From the NCBI RefSeq assembly GCF_011801145.1, contig NZ_CP046172.1, positions 1,984,001 to 2,048,000 on the forward strand: DNA of 64,000 nt, in the 5' to 3' direction. Shown piece after piece: positions 1 to 64,000 of this stretch (its first letter is position 1; each line of letters begins with the position of its first letter). The DNA comes from Nocardia arthritidis. Lineage in GTDB: Bacteria; Actinomycetota; Actinomycetes; Mycobacteriales; Mycobacteriaceae. Under the pieces are notes generated by a model. That model was not told the origin of the DNA. It ran no database searches and was given only the letters and a program-made list of their open reading frames with translations. The position numbers were made by a program, and so were the translations under genes.

Positions 1-453
1 TCCGACGACCTCGTCTATTTCGTCCACGGCACCGAATTGGACGCGGACACCACGGCCCGCTTCACCGCCCGCGGCATCCGCATCGTCGACACCCCGGTCG
101 CCGAGATCGTCGACGGCGGAGACGGCATCGCGGGTGTGCGCCTGACCGACGGGCAGTTCGTGGCCCGCCGCGTCCTCGCGGTGGCGACCACATTGGAAGT
201 CCGGGCCGAAGGGCTGGCGGGTTTGGGTTTGGCGATCCGAGATCTGCCCGGCGGCATGGGCCGTCACTTCGCCAGCGGCACAGCGGGTGTCACCGAGGTG
301 CCCGGGGTGTGGGTCGCCGGAAACGCCGCCGATCCGATGGCGCAGGTCGGCGCCGCCGCGGCGGCCGGTGCGCTAGCGGGTGCGCACATGAACGCCGATC
401 TTGTTGGCGCAGATACCGATGCGGCCTTGCGGCGGGGTACCGCGCTCGTCTGA
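1..453 (+). CDS. FAD-dependent oxidoreductase (thioredoxin reductase-like), C-terminal part
   Basis: The reading frame is open from base 1 and stops at 453, so the gene begins outside the window. The visible 150 residues end in the FAD-binding signature of pyridine-nucleotide disulfide oxidoreductase-like proteins (GVWVAGNAADP followed by an Ala-rich helix). In this fold that segment contacts the flavin and closes the NAD(P)H/FAD domain. Actinobacterial thioredoxin reductase-like proteins of about 300 residues carry this ending, often without the redox CxxC pair. The N-terminal half is missing, so neither the CxxC nor the nucleotide-binding GxGxxG can be checked. The next gene starts 140 bp downstream with its own ribosome site, so no close operon is implied. 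Confidence 0.8.
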   Translation, partial: SDDLVYFVHGTELDADTTARFTARGIRIVDTPVAEIVDGGDGIAGVRLTDGQFVARRVLAVATTLEVRAEGLAGLGLAIRDLPGGMGRHFASGTAGVTEVPGVWVAGNAADPMAQVGAAAAAGALAGAHMNADLVGADTDAALRRGTALV

Positions 454-593
454 ATCGAACTGCTCGGCAAAGTGACTGCGCTGCCGCGACGTTGGGGCGA
501 CCACATCCGCCCGATTCCCGAACTTGCCCACTGGCAGGTCGCTATGGATTTAGCGTTGTGGTACGGGGGGTTTCTGTGGGTGAGGAGATTTCA

Positions 594-1394
594 ATGATCG
601 ACATCTTCACGTTTCGCGGTACCAACGAGATGCGCAGCCCGGACGGCACACCGACGGGCATGCTCGCCGCCATAACCGGCCTGCTGGATTCGGCGTATTT
701 CCGTAGCTTCGAACCGAATTGGACCGCATCGATCGGACCGGACCCGAATCTGTGGGGCCCGTCGCTGGACACCTCGGTGCAGGAGGGCACCGCCGCCGGT
801 GTGCAGGCGATCCAGGATTCGCCGAATGTCTGTGGGCTGCTGAGCTATTCGCTTGGCGGCATCTGCGTCAGCCGGATCCTGGAGGGTGTGCGGTCCGGGC
901 AGTACACCAATACCGACGGCAGTCCGCTGGAGATAGCGTTCGCCGTCAACCTCGCGAATCCGCTTCGGGCCGAAGGCGATTCGGTCAACAACCTGTGCCC
1001 GCCGTCGACTTTCGGACTGCACGGACAGCACGGGCCGTGGCCGGACCAGGTGCAGACGCGCGAGTACGCCAATCCGGCCGACATCATCACCGCGTCCCCG
1101 GCGGATTCGCCGCTGCGGATCATCGATGTCGGCATCTCGCCGTTCTCCTTCGTGGAGGGCGCGCGTTTCGGCAATGTGAGCTATCTGATCTTCGAAGAGC
1201 TGCTGCGGTGGCTGATGCAGGACCCGGTAACGAATTTCGATCGCTACGTCGATGCGACGCGCGGCGTGATCGGCCTGCTGACGCCGTGGCCGGACGGCCC
1301 GCACGTCGGCTATTCGGGTCAGAACATGCCGGGCACGAACGTCCTGTGGACAACGCATGCGGCGAACTACATCAACGACACCTTCGCCCACTGA
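594..1394 (+). CDS. Small serine hydrolase, LysB/cutinase-like alpha/beta fold
   Basis: A 266-residue protein. The open frame extends to 309, but the ATG at 594 has a GAGGAG ribosome site 6 nt upstream and the extension is Arg/Cys-rich in a way typical of antisense or noise. Residues 83-89 contain S-Y-S86-L-G-G, a nucleophile elbow in a central strand-turn-helix. The N-terminal TFRGTNEM, the repeated PSLDTS/NxP elements and a C-terminal H-A-A-N-Y are reminiscent of the mycobacteriophage LysB/cutinase and PE-PPE-type hydrolases that cleave mycolate or lipid esters. There is no signal peptide. The family link is by motif and architecture only and the substrate is unknown. It converges on the SARP regulator with only 6 bp between stops. 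Confidence 0.6.
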   Translation: MIDIFTFRGTNEMRSPDGTPTGMLAAITGLLDSAYFRSFEPNWTASIGPDPNLWGPSLDTSVQEGTAAGVQAIQDSPNVCGLLSYSLGGICVSRILEGVRSGQYTNTDGSPLEIAFAVNLANPLRAEGDSVNNLCPPSTFGLHGQHGPWPDQVQTREYANPADIITASPADSPLRIIDVGISPFSFVEGARFGNVSYLIFEELLRWLMQDPVTNFDRYVDATRGVIGLLTPWPDGPHVGYSGQNMPGTNVLWTTHAANYINDTFAH

Positions 1395-1400
1395 GGGCGG

Positions 1401-3296
1401 TTACACCATCGCGGCGTAATCGCCGACGAGGCTGTGGAATCGGTAGCGCCCCGGCAAAACCTGTTCCAGCATATGCACATCGACGAGGGCTTCCAGGATC
1501 CGCTCGGCGGAATCCACATCGATATCGGCCAGCGCGGCGGTGGCGTCGATATCGAAGCTGCGCCCCTGCCGCAACCCGAGCAGCCGGAATACGCGTTGCT
1601 GATCGGTCGGCAGATCTTGGAAGCTGGCGGTGAGCGCCGCGGATACGCTGCGGGATCCCGCGGATAGGTGCTCGAGCCGATTCCGGGGCTGGCGTAGTCG
1701 TTTGGCCAATCGGTCGATGGGCCAGACCGGCCGGGCTCGGAGCCGCCCGGCGGCGATGCGGATGGCCAGCGGCAGGTAACCGCACAGCCGGACGGTCTCG
1801 GCCACCGCATCGGGCTGGGTGAGCACCCGGTCGTCGCTGACGATGCTGGTGAACAGTGCCGTCGCGTCCTCGCGCGAAAGTACGTCCAGCGAAAGGGTTC
1901 TGGAGACTTCCAGGTCGATGAGCCTGCGGCGGCTGGTGATCAGGACCAGGCAGTCGGGCGTGCCGGGCAGCAGCGGCCGAACCTGGTCCGCGTCGGCCAC
2001 ATTGTCCAGTACGAGCAGCACCGAAAGGGAGGCGATTCGGGTGCGCCACAGGGCGGCTCGGGCATCGAGGTCCGCGGGCATCGTCTCGCCCGGCACCCCC
2101 ACCGCACGGAGGAGTTGTTCCAGCGCGGTCATCGGGTCGACGGGCTCGCGGTCGGTGGCGTACCCGTGCAGGTCTATATAGAGCTGGGCATCGGGGTAGC
2201 GGCCGCTGAGTTGATGGGCCGCGTGTATCGCCAGCGCCGTCTTTCCGACACCGGCCATGCCATCGATCGCCTCGATCAAGACGGTCCGGTGGGCGGCCGC
2301 CCGCGGCGGTACGTCGGCCAGCAGGCTGTCCAATTCGGTACTGCGGCCGGTGAAGTCGGCGATATCGCCGGGTAACTGGTTGCGGCTCGGCTCGCCGGTA
2401 TCGGCCGCGGCGCCCGCCGGTTCGGGCACGGCGATCTCCGGCACCGGCGTGATCGTGTGCGGCCGACGCAATTCGAGGTCGCGACCGATGAAATCGGTGA
2501 TGCCGCCGGTTGATTCGCCGAACGCCGGCTCGATCTCGTCCCGCAGGATCCGCCGGTGCAGTTCGCGCAGTTCCCGGCCCGGCTCGATGCCGACCTCGTT
2601 GGCGAGGCGGCGCTGCGCGTCCTGGAAGACCATCAACGCCTCGGCCTGGCGGCCGCAGTGGTAGAGGCCGAGCATCAGCAGCGCCCGAAACCGTTCCTGC
2701 AGTGGATAGGACACGACGAGTGGGACGAGTTCGGCGACCGCCTCGGCATGTCTGCCGCGGGCGAGTTTGATCCCGGCCCGGAGTTCGAGCGAGGTCAGAT
2801 AGCGCTCCTGTAGTCGTCGGCGCTCGGCCTCGATTGTGGGACCGGCCAGTCCGCTGAACGGTTCGCCGCGCCAGAGCTCCAGCGCGGCATTGGTGTGTGC
2901 GGCCGCCGCCGCGAGGTCGCCTTCGCGCCAGTATTGTTCGGCGGTTCCGATGCGCCGGTCGAAGGCAATGTAATCCGCAAGTGAAGGGTTGCCGTGTAAC
3001 ACATATCCGGTATCGGCCCACACCAGCGCGGATTCCGACACATTGTGCGCCGGGCGCGGTGCGAGCGCCCGGCGTAATCGGCTGACATAGGTCTGCACGC
3101 CATTGCGCGCATCGCCGGGTGGGTGTTCTCCCCAAACCCCGTCGATGATCGCATTCATTGTTACCGGTCGGTTCATTTCCAACAGCAGTGCAACCAGAAC
3201 GGCCTGTTGTTTCGCTGTGCCCAACTCGATCTCACGGTCATCCCGCCACGCCGTGAACGAACCGAGCACGTCGTATCTGATCTGCGGTTGAGCCAT
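1401..3296 (-). CDS. SARP/AfsR-type transcriptional regulator with NB-ARC domain
   Basis: A 631-residue regulator. It begins with an OmpR-like winged helix (about residues 1-95, including the DGVWGEHPPGDARNGVQTYVSRLRRAL signature split across the wing), then a bacterial transcriptional activation domain (about 96-245, ending in EVGIEPGRELRELHRRIL). An NTPase of the NB-ARC/STAND type follows, with Walker A GMAGVGKT near residue 346 and Walker B LLVLDN near 425. It stops after the winged NB-ARC portion, so the TPR half of full-length AfsR is absent. The ATG at 3296 is chosen because GGAGGGG lies 7 nt upstream; a TTG two codons earlier sits too close to that site. SARPs activate secondary-metabolite operons by binding direct repeats. 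This one is divergent from the NRPS genes and is probably their pathway activator (inference). Confidence 0.88.
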   Translation of the reverse strand: MAQPQIRYDVLGSFTAWRDDREIELGTAKQQAVLVALLLEMNRPVTMNAIIDGVWGEHPPGDARNGVQTYVSRLRRALAPRPAHNVSESALVWADTGYVLHGNPSLADYIAFDRRIGTAEQYWREGDLAAAAAHTNAALELWRGEPFSGLAGPTIEAERRRLQERYLTSLELRAGIKLARGRHAEAVAELVPLVVSYPLQERFRALLMLGLYHCGRQAEALMVFQDAQRRLANEVGIEPGRELRELHRRILRDEIEPAFGESTGGITDFIGRDLELRRPHTITPVPEIAVPEPAGAAADTGEPSRNQLPGDIADFTGRSTELDSLLADVPPRAAAHRTVLIEAIDGMAGVGKTALAIHAAHQLSGRYPDAQLYIDLHGYATDREPVDPMTALEQLLRAVGVPGETMPADLDARAALWRTRIASLSVLLVLDNVADADQVRPLLPGTPDCLVLITSRRRLIDLEVSRTLSLDVLSREDATALFTSIVSDDRVLTQPDAVAETVRLCGYLPLAIRIAAGRLRARPVWPIDRLAKRLRQPRNRLEHLSAGSRSVSAALTASFQDLPTDQQRVFRLLGLRQGRSFDIDATAALADIDVDSAERILEALVDVHMLEQVLPGRYRFHSLVGDYAAMV

Positions 3297-3797
3297 GGAC
3301 AAACCCCTCCTGAGCCATGTGCTGCCACCAACGAGGATAGGCCGCTGACGCGTGGTTGAAGCGTAGAACGACCGATAACACTGTCCGACCAGTCGTTTAT
3401 GTGGGAGTACAGCGACAATTACGCGGACTGGGACATCCTGATCGGGTGTGCTGCAACGGGATTCGGGGCCTCGATTTCCTGGCCAATCGAAAAAGCCTGT
3501 GGTTCACAATAGTTCACCCGGCCGTGGTCGAGCGTTCAACTGTGGGCCTGGCCGCGGTGTGCACCAGTCGGGTCGCCAATGTCGGCGCACCGGGCCACAA
3601 AGTCCGTGGCGGTGCGTCGCGAAGTGCGTGTCGGGGCCGGCGTCGTCGAGTGTGCGGGGATCGGGCATCGGATGAACGCCGAGGTCCACCCAGCCGCTGA
3701 GCGGCGGACCGCAGCCGAGGCGCTTGCCGCGGAAGACCTATTCGATCGACACAGGATCGTATCGCCCGATAAACGGTGATAAGCGAGGAAGTTTGCC
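3297..3797. promoter_or_regulatory. 500-bp divergent control region between SARP gene and NRPS operon
   Basis: No credible gene is seen here: the short open frames have no ribosome sites and no family resemblance. The region must hold the promoters for both the SARP gene (minus) and the NRPS genes (plus). It contains a cluster of GTTCA-type and TCGAG-type repeats near 3502-3540 and a further TCGAGTG at 3646-3652. The NRPS start at 3798 has GAGGA at 3785-3789 as ribosome site. Confidence 0.6.
3502..3540 (+). promoter_or_regulatory. Direct-repeat cluster, candidate SARP operator
   Basis: GTTCAC occurs at 3502-3507 and again at 3512-3517, and GTTCAA at 3534-3539, fused to TCGAGCG at 3528-3534. 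The spacings are 10 and 22 bp, so the sites lie on about the same helix face. SARP-family activators are known to bind short direct repeats with about an 11-bp period upstream of target promoters. The assignment to the neighbouring regulator is inference. Confidence 0.4.
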
Positions 3798-6700
3798 ATG
3801 CAATCCGGTAACAAATCGCGCCTGCGCAGTCTCACTTCGATTCAGCATGAGCTGTGGCTGGCACACGAGCTGTCGGATGTTCCCAACAACTGTCTTATCT
3901 ACATCGACATTCACGCCGAACTGGAACAGCGACTTTTCGTCACCGCGCTGCGGCGGGCATTCGCCGAATCCGAGGCACTCGCCGTGAACTTCGTCCGTGG
4001 TGCCGACGGACCGATGCAGATCCAGCGCGATATCAGCGATTGGTCGCCGGTGTCGCTGGACCTCACCCGGGTGCCGGATCCGGTATCCGCGGCATTCGAA
4101 TATATGTCCAGGGAACGGGAATCGGGCTTCGATCTGGAATGTGATCCGCTGCTACGGGTCGCACTGCTGGAACTCGGTGGCAATCACTACTTCCTGGCGA
4201 TGTGTTTTCACCACATCATCATGGACGGTGTCGGCGTCGCGGCCTGGGCTCAACGCGTTCTCGATGTGTACGGCGCGCTGACGACCGGAATTCCCATCGG
4301 GCCATCGGAATTCGTGCACATCGACGATATCGTCGACAGCGACCTTTCGTATCGCCGCGACCGGCGGGCCGTCGATCGGGAATACTGGCGCGGCCGAATA
4401 CCGGCGGTAATCGAACCGCTCAGACTTCCCGGTAGCGCGAACGGCGGCGCGCGGCCGGGCCGAATCGGTTGCACACGAGACCTTTCGCGGGCGGAACTCG
4501 ACGAATTGTCCGAATCGGCGCGATCCGCCGGTGTCAAACTGCCCTATCTGTTGATGTCCGTCGCAGCGGCGGCGGTGCGGCGCTATGCGTCGCGAGACGA
4601 ATTCTGCGTCCAGATACCGGTATCGAATCGAGGCGGTATCGTCGGTAATACGCCGTGTCAACTTTCGGATACTGTTCCGCTGCTGATCAATTCGGGCCGG
4701 GACCTCTCGCTCGGCGCGTTGGCGGGCCGGATCGGTGCGAGCATCGCGAGCGACAGGGACCACTTCCGGTACGGGATGTCGGATATCCGGCGGGATATGG
4801 GAATACCCGGTCCCGACGGGAGCTCCCTCGGTCCGGTCATCAACGTCATGTCCTTCTTCGGCGCGCTGCGAATGCCGGGCGGGACGGCTGAGCTCCAGGT
4901 CTACTCGGCGGGTAATCGCGGCGACCTATCGATACTGTTCTACTACGAAAAGCAATCGGCCCGTGGCGGTTATCTGCGGATCGAGGGCGATTCCGAGCTG
5001 TATTCCGAGGACGACCTACGCGGCTATCTCGGTTCGATATCCCGTTATCTGCGGCAGGCGATTTCCGACCCGGGCGCGCCGATAGGGACGGTGGACATCC
5101 TCGGCGCCGATCGCCGTCTGGTGGTGCAGACCTGGAACGACACGGCGGTGCCGATCGATCCGGACGCGACATTGGTCGGGCTGTTCGAGGATCGGGTGCG
5201 CCGGACGCCGGAGGCGGTGGCGGTGGTGTCCGGTGCGGTTGAGGTGTCGTACCGGCGGCTGGACAGCTGGGCGGACAGTGTCGCGCGAACCTTGTCCGCA
5301 TCGGGCGTGCGCCCGGATTGCGTTGTGGCGGTGGCATTGCCGAGGTCGGTGGAGCTGATAGTCGCCATACTCGCGGTGCTGAAGGCCGGCGGCGCGTACC
5401 TGCCGATCGATCCGTCCTATCCTATGGACCGGTTGGTATTCATTCTCGATGATGCCGCACCCGTCGCGATCCTGACCGATGCCGCCACGTCGAAAACCCT
5501 GCCGGACACCCGGATTCCGCACCTGCTCGTCGAGGAGTCCGCCGCGGAGCGTGCGGGTGCGCCGATCGATCCGCTGCCGGGCAACCTCGCCTATCTGATC
5601 TACACCTCCGGCTCCACCGGCACGCCGAAAGGTGTCGCCGTCACCCACCGCAATGTGGTGTCGCTTTTCCAGAGCACCGCCCGGTGGTGCGAATTCGGCG
5701 CCGACGACGTTTGGGCCTGGTGCCATTCCCAGGCATTCGACTTTTCGGTGTGGGAGATCTGGGGTGCGCTGCTGCACGGTGGCCGGGTCGTCGTCGTGCC
5801 GTGGGATGTGGTGCGCACACCGGCGCAATTGTGGGATCTGGTTGTCGACCGGAGGGTGACGATTCTCAATCAGACCCCGTCCGCATTTCGCGCACTGGCC
5901 GAGGCCCGATCGGTCCGCGGCGACACCGATTCGGCCTTGCGCATGGTGATATTCGGCGGAGAGGCGTTGCAGGACACGCATCTGCGCCCCTGGTATTCCG
6001 GCGATCGCGGCGACGGACCCGCGCTGGTGAATATGTATGGGATCACCGAGACCACGGTGCATGTGACGAAGCTGGAACTGTCGGCGTCATCCGGCACCCA
6101 AGGTGACAGCCCGATCGGGCGCCCGCTCGGGAATATGCGGGTTTACGTATTGGATTCGGATCTGGCGCCGGTGCCGGTCGGTGTCGCCGGTGAGTTGTAT
6201 GTCGCGGGTGCGCAGTTGGCGCGGGGGTATTACGGACGGGCCGGGATGACGGCGGCCCGATTCGTCGCCGATCCATTCGGATCCGGTGGGCGGCTGTACC
6301 GCACCGGCGATGTGGTGCGCTGGAACAGCGCCGGGGTGTTGGAGTTCGTCGGCCGGGCCGACGACCAGGTGAAGATTCGCGGTTTTCGTATCGAACCCGG
6401 CGAAGTGGAAAGCGCGCTTGCCCAGTATCCCTCGGTATCGCATGCGGTGGTGGTGGCCCGCGACGGCGCCGATGGCGATAAGCGGTTGATCGGTTATATC
6501 GTCACCGATGGCAGCGGCCCGGTCGACGGCGGCGCGGTGCGTCGTTTCGCCGCCGGCCGATTGCCGGAGTTCATGGTGCCCGCGGTGGTGATGGTTATCG
6601 AGTCGATACCGTTGACGCCGAACGGGAAATTGGATCGCCGGGCGCTGCCGGATCCGGAATTGGTGTCCTCGGCGCGATATCGGGCGCCGGGCAACACCGG

Positions 6701-9700
6701 GGAACGCGTACTCGCGGAGCTGTTCGGTGAGGTACTCGGGCACGACCGGATCGGCGTCGACGACAATTTCTTCGAGTTGGGTGGCCATTCGCTGTCCGCC
6801 ACCCGGCTGATCAGCCGGATTCGGGCGGAACTCGGGGTCGAGGTGCCGATCCGGACGGTCTTCGACGCGCCGACGGTCGCCCAATTGGCGCTCAGGTTGG
6901 ATTCCGGTGTACGGGTGCGCCCGAAACTGTTGAGCGGGCCGCGTCCGGAGGTTATTCCGCTGTCGTTCGCGCAGCGCCGGTTGTGGTTCATCAATCGGCT
7001 GGAAGGACCTTCCGCCACCTACAACATCCCGGTGGTCGCGCGGTTGACCGGCGCGTTCGACGCGTCGGCGTTCGAGGCCGCGGTCGCCGATGTCGTTGCG
7101 CGGCACGAAAGTTTGCGGACGGTCTTCGTCGAGGTCGATGGCGTTCCGGCGCAGCGGGTACTCGATGCCGACGGCGTCGACGTGCCGGTCGATATCGCCG
7201 AGGTGGCTGCGGCCGAAATAGCCGAGGCGGTTTCGGAGGCGAAGCGGTACCGATTCGACCTGTCCACCCAGATTCCGATCCGGGCGGCCGTATTCCGGTG
7301 CGGTGTCGGCGAATCCGTGCTGGTACTGCTGCTGCATCACATCGCCGGTGACGGTTGGTCGGCGGCAACGCTCTTGCGCGATCTTTCGGTGGCCTATGCG
7401 TCGCGCCTGGACGACCGTGCGCCGGAGTGGGAGCCGTTGCCGGTGCAGTACGTGGATTACACGCTGTGGCAACAGGATCTGCTCGGGTCATCCGACGATC
7501 CGGAAAGCCTTGTCCGCGAACAGTTCGAGTATTGGCGCAGTGAGCTCGACGGGTTGCCGGAGCAGTTGCGGTTGCCGACGGATCGGCCGCGTCCTCGTGT
7601 CGCCAGCTATCGCGGTGACATGGTGTTGTTCGAGATCGATGCCGAGATTCGTAATGCGGTGGAGCGGTTGGCGGTTCGCGAGGGTGCGACCGTATCCATG
7701 GTGCTGCAATCGGCTTTAGCGGTGTTGCTGTTCAAACTCGGTGCTGGGGAGGATATTCCGATCGGATCGCCGATCGCGGGTCGTACCGATGAGGCACTGA
7801 ACGACTTGGTCGGTTTCTTCGTGAACACCTGGGTGCTGCGGACAACTGTCGCTCCGGCAGCGACTTTCCGCGAGATCCTCGCGCAGGTCAGGGCAAAGGC
7901 GTTGGCCGCGTACGAGAATCAGGACGCGCCGTTCGAATTGCTGGTCGAGCTGCTGAATCCGGCGCGCTCGGCGGCACACCATCCGCTGTTCCAGGTCCTG
8001 CTGAGCTTCCAGGACAACACCCTGGCCACGCTGGAACTGCCCGGAGTCGAGGTCGAGCCGCTGCCGCCGGCGGGCGCCACATCGCGATTCGATCTGACGG
8101 TCAATATCGGCGACAGCGCGAACGGTGGATGGGACGGATTCGTCGAATACGCCACCGACCTGTTCGATCGGCCGACGGTCGAGGGCATATCGGCGCGGCT
8201 GGTGCGGATCCTCAGACAGTCGGTGTCGGGTCCGGGCACTGCGGTGGGGACGATCGATGTGCTCGGCGCCGAGGAACGTGAGGTGGTGCTGTGGCGGTGG
8301 AACGAGACGGCCGCCGCAGTCGCGGGCGCCACCGTCACCGAACTGTTCCGGGCCCAGGCCGCACGAACGCCGACCGGGGTCGCCGTATTCTGCGGCGATA
8401 CGGAGGTGACCTACGGAGAACTCGATAGTCGAGCGGATCGGCTTGCACGGGTGCTGATTTCGCGTGGCGTGGGCCCCGACCGCGTTGTCGCGGTGGCGTT
8501 GCCGCGCTCGGCGGAGCTGATCGTCGCGCTGCTCGCGGTGCTGAAGGCCGGTGGCGCGTATCTGCCGATCGATCCGGCATACCCGTCGGATCGGTTGGCA
8601 TTCATTCTCACCGATGCCGCGCCGGTGATCGTCGTGACCGATTCCGCCACCGGGAAAATCCTGCCCGACACGGGAATACCGCGGCTGGAGCTCGACACCG
8701 CCGAGATCCCGGACCAGGCCGATGTGAATCGGATCGTGCGACCGCAGAATCTGGCGTACGTGATCTACACCTCCGGATCGACCGGTGTGCCGAAGGGCGT
8801 CGGCATCACGCACGGCAACGTGCTGAATCTGGTCTCCCAGGACTGGTCGGCCGGTCCCGGCGAGCGGGTGCTCGTCCATTCCTCGATCGCCTTCGACGCG
8901 TCGACCTATGAGATCTGGCCCGCGCTGACGCACGGCGGCGCGGTGGTTTTGGCGGCGGAACAGCGCTCGGATCCGGCGGAGATCATTCGATTGGTCGCGA
9001 AGCGGTCGGTGACCAAGATGTTCTCGACACCGGCATTGCTATCGATACTGCTCGATCAAGTGGCGGCGTCACCCGGCAATCCATTCCGGAGCCTGACCCA
9101 GGTGATCGCGGGCGGAGCCGAACTCACCTCGGCAGTGGCTCGTCGGCTGAAAACCGTTGCGAACGGTTACGGTCCGACGGAAACCACCGTATTCGCCACC
9201 ATGTTCGCGGCCGATGGCATAACGGCGGACGGTCCGGTGCCGATCGGCTCGGCGTTGGCCAATGTTCGTGCCTTCGTTCTGGATTCGGGGCTGCAGCCGG
9301 TGCCGGTCGGTGTGCCCGGCGAGCTCTATATCGCCGGTGCGCAGGTGGCGCGGGGGTATCACGGCCGGGCCGGATCGACCGCGGCACGGTTCGTCGCCGA
9401 TCCGTTCGATCGGTCCGGTGGCCGCCTGTACCGCACCGGTGATGTGGTGCGTTGGAATCCCGACGGGCAGTTGGAGTTCGTCGGACGTGTCGACGACCAG
9501 GTGAAGATCCGTGGCTTCCGGGTGGAGCCCGGTGAGGTGGAAGCCGTTCTGACACAGCATCCTTCGGTCTCGCAGGCGGTGGTGGTCGCGCGCGACGCCG
9601 GAGGCGACGGCGGTACCCGGCTGGTCGGCTATGTGGCCGGTGACCGGGCCGGAACGAGCGGGCACATCGGCGCGAAACGGCTCGACGGCCGCGAGGTACG

Positions 9701-12700
9701 CCGGTTCGCGGCCGAGCGGTTGCCCGAGTTCATGGTGCCCGCGGTGGTGATGGTGCTCGATTCGCTGCCGTTGACCGCGAACGGGAAACTCGATCGCGAG
9801 GCGCTGCCGGATCCGGAATTCGCTTCGGGAGCGGAATACCGGGCGCCGAGCACCATCCAGGAACAAATACTTGCCGAGTTGTTCGCCGAAATCCTGGAAC
9901 TCGATCGGGTCGGTGTCGACGACAGTTTCTTTGCGCTGGGCGGTCATTCGCTGCTGGCGACTCGTCTGGCCAGCCGGATCCGGGCGGTGCTCGGAGTCGA
10001 GGTGCCCATCCGGACGATCTTCGACGCTCCGACGGTGGCCAAACTGGCCGACCGGTTGGACGTGGGCGTGCAGGTGCGTCCGATGCTGTCGGCGCGGGTG
10101 CGGCCGGAGGTGGTCCCGCTGTCGTTCGCGCAGCGGCGGCTGTGGTTCATCCATCGGTTGGAAGGCCGCTCCGCCACCTACAACATGGCGTTGGCGGTCC
10201 GCCTGCACGGTGTGGACGCGGCGGCGTTGCGTGCCGCGATCGGCGATGTCATCGCCCGGCACGAGAGCCTGCGCACGATCTTCGTCGACGCCGATGGCGT
10301 TCCGTCGCAACGGGTTCTGAACGCCGATGACGTCGAGCCGCCGATGACGGTGTCCGAGACCGACGCTACCGGGCTGGCCGAGGCCGTGACCGCCGCGGCG
10401 CGTTACGGATTCGATCTGTCCTCGGAAATACCCATACGCGCCACCGTCTTTCGCTGTGGCGACGAAGAATCCGTGCTGGTGCTGCTGATGCACCACATCG
10501 CCGGTGACGGCTGGTCGCTGACGCCGCTGCTGCGTGATCTGTCGGTGGCTTACGGTGCGCGTCTCGCGGGGCACGCACCTGGCTGGGCGCCCTTGCCGGT
10601 GCAGTACGTGGATTACACGCTGTGGCAGCGAGAGTTGCTGGGGGAGTTGAGCGATACGGACAGTGTGCTGTCGCGGCAGTTCGCGTATTGGCAACGTGAG
10701 CTGGACGGGGTGCCGGAGCAGTTGCGGTTGCCGACGGATCGGCCGCGCCCTCGGGTGGCCAGTTATCGCGGTGACATGGTGCTGTTCGATATCGATCGCG
10801 AAACCCGCACCGGCGTGGAGCGGTTGGCTGCCCGCTCGGGTGCGACGGTGTCGATGGTGTTGCAATCGGCGCTGGCGGTGTTGCTCTTCAAACTCGGTGC
10901 GGGGGAGGACATTCCGATCGGCTCGCCGATCGCGGGTCGTACCGATGAGGCATTGAGCGAGTTGGTCGGCTTCTTCGTCAACACCTGGGTATTGCGGACG
11001 GAGGTCGTACCGTCGGCATCGTTCACCGAAATTCTGGAGCAGGTCCGGGCTAAGGCGTTGGCCGCGTACGAGAATCAGGACGTTCCGTTCGAATTGCTGG
11101 TGGAGTTGCTGAACCCGGCCCGGTCGGCCGCGCACCATCCGCTGTTCCAGGTGTCGCTGGCGTTCCAGAACAACACCCTTCCGGCCCTGGATCTTTCGGG
11201 TGTGCGGATCGAACCCTATCCGGCCACGACCGCGACATCGCGCTTCGATCTGTTCTTCAATATCGCCGACGCCCCGGCGGGTTACGGGTGGAACGGCTTC
11301 GTCGAATACGCGACCGAGCTGTTCGACCGGAGCACGGTCGAATCGATGACGCGGCGACTGGTGCGGCTGCTGCGGCTGATCGTGTCGGAGCCGAATCTGC
11401 CGGTGGGGTCGGTGGATATCCTCGGGGACGCGGAACGGCAGCTGGTATTGCGGCGGTGGAACGAAACCACGCTCCCGGTCCAGGACACCACCCTGCTCGG
11501 GCTGATGGACGCGCGAATCGCCGCGACTCCGGACGCGGTCGCCGTGGTGTGCGGTGACGTTTCGTTGACCTATCGGGAGCTCGATGCTCGCGCCACCCAG
11601 CTGGCGGGCGCCCTGATTTCCCATGGCGTCGGCCCGGATCGGATCGTCGCCGTCGCGCTGCCCAGATCCGCGGAGCTGCTCGTGGCACTGCTCGCGGTGG
11701 TGCGGGCGGGCGGCGCGTATCTGCCGATCGATCCGGCGTATCCGTCGGACCGGTTGGCGTTCATCCTCACCGACGCGGACCCGTTGGTCGTCCTCACCGA
11801 TCGCGATACCGGAAAACATCTGCCGCACAACGTGATACCGCTGCTGTACGTCGACGAGGCGCGAGGTCGAGCCGAGCTCGTCCCTGCCGCGACCCCGCGG
11901 CCGGAGAATCTGGCGTACCTGATCTACACGTCGGGCTCCACCGGTGTGCCGAAAGGTGTTGGGATCACCCATCGCAACGTGGTGAACCTGATCGCGCAGG
12001 CCTGGGCGGCCGGTCCGGGGGATCGGGTGCTCGTGCAGTCCTCGGTCGCGTTCGATGCCTCGACCTATGAGATCTGGCCTGCCCTTTGCGGCGGCGCGAC
12101 AGCCGTGGTCGCGCGGGAGCGGCGCGCGGATCCGGCGGAGCTCACCCGGCTCATCGAGCACCGGTCGGTGACGAAGATGTTCGCGACGCCGCCGCTGCTG
12201 TCCGCTTTGCTCGAGCGCGCCGAAACGCTGCCCGGCAACTGTTTCCGGAGTCTGGCGCAGGTGAATACGGGCGCCGATACGCTGACGGCGGGACTGGCCC
12301 GCGCCCTGCGAAGCAAGTGCGCGGATGTCCGGATCGACAACCTGTACGGCCCCACCGAGGCGACGGTGAATGTGACGTCGTCGGTGGTACCGGAGGTAAT
12401 CCACGGTCCGGCGGCCCCGATCGGTGGTCCGGTGGCCAATACCCGGGTGTTCGTGCTGGATTCGGGATTGGTACCGGTCCCCGTGGGCATACCCGGCGAA
12501 CTGTATGTGGCCGGTGCGCAATTGGCGCGCGGCTATCGGGGCCGGGCCGGATTGACGGCGGCCAGATTCGTCGCCGATCCGTTCGATCGGTCCGGTGGCC
12601 GGATGTATCGCACCGGCGATGTGGTGCGTTGGAATCCCGACGGGCAGTTGGAGTTCGTCGGACGGATCGATGACCAGGTGAAGATCCGCGGTTTCCGGGT

Positions 12701-15700
12701 AGAGCCGGGTGAGGTGGAAAGCGCACTCGCCCAACATCCTTCGGTCTCTCAGGCCGTGGTGATCGCACGCGATACCGATAACGGCGGCAAACAGCTGATC
12801 GGCTATGTGGTCGCCGATACGGCCGGACCCGCTGTCGGCGAGGACGAACTGGTCGGCCAGTGGCGCCGGGTGTACGACGACCTGTACTCCGGTGCCGCCG
12901 AGCCGGAAACGACTCGGTCCGAGCCCGAGTTCGGCGCGGATTTCGGCGGCTGGAACAGCAGCTACACCGGTTCGGCCATCCCGGTGGAGCAGATGCGCGA
13001 ATGGCAGTCCGCGACCGTCGACCGCATCCGCGGGCTGCGTCCTCGGCGGGTACTCGAGATCGGTGTCGGGTCGGGGTTGCTGCTGGCCCGGTTGGCCCCG
13101 GAGTGCGAAGAGTATTGGGCGACGGACTTTTCCGCCGCCACCATCGCGGCGCTCGACCATCGGCTGCGCGAGATCGGCACGGACTGGGCCGGTCGGGTCT
13201 CGCTCAGCGTCCGGACCGCCGACGACACCGCCGGACTGCCGGAGAGCTACTTCGACACCGTGGTGCTGAACTCGGTGGTCCAGTATTTCCCGGGGGCGGC
13301 ATATCTGCGCAAGGTGCTCGAACAGGTGTCGCGCGTGCTTGCGCCCGGCGGCGCGGTCTTCATCGGCGACGTCCGGAATTTCGCGCTGCTGCCGGAATTC
13401 GCGACGGCGGTGCAGATCGCGCGGCACGGCGATGACGATCCGGCATCGCTCGCCGACCGGGTGCGCCGGGATATCGCCGCCGAGCAGGAATTGCTGCTGA
13501 CCCCCGAATTCTTCGTCGACATATGTTGTACGGCACCGGGTTTCGATGCAGTCGATATCGAGCTCAAGCGCGGGCGTGCGGTCAACGAGTTGACCCGATA
13601 TCGCTACGATGTCGTGCTGCGCGCCACCCCGGCCGACGCGGTATCGGTTGCCGATGTGCCGAAAGCCGAGTTCCGCGACGACGATCGGCTTGTCGGGTTG
13701 CTGCACGAACGACACCCCGACGGCATCCGGGTAACCGGTATCCCGCATGCCGGGCTGATCGACGATACCGGTTTCGAAGGGGTGCTCGATCCCGACGCCG
13801 AGCAGGTGGGTGTGCTGCCCGAGGATCTGCACGAGCTCGGGCGGCGGCTCGGTTACACCGTCGCGGTGACGTGGTCCGCGGAGCCGGGTCGGATGGATGC
13901 GGTCTTCCTGGATACCGCGACTGTCGGCGACCGACCACTGACGGACGTGTATGTGCCTGTGGCGGTTGATAATCCGATACCGCATGCCAATAATCCGCAG
14001 TCCGGCCTGCTGGCGGCGGAGGTGCGCAGGTGGGTGAGTGACCGGTTGCCGGAGTTCATGGTGCCCGCGGTGGTGATGGTGCTCGATTCGCTGCCGTTGA
14101 CCGCGAACGGGAAGCTCGATCGCGAGGCTCTGCCGGATCCGGAATTCGGCTCCGGAGCGGAATATCGGGCGCCGAGCACGATTCAGGAGCAGATGCTCGC
14201 GGAGTTGTTCGCCGAAATTCTCGGGCTGGATCGGGTCGGGGTCGACGACAGTTTCTTTGCGCTGGGCGGTCATTCGCTGTTGGCGACCCGGCTGGCCAGC
14301 CGGATTCGGGCGGTGCTCGGGGTAGAGGTGCCGATTCGCACGGTCTTCGACGCTCCGACGGTCGCCCAATTGGCGAGTCGACTGGATTCGGGTGTGCAGG
14401 TGCGTCCGATGTTGTCGGCGCGGCCGCGGCCGGAGGTGGTCCCGCTGTCGTTCGCGCAGCGGCGGCTGTGGTTCATCCATCGGTTGGAGGGACCGTCGGC
14501 CACGTACAACATCGCCTTGGCGGTCCGGTTGACCGGTGCGTTCGATACATCGGCGTTCGCGGCCGCGGTCGGCGATGTCGTTGCGCGGCACGAGAGTTTG
14601 CGCACGATCTTCGTCGAGGCGGACGGCACGCCCGCGCAGCGGGTGCTGGCGGCCGACGGCGTCGAGGTGCCGATGACGGTGACCGGCGTCGACGCCGCCG
14701 AGCTGGATGCGGCGGTGACCGAATCGGTGCGGTACCGATTCGATCTATCGTCGGAACTGCCCATCCGCGCCAATGTTTTTCGCACGGGGCGCGAGGAATG
14801 CGTGCTGGTCGTCCTGATCCATCACATCGCCGGTGACGGTTGGTCGATGACGCCGCTGCTGCGCGACCTGACAACGGCGTATGCGGCGCGCCTCGCGCAT
14901 CGAGCGCCGGGGTGGGAGCCGCTGCCGGTGCAGTACGCGGATTACACGCTGTGGCAACAGGATCTGCTGGGGTCCGCCACGGACGCGGACAGCGTGCTTT
15001 CGCGGCAGTTCGAGTATTGGCGGGGTGAGCTCGACGGGTTGCCGGAGCAGTTGCGGTTGCCGACGGATAGGCCGCGTCCACGTGTCGCCAGTTATCGCGG
15101 TGACATGGTGCTGTTCGAGATCGATGCCGAGATTCGTAATGCGGTGGAAAGACTGGCGGTTCGCGAGGGCGCGACGGTATCGATGGTGCTGCAATCGGCG
15201 TTGGCGGTGCTGCTGTTCAAACTCGGTGCGGGCGAGGACATTCCGATCGGATCGCCGATCGCGGGCCGCACCGATGAGGCATTGAGCGATCTGGTCGGGT
15301 TCTTCGTCAATACCTGGGTGCTGCGGGCCGCGCCGACCGCCTCGGCAACATTCGGCGAGATCCTGAGCCAGGTCAGGGCAAAGGCGTTGGCGGCCTACGA
15401 GAATCAGGATGTCCCGTTCGAATTGCTGGTGGAGTTGCTGAATCCGGTTCGCTCGGCGGCGCATCATCCGTTGTTCCAGGTATCGCTGGCATTCCAGAAC
15501 AACACGCTGCCGGTGTTGGAGCTGTCCGGCGTTCGGATCGAACCGCATCCCGCATTCACCGCGACCGCGCGGTTCGACCTGTTCTTCAATATCGCCGACG
15601 CCCCGGCGGGTCGCGCGTGGAGCGGGCTGGTCGAATACGCGACCGAATTGTTCGACCGCCCGACGGTCGAGGCGATGGCGGCCCGGTTCGTTCGGATATT

Positions 15701-18700
15701 GCGGTCGATCGGGTCCGAGTCCGGCACTCCGGTGGGCGTCATCGACGTTCTCGGTTCCGAGGAACGGGAATCGGTGCTGCGCCGGTGGAACGACACGATC
15801 GCCGACGTCGCCGACACCACCGTCACCGAATTGTTCCAGGCGCGGGTCCTTCGTGCCCCGGACGCGTTCGCGGTCGTCTGCGGCGACACGCACATGTCGT
15901 ATCGGGAGCTCGATACCCAAGCGGAACAGCTCGCGCGGGTGTTGGTTTCGCGCGGGGCCGGTCCGGACACCATTGTCGCGGTGGCGTTGCCGCGCTCGGC
16001 CGAACTGATCGTCGCGCTGCTCGCGGTGCTGAAGGCCGGTGGCGCGTATCTGCCTATCGACCCGGCGTACCCGTCGGATCGCTTGGCGTTCGTGCTCACC
16101 GATGCCGCGCCGGTGGTCATGGTGACCGACTCCGCCACCGCGAAACTCCTGCCCGACACCGAGACACCGCGAATTCATCTCGACGCACCGAATACCAATG
16201 GTGTGCGGGGCCACCGGCTCGGTGCGGTACGCCCGTCGAATCTGGCCTACGTGATCTATACATCCGGATCGACCGGCGTGCCGAAAGGCGTTGGTATCAC
16301 CCACCGCAACGTCGTGAACCTGGTATCCGGGGCGTGGACCGTCCGTCCCGAGGATCGGGTACTCGCGCATTCCTCGGTGGCGTTCGACGCCTCCACGTAC
16401 GAGATCTGGCCCGCCCTGTGCGGCGGGGCGACCCTGGTGGTGGCGGCCGAGCGCCGCTCGGATCTGGCGGAGATCACGCGATTGATCGAAACCCGCTCGG
16501 TCACAAAGATGTTCGCGACACCGCCGATGTTGTCGGCGCTGCTCGACCACGCCGAATCCGTGCCGGGCGCACCGCTGCGGACGCTGGGACGGATCATCGT
16601 CGGCGGCGCCGAGCTGACGGCGGATGTGGTGCACAGGCTGAACTCGAAATACCCGGACGCCCAGGTGATGAACGGATACGGCCCCACCGAGACGACGGCG
16701 TGCGTCACCGATTACGACGCGCTGCCGGACATCGGCGGCGCGGTACCGATCGGCCGTCCGCTCGGCAATGTGCGAGTGTACGTGCTGGATTCGGGGCTGA
16801 CGCCGACGCCGGTGGGTGTGCCCGGCGAATTGTATGTCGCGGGTGCGCAATTGGCGCGAGGCTATCACGGCCGGGCAGGGCTGACCGCGGCCCGATTCGT
16901 GGCAGATCCGTTCGATGCGGACGGCGGCGGCCGACTGTATCGGACCGGGGATGTGGTGCGGTGGACCGCATCGGGACTGTTGGAGTTCGTCGGCCGGGTC
17001 GACGATCAGCTGAAGATCCGTGGCTTCCGGGTCGAGCCCGGTGAGGTGGAAAGCGCTCTGGCCCAACATCCTTCGGTCTCGCGGGCAGTGGTTGTCGCGC
17101 GGGAGACCGATACGGGCGGCAAACAGTTGATCGCCTACGTGGTCGCCGACCGGTCCGGTCCCGTGGCCGGCGAGGACGAACTGGTGGGGCAGTGGCGCCG
17201 CGTGTACGAGGATCTGTACGGCGGGAACGGGAAACGAAACGGCAACGGCAACGGGTCCGGATTCGGCTCGGATTTCGGCGGCTGGAACAGCAGCTACACC
17301 GGCGCCCCGATACCGCTGGCGCAGATGCGCGAATGGCGGATGGCGACGGTCGAGCGGATCCGCGCGCTGCGGCCGGGGCGGGTGCTGGAGATCGGCGTCG
17401 GCTCGGGTCTGCTGCTTTCGCAGCTGGCCCCCGACTGCGAAGAGTATTGGGCGACAGACTTTTCCGCCGCCACCATCCGCACGCTCCAGGAACATCTGGC
17501 GGGACTCGACGCGGAATGGGTCGACCGCGTAGTCACCAGCGTCCAAGCGGCCGACGATCCGGATGGACTGCCGGAAGGTCGTTTCGACACCGTGGTGCTG
17601 AATTCGGTCGTGCAGTACTTCCCCGGGGAGGCCTACCTGCGCCGGGTCCTCGAGCAGGTGCACCGCGTGCTGGCCCCCGGTGGCGCGGTATTCGTCGGCG
17701 ATGTCCGCAATCTCGCGCTGCTCGAGGAATTCGTCACCGCGGTGCAGATCACCCGAAACGGCGGCGATGATCCCGGCGCGGTCCGGGATCGGGTGCGCCG
17801 CAGCCTCTTCGCCGAGCGCGAACTGTTGGTCGCACCGGAGTACTTCCTCGGCGTCGGTGGTTTCGATGCCGTCGATATCGAGTTGAAGCGTGGATACTCG
17901 GTCAACGAGCTGAGCCGCTACCGCTACGACGTCGTGCTGCGCAAGGCACCGGTGCACCCGCTGTCGGTGGGTGATGTGCCGAAAGCCGAATTCCGCGAGC
18001 ATGATTGGCTGTGCGAGCTGCTGCGTACCCGACACCCCGACGGAATTCGGGTTGTCGGCATCCCGCATGCGGGGCTGCTCGGTGAAATAGCGGCCACCGA
18101 GCGCATACGGTCCGGTAGGGCCGTTGAAAGTCGGCAAAACGATTCCCTCGCAGCGGGTTTCGAAGGCGTGCTCGACGCGGTGCCCGAGCGCGCGAGTGCG
18201 GGTCTGCTGCCCGAGGATCTGTATGTGCTCGGTCGGCGATTCGGATACGCCACCGCGGTCACCTGGTCTGAGGAGCCAGGCCGGATGGAGGCGGTCTTCA
18301 TCGACGTCGCGGCGGCCCAGGACCGGCCGCTCACCGATGTGTACGCACCGCAGGCAATTTCGGGAGATCCGGCCGCATACGCCAACAATCCGCAGGACAC
18401 GCTCCTACCCGCCGATGTGCGCCGGTTCGCGGCCGAGCGATTGCCGGAGTTCATGGTTCCCGCCGTGGTGATGGTGCTCGAATCGGTGCCGTTGACCGCG
18501 AACGGGAAGCTCGATCGCGCGGCGCTGCCCGATCCGGAGTTCGCCGCTGGGGCGGAATATCGCGCGCCGAGTAGCGAACGGGAACGGGTGCTCGCCGAAC
18601 TGTTCGCCGAAATCCTCGGGCGTGACCGGGTGGGCGTCGACGACAGCTTCTTCGCGCTCGGCGGCCATTCGCTGTTGGCCACCCGCCTGGCCAGCCGGAT

Positions 18701-18842
18701 CCGCGACGTACTGCGCGTCGAGGTGCCGGTGCGCATCATCTTCGACGCGCCGACCGTCGCCCAACTCGCACAACGATGGCCACAGCTGGCCCCCGCGCGG
18801 CGACCAGCTCTGCGCAAGATGAGCCGAGAGGTTGGTCTGTGA
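3798..18842 (+). CDS. NRPS 1, modules 1-4: starterC-A-T / C-A-T / C-A(nMT)-T / C-A(nMT)-T
   Basis: A 5014-residue multimodular synthetase. C1 (1-430, active site H138-H139-x3-D143-G) resembles the EntF-type starter condensation domain, so the chain is probably begun with an acyl or aryl group. A1 follows (454-950), with a Stachelhaus code read by eye as DFWNIGMVHK, the textbook Thr code, then T1 (Ser998). Module 2: C2 (HHIAGDG at 1180), A2 (1512-1995), T2 (Ser2051). Module 3: C3 (2232), A3 from 2563 with a methyltransferase of about 385 residues inserted after core A8 (about 3013-3398; SAM loop EIGVGSG from 3087), T3 (Ser3493). Module 4: C4 (3675), A4 from 4007 with a second inserted methyltransferase (4458-4871; SAM loop from 4531), T4 (Ser4958). 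Methyltransferases at this position N-methylate the bound aminoacyl group. There is no E or TE domain, so the peptide passes to NRPS 2. RBS is GAGGA, 8 nt before ATG. Confidence 0.96.
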
Positions 18843-21800
18843 TGATTCCGCTTTCCTACGCACAGCGCCGGTTGTGGTTCATCTATCGGCTCGACGGACC
18901 GTCCGCCGCGTACAACATGCCGGTCGCGGTCCGGCTGCGCGGCGAATTCGACGAATCGGCCTTCGCCGCCGCGATCGGTGACGTGGTCGCGAGGCATGAG
19001 AGCCTGCGCACGATATTCGTCGAAATCGACGGTGTACCAACGCAACAGGTGCTCGACGACGTCGAGGTGCCGATCACGATCGCCGACCTGCCCGCCGCCG
19101 AGGTGGACGCGGCGATCGCCGATGCGGCTGGGCATCCGTTCGAACTGTCCACCGAGATCCCGATTCGCGTCACGGTAATACGGTGCGGCGCGGCCGAATG
19201 CGTTGTACTGCTGCTGATCCACCACATCGCCGGTGACGGCTGGTCGATGGCGCCGCTGCTGCGGGATCTGTCGACGGCGTACGCGGCGCGCAGGCAGCGG
19301 CACGCGCCGGACTGGGCGCCGCTGCCGGTGCAATATATCGATTACACGCTGTGGCAACGGGAATTGCTCGGCGCGTCGACCGACCCGGAAAGCCTGCTGT
19401 CCCAACAGTTCGAGTATTGGCGGCGTGAGCTCGCGGGCGTGCCCGAGCAGCTGCCGTTGCCGACCGATCGACCTCGCCCACGGTTGGCGAGCTATCGCGG
19501 TGATGTGGTCGTCGCCGGTATCGATCCGGATATCCGGGCCGGTGTTGAACGTCTGGCCGCCCGCGAAGGTGTTTCGGCATCGATGGCTATGCAGGCGGCG
19601 TTGGCCGTGCTTTTGTTCAAACTCGGTGCGGGCGAGGATATTCCGATCGGTTCACCAATCGCCGGACGCACCGATGAGGGCTTGGCCGATCTGGTCGGAT
19701 TCTTCGTCAACACGTGGGTGCTGCGCGCGATCGTGGTACCCGGGACATCGTTCACCGAACTGCTGCGTGAGGTCAGGGCGAAAGCGTTGGCCGCGTACGA
19801 GAATCAGGATGTTCCGTTCGAATTGCTGGTGGAGCTGCTGAATCCGGTCCGTTCCTCGGCACATCATCCGCTGTTCCAGGTGCTGCTCAGCTTCCAGAAC
19901 AATGCTGGGCCCACCCTGGAATTGCCCGGGGTGGTATTCGAACCCTATCCGCTCGCCGCGACGACGTCGCGATTCGATCTGGTGTTCAATATCGTCGATG
20001 CCGCGGCCGGGTGGGATATCCACGCCGAATACGCGACGGATCTGTTCGACCGCGCCACGGTCGAGGCGATGGTGGCGCGGCTGACAGCCATACTGCGGCT
20101 GGTGATTTCGGATCCCGGCTGCTCGGTTGGGTCGATCGATGTGCTCGACGGCGCTGAACGCGAACTCGTCCTGCACCGATGGAACGAGACCGCCGTCGAT
20201 GTCCCGGACACCACGGTGCTCGAGTTGTTCCGGGCGCAGGTCTCGCGCACCCCGGATGCTGACGCCGTGGTCTGCGGCGATTCCGCGCTCACCTACCGGG
20301 AACTCGATCTTCGGGCGGATCGGCTCGCGGGCAGCCTGATCTCGCGCGGCGTGGTCCCGGATCAGATTGTCGCGGTGGCGCTTTCGCGGTCGGTGGAGTT
20401 GGTCGTCGCATTCCTCGCGGTCTTGAAGGCCGGTGGCGCGTATCTGCCGATCGACCCGGCGTACCCGTCGGATCGGTTGGCATTCGTACTCGCCGATGCC
20501 GCGCCGGTAGTTGTCGTGACCGATGCGGCCACCGCGAAGGTACTGCCCGGCAACGCGATACCGCATCTCTATCTCGATACGCCGCCGGATGACGCCGAGC
20601 TCGACGGCTTCGTTACGGTACGGCCGGCGAATCTGGCGTACCTGATCTATACCTCTGGTTCGACCGGTGTGCCGAAAGGTGTTGCCATCACCCACCGCAA
20701 CGTGGTGAACCTGGTCGCTCAGGCGTGGTCGGCGGGCTCTGGAGACCGGGTCATGGTGCATTCGTCGGTGGCGTTCGATGCTTCGACGTATGAGATCTGG
20801 CCCGCCCTGTGCGGCGGTGCGACATTGGTGATCGCGGGTGAGCTGCGTTCGGATCCGGTGGAGATCGCGCGGCTGGTCGCGGCCCGGTCGGTGACGAAGA
20901 TCTTCGCGACACCGCCGCTGCTCGCGGTGCTGGCCGACCATGCCAAGACGCTGCCTGAGCACACATTTGGGAGCTTGACCGAGGTGCACACCGGTGCGGA
21001 CACGCTCACCGCCGAGCTGGTGCACGCGTGGCGTGCGCTGCGCCCGGGTCTGCGGATCGACAATCTCTACGGTCCGACGGAGGCGACCGTCGATGTGACC
21101 TCGATGACCGTGCCCGAAGGAGTGGTCGGTGCGGTGCCGATCGGCGTTCCGGTGGCCAATACCCGGGTGTACGTGCTGGATTCGGCATTGGCTCCGGTAC
21201 CTGTCGGCGTACCGGGCGAGTTGTACGTCGCCGGTGCGCAATTGGCGCGGGGCTACCGGGGCCGAGCCGGGCTGACCGCGGCAAGGTTCATTGCCGATCC
21301 CTTCGATTCCTCCGGTGGCCGGTTGTACCGCACCGGCGATGTGGTGCGCTGGAATCGCACCGGGGTGCTGGAGTTCGTCGGCCGGGTCGACGATCAGGTG
21401 AAGATCCGTGGTTTCCGGGTCGAGCCGGGTGAGGTGGAAAGCGCTCTGGCACAGCACCCTTCGGTAGCCCGGTCGGTGGTGGTCGCGCGCGAGACCGACA
21501 GCGGTGACAAGCAGTTGGTGGGATATGTGGTCGCCGATGACATCGACGGTGCCGAGGTGCGGGGTTTCGTGGCCGAACGGCTGCCGGACTTCATGGTGCC
21601 CGCGGCCGTGCTGGTGCTCGACTCGATTCCCTTGACCGCCAACGGGAAAGTGGATCGGTCGGCGCTGCCCATCCCGGAGCTCAGGTCGTCGGTGGCGTAC
21701 CGGGCGCCGGGCAGTGTTCGCGAACAAATGCTGGCCGAATTGTTCGCCGAGGTGCTCGGCCGCGACCGCGTCGGCGTCGACGACGGATTCTTCGCGCTGG

Positions 21801-24800
21801 GCGGTCATTCGCTGCTGGCCACCCGTCTGGTGAGCCGGATTCGGGCGGTACTCGGGGTCGAGGTCCCGATCCGGACGGTCTTCGATGCCCCGACGGTCGC
21901 GCAACTGGCGCGCAGGATGGATACGGGCGAGCGGATGCGTCCGGCGCTGCTGGCTCGGCAACGGCCGCAAGAGGTTCCGGTGTCGTTCGCGCAGCGGCGG
22001 TTGTGGTTCATCCACTGGATGGAAGGGCCGTCCGCCACCTACAACATGCCGGTGACCGCCAGATTGACGGGCGCGCTCGATGCGGCGGCGCTCGCGGCGG
22101 CGCTCGGCGATGTGGTCGCCCGGCACGAGAGCCTGCGGACGGTTTTCCGGGAGGTCGACGGTGCGCCCGTGCAGCGGGTGTTGGATGCCGAGGATATCGC
22201 GGTGCCGGTGACGGTGACCGGTGTCGATGCGGCCGAGCTGGCTGCGGCGGTAGCCGAGGCGGTGCGGTATCGGTTCGATCTGTCGTCGGAAATTCCGTTA
22301 CGGGCCAGCGTCTTTCGCTATAGCACCGACGAGTGCGTGTTGGTCCTGCTGATTCACCATATCGCCGGTGACGGGTGGTCGGCGGCGGTGCTGCTGCGAG
22401 ACCTGTCGGTCGCGTATGCGGTGCGGCTCGCGGGCGCTTCGCCGGGGTGGGATCCGCTGCCGGTCCAGTATGCGGATTACACGCTGTGGCAAGCGGATTT
22501 ACTCGGGTCGTCCACCGATCCGGACAGCGTGTTGTCGCGGCAGTTCGAGTACTGGCGGCGCGAACTCGACGGCGTACCGGAACAATTGCGCTTGCCCACC
22601 GATCGGCCGCGGCCGAAATCGGCGAGCTACCGCGGCGATGTCGTCGGCTTCGACATCGATCTCGAAACCCGCGCCGCGGTGGAGCGAATGGCGGCCGGCT
22701 CCGGTGCCACGGCGTCGATGGCATTGCAGGCGGCGCTGGCCGTACTGCTGCTCAAACTCGGTGCGGGGGAGGATATTCCGATCGGTTCGCCGATCGCGGG
22801 TCGCACCGATGACGCGCTCGCCGATCTGGTCGGGTTCTTCGTGAACACGTGGGTGTTGCGGACGGAGGTCGATCCGTCGGCGTCGTTCACCGAGATTCTG
22901 GAGCAGGTCAGGGCAAAAGCGTTGGCGGCCTACGAGAATCAAGACGTTCCGTTCGAATTGCTGGTGGAGTTGCTGAATCCGGTTCGCTCGGCGGCGCATC
23001 ACCCGTTGTTCCAGGTGTCGCTGGCGTTCCAGAACAACACGCTGCCGAAGCTCGAATTGCCCGGTGTGCGAGTCGAATCCCATCCCGCGACAACGGCGAC
23101 CGCGCGGTTCGATCTGTTCTTCAATATCGCCGATGCCCCGGCGGGTCGCGCGTGGAGCGGTTTGGTCGAATTCGCGACGGATCTGTTCGACCGCTCGACG
23201 GTCGAGACGATGGCGGCGCGATTCGTCAGCCTGCTGCGACAGGTGGTGGCCGATCCGGACGCGCCGGTCGGCGCGGTCGATGTGCTCGGGGGTGAGGAAC
23301 GGGAACTGGTGCTGCGCCGGTGGAACGACACCGCGGCGGACGTCTCCGATGCCACCGTGCCGGAGTTGTTCGAGGCGCAAGCCGTTCGGACACCGGATGC
23401 GGTGGCGGTGTGCTGCGGTGACGCCACCGTGTCGTATCGGGAGTTCGATCGCCTGTCGGGTCTGCTTGCGCAAGTGTTGATTTCGCGCGGGGTCGGTCCG
23501 GAAACCATTGTCGCGGTCGCACTGCCGCGATCGGTGGATTTGATCGTCGCGCTGCTCGCGGTTTCGAAGGCCGGTGGTGCGTATCTGCCGATCGATCCGG
23601 TGTACCCATCGGATCGTTTGGCCTTCATGCTTGCCGATGCCGCGCCGGTCGTGGTGATATCCGACTCCGCCACTGCGAAGATACTGCCCGACAACGAAAT
23701 ACCGCACCTTCACCTGGACTCGCTCGACGCCGCGGACCGGACCGTCGCGCAGCGGGGCGTCGCGGCGCGTCCGCACAACCTGGCGTACGTGATGTATACC
23801 TCGGGCTCCACCGGCGTGCCGAAAGGTGTTGGCGTCACTCACCGTAACCTGGCGAACCTGGTCGCTCAGGTGCGGTCGACGGGGCGGGACGATCGCGTGC
23901 TGGTGCACTCCTCGGTCGCGTTCGACGCCTCGACATATGAGATCTGGCCCGCCCTGTGCGATGGCGCCGGTCTGGTCGTCTCGGACGCGCAGCGCTCCGA
24001 TCCGGTCGAGATCACGCGGTTGGTCGAGACGTGGTCGGTGACGAAGATATTCGTCACTCCGCCATTGCTGTCGGCTCTGGTGGATCACGTCGAGTCGGTG
24101 CCGGACCACCCGTTGCGGACGGTGACGCGGGTTCTGGCCGGTGGCGCCGAGCTGTCGGCCGATGTGGTCCGGCGATTGACCGCGAAATACCCCGATATCC
24201 AGGTGACGAATATCTACGGGCCCACCGAGACAACGGTATTCGTGACCGACCGCGCAGTGGGGGCGGATGCCGCCGGTGCGGTGCCGATCGGTGGTCCGGT
24301 GCTCAATACCCGTGTGTTCGTGCTCGACTCGTGGTTGCGGCCGGTACCGGTGGGCGTCGCGGGCGAATTGTATGTGGCCGGTGCGCAATTGGCGCGCGGC
24401 TATCGGGGCGGGGCCGGATTCACCGCGTCGCGCTTCGTCGCGGATCCGTTCGATCGGTGCGGTGGCCGGTTGTATCGCACGGGCGATGTGGTGCGGTGGA
24501 ATGCCGACGGGCAGTTGGAATTCGTCGGCCGCAGCGACGACCAGGTGAAGATCCGCGGGTTCCGGGTCGAACCGGGCGAGGTGGAATGCGTGCTCGCACA
24601 ACATCCGTCGGTCTCCCAAGCGGTAGTCGTCGCGCGCGGAACCGGTTCTGGTGCAAAGCAACTCATCGGCTACGTGACAGCGGTCGGCGAAGCGGTCGAC
24701 GCCGCCGACGTGCGCGGGTTCGCGGCCGAGCGTTTGCCGGAGTTCATGGTGCCCGCGGTGGTGCTGCTGCTCGATTCGATGCCGTTGACGGCCAACGGAA

Positions 24801-27800
24801 AACTCGACCGGGCCGCGCTGCCGGAGCCGGAGTTCACCTCCTCGATGCGGTATCGAGCGCCGCGTACCCGCCCCGAGCGAGTTCTCGCAACGGTATTCGC
24901 AGAGGTGCTCGGGTTGACCCGAGTGGGCGTCGACGACAACTTCTTCGAGTTGGGTGGGGACAGCATTCGCTCGATCCAGTTGGTTTCGCGGGCCCGCGCG
25001 TCGGGCGTCGAGGTAAGTCCCCGTGCGGTTTTCGAATGTCGGACGGTGGCGGCATTGGCGGCCGTAGCCGTCGAACACGCACAGGCGGAACTGGATGAAC
25101 TGCCGGGCGGCGGGGTGGGCTGGCAGCCGTTGCTGCCGGTCGCGCGATTCGTACGCGAATTGGGCGGCGGATTCGACGATTTCAATCAGACGATGGTGCT
25201 CGATCTGCCCGTCGGCATCGATCGGGCGGGCCTGGTGGCCACCCTGACGGCGGTGATCGATCGGCATGACATATTGCGGTCGCGACTGGTCGACGACGAA
25301 CGCGGCCCCGGGCTGGAGGTCGCGCCGGTCGGGTCGATCGACGTGGGACGGTTGCTGTCTCGCGCGGAGATCGGCGAGCGGGTGGCCCCCAGGTTGGATC
25401 CGGCCGCCGGGGTGATGGTGCGGTTCGTGTGGTTCGATGCCGGTCCGGAGCAGGCGGGCCGGTTGGCGATCGTCGCGCATCACCTGGTGATCGATGGCGT
25501 GTCCTGGCGGATTCTGCTGCCGGACTTGGCCGCCGTCTGGCAGTCGATCTCCTCGGGTGTCGCACCGGAACCCGTGACGGGGACGTCGATGCGGCGTTGG
25601 GCGCATGGTCTTGTCGATGCGGCTGCCGAGCCGGAGCGGGTGGCGGAACTGTCGTGGTGGCGTTCGGTTCTCGACGGTCCGGATCCGATACTCGGTGCGC
25701 GGCCGCTGGATCCGGCGGTGGATGTCATGGCGACCGTCGGCCACACCATCGTCGAGCTTCCGGTGATCGAGACGGAGATCCTGTTGACCACGCTGCCAGC
25801 GATATTCCACGGTGGTGTCGAAGACGGACTGTTGGCGGCGCTGTCCGCGGCGGTGACGCGGTGGCGTGGTGTGTCCGAGGATTCGGTGTTGATCCGGTTG
25901 GAAGGTCATGGGCGGGAGGAGAACACGGTTCCCGGCGCTGATCTGTCGAATACGGTTGGTTGGTTCACCAGCATGTACCCGGTGCGATTGCGCACGGACG
26001 CAACGGCATGGGATGAGGTTCGCGCGGGCGGACCGGCGGCGGGCGCATTGGTCAAGTCGGTCAAGGAACAGCTGCGCGCGGTTCCGGGGAAGGGCATCGG
26101 CTACGGGTTGCTCCGATACCTGAATCCCGAGACATCCGCTGTGCTGCGGGAGTTTTCGGCGGGACAGATCGGCTTCAACCATCTCGGCAGGTTCACCTCC
26201 GCCGACCTCATGCCGCGACGCCTGCGGGGCAACGGGTGGACTCCGGCCCGGGCCGAGGCGGAATCCATTGCGGCACAGGATCCGGCGCTGCCCGCGCTGG
26301 CGGTGCTCGATGTCACCACGATGGTCGTCGACAGCGACGAGGGACCAGTATTGCGAGCGATATTCGCGACACCGACCGGCGTGCTGGCGACTACCCAGGC
26401 CGAGGAACTGGCCGCCTTGTGGCGGGACGCGGCCATGGGATTGGCCCGGCATGCCGCCGGGCCGGACGCCGGTGGATTGACACCTTCGGATCTTCCGCTG
26501 GTCGCGATGGAACAGCGGGAGATCGAAGACCTGGAGCGGCGGTATCCGGGCCTGGCGCAAATCTGGCCGCTGACCGCGATGCAGTCGGGTTTGCTGTTCC
26601 ATCAGGCGTTGGCGGGCAAGGGTTTCGACGCCTATCACATGCAGGTGGTTTTCGGCCTGACCGGCCGCGTTGATCCGGCCCGGATGCGCGCCGCCGGTCA
26701 GGGACTGCTGGACCGCTATCCGAATCTGCGGGTCGGATTCGCCGCCGACGCGCGCGGCGTACCGGTGCAAATCGTCGTCGACGGCATCGAAATGCCGTGG
26801 CGCGTAGTCGATCTGCGTGATGCCGACGAGGCCGAACGCGCGGCGGCACTGGAACTGCTGCTTATCGAGGACCGGAATACGCATTTCGATTCGTCGATTC
26901 CGCCGCTGCTGCGCTTCACGCTGGTGCTGACGGCGGAGCAGCGGTCGGAACTGGTTTTCACCGCCCACCACGTGCTACTCGACGGTTGGTCGCTGCCGCT
27001 GCTGATCCGGGATCTGCTGAGCCTCTACGGTTCCGGTGGTGACACCGGGGCACTGCCACCGGTCGCCGACTACCGGGAATTCCTGAAGTGGCTGCACCAA
27101 CAGGATATTCATGTCGGCATTCAGGCATGGCTCGACGAACTCGACGGCGTCCGGGAACCGACTTTGCTCGCCGGCGGAACAGGCACTGCCGCACCGGTGG
27201 GCGTCGAGCAGGTCGATGTGCCGCTGCCCGCTCCGGTCGGCCCGGAATTATCAAGGCGGGCAAGGGAGCTCGGTGTCACGCTGAATACGGTCGTGCAGGC
27301 CGCGTGGGGCATCCTGCTCGCGGCTTCGACCGGCCGCCGCGATGTGCTGGCCGGTGCCACCGTGTCCGGCCGCCCGTCGGCGATCGCCGGAGTGGATGCG
27401 ATGGTCGGGTTGTTCATCAATACCGTGCCGGTGCGCGTGCGATTCGACGACCGCGACACCCTCGCAGGCCTTTTGACCGGACTACAGGCCCGGCAGGCCG
27501 CGCTGCTGGAACATCACCACGTCGGGTTGAGCGATATTCATCAGGCCACCGGCTTGAATGTCTTGTTCGACACCCTGATCGGGTTCGAGTCCTACCCGGT
27601 CGACCGTGCCGGAATCGGTGCGGCCGTCACGGCGAGCGGTATCGCCATCGCCGATCTGCGGTCCAGCGCGCCGACGCACTACCCGTTGACGGTCGTGGCG
27701 GGCGCGGACCCCGATCTCACGCTGCGGCTCGAATATCGCACCGATGTGTTCGCCCGGCCCGCGGTCGAAGCGATGTCGACGCGGTTGGTACGGATATTGG

Positions 27801-30800
27801 CTCAGGTGGCAGCAGACCCGGATATCGCGGTGGCGTCGATCGATATCCTCGGCGACGAGCGCGATCTGGTGCTGCGCCGGTGGAACGAGACCACCGTCGA
27901 AATCCCGGACGTCACCCTGGTCGGATTGTTCGAGCCGCGGGCGGCCCGGACACCGGATGCGGTCGCGGTGCACTGCGGCGAGGTCGAGCTTTCGTACCGG
28001 GAGCTCGATACGCGGGCGGATCAAGTTGCGCGGGCGTTGGTTTCGCGTGGGGCCGGTCCGGATACGATTGTCGCGGTCGCATTGCCGAGATCGGCGGAAT
28101 TGCTGGTCGCGTTGGTGGCGGTGCTGAAGGCCGGCGGCGGGTATCTGCCGATCGATCCGGCGTACCCCTCGGATCGGCTGGCCTTCGTCATGGCCGACGC
28201 CGCTCCGGTCGTCGTCGTGACCGATCCGGAGACGGCAAAGATATTGCCGCACAATGATATACCGCTCCTATATCTCGATGGCATCGACGACGCGGACGGT
28301 AGCGACCGGACCGTCCCGGTGCGGCCACAGAATTTGGCGTACCTGATCTACACCTCGGGTTCCACCGGTGTGCCGAAAGGTGTTGGTATCACCCACCGCA
28401 ACGTGGTGAACCTGGTCGCTCAGGCGTGGCAGGCGAATCCCGGCGAACGCGTGCTGATGCATTCGTCGGTGGCCTTCGACGCCTCGACATACGAGATCTG
28501 GCCCGCGCTGTGCGGCGGCGCGACGCTGGTTGTCGCGAGTGAGCGGCGTTCGGACCCGGCCGAGATCACCCGTCTGGTCGAGACCTGCTCGGTGACAAAG
28601 ATGTTCGCCACCCCACCGCTGCTGTCCGCGCTGGTCGAATACACGGAGTCGTCGCGGTGCGACGCGCTTCGGAGCCTGACACAGGTGAATACCGGGGCGG
28701 ATACGCTCACCGCGGGACTGGTCCACGCGCTGAAGGCCGCCTGCGGCGGTGTGCGGATCGAAAATCTCTACGGCCCCACGGAGGCGACGGTCGATGTGAC
28801 ATCGCTGGCCGTGCCCGACGGGGTGGTCGGTGCGGTGCCGATCGGTGTTCCGGTGACCAATACCCGGGCGTATGTGCTGGATCCGTGGTTGGCGCCGGTG
28901 CCGGTCGGAATCGCCGGTGAGCTGTATGTGGCAGGCGCGCAATTGGCGCGCGGCTATCGCGGGCAGGCCGGATTGACCGCGGCGCGGTTCGTGGCCGATC
29001 CCTTCGATCCGGCCGGTGGCAGGCTGTACCGCACCGGTGACGTGGTGCGGTGGAATGCCAACGGGCAGTTGGAATTCGTCGGTCGCAGCGACGACCAGGT
29101 GAAGATCCGCGGGTTCCGCGTGGAACCGGGTGAGGTGGAAACCGCGCTCGCCCAGCATCCTTCGGTATCCAGGGCGGTGGTCGTCGCGCTCGACGCCGGC
29201 GGCGGCAAACAGCTTGTCGGATACGTCGTCCCGGATCGGACCGACTCGGCCGAACTGGATGGGGCGCGGGTGCGTGAGTTCGTCTCCGAGCGGCTGCCCG
29301 ATTTCATGGTGCCCGCCGCGGTGCTGGTGCTCGACTCGATTCCGTTGACCGCCAACGGGAAAATCGATCGCGCGGCGCTGCCGGTGCCGGAGCTGGTGTC
29401 GTCGGCGGAATACCGGGCGCCGAGCACCGCCGAGGAGCGGGTGCTGGCAACGATTTTCGCCGAGGTGCTCGGCCTGGACCGGGTCGGCGTCGACGACAAT
29501 TTCTTCGAATTGGGTGGGGACAGTATCCGTTCCATCCAGGTGGTGTCGCGGGCGCGGGCGCTCGGCGTTGTGGTGAGTCCGCGGGAGGTGTTCGAGCGCA
29601 GGACCGTCGCGGCGCTGGCGGCGGTGGCCGATGGGCGCGCGGCGGATTCGGTATTGGGGGAGTTGGCCGGTGGCGGGGTCGGTTGGCTGCCATTGCTGCC
29701 GGTGGCCCGGTTCGTGCGCGAATCGGGCGGCGGGTTCGAACGTTTCAGCCAGTCGATGGTGCTGGATCTGCCGGTCGGCATCGATCGGGCAGGGCTGGTG
29801 GCGACGCTGACCGCGGTGCTCGACCGTCACGATGTACTGCGGGCGCGGTTGGTCGACGACGAGCGCGGCCCGGGGCTGGAGGTCGCGCCGGCCGGGTCGG
29901 TGGATGCCTGGCGGTTGGTGCATCGCGTCGAGGTGATCGATTTCGGGGCGGATGCGGTTGCCGCGGAGTTGGAAGCGGCGGTGGGCCGCTTGGATCCCGC
30001 AGCCGGAGTGATGATGCGGTTCGTGTGGTTCGATGCCGGTCCGGAACGGGCGGGCCGGTTGGCGATCATCGCGCATCACCTGGCAGTCGACGGGGTCTCG
30101 TGGCGAATCCTCCTGCCGGACTTCGTATCCGCGTGGCAAGCGATCTCTTCGGGTGTCGCACCGGCGCCCGTGACGGGGACGTCGATGCGGCGTTGGGCGC
30201 ATGGTCTTGTCGATGCGGCTGCCGAGCCGGAGCGGGTGGCGGAATTGGCTTGGTGGCGTTCGGTTCTCGACGGGCCGGATGCGATGCTCGGTGCGCGGCC
30301 ATTGGATCCTGGCGTCGATGTGCTGGCCACTGTCGAGCGCATCCAGATACAGATTCCGCAGGCCGAGACGGAGATCCTGTTGACCACGCTGCCAGCGATA
30401 TTCCACGGTGGTGTCGAAGACGGACTGTTGGCGGCGCTGTCCGCGGCGGTGACGCGGTGGCGTGGTGTGTCCGAGGATTCGGTGTTGATCCGGTTGGAAG
30501 GTCATGGGCGGGAGGAGAACACGGTTCCCGGCGCTGATCTGTCGAATACGGTTGGTTGGTTCACCAGCATGTACCCGGTGCGATTGCGCGCCACCGCGGC
30601 GGATTGGGATGAACTTTGCGCGGGCGGTGACATGGCGGGCGCCCTGTTCAAATCGATCAAGGAGCAGCTGCGCGCGCTGCCGGACAAAGGTATCGGCTAT
30701 GGGTTGCTGCGCTATTTGAATTCCGAGACAGCAGCTGTGCTGCAACAGTTTTCGGCCGGGCAGATCGCGTTCAACTATCTGGGCCGATTCACCTCGGCGG

Positions 30801-33800
30801 ATTTGTTGCCGCCGCGACTGCATGGAACGGGCTGGACGCCGGCGGTCGATGCCGGGCAGCTGATCACGCCGATGGATCCGGCGCTTTCGGCCATGCCCGC
30901 ACTGTCGGTGCTCGACGTGAACGCGATGGTCGTCGACACCGGCGACGGGCCGGTGCTGCGGGCGGTATTCGCCGCGCCGTCCGGCGTATTGGCGCGGGAC
31001 GAGGTCGCCGAGTTGGCCGGGCTGTGGCGGAATGCGGTGGCCGGGTTGGCACGTCACGCCACCGCCTCCGGCGCGGGCGGTTGGACGCCGTCGGATCTGC
31101 CGCTGGTGGAGCTGGCACAGCACGAGATCGAGGTCCTGGAGGACCGGTATCCGGGCCTGGCGGATGTGTGGCCGCTGACCCCGATGCAGTCGGGGCTGCT
31201 GTTCCATCGGGTATTGGCGGACAGCGGATTCGACGCCTACCACTTGCAGGTTGTCTTCTGCCTGGCCGGACCGGTCGATCCGGCTCGGCTGCGCGCGGCG
31301 GGCCAGGGCCTGCTCGACCGGTATGCGAATCTGCGGGTAGGTTTCGCCGCCGACGCACACGGCGTTCCGATTCAAGTGGTTGTCGATCGTGTCGAATTGC
31401 CGTGGCGCGTAGTGGATTTACGTGAACTCGCGGAGGCGGACCGGGCCGCGGCGGCGCGCGCAATGCTGGCCGAGGAACGGGACGAGCATTTCGATATCGC
31501 GGTCGCGCCGCTGCTGCGGTTGACCTTGGTGATCACCGGCGAGCAGCGCTCGGAACTGATCCTCACCTCGCATCACGTATTGCTGGACGGCTGGTCGCTG
31601 CCGCTGCTGCTCCGTGATCTGTTGTGGCTCTATGGTTCCGGTGGCGATGCCGCGGGCTTGCCGCCGGTGCCCGACTACCGGGAATTCCTGAAGTGGCTGA
31701 TCCGGCAGGATTCGAACTCCGGTGTGCGGGCCTGGATTCGGGAGCTCGACGGCGTCGACGAACCGACGCTACTCGCCGACAGCATCGGAAAGCCTAGCGG
31801 CACAGATCATTCCGCGCACGCCGGTGTCGAACGCATTGCGGTGCCGCTGACCGCCGAGACGGTCGCGGCGGCGGGCGGGCGGGCCATGGCGCTCGGCGTC
31901 ACGGTGAACACCATGGTGCAGGGCGCATGGGGGATGCTGCTGGCGCTGTCGACCGGCCGCCGCGATGTGATCGCGGGCGCCACCGTATCGGGCCGTCCGC
32001 CCGCGGTGCCGGGCGTGGATTCGATGGTCGGGCTGTTCATCAACACCGTGCCCATGCGGGTGCGGTTCGGTGTGCGCGACACCGTCGCCCAGGCGCTGAC
32101 CGACCTGCAAGCCCGGCAGGTCGCGCTGCTCGACCAGCACCACATCGGGTTGAGCGATATCCACCAGGGCGTCGGCGTGCACGTCCTGTTCGACACGCTC
32201 ATCGCTTTCGAGTCCTACCCCGTCGATCAGCGCGGAATCGCCGAGGCCGCGAGCACGACCGGCATCACCATCACAGAGCTGCGCCCCGATACGCCGTCGC
32301 ACTACGCGGTGACGTTGATCGCCAATGCCGGTCCCACCCTGAACCTGCATCTCGAATACCGCACCGATATGTTCGATCGGTCGACGGTGGCGGCGCTGGC
32401 GGAGCGGCTCGCGCGCGTATTCCGGCAGCTGGTAACCGATCCGGATATCCCGGTGTGCTCGATCGATATCCTCGGCGCCGACGAGCGTGAGCTGGTGCTG
32501 CGGCGCTGGAACGCGACCGCTGTCGAATTTCCGGACACCACCGTCGTCGGACAGTTCCTGGCGCAGGTCGGCGCGCATCCGGATGCGATCGCAATCGTTT
32601 GCGGCGACACGGAATTGACATATCGGGAACTCGATATCCAGTCCGACCGGCTTGCGCGAACCCTCATATCGCATGGGGCGCATGCCGATTCGGTGGTCGC
32701 GGTCGCGCTGCCGAGATCCGCGGAATTGATCGTCGCGCTGCTCGCGGTGCTGAAGGCCGGTGGCGCGTATCTGCCGATCGACCCGGCATATCCCTCGGAT
32801 CGCTTGGCTTTCATACTCGGCGATGCGGACCCGGTCGTCGTCCTGACCGATCGGGCCACCGCGAAACATTTGCCCCACAACGCGATACCGCACCTGTATC
32901 CGGACACCGTCGACGGACCCGGACTCGATCGGGCCGTCGCGGTGCGGCCGCAGAACCTGGCCTACCTGATCTACACCTCCGGTTCCACCGGCGTGCCGAA
33001 AGGCGTTGCCGTCACCCATCGAAATGTGGTGGCCTTCGCGAATCAGCCCGGGTGGCGCGACGGTGCGCATCACAGCGTGCTGGTGCACTCCTCGGTCGCC
33101 TTCGACGCCTCCACCTACGAGATATGGGTGCCGCTGCTCGGTGGTGGCCGGGTGATTGTCGCGCCCCCGGGACGTACGGATATCGCGGCGCTGGCCGGGG
33201 TGCTTGCCGCACAACGGGTTACCGCGGCCTTCTTCACCACCAGGCTGTTCGAGTTGATCGTCGAACAGCAGCCCGGCGCGCTCGCCGAGCTTCGGCATAT
33301 TTCGGTCGGTGGCGAGGAGATGACGCCGGACATGCTCCGGCAAGCTCTGCGGACCTATCCCGAGACGCGCGTCATGAACGGATACGGGCCAACGGAGACA
33401 ACGACATTCGCGGTCTGCCGATCCTTCGAGGCGGCGTTCGAGGACGAGTCGGTGCCGATCGGGTCCGCGTTGGCGAATCTCCGAGCGTTCGTGCTCGATT
33501 CGCGGCTCGAGCCGGTGCCGGTCGGGGCCGCCGGTGAGTTGTACATCGCCGGTGCGCAATTGGCTCGCGGCTATCACGACCGTCCCGGGCTCACCGCCGC
33601 ACGGTTCGTCGCGGATCCGTTCGATCCGGCCGGTGGTCGGTTGTACCGGACGGGTGATGTCGTGCGTTGGAATTCCGGCGGGCAGTTGGAGTTCGTCGGC
33701 CGCATCGACGACCAGGTAAAGATTCGCGGTTTCCGGGTGGAGCCCGGTGAGGTGGAAAGCGCGCTGGCACAACATCCCTCGGTGTCGCACGCGGTGGTGG

Positions 33801-36800
33801 TCGCCCGCGAGACCGAGGCAGGCGGTAAGCAACTGGTCGGATACGTTGTCCCCGAGGGTAATGCGGTCGACGGCCGGGAGGTGCGCCGGTGGGTGGCCGA
33901 CCGGTTGCCGGAATACATGGTGCCGATCGCGGTGCTGGTGATCGAGTCGATTCCGTTGACCGCCAACGGAAAATTGGACCGCGACGCGCTGCCGGATCCG
34001 GAGCTCGCGTCGTCGGTGGCGTACCGCGCGCCGAGCGGCGAGCGGGAACGGGTGCTGGCCGAGCTGTTCGGTGCGGTTCTCGGGCGTGAGCGGATCGGCG
34101 TCGACGACGGATTCTTCGAATTGGGCGGCCATTCCTTGCTGGCGACCCGCCTGGTGAGCCGGATCCGGATGGTCCTCGGCGTCGAGGTGCCGATCCGGGC
34201 CATCTTCGACGCTCCGACGGTGGCACAACTGGTCACCAGGCTGGACGCGGGCGGGCGTGCGCGTCCGGCGCTTTCGGCCCGGGTGCGGCCGGAGGTGGTT
34301 CCGCTGTCCTTCGCGCAGCGGCGGTTGTGGTTCGTGCACCGGTTGGAGGGGCCGTCCGCCACATACAACATTCCGTTGGTCGCGCGGTTGACGGGCGTGT
34401 TCGACGCGCGGGTGTTCGCGGCAGCGGTCGGCGATGTGGTTGCGCGGCACGAGGGTTTGCGCACGATCTTCGCCGAAGTCGACGGTGAGCCCGCGCAGCG
34501 GGTGCTCGATATCGCGGATGTCGAGGTGCCGGTGACCGTCGCCGCGGTGGATGCCGCCGAGCTGAATGCCGCGGTGACCGCCGCGGTGCGGTACGGATTC
34601 GATCTGTCGACGGAAATACCGTTACGGGTCAACGTTTTTCGATCGGACAACGACGAATGCGTGCTGGTCTTGGTGCTGCACCACATCGCCGGTGACGGCT
34701 GGTCGATGACGCCGCTGCTGCGCGACCTGGCGCTGGCGTATACGGCGCGCCTGGACAATCGCGCGCCGGGATGGGAGCCGCTGCCGGTGCAGTACGTGGA
34801 TTACACGCTGTGGCAGCAGGAATGGCTCGGCTCGGCCACCGATCCCGATAGCGTTTTGTCGCGGCAGTTCGATTATTGGCGGCGTGAGCTCGACGGGTTG
34901 CGGGAGCAGTTGCGGTTGCCCACCGATCGGCCGCGTCCACGCGTCGCCAGTTATCGCGGGGACATGGTGTTGTTCGATATCGATGCCGAGATGCGGAATG
35001 CCGTGGAGCGGTTGGCGGTTCGTGCGGGTGCGACGGTGTCGATGGTTCTTCAGTCGGCGTTGGCGGTGTTGTTGTTCAAACTTGGTGCGGGGGAGGACAT
35101 TCCGATCGGTTCACCGATCGCGGGGCGTACCGATGAGGCATTGGCCGATCTTGTCGGGTTCTTCGTCAACACCTGGGTGCTGCGCGCCGGCGTGACCCCG
35201 GCGGCATCGTTCACCGAGATCCTGAGCCAGGTCAGGGCAAAGGCGTTGGCCGCGTACGAGAATCAGGATGCGCCGTTCGAGCTGTTGGTGGAGTTGCTCA
35301 ACCCGGTCCGCTCGGCGGCGCATCATCCGTTGTTCCAGGTATCGCTGGCGTTCCAGAACAACACCATGCCGACGGTCGAACTGGCGGGTGTCGGGTTCGA
35401 GCCCTATCCGGCGTCCGTCGCCGCATCGCGATTCGACCTGTTCTTCAATATCGCCGATGCGCCGGGTGGACACGCCTGGAACGGCTTCGTCGAGTACGCG
35501 ACGGAGCTCTTCGATCGGTCGACCGTCGAAACGATGGTCGATCGGTTGATACGTGTACTGCGGCAGGTGATTTCGGACCCGAGTGGTGCGGTCGGGTCGA
35601 TCGATATCCTCGGCGGTGACGAGCGCCGGTTGGTGCTGCATCGGTGGAACGACACCGCCGTGCCGATCGATTCGAACCAGACGCTGGTCGGACTGTTCCG
35701 AGCGCAGGTTGCGGCGACTCCGGATGCGACCGCGGTGGTCTGTGGTGCGACGGAGCTCTCGTATCGGGAGCTCGATATCCGCGCGGATCGGCTGGCGCGG
35801 GTGCTGGTTTCGCGTGGGGTGGGGCCGGATACGATCGTCGCGGTGGCATTGCCGAGGTCGGTGGACTTGATCGTGGCGTTGCTGGCGGTGCTGCAGGCCG
35901 GTGGCGGGTATCTGCCGATCGATCCGGCTTATCCCTCGGACCGGTTGGCGTTCATCTTGGCCGACGCCGCGCCGGTGTCCGTCGTAACCGACCGTGCGAC
36001 GGCAAAGGTGCTGCCCCACAACGAGATACCGCACCTCTACCTCGACGCACTCGACACCGCCGGGGTAGATGTCCGCGATCGGGTGCGCCCGCAGAATCTG
36101 GCGTACCTGATCTACACCTCCGGATCTACCGGTATCCCGAAAGGTGTTGCGATATCCCACCGTAACGTGGTGAACCTGGTCGCCGCGGCGCGGCCGGTCG
36201 CCGCGGCCGACCGGATGCTGGTGCATTCCTCGACCGCGTTCGATGCCTCGACCTATGAGATCTGGCCCGCCCTGTGCTGCGGCGCCGTTCTGGTGCTGGC
36301 GGACGAGCAGCGCTCGGATCCGGCGGAGATCACTCGGTTGATCGAGGCACGCTCGGTGACGAAGATGTTCGTGACGCCACCGCTGCTCTCGGCCTTGCTC
36401 GACTATGTCGAGTCCTTGCCGGAGAACCCTTTCCGAACGTTGACGCAGATTCTGGCCGGTGGCGCCGAGCTGACGGCGGCCGTGGTTCGGAGAGTGAACG
36501 CGCACTATGCCGATATTCAAGTGATGAACGGTTACGGGCCGACCGAAACCACCGCGTTCGCAACGGTATTCGAGGCCGCCGCCGACGGAATCGGCGATGT
36601 CTCGGTGCCGATCGGCTCCGCATTGGCCAATGTCCGGGTGTTCGTGCTGGATTCGGGCTTGATGCCGGTGCCGGTGGGCGTACCGGGTGAGTTGTATATC
36701 GCTGGTGCGCAGCTCGGGCGGGGCTATCGGGGGCGGGCGGGATTGACCGCGTTGCGGTTCATCGCGGATCCGTTCGATCCGGCCGGTGGTCGGCTGTATC

Positions 36801-39322
36801 GGACGGGTGATGTGGTGCGGTGGAATTCCGGCGGGCAGTTGGAATTCGTCGGCCGGGTCGACGATCAGGTGAAGATCCGTGGTTTCCGGGTGGAGCCGGG
36901 TGAGGTGGAAGCTGTTCTGGCGCAGCATCCTTCGGTGTCGCAGGCGGTGGTGGTCGCGCGCGAGACCGACGGTGGTAAGCAGTTGATCGGGTATGTGGTC
37001 GCCGACAGGTCCGGGCCGGTGGTCGGCGCCGACGAATTGGTCGGGCAGTGGCGCCGGGTATATGACGACCTGTACAGCGGTTCCGAAAACCGTGACATCG
37101 ACGCCGATTTCAGCGGCTGGAACAGTAGCTATACCGGTGCGCCGATTCCGCTGGAGCAGATGCGGGAGTGGCGGTCGGCCACGGTGGAGCGGATTCGCGG
37201 GCTGCGACCGCGGCGGGTGCTCGAGATCGGCGTCGGGTCGGGGCTGCTGCTGTCGCAGCTGGCGCCGGACTGCGAAGAGTATTGGGCGACAGACTTTTCC
37301 GCTACGACCATCGCCACACTCAGGCAGCGGCTGGGTGCGCTGGACGCGGGGTGGGTCGACCGTGTCGCGTTGAGTGTGCGGACCGCCGACGATATCGATG
37401 GGCTGCCGGAGAACCACTTCGATACCGTAGTTTTGAACTCGGTTGTTCAGTATTTCCCCGGTCAGGGGTATCTTCGCGAGGTACTCGAGCGGGCGCTCGG
37501 GCTCCTCGCGCCCGGCGGTGCGATATTCATCGGCGATGTGCGCAATCTGGCTCTGCTGGAGGAGTTCACCACCGCGGTACAGATCGTCCGGGGCGGCGGT
37601 GATGATCCGGCAGCGGTCGCTGCCCGGGTCCGCCGGGATATCTCGGCGGAGCAGGAGCTGTTGCTGGCGCCGGAGTTTTTCACGAGTTTGGGTTCGGCCG
37701 TCGATATTCGGCTCAAGCGCGGGTACGCGGTCAACGAGTTGAGCCGGTATCGCTACGACGTCGTGCTGCGTAGGTCGTCCGCGTTGTCGGTCGCGGATGT
37801 GTCGAAAGTCGAATTCCACGACCGTGATTGGTTACGCACGCTCTTGGAAACCCGGCACCGCGGCGGTATTCGTGTCACCGGGATCCCGCACGCCGGGCTG
37901 ATCGGTGAGGTCGAAGCGACGCAGCGGATCCGGTCAGGGCTGCCTGCCGACAGCAGCGGTGTCGGCTTCGAAGGACTACTCGCCACCGGCGCCGATCGGA
38001 CGGGTGGGGGTCTGCTGCCCGAAGACGTCTATGTGCTGGGGGAGCGGTGCGGATACACCACGGCGGTCACCTGGTCGGCCGAAAACGGCTGTATGGACGC
38101 GGTTTTCGTCGATACCGCGAGCGGACCGCTGACCGATGTGTACCTGCCGTCGACAGCCGCCGTCCACGCCAACAACCCACAGGCCGGTCTGCTGTCCGCC
38201 GATGTGCGTCGGTGGGTGGGCGAGCGGTTGCCGGAGTTCATGGTGCCGTCGGTGGTGATGGTGATCGACTCGATGCCGCTGACCGCGAACGGGAAAGTGG
38301 ATCGTAAGGCGTTGCCGGATCCCGAATTCGCCTCGTCGGTGGCGTATCGGGCGCCGGCTGGTGAGCGGGAGCGGACGCTGGCCGTGCTGTTCGCCGAAAT
38401 CCTCGGGCTCGACCGGGTCGGCGTCGACGACGACTTCTTCGCCCTGGGTGGGCATTCCCTGTTGGCGACGCGTCTCACCAGCAGGATTCGGGCGGTGCTC
38501 GGGGCGGAGGTTCCGGTCCGGGCGATCTTCGATTCTCCTACCGTCGCCCAATTGGCGGCCCGGCTCGACGACGGTGTCGACTCGGCGACGGATTTCGATC
38601 CGGTGCTGCTGCTGAAACGTTCGGGATCGCGAAAACCGCTGTGGTGCCTGCATCCCGGCGGTGGTCTCGGCTGGTTCTATCAGCAACTCGGACCGCATCT
38701 GCCCGACCGGCCCGTCTACGCCATCCAGTCCCGCGGACTCGACGGTGGGCCGCTGGCCGCCTCCTTCCAGGAGATGATCGACGACTACATCGATCGGATG
38801 CGCGCACTCCAAGACGAGGGCCCGTACTACCTGCTCGGTTGGTCGTACGGCGGAATAGTCGCGCATGTGCTCGCGCAGCAACTCGCCGAGCGCGCGATGC
38901 CGGTCGGATTCCTCGGCATCATCGACAGCAAACCCGTTGTGCCGTCCGAGGTTCCACCCGACGTGTCGGAAGACGAAGCAATGGCGGCGCTGCGCGTCTG
39001 GGCGGCCGAAAGATTCGGCGAACAACTCGAATCCCCCGTCATCCAGGAACTGGTGGGGCGAGCGACGAAAGTCCTCCTCAACAACAGCACCCTGCTGGCG
39101 GGCTGCACCTCGCCCCGCTACGAAGGCGACATGACAATATTCGCCGCCGCCCGCGACTCCGACGGCCACCGAATAGCCGAATCGACCGAAGACCTGGAAC
39201 AACTCTGGCGCCCCCACGTCACCGGCCATCTCGAAATAATCGAAATAGACTGCGCCCACGGCGATTTCGACCGCCCCGAAAACATGAGCCGAGTAGGCCG
39301 AATCCTGCACGACCTCCTATGA
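18842..39322 (+). CDS. NRPS 2, modules 5-9: C-A-T / C-A-T-E / C-A-T-E / C-A-T / C-A(nMT)-T-TE
   Basis: About 6826 residues from the ATG at 18842, which overlaps the NRPS 1 stop as TGATG (GAGAGG 10 nt upstream). The open frame runs back to 18776. Module 5: C5 (HH at 127), A5, T5 (Ser990). Module 6: C6 (1172), A6, T6 of the GGDS type (Ser2041), E6 (2082-2533, HHLVIDGVSW at 2213). Module 7: C7 of the D-accepting type (HHVLLDGW at 2709), A7, T7 GGDS (Ser3561), E7 (3603-4075). Module 8: C8, also D-accepting (4244), A8, T8 (Ser5098). Module 9: C9 (5280), A9 from 5612 with inserted N-methyltransferase (6059-6450, SAM loop 6128), T9 (Ser6539). The TE (6584-6826) has GWS6668YGG, D6695 and H6806. The domain types agree with each other: every E is followed by a D-accepting C. 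The product should carry D-residues 6 and 7 and N-methyl residue 9 and be released or cyclised by the TE. The stop overlaps the convergent fic gene by 6 bp. Confidence 0.96.
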   Translation: MIPLSYAQRRLWFIYRLDGPSAAYNMPVAVRLRGEFDESAFAAAIGDVVARHESLRTIFVEIDGVPTQQVLDDVEVPITIADLPAAEVDAAIADAAGHPFELSTEIPIRVTVIRCGAAECVVLLLIHHIAGDGWSMAPLLRDLSTAYAARRQRHAPDWAPLPVQYIDYTLWQRELLGASTDPESLLSQQFEYWRRELAGVPEQLPLPTDRPRPRLASYRGDVVVAGIDPDIRAGVERLAAREGVSASMAMQAALAVLLFKLGAGEDIPIGSPIAGRTDEGLADLVGFFVNTWVLRAIVVPGTSFTELLREVRAKALAAYENQDVPFELLVELLNPVRSSAHHPLFQVLLSFQNNAGPTLELPGVVFEPYPLAATTSRFDLVFNIVDAAAGWDIHAEYATDLFDRATVEAMVARLTAILRLVISDPGCSVGSIDVLDGAERELVLHRWNETAVDVPDTTVLELFRAQVSRTPDADAVVCGDSALTYRELDLRADRLAGSLISRGVVPDQIVAVALSRSVELVVAFLAVLKAGGAYLPIDPAYPSDRLAFVLADAAPVVVVTDAATAKVLPGNAIPHLYLDTPPDDAELDGFVTVRPANLAYLIYTSGSTGVPKGVAITHRNVVNLVAQAWSAGSGDRVMVHSSVAFDASTYEIWPALCGGATLVIAGELRSDPVEIARLVAARSVTKIFATPPLLAVLADHAKTLPEHTFGSLTEVHTGADTLTAELVHAWRALRPGLRIDNLYGPTEATVDVTSMTVPEGVVGAVPIGVPVANTRVYVLDSALAPVPVGVPGELYVAGAQLARGYRGRAGLTAARFIADPFDSSGGRLYRTGDVVRWNRTGVLEFVGRVDDQVKIRGFRVEPGEVESALAQHPSVARSVVVARETDSGDKQLVGYVVADDIDGAEVRGFVAERLPDFMVPAAVLVLDSIPLTANGKVDRSALPIPELRSSVAYRAPGSVREQMLAELFAEVLGRDRVGVDDGFFALGGHSLLATRLVSRIRAVLGVEVPIRTVFDAPTVAQLARRMDTGERMRPALLARQRPQEVPVSFAQRRLWFIHWMEGPSATYNMPVTARLTGALDAAALAAALGDVVARHESLRTVFREVDGAPVQRVLDAEDIAVPVTVTGVDAAELAAAVAEAVRYRFDLSSEIPLRASVFRYSTDECVLVLLIHHIAGDGWSAAVLLRDLSVAYAVRLAGASPGWDPLPVQYADYTLWQADLLGSSTDPDSVLSRQFEYWRRELDGVPEQLRLPTDRPRPKSASYRGDVVGFDIDLETRAAVERMAAGSGATASMALQAALAVLLLKLGAGEDIPIGSPIAGRTDDALADLVGFFVNTWVLRTEVDPSASFTEILEQVRAKALAAYENQDVPFELLVELLNPVRSAAHHPLFQVSLAFQNNTLPKLELPGVRVESHPATTATARFDLFFNIADAPAGRAWSGLVEFATDLFDRSTVETMAARFVSLLRQVVADPDAPVGAVDVLGGEERELVLRRWNDTAADVSDATVPELFEAQAVRTPDAVAVCCGDATVSYREFDRLSGLLAQVLISRGVGPETIVAVALPRSVDLIVALLAVSKAGGAYLPIDPVYPSDRLAFMLADAAPVVVISDSATAKILPDNEIPHLHLDSLDAADRTVAQRGVAARPHNLAYVMYTSGSTGVPKGVGVTHRNLANLVAQVRSTGRDDRVLVHSSVAFDASTYEIWPALCDGAGLVVSDAQRSDPVEITRLVETWSVTKIFVTPPLLSALVDHVESVPDHPLRTVTRVLAGGAELSADVVRRLTAKYPDIQVTNIYGPTETTVFVTDRAVGADAAGAVPIGGPVLNTRVFVLDSWLRPVPVGVAGELYVAGAQLARGYRGGAGFTASRFVADPFDRCGGRLYRTGDVVRWNADGQLEFVGRSDDQVKIRGFRVEPGEVECVLAQHPSVSQAVVVARGTGSGAKQLIGYVTAVGEAVDAADVRGFAAERLPEFMVPAVVLLLDSMPLTANGKLDRAALPEPEFTSSMRYRAPRTRPERVLATVFAEVLGLTRVGVDDNFFELGGDSIRSIQLVSRARASGVEVSPRAVFECRTVAALAAVAVEHAQAELDELPGGGVGWQPLLPVARFVRELGGGFDDFNQTMVLDLPVGIDRAGLVATLTAVIDRHDILRSRLVDDERGPGLEVAPVGSIDVGRLLSRAEIGERVAPRLDPAAGVMVRFVWFDAGPEQAGRLAIVAHHLVIDGVSWRILLPDLAAVWQSISSGVAPEPVTGTSMRRWAHGLVDAAAEPERVAELSWWRSVLDGPDPILGARPLDPAVDVMATVGHTIVELPVIETEILLTTLPAIFHGGVEDGLLAALSAAVTRWRGVSEDSVLIRLEGHGREENTVPGADLSNTVGWFTSMYPVRLRTDATAWDEVRAGGPAAGALVKSVKEQLRAVPGKGIGYGLLRYLNPETSAVLREFSAGQIGFNHLGRFTSADLMPRRLRGNGWTPARAEAESIAAQDPALPALAVLDVTTMVVDSDEGPVLRAIFATPTGVLATTQAEELAALWRDAAMGLARHAAGPDAGGLTPSDLPLVAMEQREIEDLERRYPGLAQIWPLTAMQSGLLFHQALAGKGFDAYHMQVVFGLTGRVDPARMRAAGQGLLDRYPNLRVGFAADARGVPVQIVVDGIEMPWRVVDLRDADEAERAAALELLLIEDRNTHFDSSIPPLLRFTLVLTAEQRSELVFTAHHVLLDGWSLPLLIRDLLSLYGSGGDTGALPPVADYREFLKWLHQQDIHVGIQAWLDELDGVREPTLLAGGTGTAAPVGVEQVDVPLPAPVGPELSRRARELGVTLNTVVQAAWGILLAASTGRRDVLAGATVSGRPSAIAGVDAMVGLFINTVPVRVRFDDRDTLAGLLTGLQARQAALLEHHHVGLSDIHQATGLNVLFDTLIGFESYPVDRAGIGAAVTASGIAIADLRSSAPTHYPLTVVAGADPDLTLRLEYRTDVFARPAVEAMSTRLVRILAQVAADPDIAVASIDILGDERDLVLRRWNETTVEIPDVTLVGLFEPRAARTPDAVAVHCGEVELSYRELDTRADQVARALVSRGAGPDTIVAVALPRSAELLVALVAVLKAGGGYLPIDPAYPSDRLAFVMADAAPVVVVTDPETAKILPHNDIPLLYLDGIDDADGSDRTVPVRPQNLAYLIYTSGSTGVPKGVGITHRNVVNLVAQAWQANPGERVLMHSSVAFDASTYEIWPALCGGATLVVASERRSDPAEITRLVETCSVTKMFATPPLLSALVEYTESSRCDALRSLTQVNTGADTLTAGLVHALKAACGGVRIENLYGPTEATVDVTSLAVPDGVVGAVPIGVPVTNTRAYVLDPWLAPVPVGIAGELYVAGAQLARGYRGQAGLTAARFVADPFDPAGGRLYRTGDVVRWNANGQLEFVGRSDDQVKIRGFRVEPGEVETALAQHPSVSRAVVVALDAGGGKQLVGYVVPDRTDSAELDGARVREFVSERLPDFMVPAAVLVLDSIPLTANGKIDRAALPVPELVSSAEYRAPSTAEERVLATIFAEVLGLDRVGVDDNFFELGGDSIRSIQVVSRARALGVVVSPREVFERRTVAALAAVADGRAADSVLGELAGGGVGWLPLLPVARFVRESGGGFERFSQSMVLDLPVGIDRAGLVATLTAVLDRHDVLRARLVDDERGPGLEVAPAGSVDAWRLVHRVEVIDFGADAVAAELEAAVGRLDPAAGVMMRFVWFDAGPERAGRLAIIAHHLAVDGVSWRILLPDFVSAWQAISSGVAPAPVTGTSMRRWAHGLVDAAAEPERVAELAWWRSVLDGPDAMLGARPLDPGVDVLATVERIQIQIPQAETEILLTTLPAIFHGGVEDGLLAALSAAVTRWRGVSEDSVLIRLEGHGREENTVPGADLSNTVGWFTSMYPVRLRATAADWDELCAGGDMAGALFKSIKEQLRALPDKGIGYGLLRYLNSETAAVLQQFSAGQIAFNYLGRFTSADLLPPRLHGTGWTPAVDAGQLITPMDPALSAMPALSVLDVNAMVVDTGDGPVLRAVFAAPSGVLARDEVAELAGLWRNAVAGLARHATASGAGGWTPSDLPLVELAQHEIEVLEDRYPGLADVWPLTPMQSGLLFHRVLADSGFDAYHLQVVFCLAGPVDPARLRAAGQGLLDRYANLRVGFAADAHGVPIQVVVDRVELPWRVVDLRELAEADRAAAARAMLAEERDEHFDIAVAPLLRLTLVITGEQRSELILTSHHVLLDGWSLPLLLRDLLWLYGSGGDAAGLPPVPDYREFLKWLIRQDSNSGVRAWIRELDGVDEPTLLADSIGKPSGTDHSAHAGVERIAVPLTAETVAAAGGRAMALGVTVNTMVQGAWGMLLALSTGRRDVIAGATVSGRPPAVPGVDSMVGLFINTVPMRVRFGVRDTVAQALTDLQARQVALLDQHHIGLSDIHQGVGVHVLFDTLIAFESYPVDQRGIAEAASTTGITITELRPDTPSHYAVTLIANAGPTLNLHLEYRTDMFDRSTVAALAERLARVFRQLVTDPDIPVCSIDILGADERELVLRRWNATAVEFPDTTVVGQFLAQVGAHPDAIAIVCGDTELTYRELDIQSDRLARTLISHGAHADSVVAVALPRSAELIVALLAVLKAGGAYLPIDPAYPSDRLAFILGDADPVVVLTDRATAKHLPHNAIPHLYPDTVDGPGLDRAVAVRPQNLAYLIYTSGSTGVPKGVAVTHRNVVAFANQPGWRDGAHHSVLVHSSVAFDASTYEIWVPLLGGGRVIVAPPGRTDIAALAGVLAAQRVTAAFFTTRLFELIVEQQPGALAELRHISVGGEEMTPDMLRQALRTYPETRVMNGYGPTETTTFAVCRSFEAAFEDESVPIGSALANLRAFVLDSRLEPVPVGAAGELYIAGAQLARGYHDRPGLTAARFVADPFDPAGGRLYRTGDVVRWNSGGQLEFVGRIDDQVKIRGFRVEPGEVESALAQHPSVSHAVVVARETEAGGKQLVGYVVPEGNAVDGREVRRWVADRLPEYMVPIAVLVIESIPLTANGKLDRDALPDPELASSVAYRAPSGERERVLAELFGAVLGRERIGVDDGFFELGGHSLLATRLVSRIRMVLGVEVPIRAIFDAPTVAQLVTRLDAGGRARPALSARVRPEVVPLSFAQRRLWFVHRLEGPSATYNIPLVARLTGVFDARVFAAAVGDVVARHEGLRTIFAEVDGEPAQRVLDIADVEVPVTVAAVDAAELNAAVTAAVRYGFDLSTEIPLRVNVFRSDNDECVLVLVLHHIAGDGWSMTPLLRDLALAYTARLDNRAPGWEPLPVQYVDYTLWQQEWLGSATDPDSVLSRQFDYWRRELDGLREQLRLPTDRPRPRVASYRGDMVLFDIDAEMRNAVERLAVRAGATVSMVLQSALAVLLFKLGAGEDIPIGSPIAGRTDEALADLVGFFVNTWVLRAGVTPAASFTEILSQVRAKALAAYENQDAPFELLVELLNPVRSAAHHPLFQVSLAFQNNTMPTVELAGVGFEPYPASVAASRFDLFFNIADAPGGHAWNGFVEYATELFDRSTVETMVDRLIRVLRQVISDPSGAVGSIDILGGDERRLVLHRWNDTAVPIDSNQTLVGLFRAQVAATPDATAVVCGATELSYRELDIRADRLARVLVSRGVGPDTIVAVALPRSVDLIVALLAVLQAGGGYLPIDPAYPSDRLAFILADAAPVSVVTDRATAKVLPHNEIPHLYLDALDTAGVDVRDRVRPQNLAYLIYTSGSTGIPKGVAISHRNVVNLVAAARPVAAADRMLVHSSTAFDASTYEIWPALCCGAVLVLADEQRSDPAEITRLIEARSVTKMFVTPPLLSALLDYVESLPENPFRTLTQILAGGAELTAAVVRRVNAHYADIQVMNGYGPTETTAFATVFEAAADGIGDVSVPIGSALANVRVFVLDSGLMPVPVGVPGELYIAGAQLGRGYRGRAGLTALRFIADPFDPAGGRLYRTGDVVRWNSGGQLEFVGRVDDQVKIRGFRVEPGEVEAVLAQHPSVSQAVVVARETDGGKQLIGYVVADRSGPVVGADELVGQWRRVYDDLYSGSENRDIDADFSGWNSSYTGAPIPLEQMREWRSATVERIRGLRPRRVLEIGVGSGLLLSQLAPDCEEYWATDFSATTIATLRQRLGALDAGWVDRVALSVRTADDIDGLPENHFDTVVLNSVVQYFPGQGYLREVLERALGLLAPGGAIFIGDVRNLALLEEFTTAVQIVRGGGDDPAAVAARVRRDISAEQELLLAPEFFTSLGSAVDIRLKRGYAVNELSRYRYDVVLRRSSALSVADVSKVEFHDRDWLRTLLETRHRGGIRVTGIPHAGLIGEVEATQRIRSGLPADSSGVGFEGLLATGADRTGGGLLPEDVYVLGERCGYTTAVTWSAENGCMDAVFVDTASGPLTDVYLPSTAAVHANNPQAGLLSADVRRWVGERLPEFMVPSVVMVIDSMPLTANGKVDRKALPDPEFASSVAYRAPAGERERTLAVLFAEILGLDRVGVDDDFFALGGHSLLATRLTSRIRAVLGAEVPVRAIFDSPTVAQLAARLDDGVDSATDFDPVLLLKRSGSRKPLWCLHPGGGLGWFYQQLGPHLPDRPVYAIQSRGLDGGPLAASFQEMIDDYIDRMRALQDEGPYYLLGWSYGGIVAHVLAQQLAERAMPVGFLGIIDSKPVVPSEVPPDVSEDEAMAALRVWAAERFGEQLESPVIQELVGRATKVLLNNSTLLAGCTSPRYEGDMTIFAAARDSDGHRIAESTEDLEQLWRPHVTGHLEIIEIDCAHGDFDRPENMSRVGRILHDLL
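25769..25993 (+). repeat. 225-bp perfect repeat in epimerase E6 (copy 1)
   Basis: Read base by base, this stretch is identical to 30365-30589 (offset 4596). It encodes the E-domain segment from ETEILLTTLP to the MYPVRLR motif. Flanking sequence diverges at once. A second identical tract of about 78 bp begins at 25571 (30167 in the other copy). Confidence 0.95.
30365..30589 (+). repeat. 225-bp perfect repeat in epimerase E7 (copy 2)
   Basis: Identical partner of 25769-25993, at the same position within the next epimerisation domain. Perfect DNA identity, including third codon positions, between otherwise diverged domains indicates recent gene conversion or selection for it. Confidence 0.95.
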
Positions 39323-40462
39323 AGACCCGGCCCCGTACGGGTCGTCGAGGGTAGTCGGAGTACCGGCGGCGTCCAACACCGCCGCCGGATAACTCGGTCC
39401 GGCAGTGTAGAAGCGGGCCCGAGTGCGGCCGACCGGCTGGAGCACACCGAGCGCGACGAGGTCGCGCAGATCGCGTTGTGCCTGTTGCAGACTCAGGCCT
39501 TCGGCCTGTTCGTATCGGGTTCGGCGGACCCGCCCGGACATCGCGACATCGTGCAGCGCGCTGATGACCCGTTCGTCCAGACGGATGCCCGCGACGTACT
39601 CGTCGAGCATTGCCCAAACCGTTCCGGATCGTATCCAGCGGGCATGCACGGTTTGAGCCTGCTGGTGATAGGCGGTCAGGTTGAACCGAATCCATTCGGA
39701 CACATCCTGATCCGGCCGGTAGGTGCTGCCCCGGCGGCCGAGGACCTGGTAGTACTCCCACGTGTTACCCGGCCTGCCGAGCCACGCCTCGACGAATGAA
39801 AACTCCGGCGCCAGAACACCTTCGCGCGCGATCAACAGCGTTTGCAGTGATCGCGACATGCGCCCGTTACCGTCCGCCCACGGATGGATGGAAACGAGGT
39901 GCAGATGCGCCATCGCCGCGCGCACCAGCGGATGCGTGCCGTCGTCGGCATTGAGCCAGTCGACGAGTTCCCCCATCAGAACCGGCACGCGCTCGGCATC
40001 CGGGCCCGTATACGCGGCGATACTCGGATCACGCGCGTCCGTCACGTATACCGGACCGGACCGCCACTGTCCGGCCGGCCGTCGCTCGGAATGCCTGTGC
40101 CCCTGCAACATCCAATGCAACGAGTTGAGAAACCCCTTGCTGTAAGCGAAATCCGCCACATCGCGAAACGTCCGTATGTAGGCCATCATCCGCTCGTAGG
40201 CGAGCGTCTCGGCCTTATTCTCCTCGGACACGTCTACATCTCGTTCACCCGCGATGAGATCTTCGACATCGACGGTGGAGACCCTGAACCCTTCGATCGA
40301 ATTCGACGCGGCGACGGCGTCCGCAGTGAGGAACTTCCGCAGCCCACCTGCCCACTTCCCGGGTTTGGCCTGGAGTTCGTGGCGCATTCCATCCCGCATC
40401 CGATCAACCTCGGCAAGGACGCGGATGTCGGCGTCGGTCAATGCTGGCGTCGGGAACAACAC
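39317..40462 (-). CDS. Fic-family protein adenylyltransferase with N-terminal inhibitory motif
   Basis: 381 residues. The catalytic loop H193-P-W-A-D-G-N-G-R-M-S-R matches the Fic signature HxFx[DE]GNGRxxR; Fic enzymes transfer AMP from ATP to hydroxyl groups of target proteins. Residues 53-58 (S-N-S-I-E57-G) match the inhibitory-helix motif [ST]xxxE[GN] of class II Fic proteins, whose Glu blocks productive ATP binding. A C-terminal winged-helix-like segment (about 300-360, SLQQAQRDLRDLVALGVL) suggests DNA binding, as in many Fic proteins of this length. The GTG at 40462 is taken as start. No ribosome site precedes it, and promoter elements lie immediately upstream, which fits a leaderless message. 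The 3' end overlaps NRPS 2 by 6 bp on the opposite strand, so it is probably unrelated to peptide synthesis. Confidence 0.88.
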   Translation of the reverse strand: MLFPTPALTDADIRVLAEVDRMRDGMRHELQAKPGKWAGGLRKFLTADAVAASNSIEGFRVSTVDVEDLIAGERDVDVSEENKAETLAYERMMAYIRTFRDVADFAYSKGFLNSLHWMLQGHRHSERRPAGQWRSGPVYVTDARDPSIAAYTGPDAERVPVLMGELVDWLNADDGTHPLVRAAMAHLHLVSIHPWADGNGRMSRSLQTLLIAREGVLAPEFSFVEAWLGRPGNTWEYYQVLGRRGSTYRPDQDVSEWIRFNLTAYHQQAQTVHARWIRSGTVWAMLDEYVAGIRLDERVISALHDVAMSGRVRRTRYEQAEGLSLQQAQRDLRDLVALGVLQPVGRTRARFYTAGPSYPAAVLDAAGTPTTLDDPYGAGSS

Positions 40463-40465
40463 AAC

Positions 40466-40497
40466 ACGTCAATATAATGACGTAATTATTACGTCAA
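40466..40497 (-). promoter_or_regulatory. Promoter and palindromic operator of fic
   Basis: An AT-rich island in GC-rich DNA. A perfect inverted repeat, TGACGTAAT / ATTACGTCA with a 1-bp centre, lies at 40478-40496. A third ACGTCA half-site is at 40466-40471. On the minus strand TTGACG (40497-40492) can serve as -35 and TATATT (40476-40471) as -10, though the 15-bp spacing is short. The palindrome covers both, so a bound protein should block transcription. Transcription would start at or within a few bases of the GTG at 40462. The wHTH of the Fic protein is a candidate ligand (inference). Confidence 0.6.
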
Positions 40498-40506
40498 CTG
40501 CCTGAC

Positions 40507-40778
40507 TTGGCCGTTCCGTTCGGATCGAGCCCCGCGCGTGAGGCGCTGACCGCGCAGCTGACCTGCGCCCTGGCTGTGCTCATGACCGCGATCGTCCTAC
40601 TCGGCCCCGCCGAAATAGCGCCGCAGTTCCGGCGCCACCGCGGCAGGATTTCCGCCCTCATTGGTTTGGCTGCGGTCGGCGCGTGCACTGGCCCACCGAC
40701 ATCCTGGCAGGCTGGCTGCTCGGTGTCCTGTGGCTGATGATCTGCGTCCGCATTTACCCACTGCCGCCGAGGGATTGA
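40507..40778 (+). pseudogene. PAP2-family phosphatase remnant, truncated and frameshifted
   Basis: The 3' part encodes RVHWPTDILAGWLLGVLWL, a typical third phosphatase motif and final membrane helix of PAP2 (phosphatidic acid phosphatase) proteins, ending at TGA 40776-40778. The upstream hydrophobic part (ALTAQLTCALAVLMTAIVLLG, then ISALIGLAAVG) lies in another frame (40507-about 40680). The switch falls close to 40675-40683. The N-terminal half with the first catalytic motif is absent and no clean PSGH is seen. It is read as a decayed gene. Confidence 0.6.
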
Positions 40779-40855
40779 GCTCGCGGGCGCGGGTCGACAC
40801 CACCGGTCGGTTCGGATCCACAGCATGATGGTGGGATGGCCGAGAGGGTGAGTGC

Positions 40856-41551
40856 ATGCGGGCAATACTGATACTGATCGTCGTCCTGGCGATCGCGGCG
40901 ATCGTCGGCGACCGGGTCGGGGTCGTGGTGGCGCAGAACGAGATCGGCAGACAGATCGCCGCCCAATACAAGCTGCCGAACGAACCGCGAGTCCGGATCG
41001 GTGGCTTCCCGTTCCTGACGCAGGCCGTCGGCGGCAACTACCACGACATCGATATCCGGGTGGGCGACTGGAGCGATCAGAAGATCTCCGTGCACGATCT
41101 CGATGTCACGCTGACCGACGTATCCGCGCCGCTGAGCGATGTGATCGACAGCCGGACGTCGAATTTCGTCGCGGCGACGGCCAACGCGACGGCCCTGATT
41201 CCCTACGACACCGTGAAGGGTTTCGCGCCCTCGGGTGTGGAATCGATCTCCAACAGCCCCAACGGGTTACGTGTCGCCGGGACGTTCTCGGTGGAGGGCA
41301 TTCCGATGCCCGCGACCGTTGTCGTCACCGTCGCGCCGACCGACGACGGCATCGAGGTCACGCCGGTCTCGGTCCAGGCCGCGGCGGGCGGGCCGACGAT
41401 CCCGCTGGCGATGCTGCGCCGGACGCTCACCTTCACGGTGCCGTTGCAGCGGCTGCCGCTCGGCGCACGGGTGACGTCCATCCAGCCGAGCGCCAATGGC
41501 CTACAGGTGACCGCCGTCGCACACAACGTGCGCTTCTCCGACCTGCCGTGA
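40856..41551 (+). CDS. LmeA-like (DUF2993) phospholipid-binding envelope protein
   Basis: 231 residues. An N-terminal hydrophobic segment (residues 2-20) acts as signal or anchor, followed by a beta-rich domain with the DUF2993 pattern: VRIGGFPFLTQ near residue 46, then DIDIRV and repeated amphipathic strands. In mycobacteria LmeA is a periplasmic phospholipid-binding protein involved in lipomannan maturation. Homologues are common through Mycobacteriales and several paralogues per genome are usual. GAGAGGG lies 7 nt before the ATG. The gene is followed directly by a strong hairpin and converges on the response regulator. The precise ligand is not shown by the sequence. Confidence 0.8.
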   Translation: MRAILILIVVLAIAAIVGDRVGVVVAQNEIGRQIAAQYKLPNEPRVRIGGFPFLTQAVGGNYHDIDIRVGDWSDQKISVHDLDVTLTDVSAPLSDVIDSRTSNFVAATANATALIPYDTVKGFAPSGVESISNSPNGLRVAGTFSVEGIPMPATVVVTVAPTDDGIEVTPVSVQAAAGGPTIPLAMLRRTLTFTVPLQRLPLGARVTSIQPSANGLQVTAVAHNVRFSDLP

Positions 41552-41556
41552 ACCCA

Positions 41557-41599
41557 GGGCACGTCCGCAAAGACCCATTCGGACTTTGCGGACATGCCC
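41557..41599. terminator. Bidirectional hairpin terminator
   Basis: Arms GGGCACGTCCGCAAAG (41557-41572) and CTTTGCGGACATGCCC (41584-41599) pair over 16 positions with one G-T type mismatch, around an 11-nt loop. It lies between convergent genes and its right edge touches the stop codon of the response regulator. There is no U-tract, as is common in high-GC actinobacteria. Confidence 0.8.
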
Positions 41600-42204
41600 T
41601 ACAACCAGCCCGCGTCCGTGGCGCGGCGGACGGCGTCGACCCGGTTGCGGGCCTGCAGTTTCGATACCGCGGCGGCCAGATAGTTGCGCACGGTGCCGTA
41701 GGAAAGGTGCAGCCCGGTGGCGATCTCCTTGGGGTCGGCGCCCGCGGCGTAGCGGCGCAACACGTCGGCTTCCCGGTCGGTGAGCGGGCTGTCCGCGGTG
41801 CGCAGCGCGGTGAAGGCCAACCCCGGGTCGAGTACGACGCCGCCCGCGGCCACGGTCCGCACGGCGTGCAGCAGTTCTTCGCGTGGGCTGTCCTTGAGGA
41901 CGAAGCCCGCCACACCGATCTCGGTGGCGCGCTTGACATATCCGGGGCTGGTGAGCGCGGTCAGGATGAGTACGCGGCAGTCCGGGCAGTGGTCGCGCAG
42001 TCCGGCGGCGGCGGTCAACCCGTCCTGGCCCGGTAGGTCAATGTCCAGGATCGCGACCCGGGCACGCTCGGCGATTGCTGTGGCAACGATAGACTCGCCG
42101 CGATCCAGCGCGGCGACGATATCGACGTCCTCCTCCAATTCCAGTGTCGCCACGAGGGTTTCGCGCAGCAGGCGCATATCCTCGGCTACCAGCACCCTGA
42201 TCAT
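41599..42204 (-). CDS. NarL/LuxR-family response regulator
   Basis: 201 residues. The receiver domain opens with MIRVLVAED (acidic pocket), has the phospho-acceptor Asp54 in AILDIDLPG, and the conserved Lys in FVLKDS near 104. The C-terminal LuxR-type helix-turn-helix is LTDREADVLRRYAAG...TVRNYLAAAVSKL. The start at 42204 is preferred over the upstream GTG at 42219 because GAGGAG lies 7 nt before it and the receiver begins right there. It is divergent from the histidine kinase, with 74 bp between starts. The pair is presumed cognate. The arrangement resembles DesR/DesK-like systems, but the signal is unknown. Confidence 0.92.
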   Translation of the reverse strand: MIRVLVAEDMRLLRETLVATLELEEDVDIVAALDRGESIVATAIAERARVAILDIDLPGQDGLTAAAGLRDHCPDCRVLILTALTSPGYVKRATEIGVAGFVLKDSPREELLHAVRTVAAGGVVLDPGLAFTALRTADSPLTDREADVLRRYAAGADPKEIATGLHLSYGTVRNYLAAAVSKLQARNRVDAVRRATDAGWL

Positions 42205-42278
42205 TTCCACACTCCTCACCGCAGGTCAGGCCGTAGTTCGCTTGCTCTCGCGGCCCTACCTGGTATGCAATCTTGGGC

Positions 42279-43994
42279 GTGTCTTTTTTGCCCCGCTGCA
42301 CCGGGTACCTGTTCTTGATCCTGATCACGGTGTCGGTGTCGATGAATGGAGCTGGGGCGGTACCGGCGATTTGCTGTGCGGCGCAAGCCGTTCTGCTCGT
42401 CCTGGCGCAGCGGCGGTCCGGCGGCCGAGCGTGGATACTGCCGATCCAGCTGCTGGTCACCTACCTGCCGTTCGCCTTGTCGACCGGGGCGGTGAATCTC
42501 GACGGCCTGCTGGCGGCCACGGTACTGTGGTGTTTGCCCCTGCGCTGGGCAAGGTTCGGGTTCCTGCTGGTCGTCGCGGTCTCCGGCGGCATACACGGCG
42601 GACGGCACGACTACCTCTATGCCGCGGTGACCACGGCTGCGATCGGCCTGGTGGTCTATGTGCTGCTGCGCCTTCCGATCCTGATCGACGAGTTGCGCTC
42701 GAGCAGGCATGAACTCGCCGAATTGACGTTGGCGCGGGAACGTCTGGAGGCGACGCAGCGGCTGCGTGCCGCGCTCGGCGACCGGCTGACATCCGTGATC
42801 GACCTGCTACAGCGGGCGCGTGCGGCGGCGGATCCGCTGCGGGCGCGGGACGCCGTCGGCGCGGCCGCGAGCGCCACCCGGGAGATCATCGGCACCGTCC
42901 GGCAGACGGCGATCCGGCAGGGCGCCCTCACCAGGCTGCCCCCGGACTCGGCGACTTCTCGACTTGCGCCGCAGCTGACGCTGGTCGCGTTGGTCGTCGG
43001 ACTGGCGGGGTGGACGGTGATCGAGGCCGTGGAGATCGGGCGACCGTACTGGCCGACCGTACTCGGTGGCGCGACGATGTCGATTTTGCTCCTGGGCCAG
43101 TTGTTTTGGCCGCGGTGGGCCCGGCGTCTGCTGCTCGTCCAGGCGGCGGCCACATTGGCGCCGCTGCCGTGGGTGGGCTCGTGGTCCGTCTGGCTGATGC
43201 TGCTCGCGGTGTCGGCCCTGCTGTCGCTGTCCGGTATGCGCGCGGCGATCGCCGTCGCCGGTCTGTTCGCGCTGCGGGCCGCGTATTCGGTGCCGACCTC
43301 GGGGCTGTCCGGCCACGGCAACTGGATCATTCCCGCCGCCGAGGCCACGCTGGTGCTGTACGGGCTCGCGCGGTTCCGGCAGCTGTCGGTGCGGCTGAAC
43401 GAGGCGCGCGCGGCGCTGGTGCGGATGACGCTGCAGGTGGAGCGGCTGCGCATCGCCCGCGACATCCACGATCTACTCGGCCTGACGCTGTCGGTGCTGG
43501 CATTGAAGAGCGACCTCGTCGCCGAGCTGGTTGTCCGCGACCAGGACCGGGCGATCGCTGAGCTCGATCAGGCACTGCGGATCGCCGCCAACGCCAGAAC
43601 CGAGGCGATCGCGCTCGTCGACGACAACACCGCCCGCTCGTTGCGGCACGAACTGCGGCTGGCCGCACAGGCACTCGCCGCCGCGTGCGGCGACGTCGAC
43701 GTGGCCTATGACGAGGATCTGCCGGAGCGGGCGGGTGCGGTACTCGCACCGGTGGTGCGGGAGGCGGTCACCAATGTGCTCCGCCACAGCGCGGCCACCC
43801 GGGTGGCCATCGAATGCCGACGGCACGACGGCCAGCTGCGCCTGAGAATCCACAACAACGGCGCCACCGGCGAGCCCGATTCCGATGGGCAGGGTCTGCG
43901 CAATATGCGGGCGCGGGTGACCGGTGCGGGCGGATCCTTCGCGGCCTCGGGCACCGGCGACGAATTCCTGCTCACGGCGCTCATTCCGTGCTGA
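42279..43994 (+). CDS. Membrane sensor histidine kinase (HisKA_3/HATPase) with a degenerate internal duplicate
   Basis: About 571 residues. A first set of membrane helices (1-140) is followed by a stretch that looks like a HisKA_3 dimerisation helix pair but has R in place of the His (ERLEATQRLRAALGDRLTSV, from about 153). A second membrane block follows (about 225-365), then a complete kinase core: RLRIARDIH397DLLG, N-box REAVTNVLRHS and G-box GQGLRNMRARV. This looks like a tandem duplication of sensor plus DHp with loss of the first active His. The start is uncertain: GTG 42279 or TTG 42273, neither with a good ribosome site. It is the likely partner of the divergent NarL-type regulator. 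Confidence 0.88.
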   Translation: MSFLPRCTGYLFLILITVSVSMNGAGAVPAICCAAQAVLLVLAQRRSGGRAWILPIQLLVTYLPFALSTGAVNLDGLLAATVLWCLPLRWARFGFLLVVAVSGGIHGGRHDYLYAAVTTAAIGLVVYVLLRLPILIDELRSSRHELAELTLARERLEATQRLRAALGDRLTSVIDLLQRARAAADPLRARDAVGAAASATREIIGTVRQTAIRQGALTRLPPDSATSRLAPQLTLVALVVGLAGWTVIEAVEIGRPYWPTVLGGATMSILLLGQLFWPRWARRLLLVQAAATLAPLPWVGSWSVWLMLLAVSALLSLSGMRAAIAVAGLFALRAAYSVPTSGLSGHGNWIIPAAEATLVLYGLARFRQLSVRLNEARAALVRMTLQVERLRIARDIHDLLGLTLSVLALKSDLVAELVVRDQDRAIAELDQALRIAANARTEAIALVDDNTARSLRHELRLAAQALAAACGDVDVAYDEDLPERAGAVLAPVVREAVTNVLRHSAATRVAIECRRHDGQLRLRIHNNGATGEPDSDGQGLRNMRARVTGAGGSFAASGTGDEFLLTALIPC

Positions 43995-44127
43995 CCTCGC
44001 CGATGTGCAATTTGCACGGTGCCGACACTGCGGGTCGCACGTCGGACCGGTGCCCGCGGCACTACTGACGGCGTCGCCGCGATGTGAGGCTTTTCGTTGT
44101 CACCGAGACAATGAAGGAGCCCATGTC

Positions 44128-44418
44128 ATGGCCGTGATGAGAGTGCATCGGTACCGCGTTGCCGATGCCGATCTCGACGCCCTGCTGGCGCAGCGCGCCA
44201 CCTTGATCGACGGAATCCGCAGGGCCGTCCCAGGATTGACCGAAACTCGGCTGACCCGCCTGGAAGACGGCAGCTACACCGACACCTGGCGCTGGGAGTC
44301 GGCCGAGCGGATGCTCACCGCGCTCGCCGCGGCGCAGGGCTTCGCGCTCACCGCCGCGACGATGGCGTTGACGGCGGACGCGACCGCGCAAAACGGCGAA
44401 ATCATCGACGAGCGTTAG
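44128..44418 (+). CDS. Small ABM-like (dimeric alpha-beta barrel) protein
   Basis: 96 residues with AAGGAG 8 nt before the ATG at 44128. The layout of strand, helix, then TRLEDGSYTDTWRWES fits the antibiotic-biosynthesis-monooxygenase/dimeric barrel superfamily, whose members include cofactor-free monooxygenases and many proteins of unknown role. No catalytic residues can be named from sequence alone. It forms a tight operon with the DoxX-like gene 12 bp downstream and the AhpD-like relic after it. Such trios often appear in redox or detoxification settings in actinobacteria, which is inference here. Confidence 0.6.
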   Translation: MAVMRVHRYRVADADLDALLAQRATLIDGIRRAVPGLTETRLTRLEDGSYTDTWRWESAERMLTALAAAQGFALTAATMALTADATAQNGEIIDER

Positions 44419-44430
44419 GACTTCAGCACA

Positions 44431-44778
44431 ATGAATATCGCCTATCACATCGTCGGCGTGGTGGCCGCCCTCTGGATCGGCTTCTCCGGTTATTCGCTGT
44501 TCGCCCAAAAGGAATTCGTCGTCGAGCCGCTCGTCGAATACGGGGTGCCGAAGTCCTGGTGGAATTGGCTCGCGTTGGCCAAATCCGCGGGCGCGCTCGG
44601 CTTACTCGCCGGATTCTTCGTCCCGGTGCTCGGAATCGCCGCCGCTGTCGCGCTGATCCTCTACTTCCTCGGCGCGGCGGCCACCACCATCCGGGCGCAT
44701 TCGTACCGGACCACGGTGTTCCCGCTGCTGTATCTGGCACCCGCCGCCGCGACCCTCGTCCTGCAAGTGATCCGATAG
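44431..44778 (+). CDS. DoxX-like four-helix membrane protein
   Basis: 115 residues with four predicted membrane helices (about 5-22, 46-66, 70-90, 95-113). It has the DoxX-like pattern of an amphipathic turn FVEPLVEYGVPKSWWNWLALAKSAGALGLL split over helix 2, and ends in LVLQVIR. DoxX-like proteins are small integral membrane proteins, sometimes linked to oxidative-stress responses; the activity is not established. It is co-transcribed with the ABM-like gene and probably once with the AhpD-like gene that follows. Confidence 0.78.
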   Translation: MNIAYHIVGVVAALWIGFSGYSLFAQKEFVVEPLVEYGVPKSWWNWLALAKSAGALGLLAGFFVPVLGIAAAVALILYFLGAAATTIRAHSYRTTVFPLLYLAPAAATLVLQVIR

Positions 44779-44787
44779 GAGCATCGT

Positions 44788-44922
44788 GATGTCCCGCGCG
44801 AGAAGTACGACGACGATCAGATCGGCGCGCTGATCTCGTTGATCGCCACCATCAACGCGTGGAACCGGCTGAACGTGATCTCCGGTCAGCTCGGCGGAGG
44901 GTACGTCCCCGGCCAGTGGTGA
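44788..44922 (+). pseudogene. AhpD/carboxymuconolactone-decarboxylase-like gene, only the C-terminal end remains
   Basis: In-frame codons from 44788 to the TGA at 44920-44922 give VPREKYDDDQIGALISLIATINAWNRLNVIS, the usual end of AhpD-family alkylhydroperoxidases (the IATINAWNR stretch is characteristic). No start codon exists in this frame. A ribosome site (AGGAG, 44777-44781) and an ATG in another frame at 44789 remain, so an internal deletion appears to have joined the original start to the gene's tail out of frame. About 100 residues, including the CxxC active site, are gone. Confidence 0.7.
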
Positions 44923-44925
44923 ACG

Positions 44926-44961
44926 GGCTGAGCCCATTCGGACATCCGAATGGGCTCAGCC
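44926..44961. terminator. Perfect 17-bp-arm hairpin
   Basis: Arms 44926-44942 and 44945-44961 are perfectly complementary (GGCTGAGCCCATTCGGA and its complement) around a 2-nt centre. It ends the plus-strand ABM/DoxX/AhpD operon and also faces the minus-strand MFS relic. Confidence 0.85.
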
Positions 44962-44985
44962 GGAATACACTGCGGCGCAACGCAT

Positions 44986-45222
44986 TCAGCTCTGCGCCGC
45001 CTTCGGCAGCAGGAAGACGACGATGCCCGCCAGCCCGGCGATGGCGAACGTCCCGAACGACGCGACGGCGAGGGCGTGGCCCGCGGCGGCGGCGCTGCTC
45101 ACCGACTCGGGATGGAACGACGCGACGAAGACCGCTCCGATAACGGCGACACCCAGCGCTCCGCCGCACACCCATGGGATGGCGACAACCGGCCTGCTGA
45201 CCGACCGTTGGTTACTCACCAC
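44986..45222 (-). pseudogene. C-terminal fragment of an MFS (DHA2-type) transporter
   Basis: The 78-residue frame contains GGALGVAVIGAVFVASF, then a hydrophobic helix FGTFAIAGLAGIVVFLL. This matches the last two membrane segments of 14-helix drug/proton antiporters of the major facilitator superfamily, which are normally about 480-520 residues. Everything before this is absent and the 5' end runs into the SGNH hydrolase gene (11-bp overlap). It may still be translated as a short membrane peptide but cannot transport. It is read as a relic. Confidence 0.6.
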
Positions 45223-45892
45223 GACCTGAACCTCCTAGGAAACCGGCCAGCTTCTTGACCATCTCGGCCGCCATGACGGCCTGACCCGAGGTCGAGAAGT
45301 GGATGCGGTCGGCGCTGAGCAGGTTGTCGCGGTCGTTGACCGGGTGATCCCACATGTCGACCACGAGTGCGTCGTATTCGGCGGCGAGCCCGCGCACGAT
45401 CTCGTTGACCGCGGCGACCCGCTGCGCCCAGCCAGGGAATACGGGTACGACATACGCCCTGCCGAGGGTGAAGGTGGTCAGCAGAGCGCCGGTGCCTTTC
45501 GCCAGGTCGTACATCCGCCGAAGCGTTCGGGCTATCGCATCGAAATCCGGTGTGCGCCGGACGATGTCGTTGGCCCCGCAGGGCAGGTGCAGCAGGTCCG
45601 GTGCGAATTCGACGATGCGGGCCGCCTGGTGTTCGAGCGTCCGTTCGGTCGTAGCCCCGATTTCGGCGACGTTCAGGTATCGCAGATCCGGCCGGACGGA
45701 CCGCAGCGCCCCGGCGACTCGGTCCGGCCAGCCTTGGTCCCGGTAACCCTCGGTGGGATCGCCGGTTCCGGCCGAAAGGCTGTCGCCCATAACGGCATAC
45801 CGGCCCCACGGGGCGCCGGTCAGCAGTGCCGTGGCCGCTGTCTGGTCCAAGCAAAAGGGGTCGCTCGCTTCGGCGAGCATGTGTGGGTTCAC
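45212..45892 (-). CDS. SGNH/GDSL-family hydrolase
   Basis: 226 residues. Block I is VMGDSLSAGTGD (catalytic Ser), block III GANDIVR, and block V DRIHFSTSG, where the Asp-x-x-His pair completes the triad. These cover the main blocks of SGNH hydrolases (esterases, lipases, acyl transferases). No signal peptide is evident, so it is probably cytosolic. The start is GTG 45892 without a good ribosome site; ATG 45880 is an alternative. It follows the HAD phosphatase gene on the same strand after 41 bp. Confidence 0.85.
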   Translation of the reverse strand: MNPHMLAEASDPFCLDQTAATALLTGAPWGRYAVMGDSLSAGTGDPTEGYRDQGWPDRVAGALRSVRPDLRYLNVAEIGATTERTLEHQAARIVEFAPDLLHLPCGANDIVRRTPDFDAIARTLRRMYDLAKGTGALLTTFTLGRAYVVPVFPGWAQRVAAVNEIVRGLAAEYDALVVDMWDHPVNDRDNLLSADRIHFSTSGQAVMAAEMVKKLAGFLGGSGRGE

Positions 45893-45933
45893 CCGGTAGA
45901 GAATACGTACGGCCGTATGTTCTTTTCAAGAGG

Positions 45934-46551
45934 TTAGTGCGCGATAGCTTTCCGGAATGCGAAATCTGTTGCGGGGGAGCGGTTTTCCCGACGCACATCG
46001 ACGACGGTCATGCCCGCGCCGATGGCCGCATCGATTCCCACGGAGGAGTTCTCATAGGCCAGACATCGGCCGGGAGCCACGCCCAAGCGTGCGGCCGCGA
46101 GCAGATACGCCTCCGGCGCCGGTTTGACCGCGCGGACGTGTTCCCTGGTCACGACGGCGTCGAACAGCGTTGCGATACCGGCGATCTCGAGTCCCGCACG
46201 CACCAGTTCGGCGTAGTTCGCCGAGGCGACGGCCAGTCGCGCGCCCGCCGCCGCCAGCTCGACCGCGATCGCGACCACCGGAGTCGGCCGGATCTCGTCG
46301 CGATGGTCGAGCCAGTAGCCGAGTGCGGTGGTGGTCAGCTCGTCATCGGAACAGTCGAGGTGGATCCCGAAATCGGTGCCGAGGCGGGTCCGCAACCGCG
46401 CCATGGAGACCAATGGTTCGGCGGCGCACCACTGCCACGGCGGATGAGCGCCGAACCGGGCCAGCGCCGCGAGCGCCGCATCGACACCGAGCCGCTCGGT
46501 GTCGAGCAAGGTGCCGTCGAAGTCGAATATGTACCCGTCGTAGGTCGGCAT
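45934..46551 (-). CDS. HAD-superfamily phosphatase (beta-phosphoglucomutase/phosphatase-like)
   Basis: 205 residues. Motif I is FDFDGTLLD (nucleophile and acid Asp), motif II VASAN, motif III the Lys in VKPAPEAY, and motif IV YENSSVGIDAA. A helical cap inserted after motif I marks subclass I. The ATG at 46551 has GAGGAA upstream; the frame extends ten codons further but without support. The substrate is likely a small phosphorylated metabolite and cannot be specified. The 262 bp to the divergent cyclase gene should contain both promoters; no strong element is obvious there. Confidence 0.88.
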   Translation of the reverse strand: MPTYDGYIFDFDGTLLDTERLGVDAALAALARFGAHPPWQWCAAEPLVSMARLRTRLGTDFGIHLDCSDDELTTTALGYWLDHRDEIRPTPVVAIAVELAAAGARLAVASANYAELVRAGLEIAGIATLFDAVVTREHVRAVKPAPEAYLLAAARLGVAPGRCLAYENSSVGIDAAIGAGMTVVDVRRENRSPATDFAFRKAIAH

Positions 46552-46813
46552 GATTTCCTCACGACGAAACCTCGTGACCACTGGATACGGATTACCGAAT
46601 ACGCTACGGCAAACCCGAAAGGGGCAAAAGCCGCAATCGCCGACCGCTGTCGCGACGAAGGTGGGTACAATTGGCGCACAGCAAATTTCGAGTTCTTGAA
46701 GGTCGAGCGGCTACACCGAGATCCCGATCGGCCCGGCGCGCGAAACTCGACTTCCCGGGGCCCGATGTTGCGATGCCCGCAGCCCAAGGTTCCTACGATC
46801 GTGGGGGTCAACG

Positions 46814-48367
46814 ATGCGACCTGCGATACCCACCTCAGCCCAGGCGCCCTGGCCCCATGAACTCTTTTCCGCCGCCATCGACGGCGCGACCGCGCGGCTG
46901 CGGTCCCATCTGCTGGCCCGCGTCGGCCCCGACGGCGCGGTGCGCGACACCTGCCGCAGCCGAATCCTCGAGTCGGTGCTCGCGCTCAACCTGTTGGAGC
47001 GCACCGATTCACAACCCGAGCGGCGCGCCCGCCTCACCGGCTATCTGCGGGCACAGACCACAACCGACCCGCTGGCCCGAATCCTCGTAGACCTGGCACT
47101 CACCCGCGCCGCGGTAGATCCCCCCGCGGGACTGGCCGAGGCATTCGTCGCTCAGGCGCCCAGCTTCACCGGCGCCCGCAAACACGCCATGCTCGATGCG
47201 ATCTTCGCCCTGTACGGCCTCATGCCCCGTCGCCCGCTCGATCCGGCGGCCTTCGATCTGGCCGGCCTGCACTGCTGGGCCAGGGTGCAGGTCACCGCCG
47301 TGAAGATCGTTCTCGCCGACGCCACCGGCCGTCGCGACCGCATCAACGACGACGACGTTCGGACACTGCTGGAAACCCAACGCCAGAGCGATATTTGGGA
47401 AAACAACGTCCTGCTCCACCTGTGGTCGCTGCACGCCCTGCACCGCCTACCCGGCACGGAAAGCGTTGTGGCCGAAGGGATTGCCAAAGCCGTTGCGCAC
47501 CAACAGGAAGACGGTGGAATGCCGTTCGTCGGCGACGCCGACATCTGGTGCACCGCCAATGCCGGTGTCGCGCTTGCGATTACCGGAGCCCCACGCGATG
47601 TCCTGCACCGAATCGCCGCACATCTGCTGTCGCAGCAGCAGCCCGACGGCGGCTGGTCCTACACCGACCTGGCGCATCAGACCGACGTCGACGACACCTC
47701 GGTCGTCGTCCAATTCCTGGACATACTCGATACCGGCAGGTATCGCGAAGCGATCCGCCGGGGCGAGCAATCGATGCTCGCGGTCCGCAACCCCGACGGT
47801 GGATTCCCCACCTATATCGCCGGGGCGGCGTCGGAGGCCTGTATGACCGCCGCCGTGGTGGACGCGCTCACAACACGCTGGCAACGCCATCGCGACGTCA
47901 TCGTCTCCGGGCTCGAATTCCTGGCGGGCCAGCAATGCGAGGACGGATCCTTCCCGCCCGCCTGGTCCAGCAGCCGCCTGCACGCCGTCTTCCGCGCATT
48001 GCTCGCGGCCACCCGCAACCCCCGCCATCAACCCGCCTATCTCCAGCAGATGATCAAACGAATCATGACCCTCGTACTGGACGGTCAGAATCCCGATGGC
48101 GGCTGGGGTCAGCAATCCGGGGAACCCAGCGACGCGATCAGCACCGCCTACGCCCTCATCGCCCTGTGCTGTCAGGACGATCCGGGACCGGCCGTGCGCG
48201 CGGCGGCCTACCTGCTGACCTGCCAGCGCGAAGACGGCGGCATCGACTCCATCTCCGATTCGGTCGGGCCGCGACCGGTGCGATTCACCGTCCCGGTCCT
48301 CGCCGACATCTTCCCGCTGCTCGCACTCGGACACCTCGCCCACCGCATCGCGAAGCCCGCTGCCTGA
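46814..48367 (+). CDS. Class II terpene cyclase-like protein (DxDD motif, squalene-cyclase fold)
   Basis: 517 residues of alpha-alpha barrel repeats. QW-like motifs recur (QQQPDGGWSY, NPDGGWGQ, QREDGGI). D291-V-D293-D294-T-S is the general-acid DxDD motif of class II cyclases, which start cyclisation by protonating a double bond. The length is close to bacterial diterpene cyclases of beta-gamma type, such as tuberculosinyl-diphosphate synthase Rv3377c (DxDTT), rather than the roughly 630 residues of squalene-hopene cyclases. There is no signal peptide, no DDxxD class I motif and no prenyl transferase in the window. GGGGG lies 6 nt before the ATG. The substrate (GGPP or a longer prenyl chain) is open. 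Confidence 0.75.
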   Translation: MRPAIPTSAQAPWPHELFSAAIDGATARLRSHLLARVGPDGAVRDTCRSRILESVLALNLLERTDSQPERRARLTGYLRAQTTTDPLARILVDLALTRAAVDPPAGLAEAFVAQAPSFTGARKHAMLDAIFALYGLMPRRPLDPAAFDLAGLHCWARVQVTAVKIVLADATGRRDRINDDDVRTLLETQRQSDIWENNVLLHLWSLHALHRLPGTESVVAEGIAKAVAHQQEDGGMPFVGDADIWCTANAGVALAITGAPRDVLHRIAAHLLSQQQPDGGWSYTDLAHQTDVDDTSVVVQFLDILDTGRYREAIRRGEQSMLAVRNPDGGFPTYIAGAASEACMTAAVVDALTTRWQRHRDVIVSGLEFLAGQQCEDGSFPPAWSSSRLHAVFRALLAATRNPRHQPAYLQQMIKRIMTLVLDGQNPDGGWGQQSGEPSDAISTAYALIALCCQDDPGPAVRAAAYLLTCQREDGGIDSISDSVGPRPVRFTVPVLADIFPLLALGHLAHRIAKPAA

Positions 48368-48546
48368 CCACCGCGCGTCCAATCGGGTCCAGAATCAGGC
48401 CATCGGATCGGTCCAATTCGCGATATGCCAGGGGTTCACCGGAATATCCTGTCTTCCTGAACTTTCGCGAGCCGCCGCGAACCGGCGGTAGGTAGGTGTG
48501 GTGAGATCGGCAGGTCCTGCGCGACCACCCGCGGAGAGGGAACGTC

Positions 48547-49389
48547 ATGTCGGATAGTCGCGGGCGGATAAGCTCCCGTTTGCCGACGAGTATCAACACG
48601 AACAAAGCGCACGAGGCCCGGTTCTACGATTACTGGCTCGGCGGGCGAGACAACTATCCGGTCGATCGCGCACTAGGCGATCAGATCGCCACCCATGTTC
48701 CCGGCATTCGAACCATGGTGCGGCACAACCGTTCCTTCCTCGGCCGCGCGGTGCGCTACGCGATGACCGAACTGGGCATCACCCAGTTCCTCGATATCGG
48801 CACCGGCCTACCGACCGCGCGCAACACCCACCAGGTGGCCCAGGACGTGAACCCGGCGGCGCGAATCGTCTACGTGGACAAGGATCCGCTCGTCCTCGCG
48901 CATGCGCGCGCCCTGATGGTCAGCACGGAGGAGGGCAAGACCGCGTTCATCCACGCCGACCTGCACGACCCCGAATCGATCCTGACCGACCCGGCGCTCA
49001 CCGACACCCTCGACCTCACCCGCCCCGTCGCCATCACGTTGACGTTGATAATGATGTACTTCCGCGACTCGGACGATCCCTACGGCATCGTCGCGCGGCT
49101 GCTCGACGCGGTGCCGTCCGGGAGCAGCCTGACGATCAGTCACCCCACCGCCGACTTCAATCCGGCGGCCGCGCAACGCGGCGTGCAGGCCTGCGAGCAC
49201 GCCGGTATCACCATGGTCCCCCGCACCCGCGCCGAGACCGAAAGATTCTTCAACGGAATGGAACTCGTGGAACCGGGGGTGGTCACGTTGGAAGACTGGC
49301 ACCCCGAACTCGCCGAGGAACCACTGTTCGAGGTCGAAGCGGGCACCGGACCCGCCTGGATCTGGGCCGGTGTCGGACGTAAACCTTGA
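48547..49389 (+). CDS. SAM-dependent methyltransferase of the DUF574 (Methyltransf_19) family
   Basis: 280 residues. The start region INTNKAHEARFYDYWLGGRDNYPVDR is the hallmark of this actinobacterial family, followed by the SAM-binding loop FLDIGTGLPT and the acidic end of strand 2 in VYVDKDP. These proteins are highly amplified in Streptomyces, Nocardia and mycobacteria, and their substrates are mostly unknown. GAGAGGG lies 6 nt before ATG. It is 180 bp after the terpene cyclase-like gene on the same strand, so co-expression is possible but not shown. The 3' end overlaps a small membrane protein gene. Confidence 0.9.
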   Translation: MSDSRGRISSRLPTSINTNKAHEARFYDYWLGGRDNYPVDRALGDQIATHVPGIRTMVRHNRSFLGRAVRYAMTELGITQFLDIGTGLPTARNTHQVAQDVNPAARIVYVDKDPLVLAHARALMVSTEEGKTAFIHADLHDPESILTDPALTDTLDLTRPVAITLTLIMMYFRDSDDPYGIVARLLDAVPSGSSLTISHPTADFNPAAAQRGVQACEHAGITMVPRTRAETERFFNGMELVEPGVVTLEDWHPELAEEPLFEVEAGTGPAWIWAGVGRKP

Positions 49390-49787
49390 GCCGAAACCCA
49401 TTCGGGCAGTTCGGATATCGGAATGTGAGCAGGCCGAAGGCATTCCTGGCGGCATGGCTCGGTCTGGCCCTGATCGGCGTCGCGATCATCGCGTTCGGCG
49501 TGATCGCCTCGGTGACACATCTGTCCGGCGACGAGGGGCTGTGGCAGGCCGATGCCATTGCCAGCATCGGAACCGGACTGTTCGGGCTGCTGATCACGAT
49601 CTTCGCCTTCCGGCGCCGCGAACGATGGGCCTGGTGGACGCTGTGGTTCTATCCCGTGTTCTGGCTGGCCCATCTGATCGGTGAGCTGCCACCGGGCAAG
49701 GACCACGTCCACCAGATCCTGTTCATCGTCATCTCGCTGGCCGCGTTGCTCGGCACCATCCCACACTTCTTCCGGCGGGTTACTTAG
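49386..49787 (+). CDS. Small four-helix membrane protein, function unknown
   Basis: 133 residues with four hydrophobic helices (about 18-40, 52-72, 78-98, 107-124) and a short charged loop after helix 2 (AFRRRERW). I recognise no family. The start is uncertain: TTG 49386 overlaps the methyltransferase stop as TTGA, suggesting translational coupling, while GTG 49425 would remove 13 hydrophilic residues. Its stop directly abuts the stop of the convergent coiled-coil gene. Confidence 0.6.
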   Translation: MSRNPFGQFGYRNVSRPKAFLAAWLGLALIGVAIIAFGVIASVTHLSGDEGLWQADAIASIGTGLFGLLITIFAFRRRERWAWWTLWFYPVFWLAHLIGELPPGKDHVHQILFIVISLAALLGTIPHFFRRVT

Positions 49788-50123
49788 TCAGCCTTTGCCC
49801 ATCGGCTCGGCGGACTTGCTGCCCTCGCCGTGTTCGGCGCGCTGCGCCTTGATCTCGGCCTGCCACTTCTCGAAATCGGCACGCATCACGGTGATCTGAC
49901 CCTCGATGGCCTCCCTGGTGTCCGACCACCACTTCTGCGCGGCCTCCCGCAGCTCCGCCGTGGTCTTCTCGAATTCGGTCTTCTCGCGGTCGAGGGTGGC
50001 CCCGAGCTCTTCCCGCCGAGTCTGCAATACGGCGCGATTCTTCTCCCGTGCCGCGGCGGACGACTCCTCGAACTGCTTCACCCTGGCCGCGAGATCCATC
50101 AGCGATTCCGACAATGGTTTCAT
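49788..50123 (-). CDS. Short cytosolic coiled-coil protein
   Basis: 111 residues, dominated by Glu, Arg, Lys, Ala heptads from about residue 10 to 90 (ARVKQFEESSAAAREKNRAV, then LDREKTEFEKTTAELREAAQ). It has no signal peptide or membrane segment. The ATG at 50123 has AGAGGG 7 nt upstream; the open frame runs 17 codons further without a site. Similar short coiled-coil proteins are widespread in Nocardia and Rhodococcus, with no assigned function. The 290 bp upstream to the lipase stop hold no other gene. Confidence 0.65.
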   Translation of the reverse strand: MKPLSESLMDLAARVKQFEESSAAAREKNRAVLQTRREELGATLDREKTEFEKTTAELREAAQKWWSDTREAIEGQITVMRADFEKWQAEIKAQRAEHGEGSKSAEPMGKG

Positions 50124-50413
50124 ATTTCTGCCCTCTCGAATTGCATTATCCCGCACCGGGATTCGGTGCGACACGCATCAATCGTGCCCTCCGAGTTCGT
50201 CCGGTCCAAGGGCAGAACGTCACCTGATGTCCTCACATCCGATGCGATGGCTCAGCCGGTGTGCTGCTTCGCCCCCGGGCAATCGAGCCTGGAATCCGTT
50301 GGCTTGGTTGCCCGTTGCGGGGCCGAATCGAGACCGTCAGGTCGGTGGCTGGTCGCTGCCGCCAGCCACCGACCGACGCCTCAGTCACCTCCTTTCGGTC
50401 GCAACATCGAGAT

Positions 50414-51493
50414 TCAGAGCAGCCAGGGGTTGCCGGTGCATGCCAGGTCGGGATGGGCGACCGGGTCCAGTGCGTGCAGCGCGATCGATATGGCTCTCGG
50501 CGAGAAGAGCATCGAGTTGTGGTCGGAGGTGTCCTGTGGGCAACCGTCTTGCAGGACAACGTTATCGACGGTCGCGCCGGGTCCCGGCGTGAGGAACGTC
50601 TTGTCGAACGGGGTGGACACCTCGTCGTAGCGGTCGCCGACGATGGTGTAGTCGACACCCGGCATGGTGTCGCCGCCCTCGTTCAGCTCCAGGATCACCG
50701 GCGAGTCGTACACCTGCTGGATTCCGCCCGCGCCCATGGCTTGGGTGAACGGCACATGCAGATCGATGACGCCGGGCGGGAGTTTGCTCTGGATGGCCAA
50801 GATGAGCGTGCCGAATCCGTCGAGCGAGGTGCCGTGATTGGTGCCACCGTAGGTGATGAGGTGTTTGACCTTGTTGCGGGCCGGATCGTCAGGGTTCGCG
50901 CCGCCATTGAACTTCAAATACCGGCGTGCCTCCACGGCGCCCTGAGAGTGCGCGATCATATCCACCTGATCGGCGCCGGTCGCGGCGAGCACACGGTCGA
51001 CGAAGACGGCCAGTTGTCCGGTCGACTCCGGGATGTCACCGGTGGCGCCGGGTAGTAGTGCGTCGAGTCCGGGCCCGGGGACATTGGGGCGACCGAAATT
51101 GAAGGTGAATACGCAGTAGCCCGCCCGCGCGAGTTGTGGGGACATGCCGGCGTACGCGCCGTAGGCGTTCGCCCAAGTTCCGTGCACGAGTACGACCGGG
51201 CGCGGATGGGCGCCGTCGGGTTTGCATCCCCAGTTGTTGGCGCCCTGCGGCGCGACGTCGGGGTTGAAGAACCCGTAGGCGAAGGCGGCCGTTTCGTCCG
51301 GCAGTTCCGGGCCGTATCCGATGGTGTCGGCGGAATGCGAGCCCGCGTATCCCGGTGCGACCCGGGGCGGATTCGGGATCGGCTCGGCCGATGCCACCGC
51401 GGTGCTCACGCCGAACGTCGCGGACGCGGCCAACACGGCGCAGATGATTCGGTTGACCGACTGCGCCACAGCCGGTTTCGCGCCGCGGCTCAT
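50414..51493 (-). CDS. Secreted lipase/esterase (alpha/beta hydrolase)
   Basis: 359 residues. The signal peptide is at 1-37 (Arg/Lys start, hydrophobic core AVLAASATFGVSTAVA, cleavage after ASA). The mature part has VVLVHGTWAN (oxyanion region), the nucleophile elbow AHS183QGA, and a C-terminal SDHNSML that supplies the catalytic His. This fits the secreted class 2-type lipases of Streptomyces and Nocardia. Its ATG overlaps the stop of the SnoaL-like gene by 4 bp (ATGA), so the two are co-translated. The divergent GlxA-type regulator is a plausible controller. Confidence 0.88.
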   Translation of the reverse strand: MSRGAKPAVAQSVNRIICAVLAASATFGVSTAVASAEPIPNPPRVAPGYAGSHSADTIGYGPELPDETAAFAYGFFNPDVAPQGANNWGCKPDGAHPRPVVLVHGTWANAYGAYAGMSPQLARAGYCVFTFNFGRPNVPGPGLDALLPGATGDIPESTGQLAVFVDRVLAATGADQVDMIAHSQGAVEARRYLKFNGGANPDDPARNKVKHLITYGGTNHGTSLDGFGTLILAIQSKLPPGVIDLHVPFTQAMGAGGIQQVYDSPVILELNEGGDTMPGVDYTIVGDRYDEVSTPFDKTFLTPGPGATVDNVVLQDGCPQDTSDHNSMLFSPRAISIALHALDPVAHPDLACTGNPWLL

Positions 51494-52008
51494 CGCCGCA
51501 CTCCGATCCCGTAGCCGGGGACATTGATCCCCGGCACATCGGCGCCCAGCGCGATCGCCTGGCTGAGCACATTGTGGTACTGCTTCACCGAGGCGATGCC
51601 ACCGTCGCGGAAGCAGACCTCACCGACGAACTCGGCGTGATAGCCGCGCCCGCTCTCCCGCGCCGTCAACCGGCCATCGACCTCGGCGAGCCAGGCGTGC
51701 TCGGACGCGAACGGCCGGACCGCGATGCTCGTCACCAGCCCGACACTCCACAGCTCGGCCGTCCACGTCATCACGATGTCGCGCAGTTCGTCGCGTCCGA
51801 CGGCGCGCGCGGGCAAACCGGGCAGCTGCCACGGCACGTACATCACCACGTCGTCGGTGACCATATTCAGCACCGGCTCGAAGTCCTGGACGAACATCAG
51901 CTCGTAAAACCGTTCGACCGTTGCGCTTTCGTGTGTCGCGCCGATGTTCGCGCGTCGCCGATCACGTCCGGGTCCCCAGCGCCGCGGGAAGGTGGTCATG
52001 CTTGTCAT
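51490..52008 (-). CDS. SnoaL-like/NTF2-fold protein
   Basis: 172 residues. The segment ATVERFYELMFVQDFEPVLNMVTDDVVMYVPWQLPGLP, split into helix and strands, followed by AEFVGEVCFRDGGIASVKQYHNVL, is typical of SnoaL-like polyketide cyclase or ketosteroid-isomerase-like NTF2 folds. A catalytic role cannot be read from sequence. ATG 52008 is chosen because GGGAG lies 7 nt upstream. It is first gene of the lipase operon. Confidence 0.75.
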   Translation of the reverse strand: MTSMTTFPRRWGPGRDRRRANIGATHESATVERFYELMFVQDFEPVLNMVTDDVVMYVPWQLPGLPARAVGRDELRDIVMTWTAELWSVGLVTSIAVRPFASEHAWLAEVDGRLTARESGRGYHAEFVGEVCFRDGGIASVKQYHNVLSQAIALGADVPGINVPGYGIGVRR

Positions 52009-52106
52009 CACGTAACTCCCTTCGGACAATCCGGCCGAGTTGGTCGGTCGATCAATAGTCCTGGGCAAATTGATGGCAAACGAGTGGCGGGCTTGCCGCC
52101 TTTCGA

Positions 52107-52118
52107 TAAGATCGCGAC
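52107..52118 (+). promoter_or_regulatory. Candidate -10 element for a leaderless glxA-type transcript
   Basis: TAAGAT at 52107-52112 lies 6 nt before the ATG at 52119, and there is no ribosome site. Transcription would start at or beside the A of ATG. The -35 region is weak, as expected for a regulated promoter. The rest of the 110-bp divergent region should contain the lipase-operon promoter. Confidence 0.4.
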
Positions 52119-53078
52119 ATGCGAGTAGTCGCGATCACCATTCCCGACGGTGTGAACGCCTTCGATGCGGTCTCCGGCGGCCAGATCTTCGCGGCAGCCC
52201 GGCTACCGGACGGCTCTCCCTGCTATGACGTGCGGTTTTGCGGTGAGCCCACCGATGCGCTGGCATCCGGTCAGCAATGCTTTTCGTTGCGACCGAAATG
52301 GCCATTCGCCGCCGTCGACGAGGCGGACACCGTGATCGTCCCCGCCGCCGCCAGCATCTTCGACCCACCCGCCCCGCGGCTGGCCGATGCCATCGAGCGG
52401 GCCGTGGGCCGCGGCGCCCGGGTCGCGTCGATCTGCACCGGTGCCTTCGCACTGGGCGCCCTGGGCCTGCTCGACGGACTCCGCGCGACAACTCATTGGC
52501 AGTACTGCGACGAGCTTGCGCGACGGTATCCGCTCATCGAGGTCGACCCCGCGGTACTTTTCGTCGACAACAACACGATCCTCACCTCGGCGGGCGCGTC
52601 CGCGGGCATGGATATGTGCCTGCACATGGTCCGATGCGATTACGGATCGGCGGTCGCGACCGAAACCGCGCGCCGCATCGTGATGCCACCGCAACGTGCG
52701 GGCGGCCAGGCCCAGTTCATCAACCGCCACGTGCCGCCGCAGGGCGCGACGGCATTGCAGCCCGTGCTGACCTGGATCGAGGAACACCTCGAAAACCCGC
52801 TCACGCTGGCCGATATCGCCAACCACGCCGGACTCAGCATTCGAACCCTGCAGCGCCGCTTCCGAACTCAGCTCGGCACGACCGCGCTGCAATGGCTGCT
52901 GAGCGCCCGCATCCACCGTGCACAGCAACTGCTGGAGACCACCGACCTGCCGATCGAGCGCATCGCCGACGAATCGGGCTTCGGCTCGGTGGTGACGTTG
53001 CGGCACCACTTCACCCGTACTGTCGGCACGGCGCCTCGGAATTATCGAAGGACCTTCGGGGCTCCTTCGGCGGTTTAG
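52119..53078 (+). CDS. GlxA-type AraC-family regulator (DJ-1/PfpI plus helix-turn-helix)
   Basis: 319 residues. The N-terminal DJ-1/PfpI-like domain (1-190) keeps the nucleophile-elbow Cys in VASICTGAFALGALGLLDG and the following ATTHW. The C-terminal AraC/XylS helix-turn-helix pair (about 215-310) has LTLADIANHAGLSIRTLQRRFR and IERIADESGFGSVVTLRHHF. Proteins of this build act as transcription regulators in which the DJ-1 domain senses a ligand. It is divergent from the SnoaL/lipase operon with 110 bp between, and probably regulates it (inference). Confidence 0.9.
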   Translation: MRVVAITIPDGVNAFDAVSGGQIFAAARLPDGSPCYDVRFCGEPTDALASGQQCFSLRPKWPFAAVDEADTVIVPAAASIFDPPAPRLADAIERAVGRGARVASICTGAFALGALGLLDGLRATTHWQYCDELARRYPLIEVDPAVLFVDNNTILTSAGASAGMDMCLHMVRCDYGSAVATETARRIVMPPQRAGGQAQFINRHVPPQGATALQPVLTWIEEHLENPLTLADIANHAGLSIRTLQRRFRTQLGTTALQWLLSARIHRAQQLLETTDLPIERIADESGFGSVVTLRHHFTRTVGTAPRNYRRTFGAPSAV

Positions 53079-53091
53079 CGTCCGGTCTGGA

Positions 53092-53148
53092 CGGACAAAA
53101 CCAGGCGATTTCGGCGAGTTTTCCGCTTATTCGCGCTAGTTTTGTCCG
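53092..53148. terminator. Inverted repeat between convergent genes
   Basis: CGGACAAAAC (53092-53101) and GTTTTGTCCG (53139-53148) are perfect 10-bp arms around a 37-nt loop. It lies between the end of the GlxA-type gene and the end of the lanthionine synthetase gene. A bidirectional terminator is likely, although the long loop is atypical. Confidence 0.45.
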
Positions 53149-53173
53149 CCTAGGCCGGTGTCCCGAACCAGGG

Positions 53174-55726
53174 TCAGAACGGTCCGATCGTGGGAGCGGG
53201 ATCCCCGGTGTGCAGGCGGCGGACGAAGCCGAGGATTCCGGCGCGGCCCGACGCCCAGGACATGTTGGAGGACTGGTCGGTTGGGCGACGGGGGAGGTCG
53301 TCGGGGTTGTCGGTTATGCCGCGGAGGAGGAGTTGGGTCATGGCGGAGTGGGCCGCCTCGGTGAAGCGGGCCTCGGCGGTGATGTCGGCGAGGCGCAGAA
53401 CGAAGTCGCCGACGCCCGCGATACCGCAGCAGGCGGTGGGGTGGGACAGGTAGGGGATCCACTCCGCGCATCTGTCGCCCGCGGCGACGGCGAGGTCCAA
53501 TGCTTCTGCGTCGGAGCGGCTTTCGGCTATGTCCAGGAGCGCGTTGCCGATTCCGGCGAGTCCGCGGCACCACGAGACGCACAGGGGGACAGCGGTTGTC
53601 CGGCCCGAACGTTCGATCAGCTGACGAGTTTGCCGGTACAGCACCGGAGTTCGGGTGTCGATCCCGGAAAGCTCCGGTTCGATGACGCCAGCGCGGATCA
53701 TATGCAGCAGCGCGGTGATGATTCCGGCCTGCCCGTGTCCGAGCCCGGCGGTGGTGTCCATTCCGGCGGCGACGGGCAGATCCTCTGCGGGATACCGTGA
53801 TTCGGCATCGGAGTGATCGGACAGCGCTTGCGCGCACTGGCGGGCCACCGCGAGGTGACGGTCCCGATCGTCCGGAACGGCCTCGGCGAGCAGGCAGTGT
53901 CCGAGTCCGACACCGGCCGCGCCGACGATGATATCGTCCCCATACGGTCGCCAATCGGCCGCTGGCCACGCCAAATCGGTTGGCAGTGTTGGTATTTCGA
54001 TCCCATCGGCGCGGACGCGGCGGAGCATGATCTCGATGCCGGTCGAACCGACGAACAAGCCGGGTTTGCTGCGCACCCAGCTCGCCGTCGCGGCGGTGAA
54101 TTGGGCCAGGCGGCCGACGGCTGCGGCGACATCGGGGCGATGCAGGTGGTGTCGGAGTTCGAGGGCGACGCCCGCGCCGCCGCGGTACACGTTCACCTCG
54201 GGCCACTCGCCCGCCGTTTCGAGCATCGTGTCGACCTCGGTGAGGATATCGTCGACGAGACGATCGGCGAGCTCGGCAGGCTCCATTCGTGTGATCCGGT
54301 CCGGAGTTCGGAATCCGTTGAACTGCCGCGGTTTTCCGGAACTCAGGATTCGTAGCGCCGCGGTTCGGCGATCGATATCCGCATCGAGCAGACCGGCGAC
54401 GCAGCGTATCGAGGGCGGCGGCTGGTCGCCGTAGATCCGCCGGATGGTCTGCAGTGCGCGCATGCGCGGCGCGTCCGGGTCGGGTCCGCCCATGACCGGA
54501 ACCGCGCCGGTCGCGGCGAACAGCAGCGTCATGCCGAGGGCGTACATATCGTCGGCGGGCGTGGCAGGCGCACCGGCCAACTGCCCCTGCGGCGAATATC
54601 CGGGGGTGCCGCCGGTGAAATGAATATCGTCGTGACCGCTCAGCCCGAAATCGATGAAGGTCGGCGCACTGGTGGCCTCCCGGATGACGACGTTCTTCGG
54701 CGACAGATCGGTGACAGTTATTCCGCGGTCGTGGATTTCGAGCAGGATGCGCGCCAAACGTTCCGCCAGCCGGTCGAGCGTCCGCGCTTCCCGATCCGCT
54801 TCGGACCTGGCCGGTCTGTACCGCCCATTGCGCGGGACGTCTTCGGTCAGATCGTGCTCGCCGTCGCAGCTGGTGACCAGATATTCATCGGATCCGTGCC
54901 GGAAATGATCGAAAAACCTTGGCACACCGTCGATTCCGGCGAGACGCTGGAGGACGAGCCGTTCGTTGCGCAGCCGCAGGCAGGCGTCCTCGCCGGAAGG
55001 GGCTTCGGCGGTGTAGGCGCGGGCCTGCTTGACGATGACCTGTTCTCCGGTGCGAATATCCTCGGCGCGATAGACATTGCCCTGGCCGGATTGTTTGAGA
55101 CCGTCCGTCGGGCGATAGTGGTCGCCGAGGATTTCGACCGGGCGGTCGTCGCTCGCGCCGAACGGATCCTCGGCCCACGGCGGTTGCTGATATGCCTGTT
55201 TGGCCAGCCCGTCGAAGATTTCGCCGTTCGGCCCGGTCATTCGGGTATTCAGGCTGCCGTCGGATTCCGCGACCAATTGTCGCTGGAATGGGCCGTAGCG
55301 ATAGTAGACGGGAGCGTCCGGACTGACGCGTCGATCGGAGAGGATCCGCGGTCCGGTTTCACCCCGGAGCAGTTCTGCCAGCTCTTTGCCGAGGCTCTGG
55401 ATCAGTGCGAGGTCCGGATATACGGTGAAGGCTTTGCCGATCGATCCCGAGGCGTCTCTGCCCTCGTTCAACGACATCAATACCTTCGACGATCGCGCCA
55501 ATTTGAAATTGCAACCGGCCGCCAGCAGCGCCGGGACCACTATCCGCGCGATCCGCTCGAACTGTGTGCTGCGAGCCGAAATATGTAGTTTCCATCCGTG
55601 CTCGGGCAACCTGACGTCCGGATTGTCCACGTATAGCCAAACCGGCGATCGACGCAGGCGGCGGCCGTACCCGGCCGCCGCCCACGCCACGGCCCGCTCG
55701 ATTTCGGAGTGCTCGGCATCCTTCAT
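53174..55726 (-). CDS. Lanthionine synthetase, LanL-like (lyase-kinase-cyclase) with a CCG zinc site
   Basis: 850 residues. The N-terminal pSer/pThr-lyase-type domain (about 1-195) is followed by a Ser/Thr kinase-like domain (about 205-470) with catalytic loop TD340LSPKN345 and D359FG. The C-terminal LanC-like cyclase (about 490-850) has GLGH664GQAG, SWC720RG and AC766C767G. Class III and IV lanthipeptide synthetases share this order. Class III cyclases have lost the zinc ligands, whereas here Cys720, Cys766 and a third position are kept, pointing to class IV. The third ligand position is Cys rather than the usual His (CCG instead of CHG), as in promiscuous ProcM-like LanM cyclases. It should dehydrate Ser/Thr by phosphorylation and elimination, then add Cys thiols. 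It lies 64 bp after three precursor genes on the same strand. GGAG lies 10 nt before ATG. No transporter or protease is adjacent. Confidence 0.92.
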   Translation of the reverse strand: MKDAEHSEIERAVAWAAAGYGRRLRRSPVWLYVDNPDVRLPEHGWKLHISARSTQFERIARIVVPALLAAGCNFKLARSSKVLMSLNEGRDASGSIGKAFTVYPDLALIQSLGKELAELLRGETGPRILSDRRVSPDAPVYYRYGPFQRQLVAESDGSLNTRMTGPNGEIFDGLAKQAYQQPPWAEDPFGASDDRPVEILGDHYRPTDGLKQSGQGNVYRAEDIRTGEQVIVKQARAYTAEAPSGEDACLRLRNERLVLQRLAGIDGVPRFFDHFRHGSDEYLVTSCDGEHDLTEDVPRNGRYRPARSEADREARTLDRLAERLARILLEIHDRGITVTDLSPKNVVIREATSAPTFIDFGLSGHDDIHFTGGTPGYSPQGQLAGAPATPADDMYALGMTLLFAATGAVPVMGGPDPDAPRMRALQTIRRIYGDQPPPSIRCVAGLLDADIDRRTAALRILSSGKPRQFNGFRTPDRITRMEPAELADRLVDDILTEVDTMLETAGEWPEVNVYRGGAGVALELRHHLHRPDVAAAVGRLAQFTAATASWVRSKPGLFVGSTGIEIMLRRVRADGIEIPTLPTDLAWPAADWRPYGDDIIVGAAGVGLGHCLLAEAVPDDRDRHLAVARQCAQALSDHSDAESRYPAEDLPVAAGMDTTAGLGHGQAGIITALLHMIRAGVIEPELSGIDTRTPVLYRQTRQLIERSGRTTAVPLCVSWCRGLAGIGNALLDIAESRSDAEALDLAVAAGDRCAEWIPYLSHPTACCGIAGVGDFVLRLADITAEARFTEAAHSAMTQLLLRGITDNPDDLPRRPTDQSSNMSWASGRAGILGFVRRLHTGDPAPTIGPF

Positions 55727-55762
55727 GCGAACACTGCTCCTTCAGAATTACCGTGCACAGTA

Positions 55763-55780
55763 CCGATCATCGATTATCGG
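55763..55780. repeat. Imperfect 18-bp palindrome between lanA3 and lanL
   Basis: CCGAT-c-ATCGAT-t-ATCGG forms a short stem with a single mismatch in the 64-bp gap between the last precursor gene and the synthetase gene. It could attenuate read-through and favour peptide over enzyme. The stem is weak, and no U-tract follows. Confidence 0.35.
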
Positions 55781-55790
55781 GCTGTATCAA

Positions 55791-55961
55791 TCAATTGAAT
55801 TCGAAATGGCCGGTGCCGATGCAACCCCACGATTCCGGATCGCAATAGCTGGTGTGCGGACATGCGACCGCGTACAGCTGATCGACATCGCCGAAGGTGA
55901 TATCCGGTTCGACCGTGGTCGAGCCCGCATCGCGGGGAGCCAGTTCAAGCAGGGTTTTCAT
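55791..55961 (-). CDS. Lanthipeptide precursor 3
   Basis: 56 residues, too short for routine gene callers. The leader starts MKTLLELAPR and continues with GSTTVEPDI, matching the other two precursors. The core from about residue 33 has C34, T37, C40, S44, C47, T50: the pattern C-x2-[ST]-x2-C-x3-[ST]-x2-C-x2-[ST]. Two [ST]-x2-C pairs could form (methyl)lanthionine rings. The tail GHFEFN is unique to this copy. It lies 12 bp after precursor 2 and 64 bp before the synthetase. Confidence 0.85.
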   Translation of the reverse strand: MKTLLELAPRDAGSTTVEPDITFGDVDQLYAVACPHTSYCDPESWGCIGTGHFEFN

Positions 55962-55973
55962 TTCAAATATCTT

Positions 55974-56150
55974 TCACTCGTTGGTCGGTGCGATACAGCT
56001 GTGGTAGCAGTACGCCGAATCGGTCCCGCAATAGCAGCTGGTGAGGCATGCGTTCACCTCGTGCAACTGAAGTGTGTCGGGGAATTCGATATCCGCTTCG
56101 ACTGTATCCGAGCCCGCGCATCGCGGGGCCAGCTCGAGCAGAGTTGTCAT
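55974..56150 (-). CDS. Lanthipeptide precursor 2
   Basis: 58 residues from ATG 56150. The open frame reaches 56258, but that extension overlaps precursor 1 in another frame, and the leader consensus starts at 56150. The leader starts MTTLLELAPR and includes GSDTVEADIEF. The core has C35, S38, C41, S45, C48, S51, in exactly the same register as precursor 1, plus extra Cys at 39 and 52 and extra Thr/Ser. It is therefore the most Cys-rich of the three, with capacity for more rings. It is preceded by a weak GAGA site and lies 28 bp after precursor 1. Confidence 0.88.
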   Translation of the reverse strand: MTTLLELAPRCAGSDTVEADIEFPDTLQLHEVNACLTSCYCGTDSAYCYHSCIAPTNE

Positions 56151-56178
56151 GACAAAGTAATTTTCTCTCGTCGGGTTA

Positions 56179-56337
56179 TCAGGCGGTGCCGAAACAGGCA
56201 TCCGTGCCATACACGCAGTACGCGGATTCTCGGCATGCGTTCGCTCGGTGCAAATCATAAGGACCGGAGAATTCGATATCGGTTTCGACCGTATCCGAGC
56301 TCACAAAGCGAGGGGATAATTCCAGCAGTGCTTCCAT
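56179..56337 (-). CDS. Lanthipeptide precursor 1
   Basis: 52 residues, first gene of the lan operon. The leader starts MEALLELSPR, then SSDTVETDIEF and an acidic, Tyr/His-containing stretch. The core ANACRESAYC... has C35, S38, C41, T45, C48, T51, matching the shared pattern. The ATG at 56337 has GAAGG 7 nt upstream. LLEL-containing leaders recall the conserved hydrophobic leader motif of class III/IV precursors. No double-Gly or obvious protease site is seen, so maturation would need a protease encoded elsewhere. Confidence 0.88.
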   Translation of the reverse strand: MEALLELSPRFVSSDTVETDIEFSGPYDLHRANACRESAYCVYGTDACFGTA

Positions 56338-56433
56338 TTAAATACCTTCATTCGTGAAACACGGTGAATAAAGACCCATGGCAGCGCACGGCGCAAACCG
56401 TTACGGTTGCCAAGGGGGTGTGGAATGACTGGT

Positions 56434-56481
56434 GGTCCCGGACGACTCGCCAGCCTCGACCGACGGTCCCGGATCGACTCG
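56434..56481. repeat. Direct repeat in the lan operon leader region
   Basis: GGTCCCGGA-CGACTCG at 56434-56449 recurs as GGTCCCGGATCGACTCG at 56465-56481, one base longer, with a 31-bp period (about three helical turns). A 13-bp palindrome AACCGT-T-ACGGTT follows at 56396-56408. Both lie downstream of the lan promoter within the roughly 155-nt leader, where an activator, repressor or RNA element could act. Confidence 0.5.
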
Positions 56482-56501
56482 TCTGCCCAAGTGGTCTGCC
56501 A

Positions 56502-56531
56502 ATCATATGACGTCCTACGAATCCGTGTCAA
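56502..56531 (-). promoter_or_regulatory. Near-consensus promoter of the lanthipeptide operon
   Basis: Reading the minus strand, TTGACA (56531-56526) is followed after 18 bp by TATGAT (56507-56502). The -35 is perfect and the -10 differs from consensus at one base. Transcription would start near 56495, giving a leader of about 155 nt before precursor 1. It separates the lan operon from the decarboxylase gene ending at 56600. Confidence 0.7.
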
Positions 56532-56599
56532 CGGCAAGGTTTTTCGTGGCCAATGCGATTCGGTGCCGCCCGCACGCCGGTCGGATCGGGTGAAAAGCC

Positions 56600-58006
56600 C
56601 TATCGCCGTGGTGCTTTCACAGAGCCGATCCGAGAGTCCGGGCCCGAGCTGTACTTCCGCGCCAACTCGCGCAGCCGGAAGAGCAGTTCCGGTGTAGCCG
56701 AAAGGCTTTCCGGTTTCATCAGCACGCTGCGGAGGATGCGAGCGTCCGGGCGATCGGGCGTCACACCGGTATCGCGGAGCGCGAAATCGTTTGCCCGCAC
56801 ACGCAGTAACGCCACATAGACCGGATCGGTGTCGGTCATGCCCGCTGTCATGAGAGCGGCGGATGCGGCGTCCAATGCGGTTAGGGTTCGCGGCTGGGCG
56901 GGGTAGTAGGTGACGATATCGAGGTCCGGCTCCTGATACAGCCGCAACACCGGGTCGTGGCGCAATTCCGCCGCCCAGCGCAATGCGGCCTGCCGACCAG
57001 GGGTCAGTACCGCGCCCAGGCCGTCGGGGGTGAGTGGGAAGACCCGCAATGTGAGCCACAGTGCCGCGGCGGCCGCGCCGGATCGCGAACACTCGAGGCT
57101 CAACTCGCCGGGATGCAGCTCGCCGGACGTGAAATAGGTGTAAGGGGAGTCGTGCAGGAAGAAGCGGCCGACCTCGGCGTCGCGATACAGCACGGCCCCG
57201 CAGCCATAAGGTTGCAGTCCATGTTTGTGCGGGTCGACGACGACCGAGTCGCAGTCTCCGATGGCCCGCCACGGAGCCGGATCGAGAATCGAGGCATCGC
57301 TTTCCGCGATTGTCTTGTGGAAGCCCCCGTAGGCGGCATCGACATGAACCCGGACCCCGTGACGACGGGCGAGGGGGAGGATCTCGTGCACCGGGTCGAC
57401 CGCACCCAATGCGGTGGTGCCGACGGTCACGACCACCGTGCCGACCCGTCCGGTGCGCAACGTCTGCTCGAGCGCTGCGAGGTCCAGGCGGCCGCGTTCG
57501 TCGACCGCGACGGGGTAGGCCGGAATATTCAGGACGTGACACATTCGGGCATGGGTGTAATGGGCGTCGGCGCTGAACGCGACACCCGCGCTCGGATGGC
57601 TTTCGCGAGCGACGTAGAGCGCCTGCAGGTTTCCGAGAGTGCCGCTGGATGTCAAGTGGCCGAAGGGAATCGGCAACCCGAACATGGCGGCCAGCTGTTC
57701 GATGACCTCCCGCTCCAACGCGGCGGTCGCCGGACCGCCGTCCAGCGCATGGTTGTTGGGATTGGCCAGCATCGCAGTCAGATAGCCGAGGGCCGCGACC
57801 GGATGCGGCGGCTTGAGCATCTGTCCGACGTAGCGCGGATGAAAGAACGGGTAGGTGTCACGCAGCCGCCCGGCGAGTTCGGCGAAGGCGTCGCCGAGCC
57901 GTTCCTCGTCCACCGCACATGCCGGATGGGCGGCGAAATCCGGCCAGCGGCCGGTCCATTCCCGGTGGGCGGCCACCGACCGTGGCAGCCAATTCGCGAA
58001 ATCCAT
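56600..58006 (-). CDS. PLP-dependent group II amino-acid decarboxylase (second of two)
   Basis: 468 residues. The PLP-binding Lys261 lies in VVDPHK261HGLQPYG; upstream VGTTALGAVDP and HVDAAYGG carry the residues that stack on and hold the cofactor ring. This is the Pyridoxal_deC family, which decarboxylates aromatic or acidic amino acids (Asp, Glu, diaminobutyrate, Trp, Tyr). The substrate is not decided by these motifs. HVDAAYGGF is typical of tyrosine/aspartate-type members. The ATG at 58006 has AAGG 6 nt upstream; the open frame to 58717 is antisense-like noise overlapping the next gene. It follows decarboxylase 1 after only 11 bp. Confidence 0.9.
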   Translation of the reverse strand: MDFANWLPRSVAAHREWTGRWPDFAAHPACAVDEERLGDAFAELAGRLRDTYPFFHPRYVGQMLKPPHPVAALGYLTAMLANPNNHALDGGPATAALEREVIEQLAAMFGLPIPFGHLTSSGTLGNLQALYVARESHPSAGVAFSADAHYTHARMCHVLNIPAYPVAVDERGRLDLAALEQTLRTGRVGTVVVTVGTTALGAVDPVHEILPLARRHGVRVHVDAAYGGFHKTIAESDASILDPAPWRAIGDCDSVVVDPHKHGLQPYGCGAVLYRDAEVGRFFLHDSPYTYFTSGELHPGELSLECSRSGAAAAALWLTLRVFPLTPDGLGAVLTPGRQAALRWAAELRHDPVLRLYQEPDLDIVTYYPAQPRTLTALDAASAALMTAGMTDTDPVYVALLRVRANDFALRDTGVTPDRPDARILRSVLMKPESLSATPELLFRLRELARKYSSGPDSRIGSVKAPRR

Positions 58007-58017
58007 TCGATGCCTTA

Positions 58018-59487
58018 CTATTTCGGGCCAGCCGCCGCGGCGTTGATCCGCGCGGCGCGGGTCCGGCCGCATTCGGCGACGTGATCGAGGGTGTCCTCGA
58101 CGTGCCGGATGCTGGTCCGCGGGTTGATCGTGCACATGCGCAACACGGTCTCGCCGCGCACCACGGTGGTGGTGATCATGGCGAACCCGGCCTTCAGCAC
58201 CGTGTCGGCCAGCTCGGCCTGGAAAGAATCGAGGTCGTGGCCGGGTGCGACGCCTGGCGGACGGTACCGGAAGGTGACCACACCCAGCCCCGGCTCGCTG
58301 GCCGGTTCGAGATCGGGATGGTGGGCGATGACGGTGGCCGCGTGCTCGGCGAGCGCGATCCCTTGGTCGATGGCGTCGCGGAAAGCGTTGGCGCCGAAGG
58401 TTTTCAACGACAACCACAGTTTGAGCGCGCGCAGCCCGCGGGTTTGTTGCGGGCCGTAGTCGGACAGATTGGGTTCTCGCCCATCGGATTCGGCGACCGC
58501 GAGGTAGCCGGTGTCGAGAAAGTGCCGGGCCATCGCGAAGGTTTCCTTCAACCGCTCGGGTCGGCGCAGCAGGACACAGCCGAGTTCGTAGGGCTGGAAG
58601 AGCCATTTGTGCGGATCGAGGGTCAGCGAATCGACACGGTTCAGGCCCGTGGTCATGCGGCGGCCGCGGGCGGTGGCCGCGGCCGCCGCGCCGAAGGCGC
58701 CGTCGGCGTGCAGCCACAATCCATATCGTCCGCAGATGTCGGCGAGGTCCTCCAGCGGATCCACCGCGCCGGTGCTGGTGGTGCCGACCGTCGCGACGAC
58801 CAGAAACGGGCGCAATCCAGCGTCGCGGTCTTGCCGAATCCGTTCGGCCAACCGAGCCGGGTCCAGCCGGAGCCGGTCGTCGGGCGGCAGGACCACGAGC
58901 TGGTCACGTCCGATGCCGATGATGTGGAGCGCGCGGGCGATCGAGGGGTGTGCCTGGGTCGAGCAGTAGGCCCGCGCCCCGGTGAGATCGCCGCCGAGCA
59001 GGCTGTCCCGTGCCACGGTCAATGCCGTGAGGTTCGCCATCGAGCCGCCGGAGACGAACAATCCACCGAAACCCGCGTCGAGGCCGAGTAATTCGCGCAG
59101 CCAACGCAGCGTGACCAATTCCAGTTGGGTGGGCCCGGAGCCGACCAGCCATGCCCCCGGCACCGACAGAAACGCTGCCGCGAGCGCGTCCGCGAGCACC
59201 GCCGGATAGTTACCGGAGGTCGGCACGAAGGCGAAACACCGCGGATGGTCGGAGTGCATACCCGATGGCAGCGTATCGGCGGCCAGTCGCTCCAACAGCC
59301 CCACCAGATCCTGGCCGTGTTCGGGAATGGGCTCATCCCAATCCCTTTCGAGGTCTCGGCGGGATCGGCGGATGAGCACCGGTCCGAGCTCACCTGCGTT
59401 CATGCGCTCGATGATCAGCTCGATGCCGCGGTGACCCGCCGCACGCATCTGGTCGTCCGGCAGGGTCAGCGGCGGCAGGCTCGGCAT
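58018..59487 (-). CDS. PLP-dependent aromatic-L-amino-acid-type decarboxylase (first of two)
   Basis: 489 residues. PLP Lys294 is in LDPHK294WLFQPYELG, with VGTTSTGAVDPL and LHADGAFGAAA upstream. The overall order (N-terminal swap helix, FAFVPTSGNYPAVLAD, GLFVSGGSMANLTAL) resembles aromatic amino-acid and related decarboxylases. The ATG at 59487 overlaps the stop of the ATP-grasp gene as TGATG, with GAGGGG 5 nt upstream, so translation is coupled. Having two different group II decarboxylases in one operon is unusual. They may act on different amino acids or as a heteromeric pair. Confidence 0.9.
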   Translation of the reverse strand: MPSLPPLTLPDDQMRAAGHRGIELIIERMNAGELGPVLIRRSRRDLERDWDEPIPEHGQDLVGLLERLAADTLPSGMHSDHPRCFAFVPTSGNYPAVLADALAAAFLSVPGAWLVGSGPTQLELVTLRWLRELLGLDAGFGGLFVSGGSMANLTALTVARDSLLGGDLTGARAYCSTQAHPSIARALHIIGIGRDQLVVLPPDDRLRLDPARLAERIRQDRDAGLRPFLVVATVGTTSTGAVDPLEDLADICGRYGLWLHADGAFGAAAAATARGRRMTTGLNRVDSLTLDPHKWLFQPYELGCVLLRRPERLKETFAMARHFLDTGYLAVAESDGREPNLSDYGPQQTRGLRALKLWLSLKTFGANAFRDAIDQGIALAEHAATVIAHHPDLEPASEPGLGVVTFRYRPPGVAPGHDLDSFQAELADTVLKAGFAMITTTVVRGETVLRMCTINPRTSIRHVEDTLDHVAECGRTRAARINAAAAGPK

Positions 59488-60848
59488 CACGACCCCTCGA
59501 CGTAGGCGGTTACGGCGGTTACCCATTCGGCCGCGGCCGGGGTGAGTCGCGGGTGTGCCCGCAAGCTCGCTACGGGTTCGGCGATTTGGATCAGCACGAG
59601 CTCGTCTCCCAGCCGCACCTCCGTTCCGGATTCGGTCTGCGCCCACAGCAGTGCGTGTCCGGCCGAAAGATCTGTCAGACAACGGGTTTCGCCGGGCACC
59701 GGGATATCGTCGATCAGCCGGTATGTTCCGGATTCCGGCAGTGCGCCCAGCCGCCGGTCCCGGTCGGCATGCACCACCAGTTGGCCGAGCGTCGGCACCG
59801 GCGCCGTGACGGTCTGGACCGGCAACTCCGGCAGCAGGCAGGTGAGTACGTGCAGACCGAGACACGGCAATAGGCCCGCGCATTGTTCGACCGCCTGCAC
59901 CAACGACACGACCGTCTGGAATCGGGGATTGATTTCGATGGCCAGCGGCCGATTCCGTTCCAGCACCAGATCCAGACCGAAAATTCCGCGAAATCCGCGG
60001 CGGCGCAGCCGATCTCCTACTCGAGCCGCGGCCGCGCGGATGGCCTCGTAGCTGCCGTCGGGCAGATCGGCGGGTGCGATGAGCTGATTGCCGCAGTGCG
60101 CGCCCCAGACGGTGGTCAAACCGGGGATGCCGACCAGTTGATGTGACACGGCCGATACGATCGTCGCGTTCCCGGCGACGCACGCGGTGACGGTCACCGA
60201 GGGACCGTCGACGTACCGGGCCACTCTCAATTCCCTTCCGGCCCAGTCATCCAGGCATTCCTGCAATTCCCGGTGATCGCGCGCCGAACGGGTGCCTCTG
60301 CCGATCAGATTGTTCTCCCGACGCTGCACCACCGCTGCCTGCCAGCCGTCGAGCCAGTACTGTCTCGCGGCGGCACGATCGTTCGACGGCACCCGCACGA
60401 ATTCCGGTGTTTCGACATCGGCTTCGGCGAACAATGCCATCGCGTCGAGTTTGTCGGCCGCGATCGCCGACGCCGCCGGGTCGGGCGCCAGTAATGGCAA
60501 ATCTCTGGCCGCGGCCCAATCGCGGGCCGAGGGGCCGTGTTCGGGGGCGAACGCCACGCACACCCCGCGCCCGGCCGCAGTACCACACCCATCGGCATTC
60601 GAAAACGGTGCGACCGTATACAGTTCGGGCCCGCGTCCGGCATCGAAGGCCGGGCGAGCGGATGCGGCCAAAAACGGCGAACGGTCCAACCAGTGAATCT
60701 CGTCGACCGCTGCCGCCAATAGGTCCATACCCTCGTTCAGGTCCAGTCCGTCGATTATCGCGAATTTCTGTGCTGGAAGGCCGGACTCGGCCGTGTCGCA
60801 GCCGGTCGCCTGGCTGATCGTCATAGCCCGCGACTCTATCCGAGTCAT
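59487..60848 (-). CDS. ATP-grasp-fold ligase
   Basis: 453 residues. The central ATP-grasp region includes AADKLDAMALFAEADV (Lys, lid helix), the adenine-side VVQRRENNLIGRGT, and the metal site GIFGLDLVLE followed by AIEINPRFQ (Glu and Asn bind Mg-ATP). ATP-grasp enzymes join a carboxylate, via acyl phosphate, to an amine, thiol or imino group. The substrate-binding N- and C-terminal parts match no family I can name. The start is uncertain: ATG 60848 or ATG 60824. As first gene of an operon with two amine-forming decarboxylases, it may attach the resulting amine to a carboxylic acid (inference). Confidence 0.82.
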   Translation of the reverse strand: MTRIESRAMTISQATGCDTAESGLPAQKFAIIDGLDLNEGMDLLAAAVDEIHWLDRSPFLAASARPAFDAGRGPELYTVAPFSNADGCGTAAGRGVCVAFAPEHGPSARDWAAARDLPLLAPDPAASAIAADKLDAMALFAEADVETPEFVRVPSNDRAAARQYWLDGWQAAVVQRRENNLIGRGTRSARDHRELQECLDDWAGRELRVARYVDGPSVTVTACVAGNATIVSAVSHQLVGIPGLTTVWGAHCGNQLIAPADLPDGSYEAIRAAAARVGDRLRRRGFRGIFGLDLVLERNRPLAIEINPRFQTVVSLVQAVEQCAGLLPCLGLHVLTCLLPELPVQTVTAPVPTLGQLVVHADRDRRLGALPESGTYRLIDDIPVPGETRCLTDLSAGHALLWAQTESGTEVRLGDELVLIQIAEPVASLRAHPRLTPAAAEWVTAVTAYVEGS

Positions 60849-61021
60849 GCTCTCGAATGAGGGATGCCGCTCGGCCGGAAATTCGCTGGAAATTCAGGCG
60901 ATTTGTGCCGAAGGCGAGGGGGAGATTTCTGGACCTCATCGGTGGAATGGCCGTATCGATCCTGATTTCGAGTGCGGTGAATGCGTGTTGCCGCGGTGCG
61001 GTGCTGCTAACTTCATGAGCC

Positions 61022-61549
61022 ATGATCAATTCACGATTGGTCGTGCTGACCACTTCCGCATTCTGTGCGCTGGCCTGGGTGCCGCTCGCGGGGACCGCCA
61101 ACGCCGCTGTTGTGCTCGCTTGCGATGAGACCGGCACCGTCACCTGGGACGGACAGGGAATCGGCGCCTCGCCGGCGAAAGTGCATTGGACCGACAAAAT
61201 AAAGTTCGGCAATTGCACCGGCACGGCCGTCGATCAGGGGCAACCGACTCCGGTCAGCGAGACCGACGACGGTACCGAGACCGCCAGTTGCGGCGGGGAG
61301 ACCACCGATAACACCAGCAAGGGGACGATCACCTGGTCCGACGGCTCCACCAGCGAGGTCGGCGCCGAGGGGCGGGCGAAGAACAAGGACGACGGATCCC
61401 GGCCCGGCGTGTTCCCGACCCGGATCCGCACCGGAAACTACCAGGGCAAAACGGCCACCGATGTCAATGCGGTGACCCCCGCCCCGGGCCAGAAATGCCC
61501 CGGCATGACCTCCGCCGCACTCGCGGGAACCTTCACGATCACTGACTGA
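61022..61549 (+). CDS. Secreted protein of unknown function
   Basis: 175 residues. The signal peptide is at 1-28 (Arg, hydrophobic core, cleavage after ANA). The mature part is small, Thr/Gly/Asp-rich and probably beta-rich, with four Cys residues (VLACDET, GNCTG, ASCGG, QKCPGM) likely forming two disulfides outside the cell. I recognise no family; short secreted proteins of this look are common in Nocardia. No clear ribosome site precedes the ATG. A short GC hairpin (CCCCAG-aa-CTGGGG, near 61553-61567) follows the stop. Confidence 0.65.
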   Translation: MINSRLVVLTTSAFCALAWVPLAGTANAAVVLACDETGTVTWDGQGIGASPAKVHWTDKIKFGNCTGTAVDQGQPTPVSETDDGTETASCGGETTDNTSKGTITWSDGSTSEVGAEGRAKNKDDGSRPGVFPTRIRTGNYQGKTATDVNAVTPAPGQKCPGMTSAALAGTFTITD

Positions 61550-61641
61550 CCCCCCAGAACTGGGGATGGCGTTCTTGCCCTCTGCCGACGCGCGGCTTCA
61601 TGATCTCTACCTCGGGTAGCTTTGTCCGGAAAGGAGCTTCC

Positions 61642-62775
61642 GTGCGTCGATCAGTCTCCCTGTTGGCCGGAATCCTGTTGGTAGCCAGTAGTTTTGCGAT
61701 ATCCGGCGAGGCCGGTGCCGCGCCGCAACCGGAGCGATTGCATGCGACTCCGGGACAACCGTTCGTCAACAGTAGCGGCCCGGTCACGTTGTTCGGGCCC
61801 AATGTTCAACCGATTTGGGATCCGAAGACGACGGATACATGGTCGCAGGGGACTTATCACGAGATCCGCCGCAAGGGGTTCACCGCGGTGCGAATGGTGT
61901 TGTTCTGGGACGATTTCGAGCCGCAGCAGGCTCAGTGGAACAAAACCGCATTCGATACTCTGAAGAAGGCGGTGGGGTATGCGAAGGATGAGGGGCTGTA
62001 CGTCGTATTGGACTGCATCCACCTATACGGGGGCAATAACGACGGTAAGGGACGATTTCCGGCGTGGACTATGAAGGGGCCCAATAAGGATCTCCCGGCA
62101 TTCGACCAAGCCGTGGCCGACGGTCTCGGCTTCCTGCAATACCTCGCCGGCGAGTACGCCAACGAGACCGCGATAGCCGCATACGACCCGATCAATGAGC
62201 CCTACCACGATCCGGCCGATCCGAACGGGCTGATGCGGGGTTACGCGAAGGTCGTCGACGCGATCCGGGCCAAGGACAAGAATGCGAGCATCATGCTCGA
62301 ACCCTCCTACGGGGACGCCAAAGTGCCGAGCTCGGCGTTCACGCCGTTCAACAACAATCCGAACAACGCGCTCAACTTGATCTGGTCCATCCACGACTAC
62401 TACCCGGGCGGGGCGGGTGAAGGCTACGGCGATGACGGATCCGCGACAACCCCGAACGCGTCACAGGGCAACGAAAACAACGGGCCCAACGATTTCACCG
62501 AATACAAGCCCGGACATACCGCCGACCTCGAAGCTCATCTGAATGTGCAACTCGATCTGACTCGAACCGTCGGATTGCCGCTGTGGATCGGCGAATTCGG
62601 CATCGCCTCCGCGAAGAAGGGGCATAACGACTTCATCGATGATTACGTGGCCCTGTTCAAGAACAAAGGGCTGGGATTCGCCTGGTGGGAGTACAAGGAC
62701 GGCGGCAGCTTCCGGATGATCAACCCGGACGATGACAGCTGGCTCGACTGGGTCGACCGGCTGCTGCCGCGGTAG
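61642..62775 (+). CDS. Secreted glycoside hydrolase family 5 enzyme
   Basis: 377 residues from GTG 61642 (GAAAGGAG 5 nt upstream; the frame is open from 61600 but that extension has no site). The signal peptide covers 1-27 (RRSVSLLAGILLVASSFAISGEAGA). The GH5 catalytic acid/base is E186 in DPINE186P and the nucleophile E318 in LWIGE318FG; HDYYP between them carries the conserved His/Tyr. This is the retaining (beta/alpha)8 family of cellulases, mannanases and endoglycoceramidases. The NEPYHDPADPN region and tightly packed length recall endoglycoceramidase-like members of Rhodococcus, but the substrate is not certain. Confidence 0.88.
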   Translation: MRRSVSLLAGILLVASSFAISGEAGAAPQPERLHATPGQPFVNSSGPVTLFGPNVQPIWDPKTTDTWSQGTYHEIRRKGFTAVRMVLFWDDFEPQQAQWNKTAFDTLKKAVGYAKDEGLYVVLDCIHLYGGNNDGKGRFPAWTMKGPNKDLPAFDQAVADGLGFLQYLAGEYANETAIAAYDPINEPYHDPADPNGLMRGYAKVVDAIRAKDKNASIMLEPSYGDAKVPSSAFTPFNNNPNNALNLIWSIHDYYPGGAGEGYGDDGSATTPNASQGNENNGPNDFTEYKPGHTADLEAHLNVQLDLTRTVGLPLWIGEFGIASAKKGHNDFIDDYVALFKNKGLGFAWWEYKDGGSFRMINPDDDSWLDWVDRLLPR

Positions 62776-62781
62776 AGCCGG

Positions 62782-64000
62782 TTACGTGTCCTCTCGTACT
62801 GCCGAGAGCGCTCTGCGCGACCCCGCCGCGACCTGGTCCTCGATCAACTTGCGCGACTTGACTTCTCGTCGCTCCAGCCAGTTCAGGACGGGGACCGTCA
62901 TGGTGGTGGTGACGAGGGCGACCAGGACGAGGGCGGCGAAGAGTTCGGCGGAGACGATGCCGGCTTGCAGTCCGACATTGAGGGCGACGAGCTGCATGAG
63001 ACCCCTGGCGTTCATCAGGGCGCCGATGCGCAGCGCGACCGAATTGGGTTCGCCGCGCAGGCGGGCGGCGAGCCAGCAGCCGCCGAATTTGCCGACCACG
63101 GCCACCGCGACGGCGGCGATGCCGAATACCAGCACGGCCGGCTCGGTGAAGAGATCGAATCTGGTTTGCAGGCCCGAGTAGGTGAAGAACATGGGCAGGA
63201 AGATCACCCGCGTCACCGAATGTGTGCTGTGCACAACGTGTTCGGCGGCTTCGTCGCGCGGCATCGCCATGCCGACGCAGAATGCGCCGAACACCGCGTA
63301 CAGACCGATCACATCGGTGAACCACGCGCCCGCGAACAGCACGGCGACCGTCACCAACAGTCGTGACTCGTCGTTCCAGCCCGGCCGGGACAGGCACCAG
63401 CCGAGCACGCGGCGGATGACCAGCAGCAACACCGCGACGAATATCAGCCCGCCACCGATCGCGAGCATGATGGGCCGGGCCCGGCCCGCCGCGGCGCTCA
63501 GCACACCGGCGAGCATGATCCAGGCGACCACGTCATCGGTCGCGCCCGCGGCCAATGACAGCGAACCGTATCTGGTCCCCGATATGCCGGTTTCGGTGAT
63601 GATCCTGGCCAGCATGGGAAAGGCGGTGATGGCCAGCGCGACGGCGACGAACGCGACCGTCACCCCGAGCGGAACCCCGTCCACGAAGATCCCGACCCGC
63701 CCCTTCGCGCCCAGCGCCAATGCCAGGCCGAGTACGAACGGAACCAGTACGCCCGCCGCCGAGATCGCGATCGCACTCGCTGCCAGTCCGCGCCCGGCAT
63801 GTTTACGGAACTCGTATCCGGCGTGAAACATCAACGCCACCACGCCGATCTGCCCCGCGACGTACAGCACCGGACGTAGCTCACCGGGAAAGAGGCGCTC
63901 CGACAGACCGGGCGCGAGCAGCCCGAATACCGAGGGGCCGAGAAGTACCCCGGCGATCATCTCGCCGACCACCGCGGGCTGCCCGAACCGATTGAGGGCA
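62782..64000 (-). CDS. Cation:proton antiporter (CPA2/KefB-like membrane domain), start outside window
   Basis: The frame is open through base 64000 and enters with LNRFGQPAVVGEMIAGVLLGPS, the second-helix signature of CPA2 antiporters, so only a short N-terminal piece is missing. About 11 further membrane helices follow. The ion-binding pair is in GATDDVVAW, and LNARGLMQL is the conserved late helix. It ends soon after the membrane part (VNWLERREVKSRKLIEDQ), so no C-terminal TrkA-N/NAD-binding domain is present. Proteins of this type exchange Na+ or K+ for protons. Its stop is 6 bp from the convergent GH5 gene. Confidence 0.88.
   Translation of the reverse strand, partial: ALNRFGQPAVVGEMIAGVLLGPSVFGLLAPGLSERLFPGELRPVLYVAGQIGVVALMFHAGYEFRKHAGRGLAASAIAISAAGVLVPFVLGLALALGAKGRVGIFVDGVPLGVTVAFVAVALAITAFPMLARIITETGISGTRYGSLSLAAGATDDVVAWIMLAGVLSAAAGRARPIMLAIGGGLIFVAVLLLVIRRVLGWCLSRPGWNDESRLLVTVAVLFAGAWFTDVIGLYAVFGAFCVGMAMPRDEAAEHVVHSTHSVTRVIFLPMFFTYSGLQTRFDLFTEPAVLVFGIAAVAVAVVGKFGGCWLAARLRGEPNSVALRIGALMNARGLMQLVALNVGLQAGIVSAELFAALVLVALVTTTMTVPVLNWLERREVKSRKLIEDQVAAGSRRALSAVREDT

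Follow-up and report, generated by a model that had tools for sequence, protein, structure and literature searches.

Three short open reading frames lie one behind the other upstream of a lanL gene in the 64,000-nucleotide stretch of Nocardia arthritidis DNA analyzed here (the window). They raise the question of whether one lanthionine synthetase is served by three substrates of its own, and what kind of peptide it would make from them. The initial annotation had called the frames lanthipeptide precursors sharing one core pattern, and had supposed that their leader and their family might be new. We consider it very likely that the frames and lanL form a class IV lanthipeptide locus, in which the three substrates are paralogues of one another. 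The reading of the rings, and of the variation between the three cores, is held more tentatively.

Precursor genes, synthetase and neighboring genes

The three frames are present and intact on the minus strand, with the lengths first reported. Copy 1 (56182..56337, stop codon 56179-56181) encodes 52 residues with the core CRESAYCVYGTDACFGTA and is matched by the profile HMM. Copy 2 (55977..56150, stop 55974-55976) encodes 58 residues with the core CLTSCYCGTDSAYCYHSCIAPTNE, its start being internal to a longer ORF of 94 aa, and copy 3 (55794..55961, stop 55791-55793) encodes 56 residues with the core CPHTSYCDPESWGCIGTGHFEFN. Identity to copy 1 is 48% for copy 2 and 43% for copy 3. Copy 2 has three additional Cys residues (11, 39 and 52), of which the one at 39 is found again in many relatives. 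The leader M-x-x-LLEL-x-PR followed by S-[DT]-TVE-x-DI-x-F is there in every copy, as had been claimed, and so is the core C-x2-[ST]-x2-C-x3-[ST]-x2-C-x2-[ST], which begins at residue 35, 35 and 34 in copies 1, 2 and 3. When the cores were shuffled 200,000 times, this pattern appeared, at whatever position, in 1, 101 and 2 shuffles, respectively.

The genes follow head to tail on the minus strand in the order copy 1, 2, 3 (56337-55791) and then lanL (55726-53174), with gaps of 28 nt between copies 1 and 2, 12 nt between copies 2 and 3 and 64 nt between copy 3 and lanL; these distances, taken from the coordinates, are compatible with a single transcript for precursors and synthetase. Visual inspection shows GAAGG-like sites ahead of copy 1 and of lanL, and a weak one ahead of copy 2. 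A promoter-like TTGACA-18-TATGAT (56502..56531, minus strand) lies about 165 nt upstream of copy 1 and agrees with the consensus at 11 of 12 positions, a consensus match only; the sigma-70-like scan that returned this one site finds a mean of 0.5 in shuffled sequence. A search against Rfam at gathering thresholds gave no match between 53000 and 61500.

The adjacent enzyme (53174..55726, minus strand, 850 aa) combines a RamC_N lyase (8e-47), a Pkinase (1e-12) and a LANC_like domain (1e-19) with a WCRG...CCG zinc-type motif in one protein. It scores 629.4 bits over nearly the whole NCBIfam LanL model NF038150, just missing the curated cut-off of 650, and far above the 339.5 bits obtained with the class III model. 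Class III cyclases lack the zinc ligands. A class III (LanKC) assignment was rejected on the presence of the zinc-type Cys and on the higher class IV score. The best PDB match is 8car (E 5e-129, residues 8-844), which is labeled 'Serine/threonine protein kinase'; since its sequence is also found in 8cav, beside the precursor CuvA, presumably from Thermomonospora curvata, we regard it as a LanL. A literature search for 8car and 8cav found no paper. Residues C720 and C766/C767 (CxG, CCG) align with Cys of 8car, and the zinc-type Cys are invariant in six Nocardia LanLs, as are K46, H48, R78 and Y103. By their spacing, the latter four correspond to the lyase residues Lys51, His53, Arg83 and Tyr108 given for VenL, the class IV enzyme of venezuelin (PMC2843593), with which the window enzyme shares its architecture. 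An AlphaFold model from a six-row alignment was too poor for use (mean pLDDT 60.6). Judged by its sequence, the window LanL is class IV in architecture, and the three peptides look like its substrates, so that their designation as lanthipeptide precursors appears well founded.

Two PLP-dependent decarboxylases and an ATP-grasp protein on the minus strand, together with a secreted-looking protein on the plus strand (56600..61546), probably lie outside the lanthipeptide system. In a hybrid cluster, the decarboxylases and the ATP-grasp ligase would tailor the lanthipeptide, for instance by adding an amine; the genes are on the same strand and directly next upstream, and the ATP-grasp protein has a weak similarity (E 0.03) to amine ligases, MfnD among them. 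Against this, a gap of 262 nt containing the promoter-like site separates them from the precursors. Relatives of these four genes were found by tblastn (E<=1e-8) in none of 88 other LanL-bearing loci (some of them duplicates), and occurred only in one N. pseudobrasiliensis locus (G090, L115), which has no LanL and holds together counterparts of the ATP-grasp protein (73%), the first PLP enzyme (84%) and the secreted protein (68%); the second PLP enzyme has only a distant PLP relative (30%) in that genome. A hybrid cluster is very unlikely, the PLP and ATP-grasp genes probably forming a system of their own. Elsewhere in the window, at 3798-18842 and 18776-39322, are two very long ORFs of 5014 and 6848 aa that we take for NRPS genes from their size and first residues.

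The leader and the distribution of the family

The supposition that the leader is unlike those of classes III and IV does not hold, since related leaders precede most of the actinobacterial LanLs sampled. The leader survey covered 80 LanL loci, chosen out of 87 as those whose LanL most resembles alignment A3, and was iterative. A related leader, either an HMM match or an R[DE]A[GE] ORF, was found before 68 of these best 80 LanLs, one of which (L102) looks spurious. HMM matches with E<1e-3 occurred in 46 of the 80, and an ORF with the R[DE]A[GE] motif on the same strand within 1 kb upstream in 50; the minus-strand control, which used the motif only, gave 2 of 80. A leader signature obtained by comparison is thereby able to find precursors in most sampled LanL loci. 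The L..PR.AG motif reads PRCAG in copy 2 and PRDAG in copy 3 and deviates to PRFVS in copy 1. PR is invariant across the 20 rows of the A6 precursor alignment, together with M1, L4, E18, F23 and the three Cys (the PR being P9 and R10).

CuvA in 8cav begins MSALLEPRDAG, and the presence of this EPRDAG leader near the N-terminus of a peptide in a solved structure suggests that the leader type was already known. CuvA resembles the window system in this kind of leader and in its partner, the LanL chain to which the window enzyme is most similar in the PDB, and differs in an unrelated core, TCTVCHWGYTILCDDFST. The kinship is indirect. Compared directly with CuvA, the A6 profile gives a weak E of 0.81, with unrelated proteins ranking ahead, and the link runs through L089-type precursors, which adjoin LanLs and with which CuvA groups at E 4e-17.

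Homologous peptides do occur beside related synthetases. The same genome holds a fourth precursor copy, with a middle spacing of x2 instead of x3, at 5248901-5249056 next to a second LanL of 61% identity, and further relatives lie upstream of LanLs in other Nocardia, in Streptomyces, Micromonosporaceae and Streptosporangiaceae. The family is nevertheless rare. With the genome of origin counted in each case, precursors were found in 3 of 150 Nocardia genomes and close LanLs in 4 of 150 (six genes in total), while the A4 profile matched in 8 of 397 genomes of the order, two of them (G181, G517) mostly over the leader and with different cores, and the wider A6 profile in 2 of 394 genomes of the class. 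Protein database searches returned 5 proteins with A2 and 25 with A6, the latter named 'hypothetical protein', not named at all, or in one case (UniRef) 'FxLD family lantipeptide'.

It had been suggested that the family may be undescribed. In favor of this are the uninformative names and the searches with six A4 precursors, which matched no Pfam model and gave chance-level matches in NCBIfam. However, Walker et al. (2020) mined 401 class IV precursors (PMC7268733), and some relatives of the window precursors may be among them. We regard the family as a real and probably uncharacterized branch of the class IV lanthipeptides, and its tandem triplet as unusual. Characterized members of class IV are few. 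According to PMC9576775, two further members doubled the number of class IV lanthipeptides known from the venezuelins and SflA, and other papers name streptocollin and globisporin as well.

LanL loci of other kinds were found as well. At L032 (7594-7842) and L031 (7758-7949), a class IV-type leader is followed by the Cys-free repeats (DSSWSLAH)n and (GDSTW)n, and the LanLs directly downstream retain the zinc motif. As ORFs without Cys were discarded in the methods given in PMC7268733, precursors of this type would be missed there. A search for Cys-free relatives with A5 in 394 genomes returned a single match, a different, secreted-looking protein; this DSTW-repeat protein (L122 from 1174, G641) is similar to the Cys-free precursors and probably unrelated. 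The opposite extreme to variable cores is the nearly invariant HG.QAC.NTCKRT.C...PCC.SIV beside LanLs of Nonomuraea, Actinomadura and relatives (L042, L050, L054-L056, L058-L062, L066, L068-L070, L072, L074, L085, L094). At L021 (8448-10868) and L022 (8632-11067), and also in L025 and L082, there is a LanL homologue whose lyase/N-lobe region is shortened; the two Nocardia concerned are CDC159 and N. pseudobrasiliensis, and NRPS-type genes lie beside it. A domain scan of its neighbors in L021 identified AMP-binding, MFS, PhyH, a C-A-T module and a thioesterase, with L022 alike by first residues, and no precursor was found near either. In the LanL tree this homologue arose from within the precursor-linked Nocardia LanLs, and a non-ribosomal peptide may have become its new substrate.

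Ring direction and loop variation

The same or nearly the same core spacing is found again in homologues from other species, which allows its fixed and variable parts to be told apart. The spacing table comprises 34 distinct precursors, leaving out L026 and L027, relatives from sister LanL loci in which the third unit is absent. Ser or Thr stands at +3 of the first core Cys in all 34 and at +3 of the last Cys in 33, the one miss being copy 2 when scored on Cys52, as its Cys48 fits. The window precursors belong to what we define here as the C-x2-[ST] core family, with three Cys of which the first and last have Ser/Thr at +3. The middle unit is looser, with Ser/Thr at +4 in 26 of the 34, at +3 in 9 and at +5 in 6 (overlapping counts), and none in one relative, P0027. 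The distance from the first to the middle Cys is 5, 6 or 7, and from the middle to the last 4, 6, 7 or 8. These data place the insertions and deletions between the C-x2-[ST] units and not inside the first or last, which we read as a sign of small rings in which Cys comes first.

The conventional direction would instead give Ser/Thr-first S-x2-C rings (38-41 and 45-48), leaving Cys35 and Thr/Ser51 either unlinked or part of a larger ring. For the Nocardia cores this is hardest to dismiss, and 23 of the 34 precursors retain a Ser/Thr at -3 of the middle Cys, as do 28 of the 34 at -3 of the last Cys (a nearest-residue count gives the lower values 21 and 22). Yet [ST]-x2-C is lost in 11 and 6 of the 34, when C-x2-[ST] is kept at the two ends in 34 and 33, and Streptomyces cores such as RCPITYCDYTCMGT have Thr next to Cys. 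The comparison of 34 and 33 with 23 and 28 favors Cys-first rings without settling their direction, and Ser/Thr-first rings keep a substantial if less than even probability. Since Cys columns form part of the profiles used to gather the sequences, the conservation of Cys is in part an effect of ascertainment.

Class III cores carry the labionin motif S-x2-S-x3-C, which by eye is absent from the three window cores. VenA appears to differ from the window precursors in leader and core. Two rings proposed for venezuelin, Cys34-Dhb39 and Cys45-Dha49, are Cys-first (PMC2843593), which would put such rings within reach of a class IV enzyme. Unlike the plan proposed here, venezuelin has overlapping rings, and the ven cluster has an ABC transporter pair alongside. 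SflA, likened here by description, is a class IV product with two non-interlaced rings, as against up to three here, and its leader is removed by an unclustered AplP-like protease (PMC8358304, PMC10885120).

A fixed ring frame with variable loops had been claimed for the three copies, and it extends across species. The column table covers seven of eight sequences, the copy at the second N. arthritidis locus failing the strict pattern through its middle x2. In these seven strict sequences the Cys columns have an identity of 1.0 and the remaining ring columns hold S or T without exception (7/7), while the 11 non-ring core columns have pairwise identities of 0-0.33, 9 of the 11 lying at or below 0.19; most loop positions are thus near random between relatives. 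Codon differences at positions 1/2/3 are 0.68/0.68/0.60 in the loops and 0.39/0.23/0.42 in the leader, a comparison of 5 sequences (10 dependent pairs, 11 loop codons) which, small and dependent as the sample is, hints at diversifying change in the loops. From this we infer Cys-first rings on a hypervariable scaffold. The fuller proposal, that a frame of three small Cys-first rings has been kept across several actinobacterial families with loops evolving faster than neutral, and that Nocardia expanded it in tandem under one promiscuous LanL, is plausible enough to state and rather doubtful as a whole.

Three probable substrates for one enzyme

Core type follows the LanL tree. This tree contains 79 of 84 LanL rows, those of at least 780 aa, of which 52 carry one of five labels, one for each of four core types and one for the NRPS-linked pair that lacks precursors. 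The labels need 4 changes, the minimum, against a mean of 27.0 when shuffled, a value as low being reached in 0 of 200 shuffles. The window LanL falls in the starred 32-row branch that includes all 16 rows labeled as three-unit cores. Taken on its own against the other labeled rows, the three-unit label requires 3 changes, since Cys-free and NRPS-linked rows are interspersed with the three-unit ones.

Copy number is a different matter. Among 53 loci with E<1e-3 (two of them duplicates), more than one precursor was found only in the window, with three, and in L049, with two. According to PMC7268733, 83% of class IV precursors are the only one in their cluster, which makes a triplet unusual, though not unknown in kind. 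The L049 pair (7407-7559 and 7674-7844), at a LanL locus of Labedaea rhizosphaerae, is likewise in tandem and has a different core type.

The initial annotation had left open whether the triplet is a multi-component product or the diversification of one scaffold. Three differing cores on one likely transcript with one enzyme could indeed act jointly, like two-peptide lantibiotics. This is unlikely, however, as all three cores follow a common plan with no distinct alpha and beta types, the triplet occurs in no other sampled species, and the other sampled loci of the same core type have one precursor each, for which reason diversification is favored. That the copies are decayed or silent and yield no product might be suspected from the rarity of the family (three Nocardia genomes of the 150, its own included), and is extremely unlikely given that every ORF is intact and that ring residues are conserved amid varying loops, which is not expected from decay.

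Under diversification of one scaffold, a single transcript would probably carry the three precursors and the synthetase. LanL would recognize the shared leader, L..PR....E.D[IV].F, phosphorylate Ser/Thr of the core and eliminate the phosphate to give Dha/Dhb, to which its zinc cyclase would join the core Cys. In the likeliest plan at most three small rings form that do not overlap, each with its Cys N-terminal to Ser/Thr (C-x2-[ST], C-x3-[ST], C-x2-[ST]). With loops free to vary, duplication would lead to related but different products of one enzyme. The leader is probably cut by a protease encoded elsewhere, none being found among the few flanking genes scanned in the window. That scan covered ten proteins, five from the window and five from L006, L013 and L014, and they had nothing in common; an FtsX permease was seen in L013 and an M20 peptidase in L014. 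The analysis itself establishes the ORFs and their order, their homology, the domains and motifs of LanL, the pairing of precursors with LanL, the conserved ring residues and the variable loops. Expression, modification, ring direction, products and function of the locus are all read here from its genes, with the chemistry supplied by family knowledge.

Prochlorosins are made by a LanM enzyme from many substrates with a Nif11 leader. In this class II system, too, one synthetase acts on a number of substrates whose leaders are conserved and whose cores vary (a likeness drawn partly from PMC7268733 and partly from general background), whereas the window locus has few copies and a fixed ring frame. 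If the fuller proposal is true, the locus would be a small natural combinatorial library, prochlorosin-like in its logic but built on one fixed ring topology. Natural substrates that differ mainly in their loops and share one LanL would make it possible to test how much variation the enzyme tolerates in its substrates, in which direction the rings form and in what order they close, and the locus might serve as a scaffold for peptide libraries.
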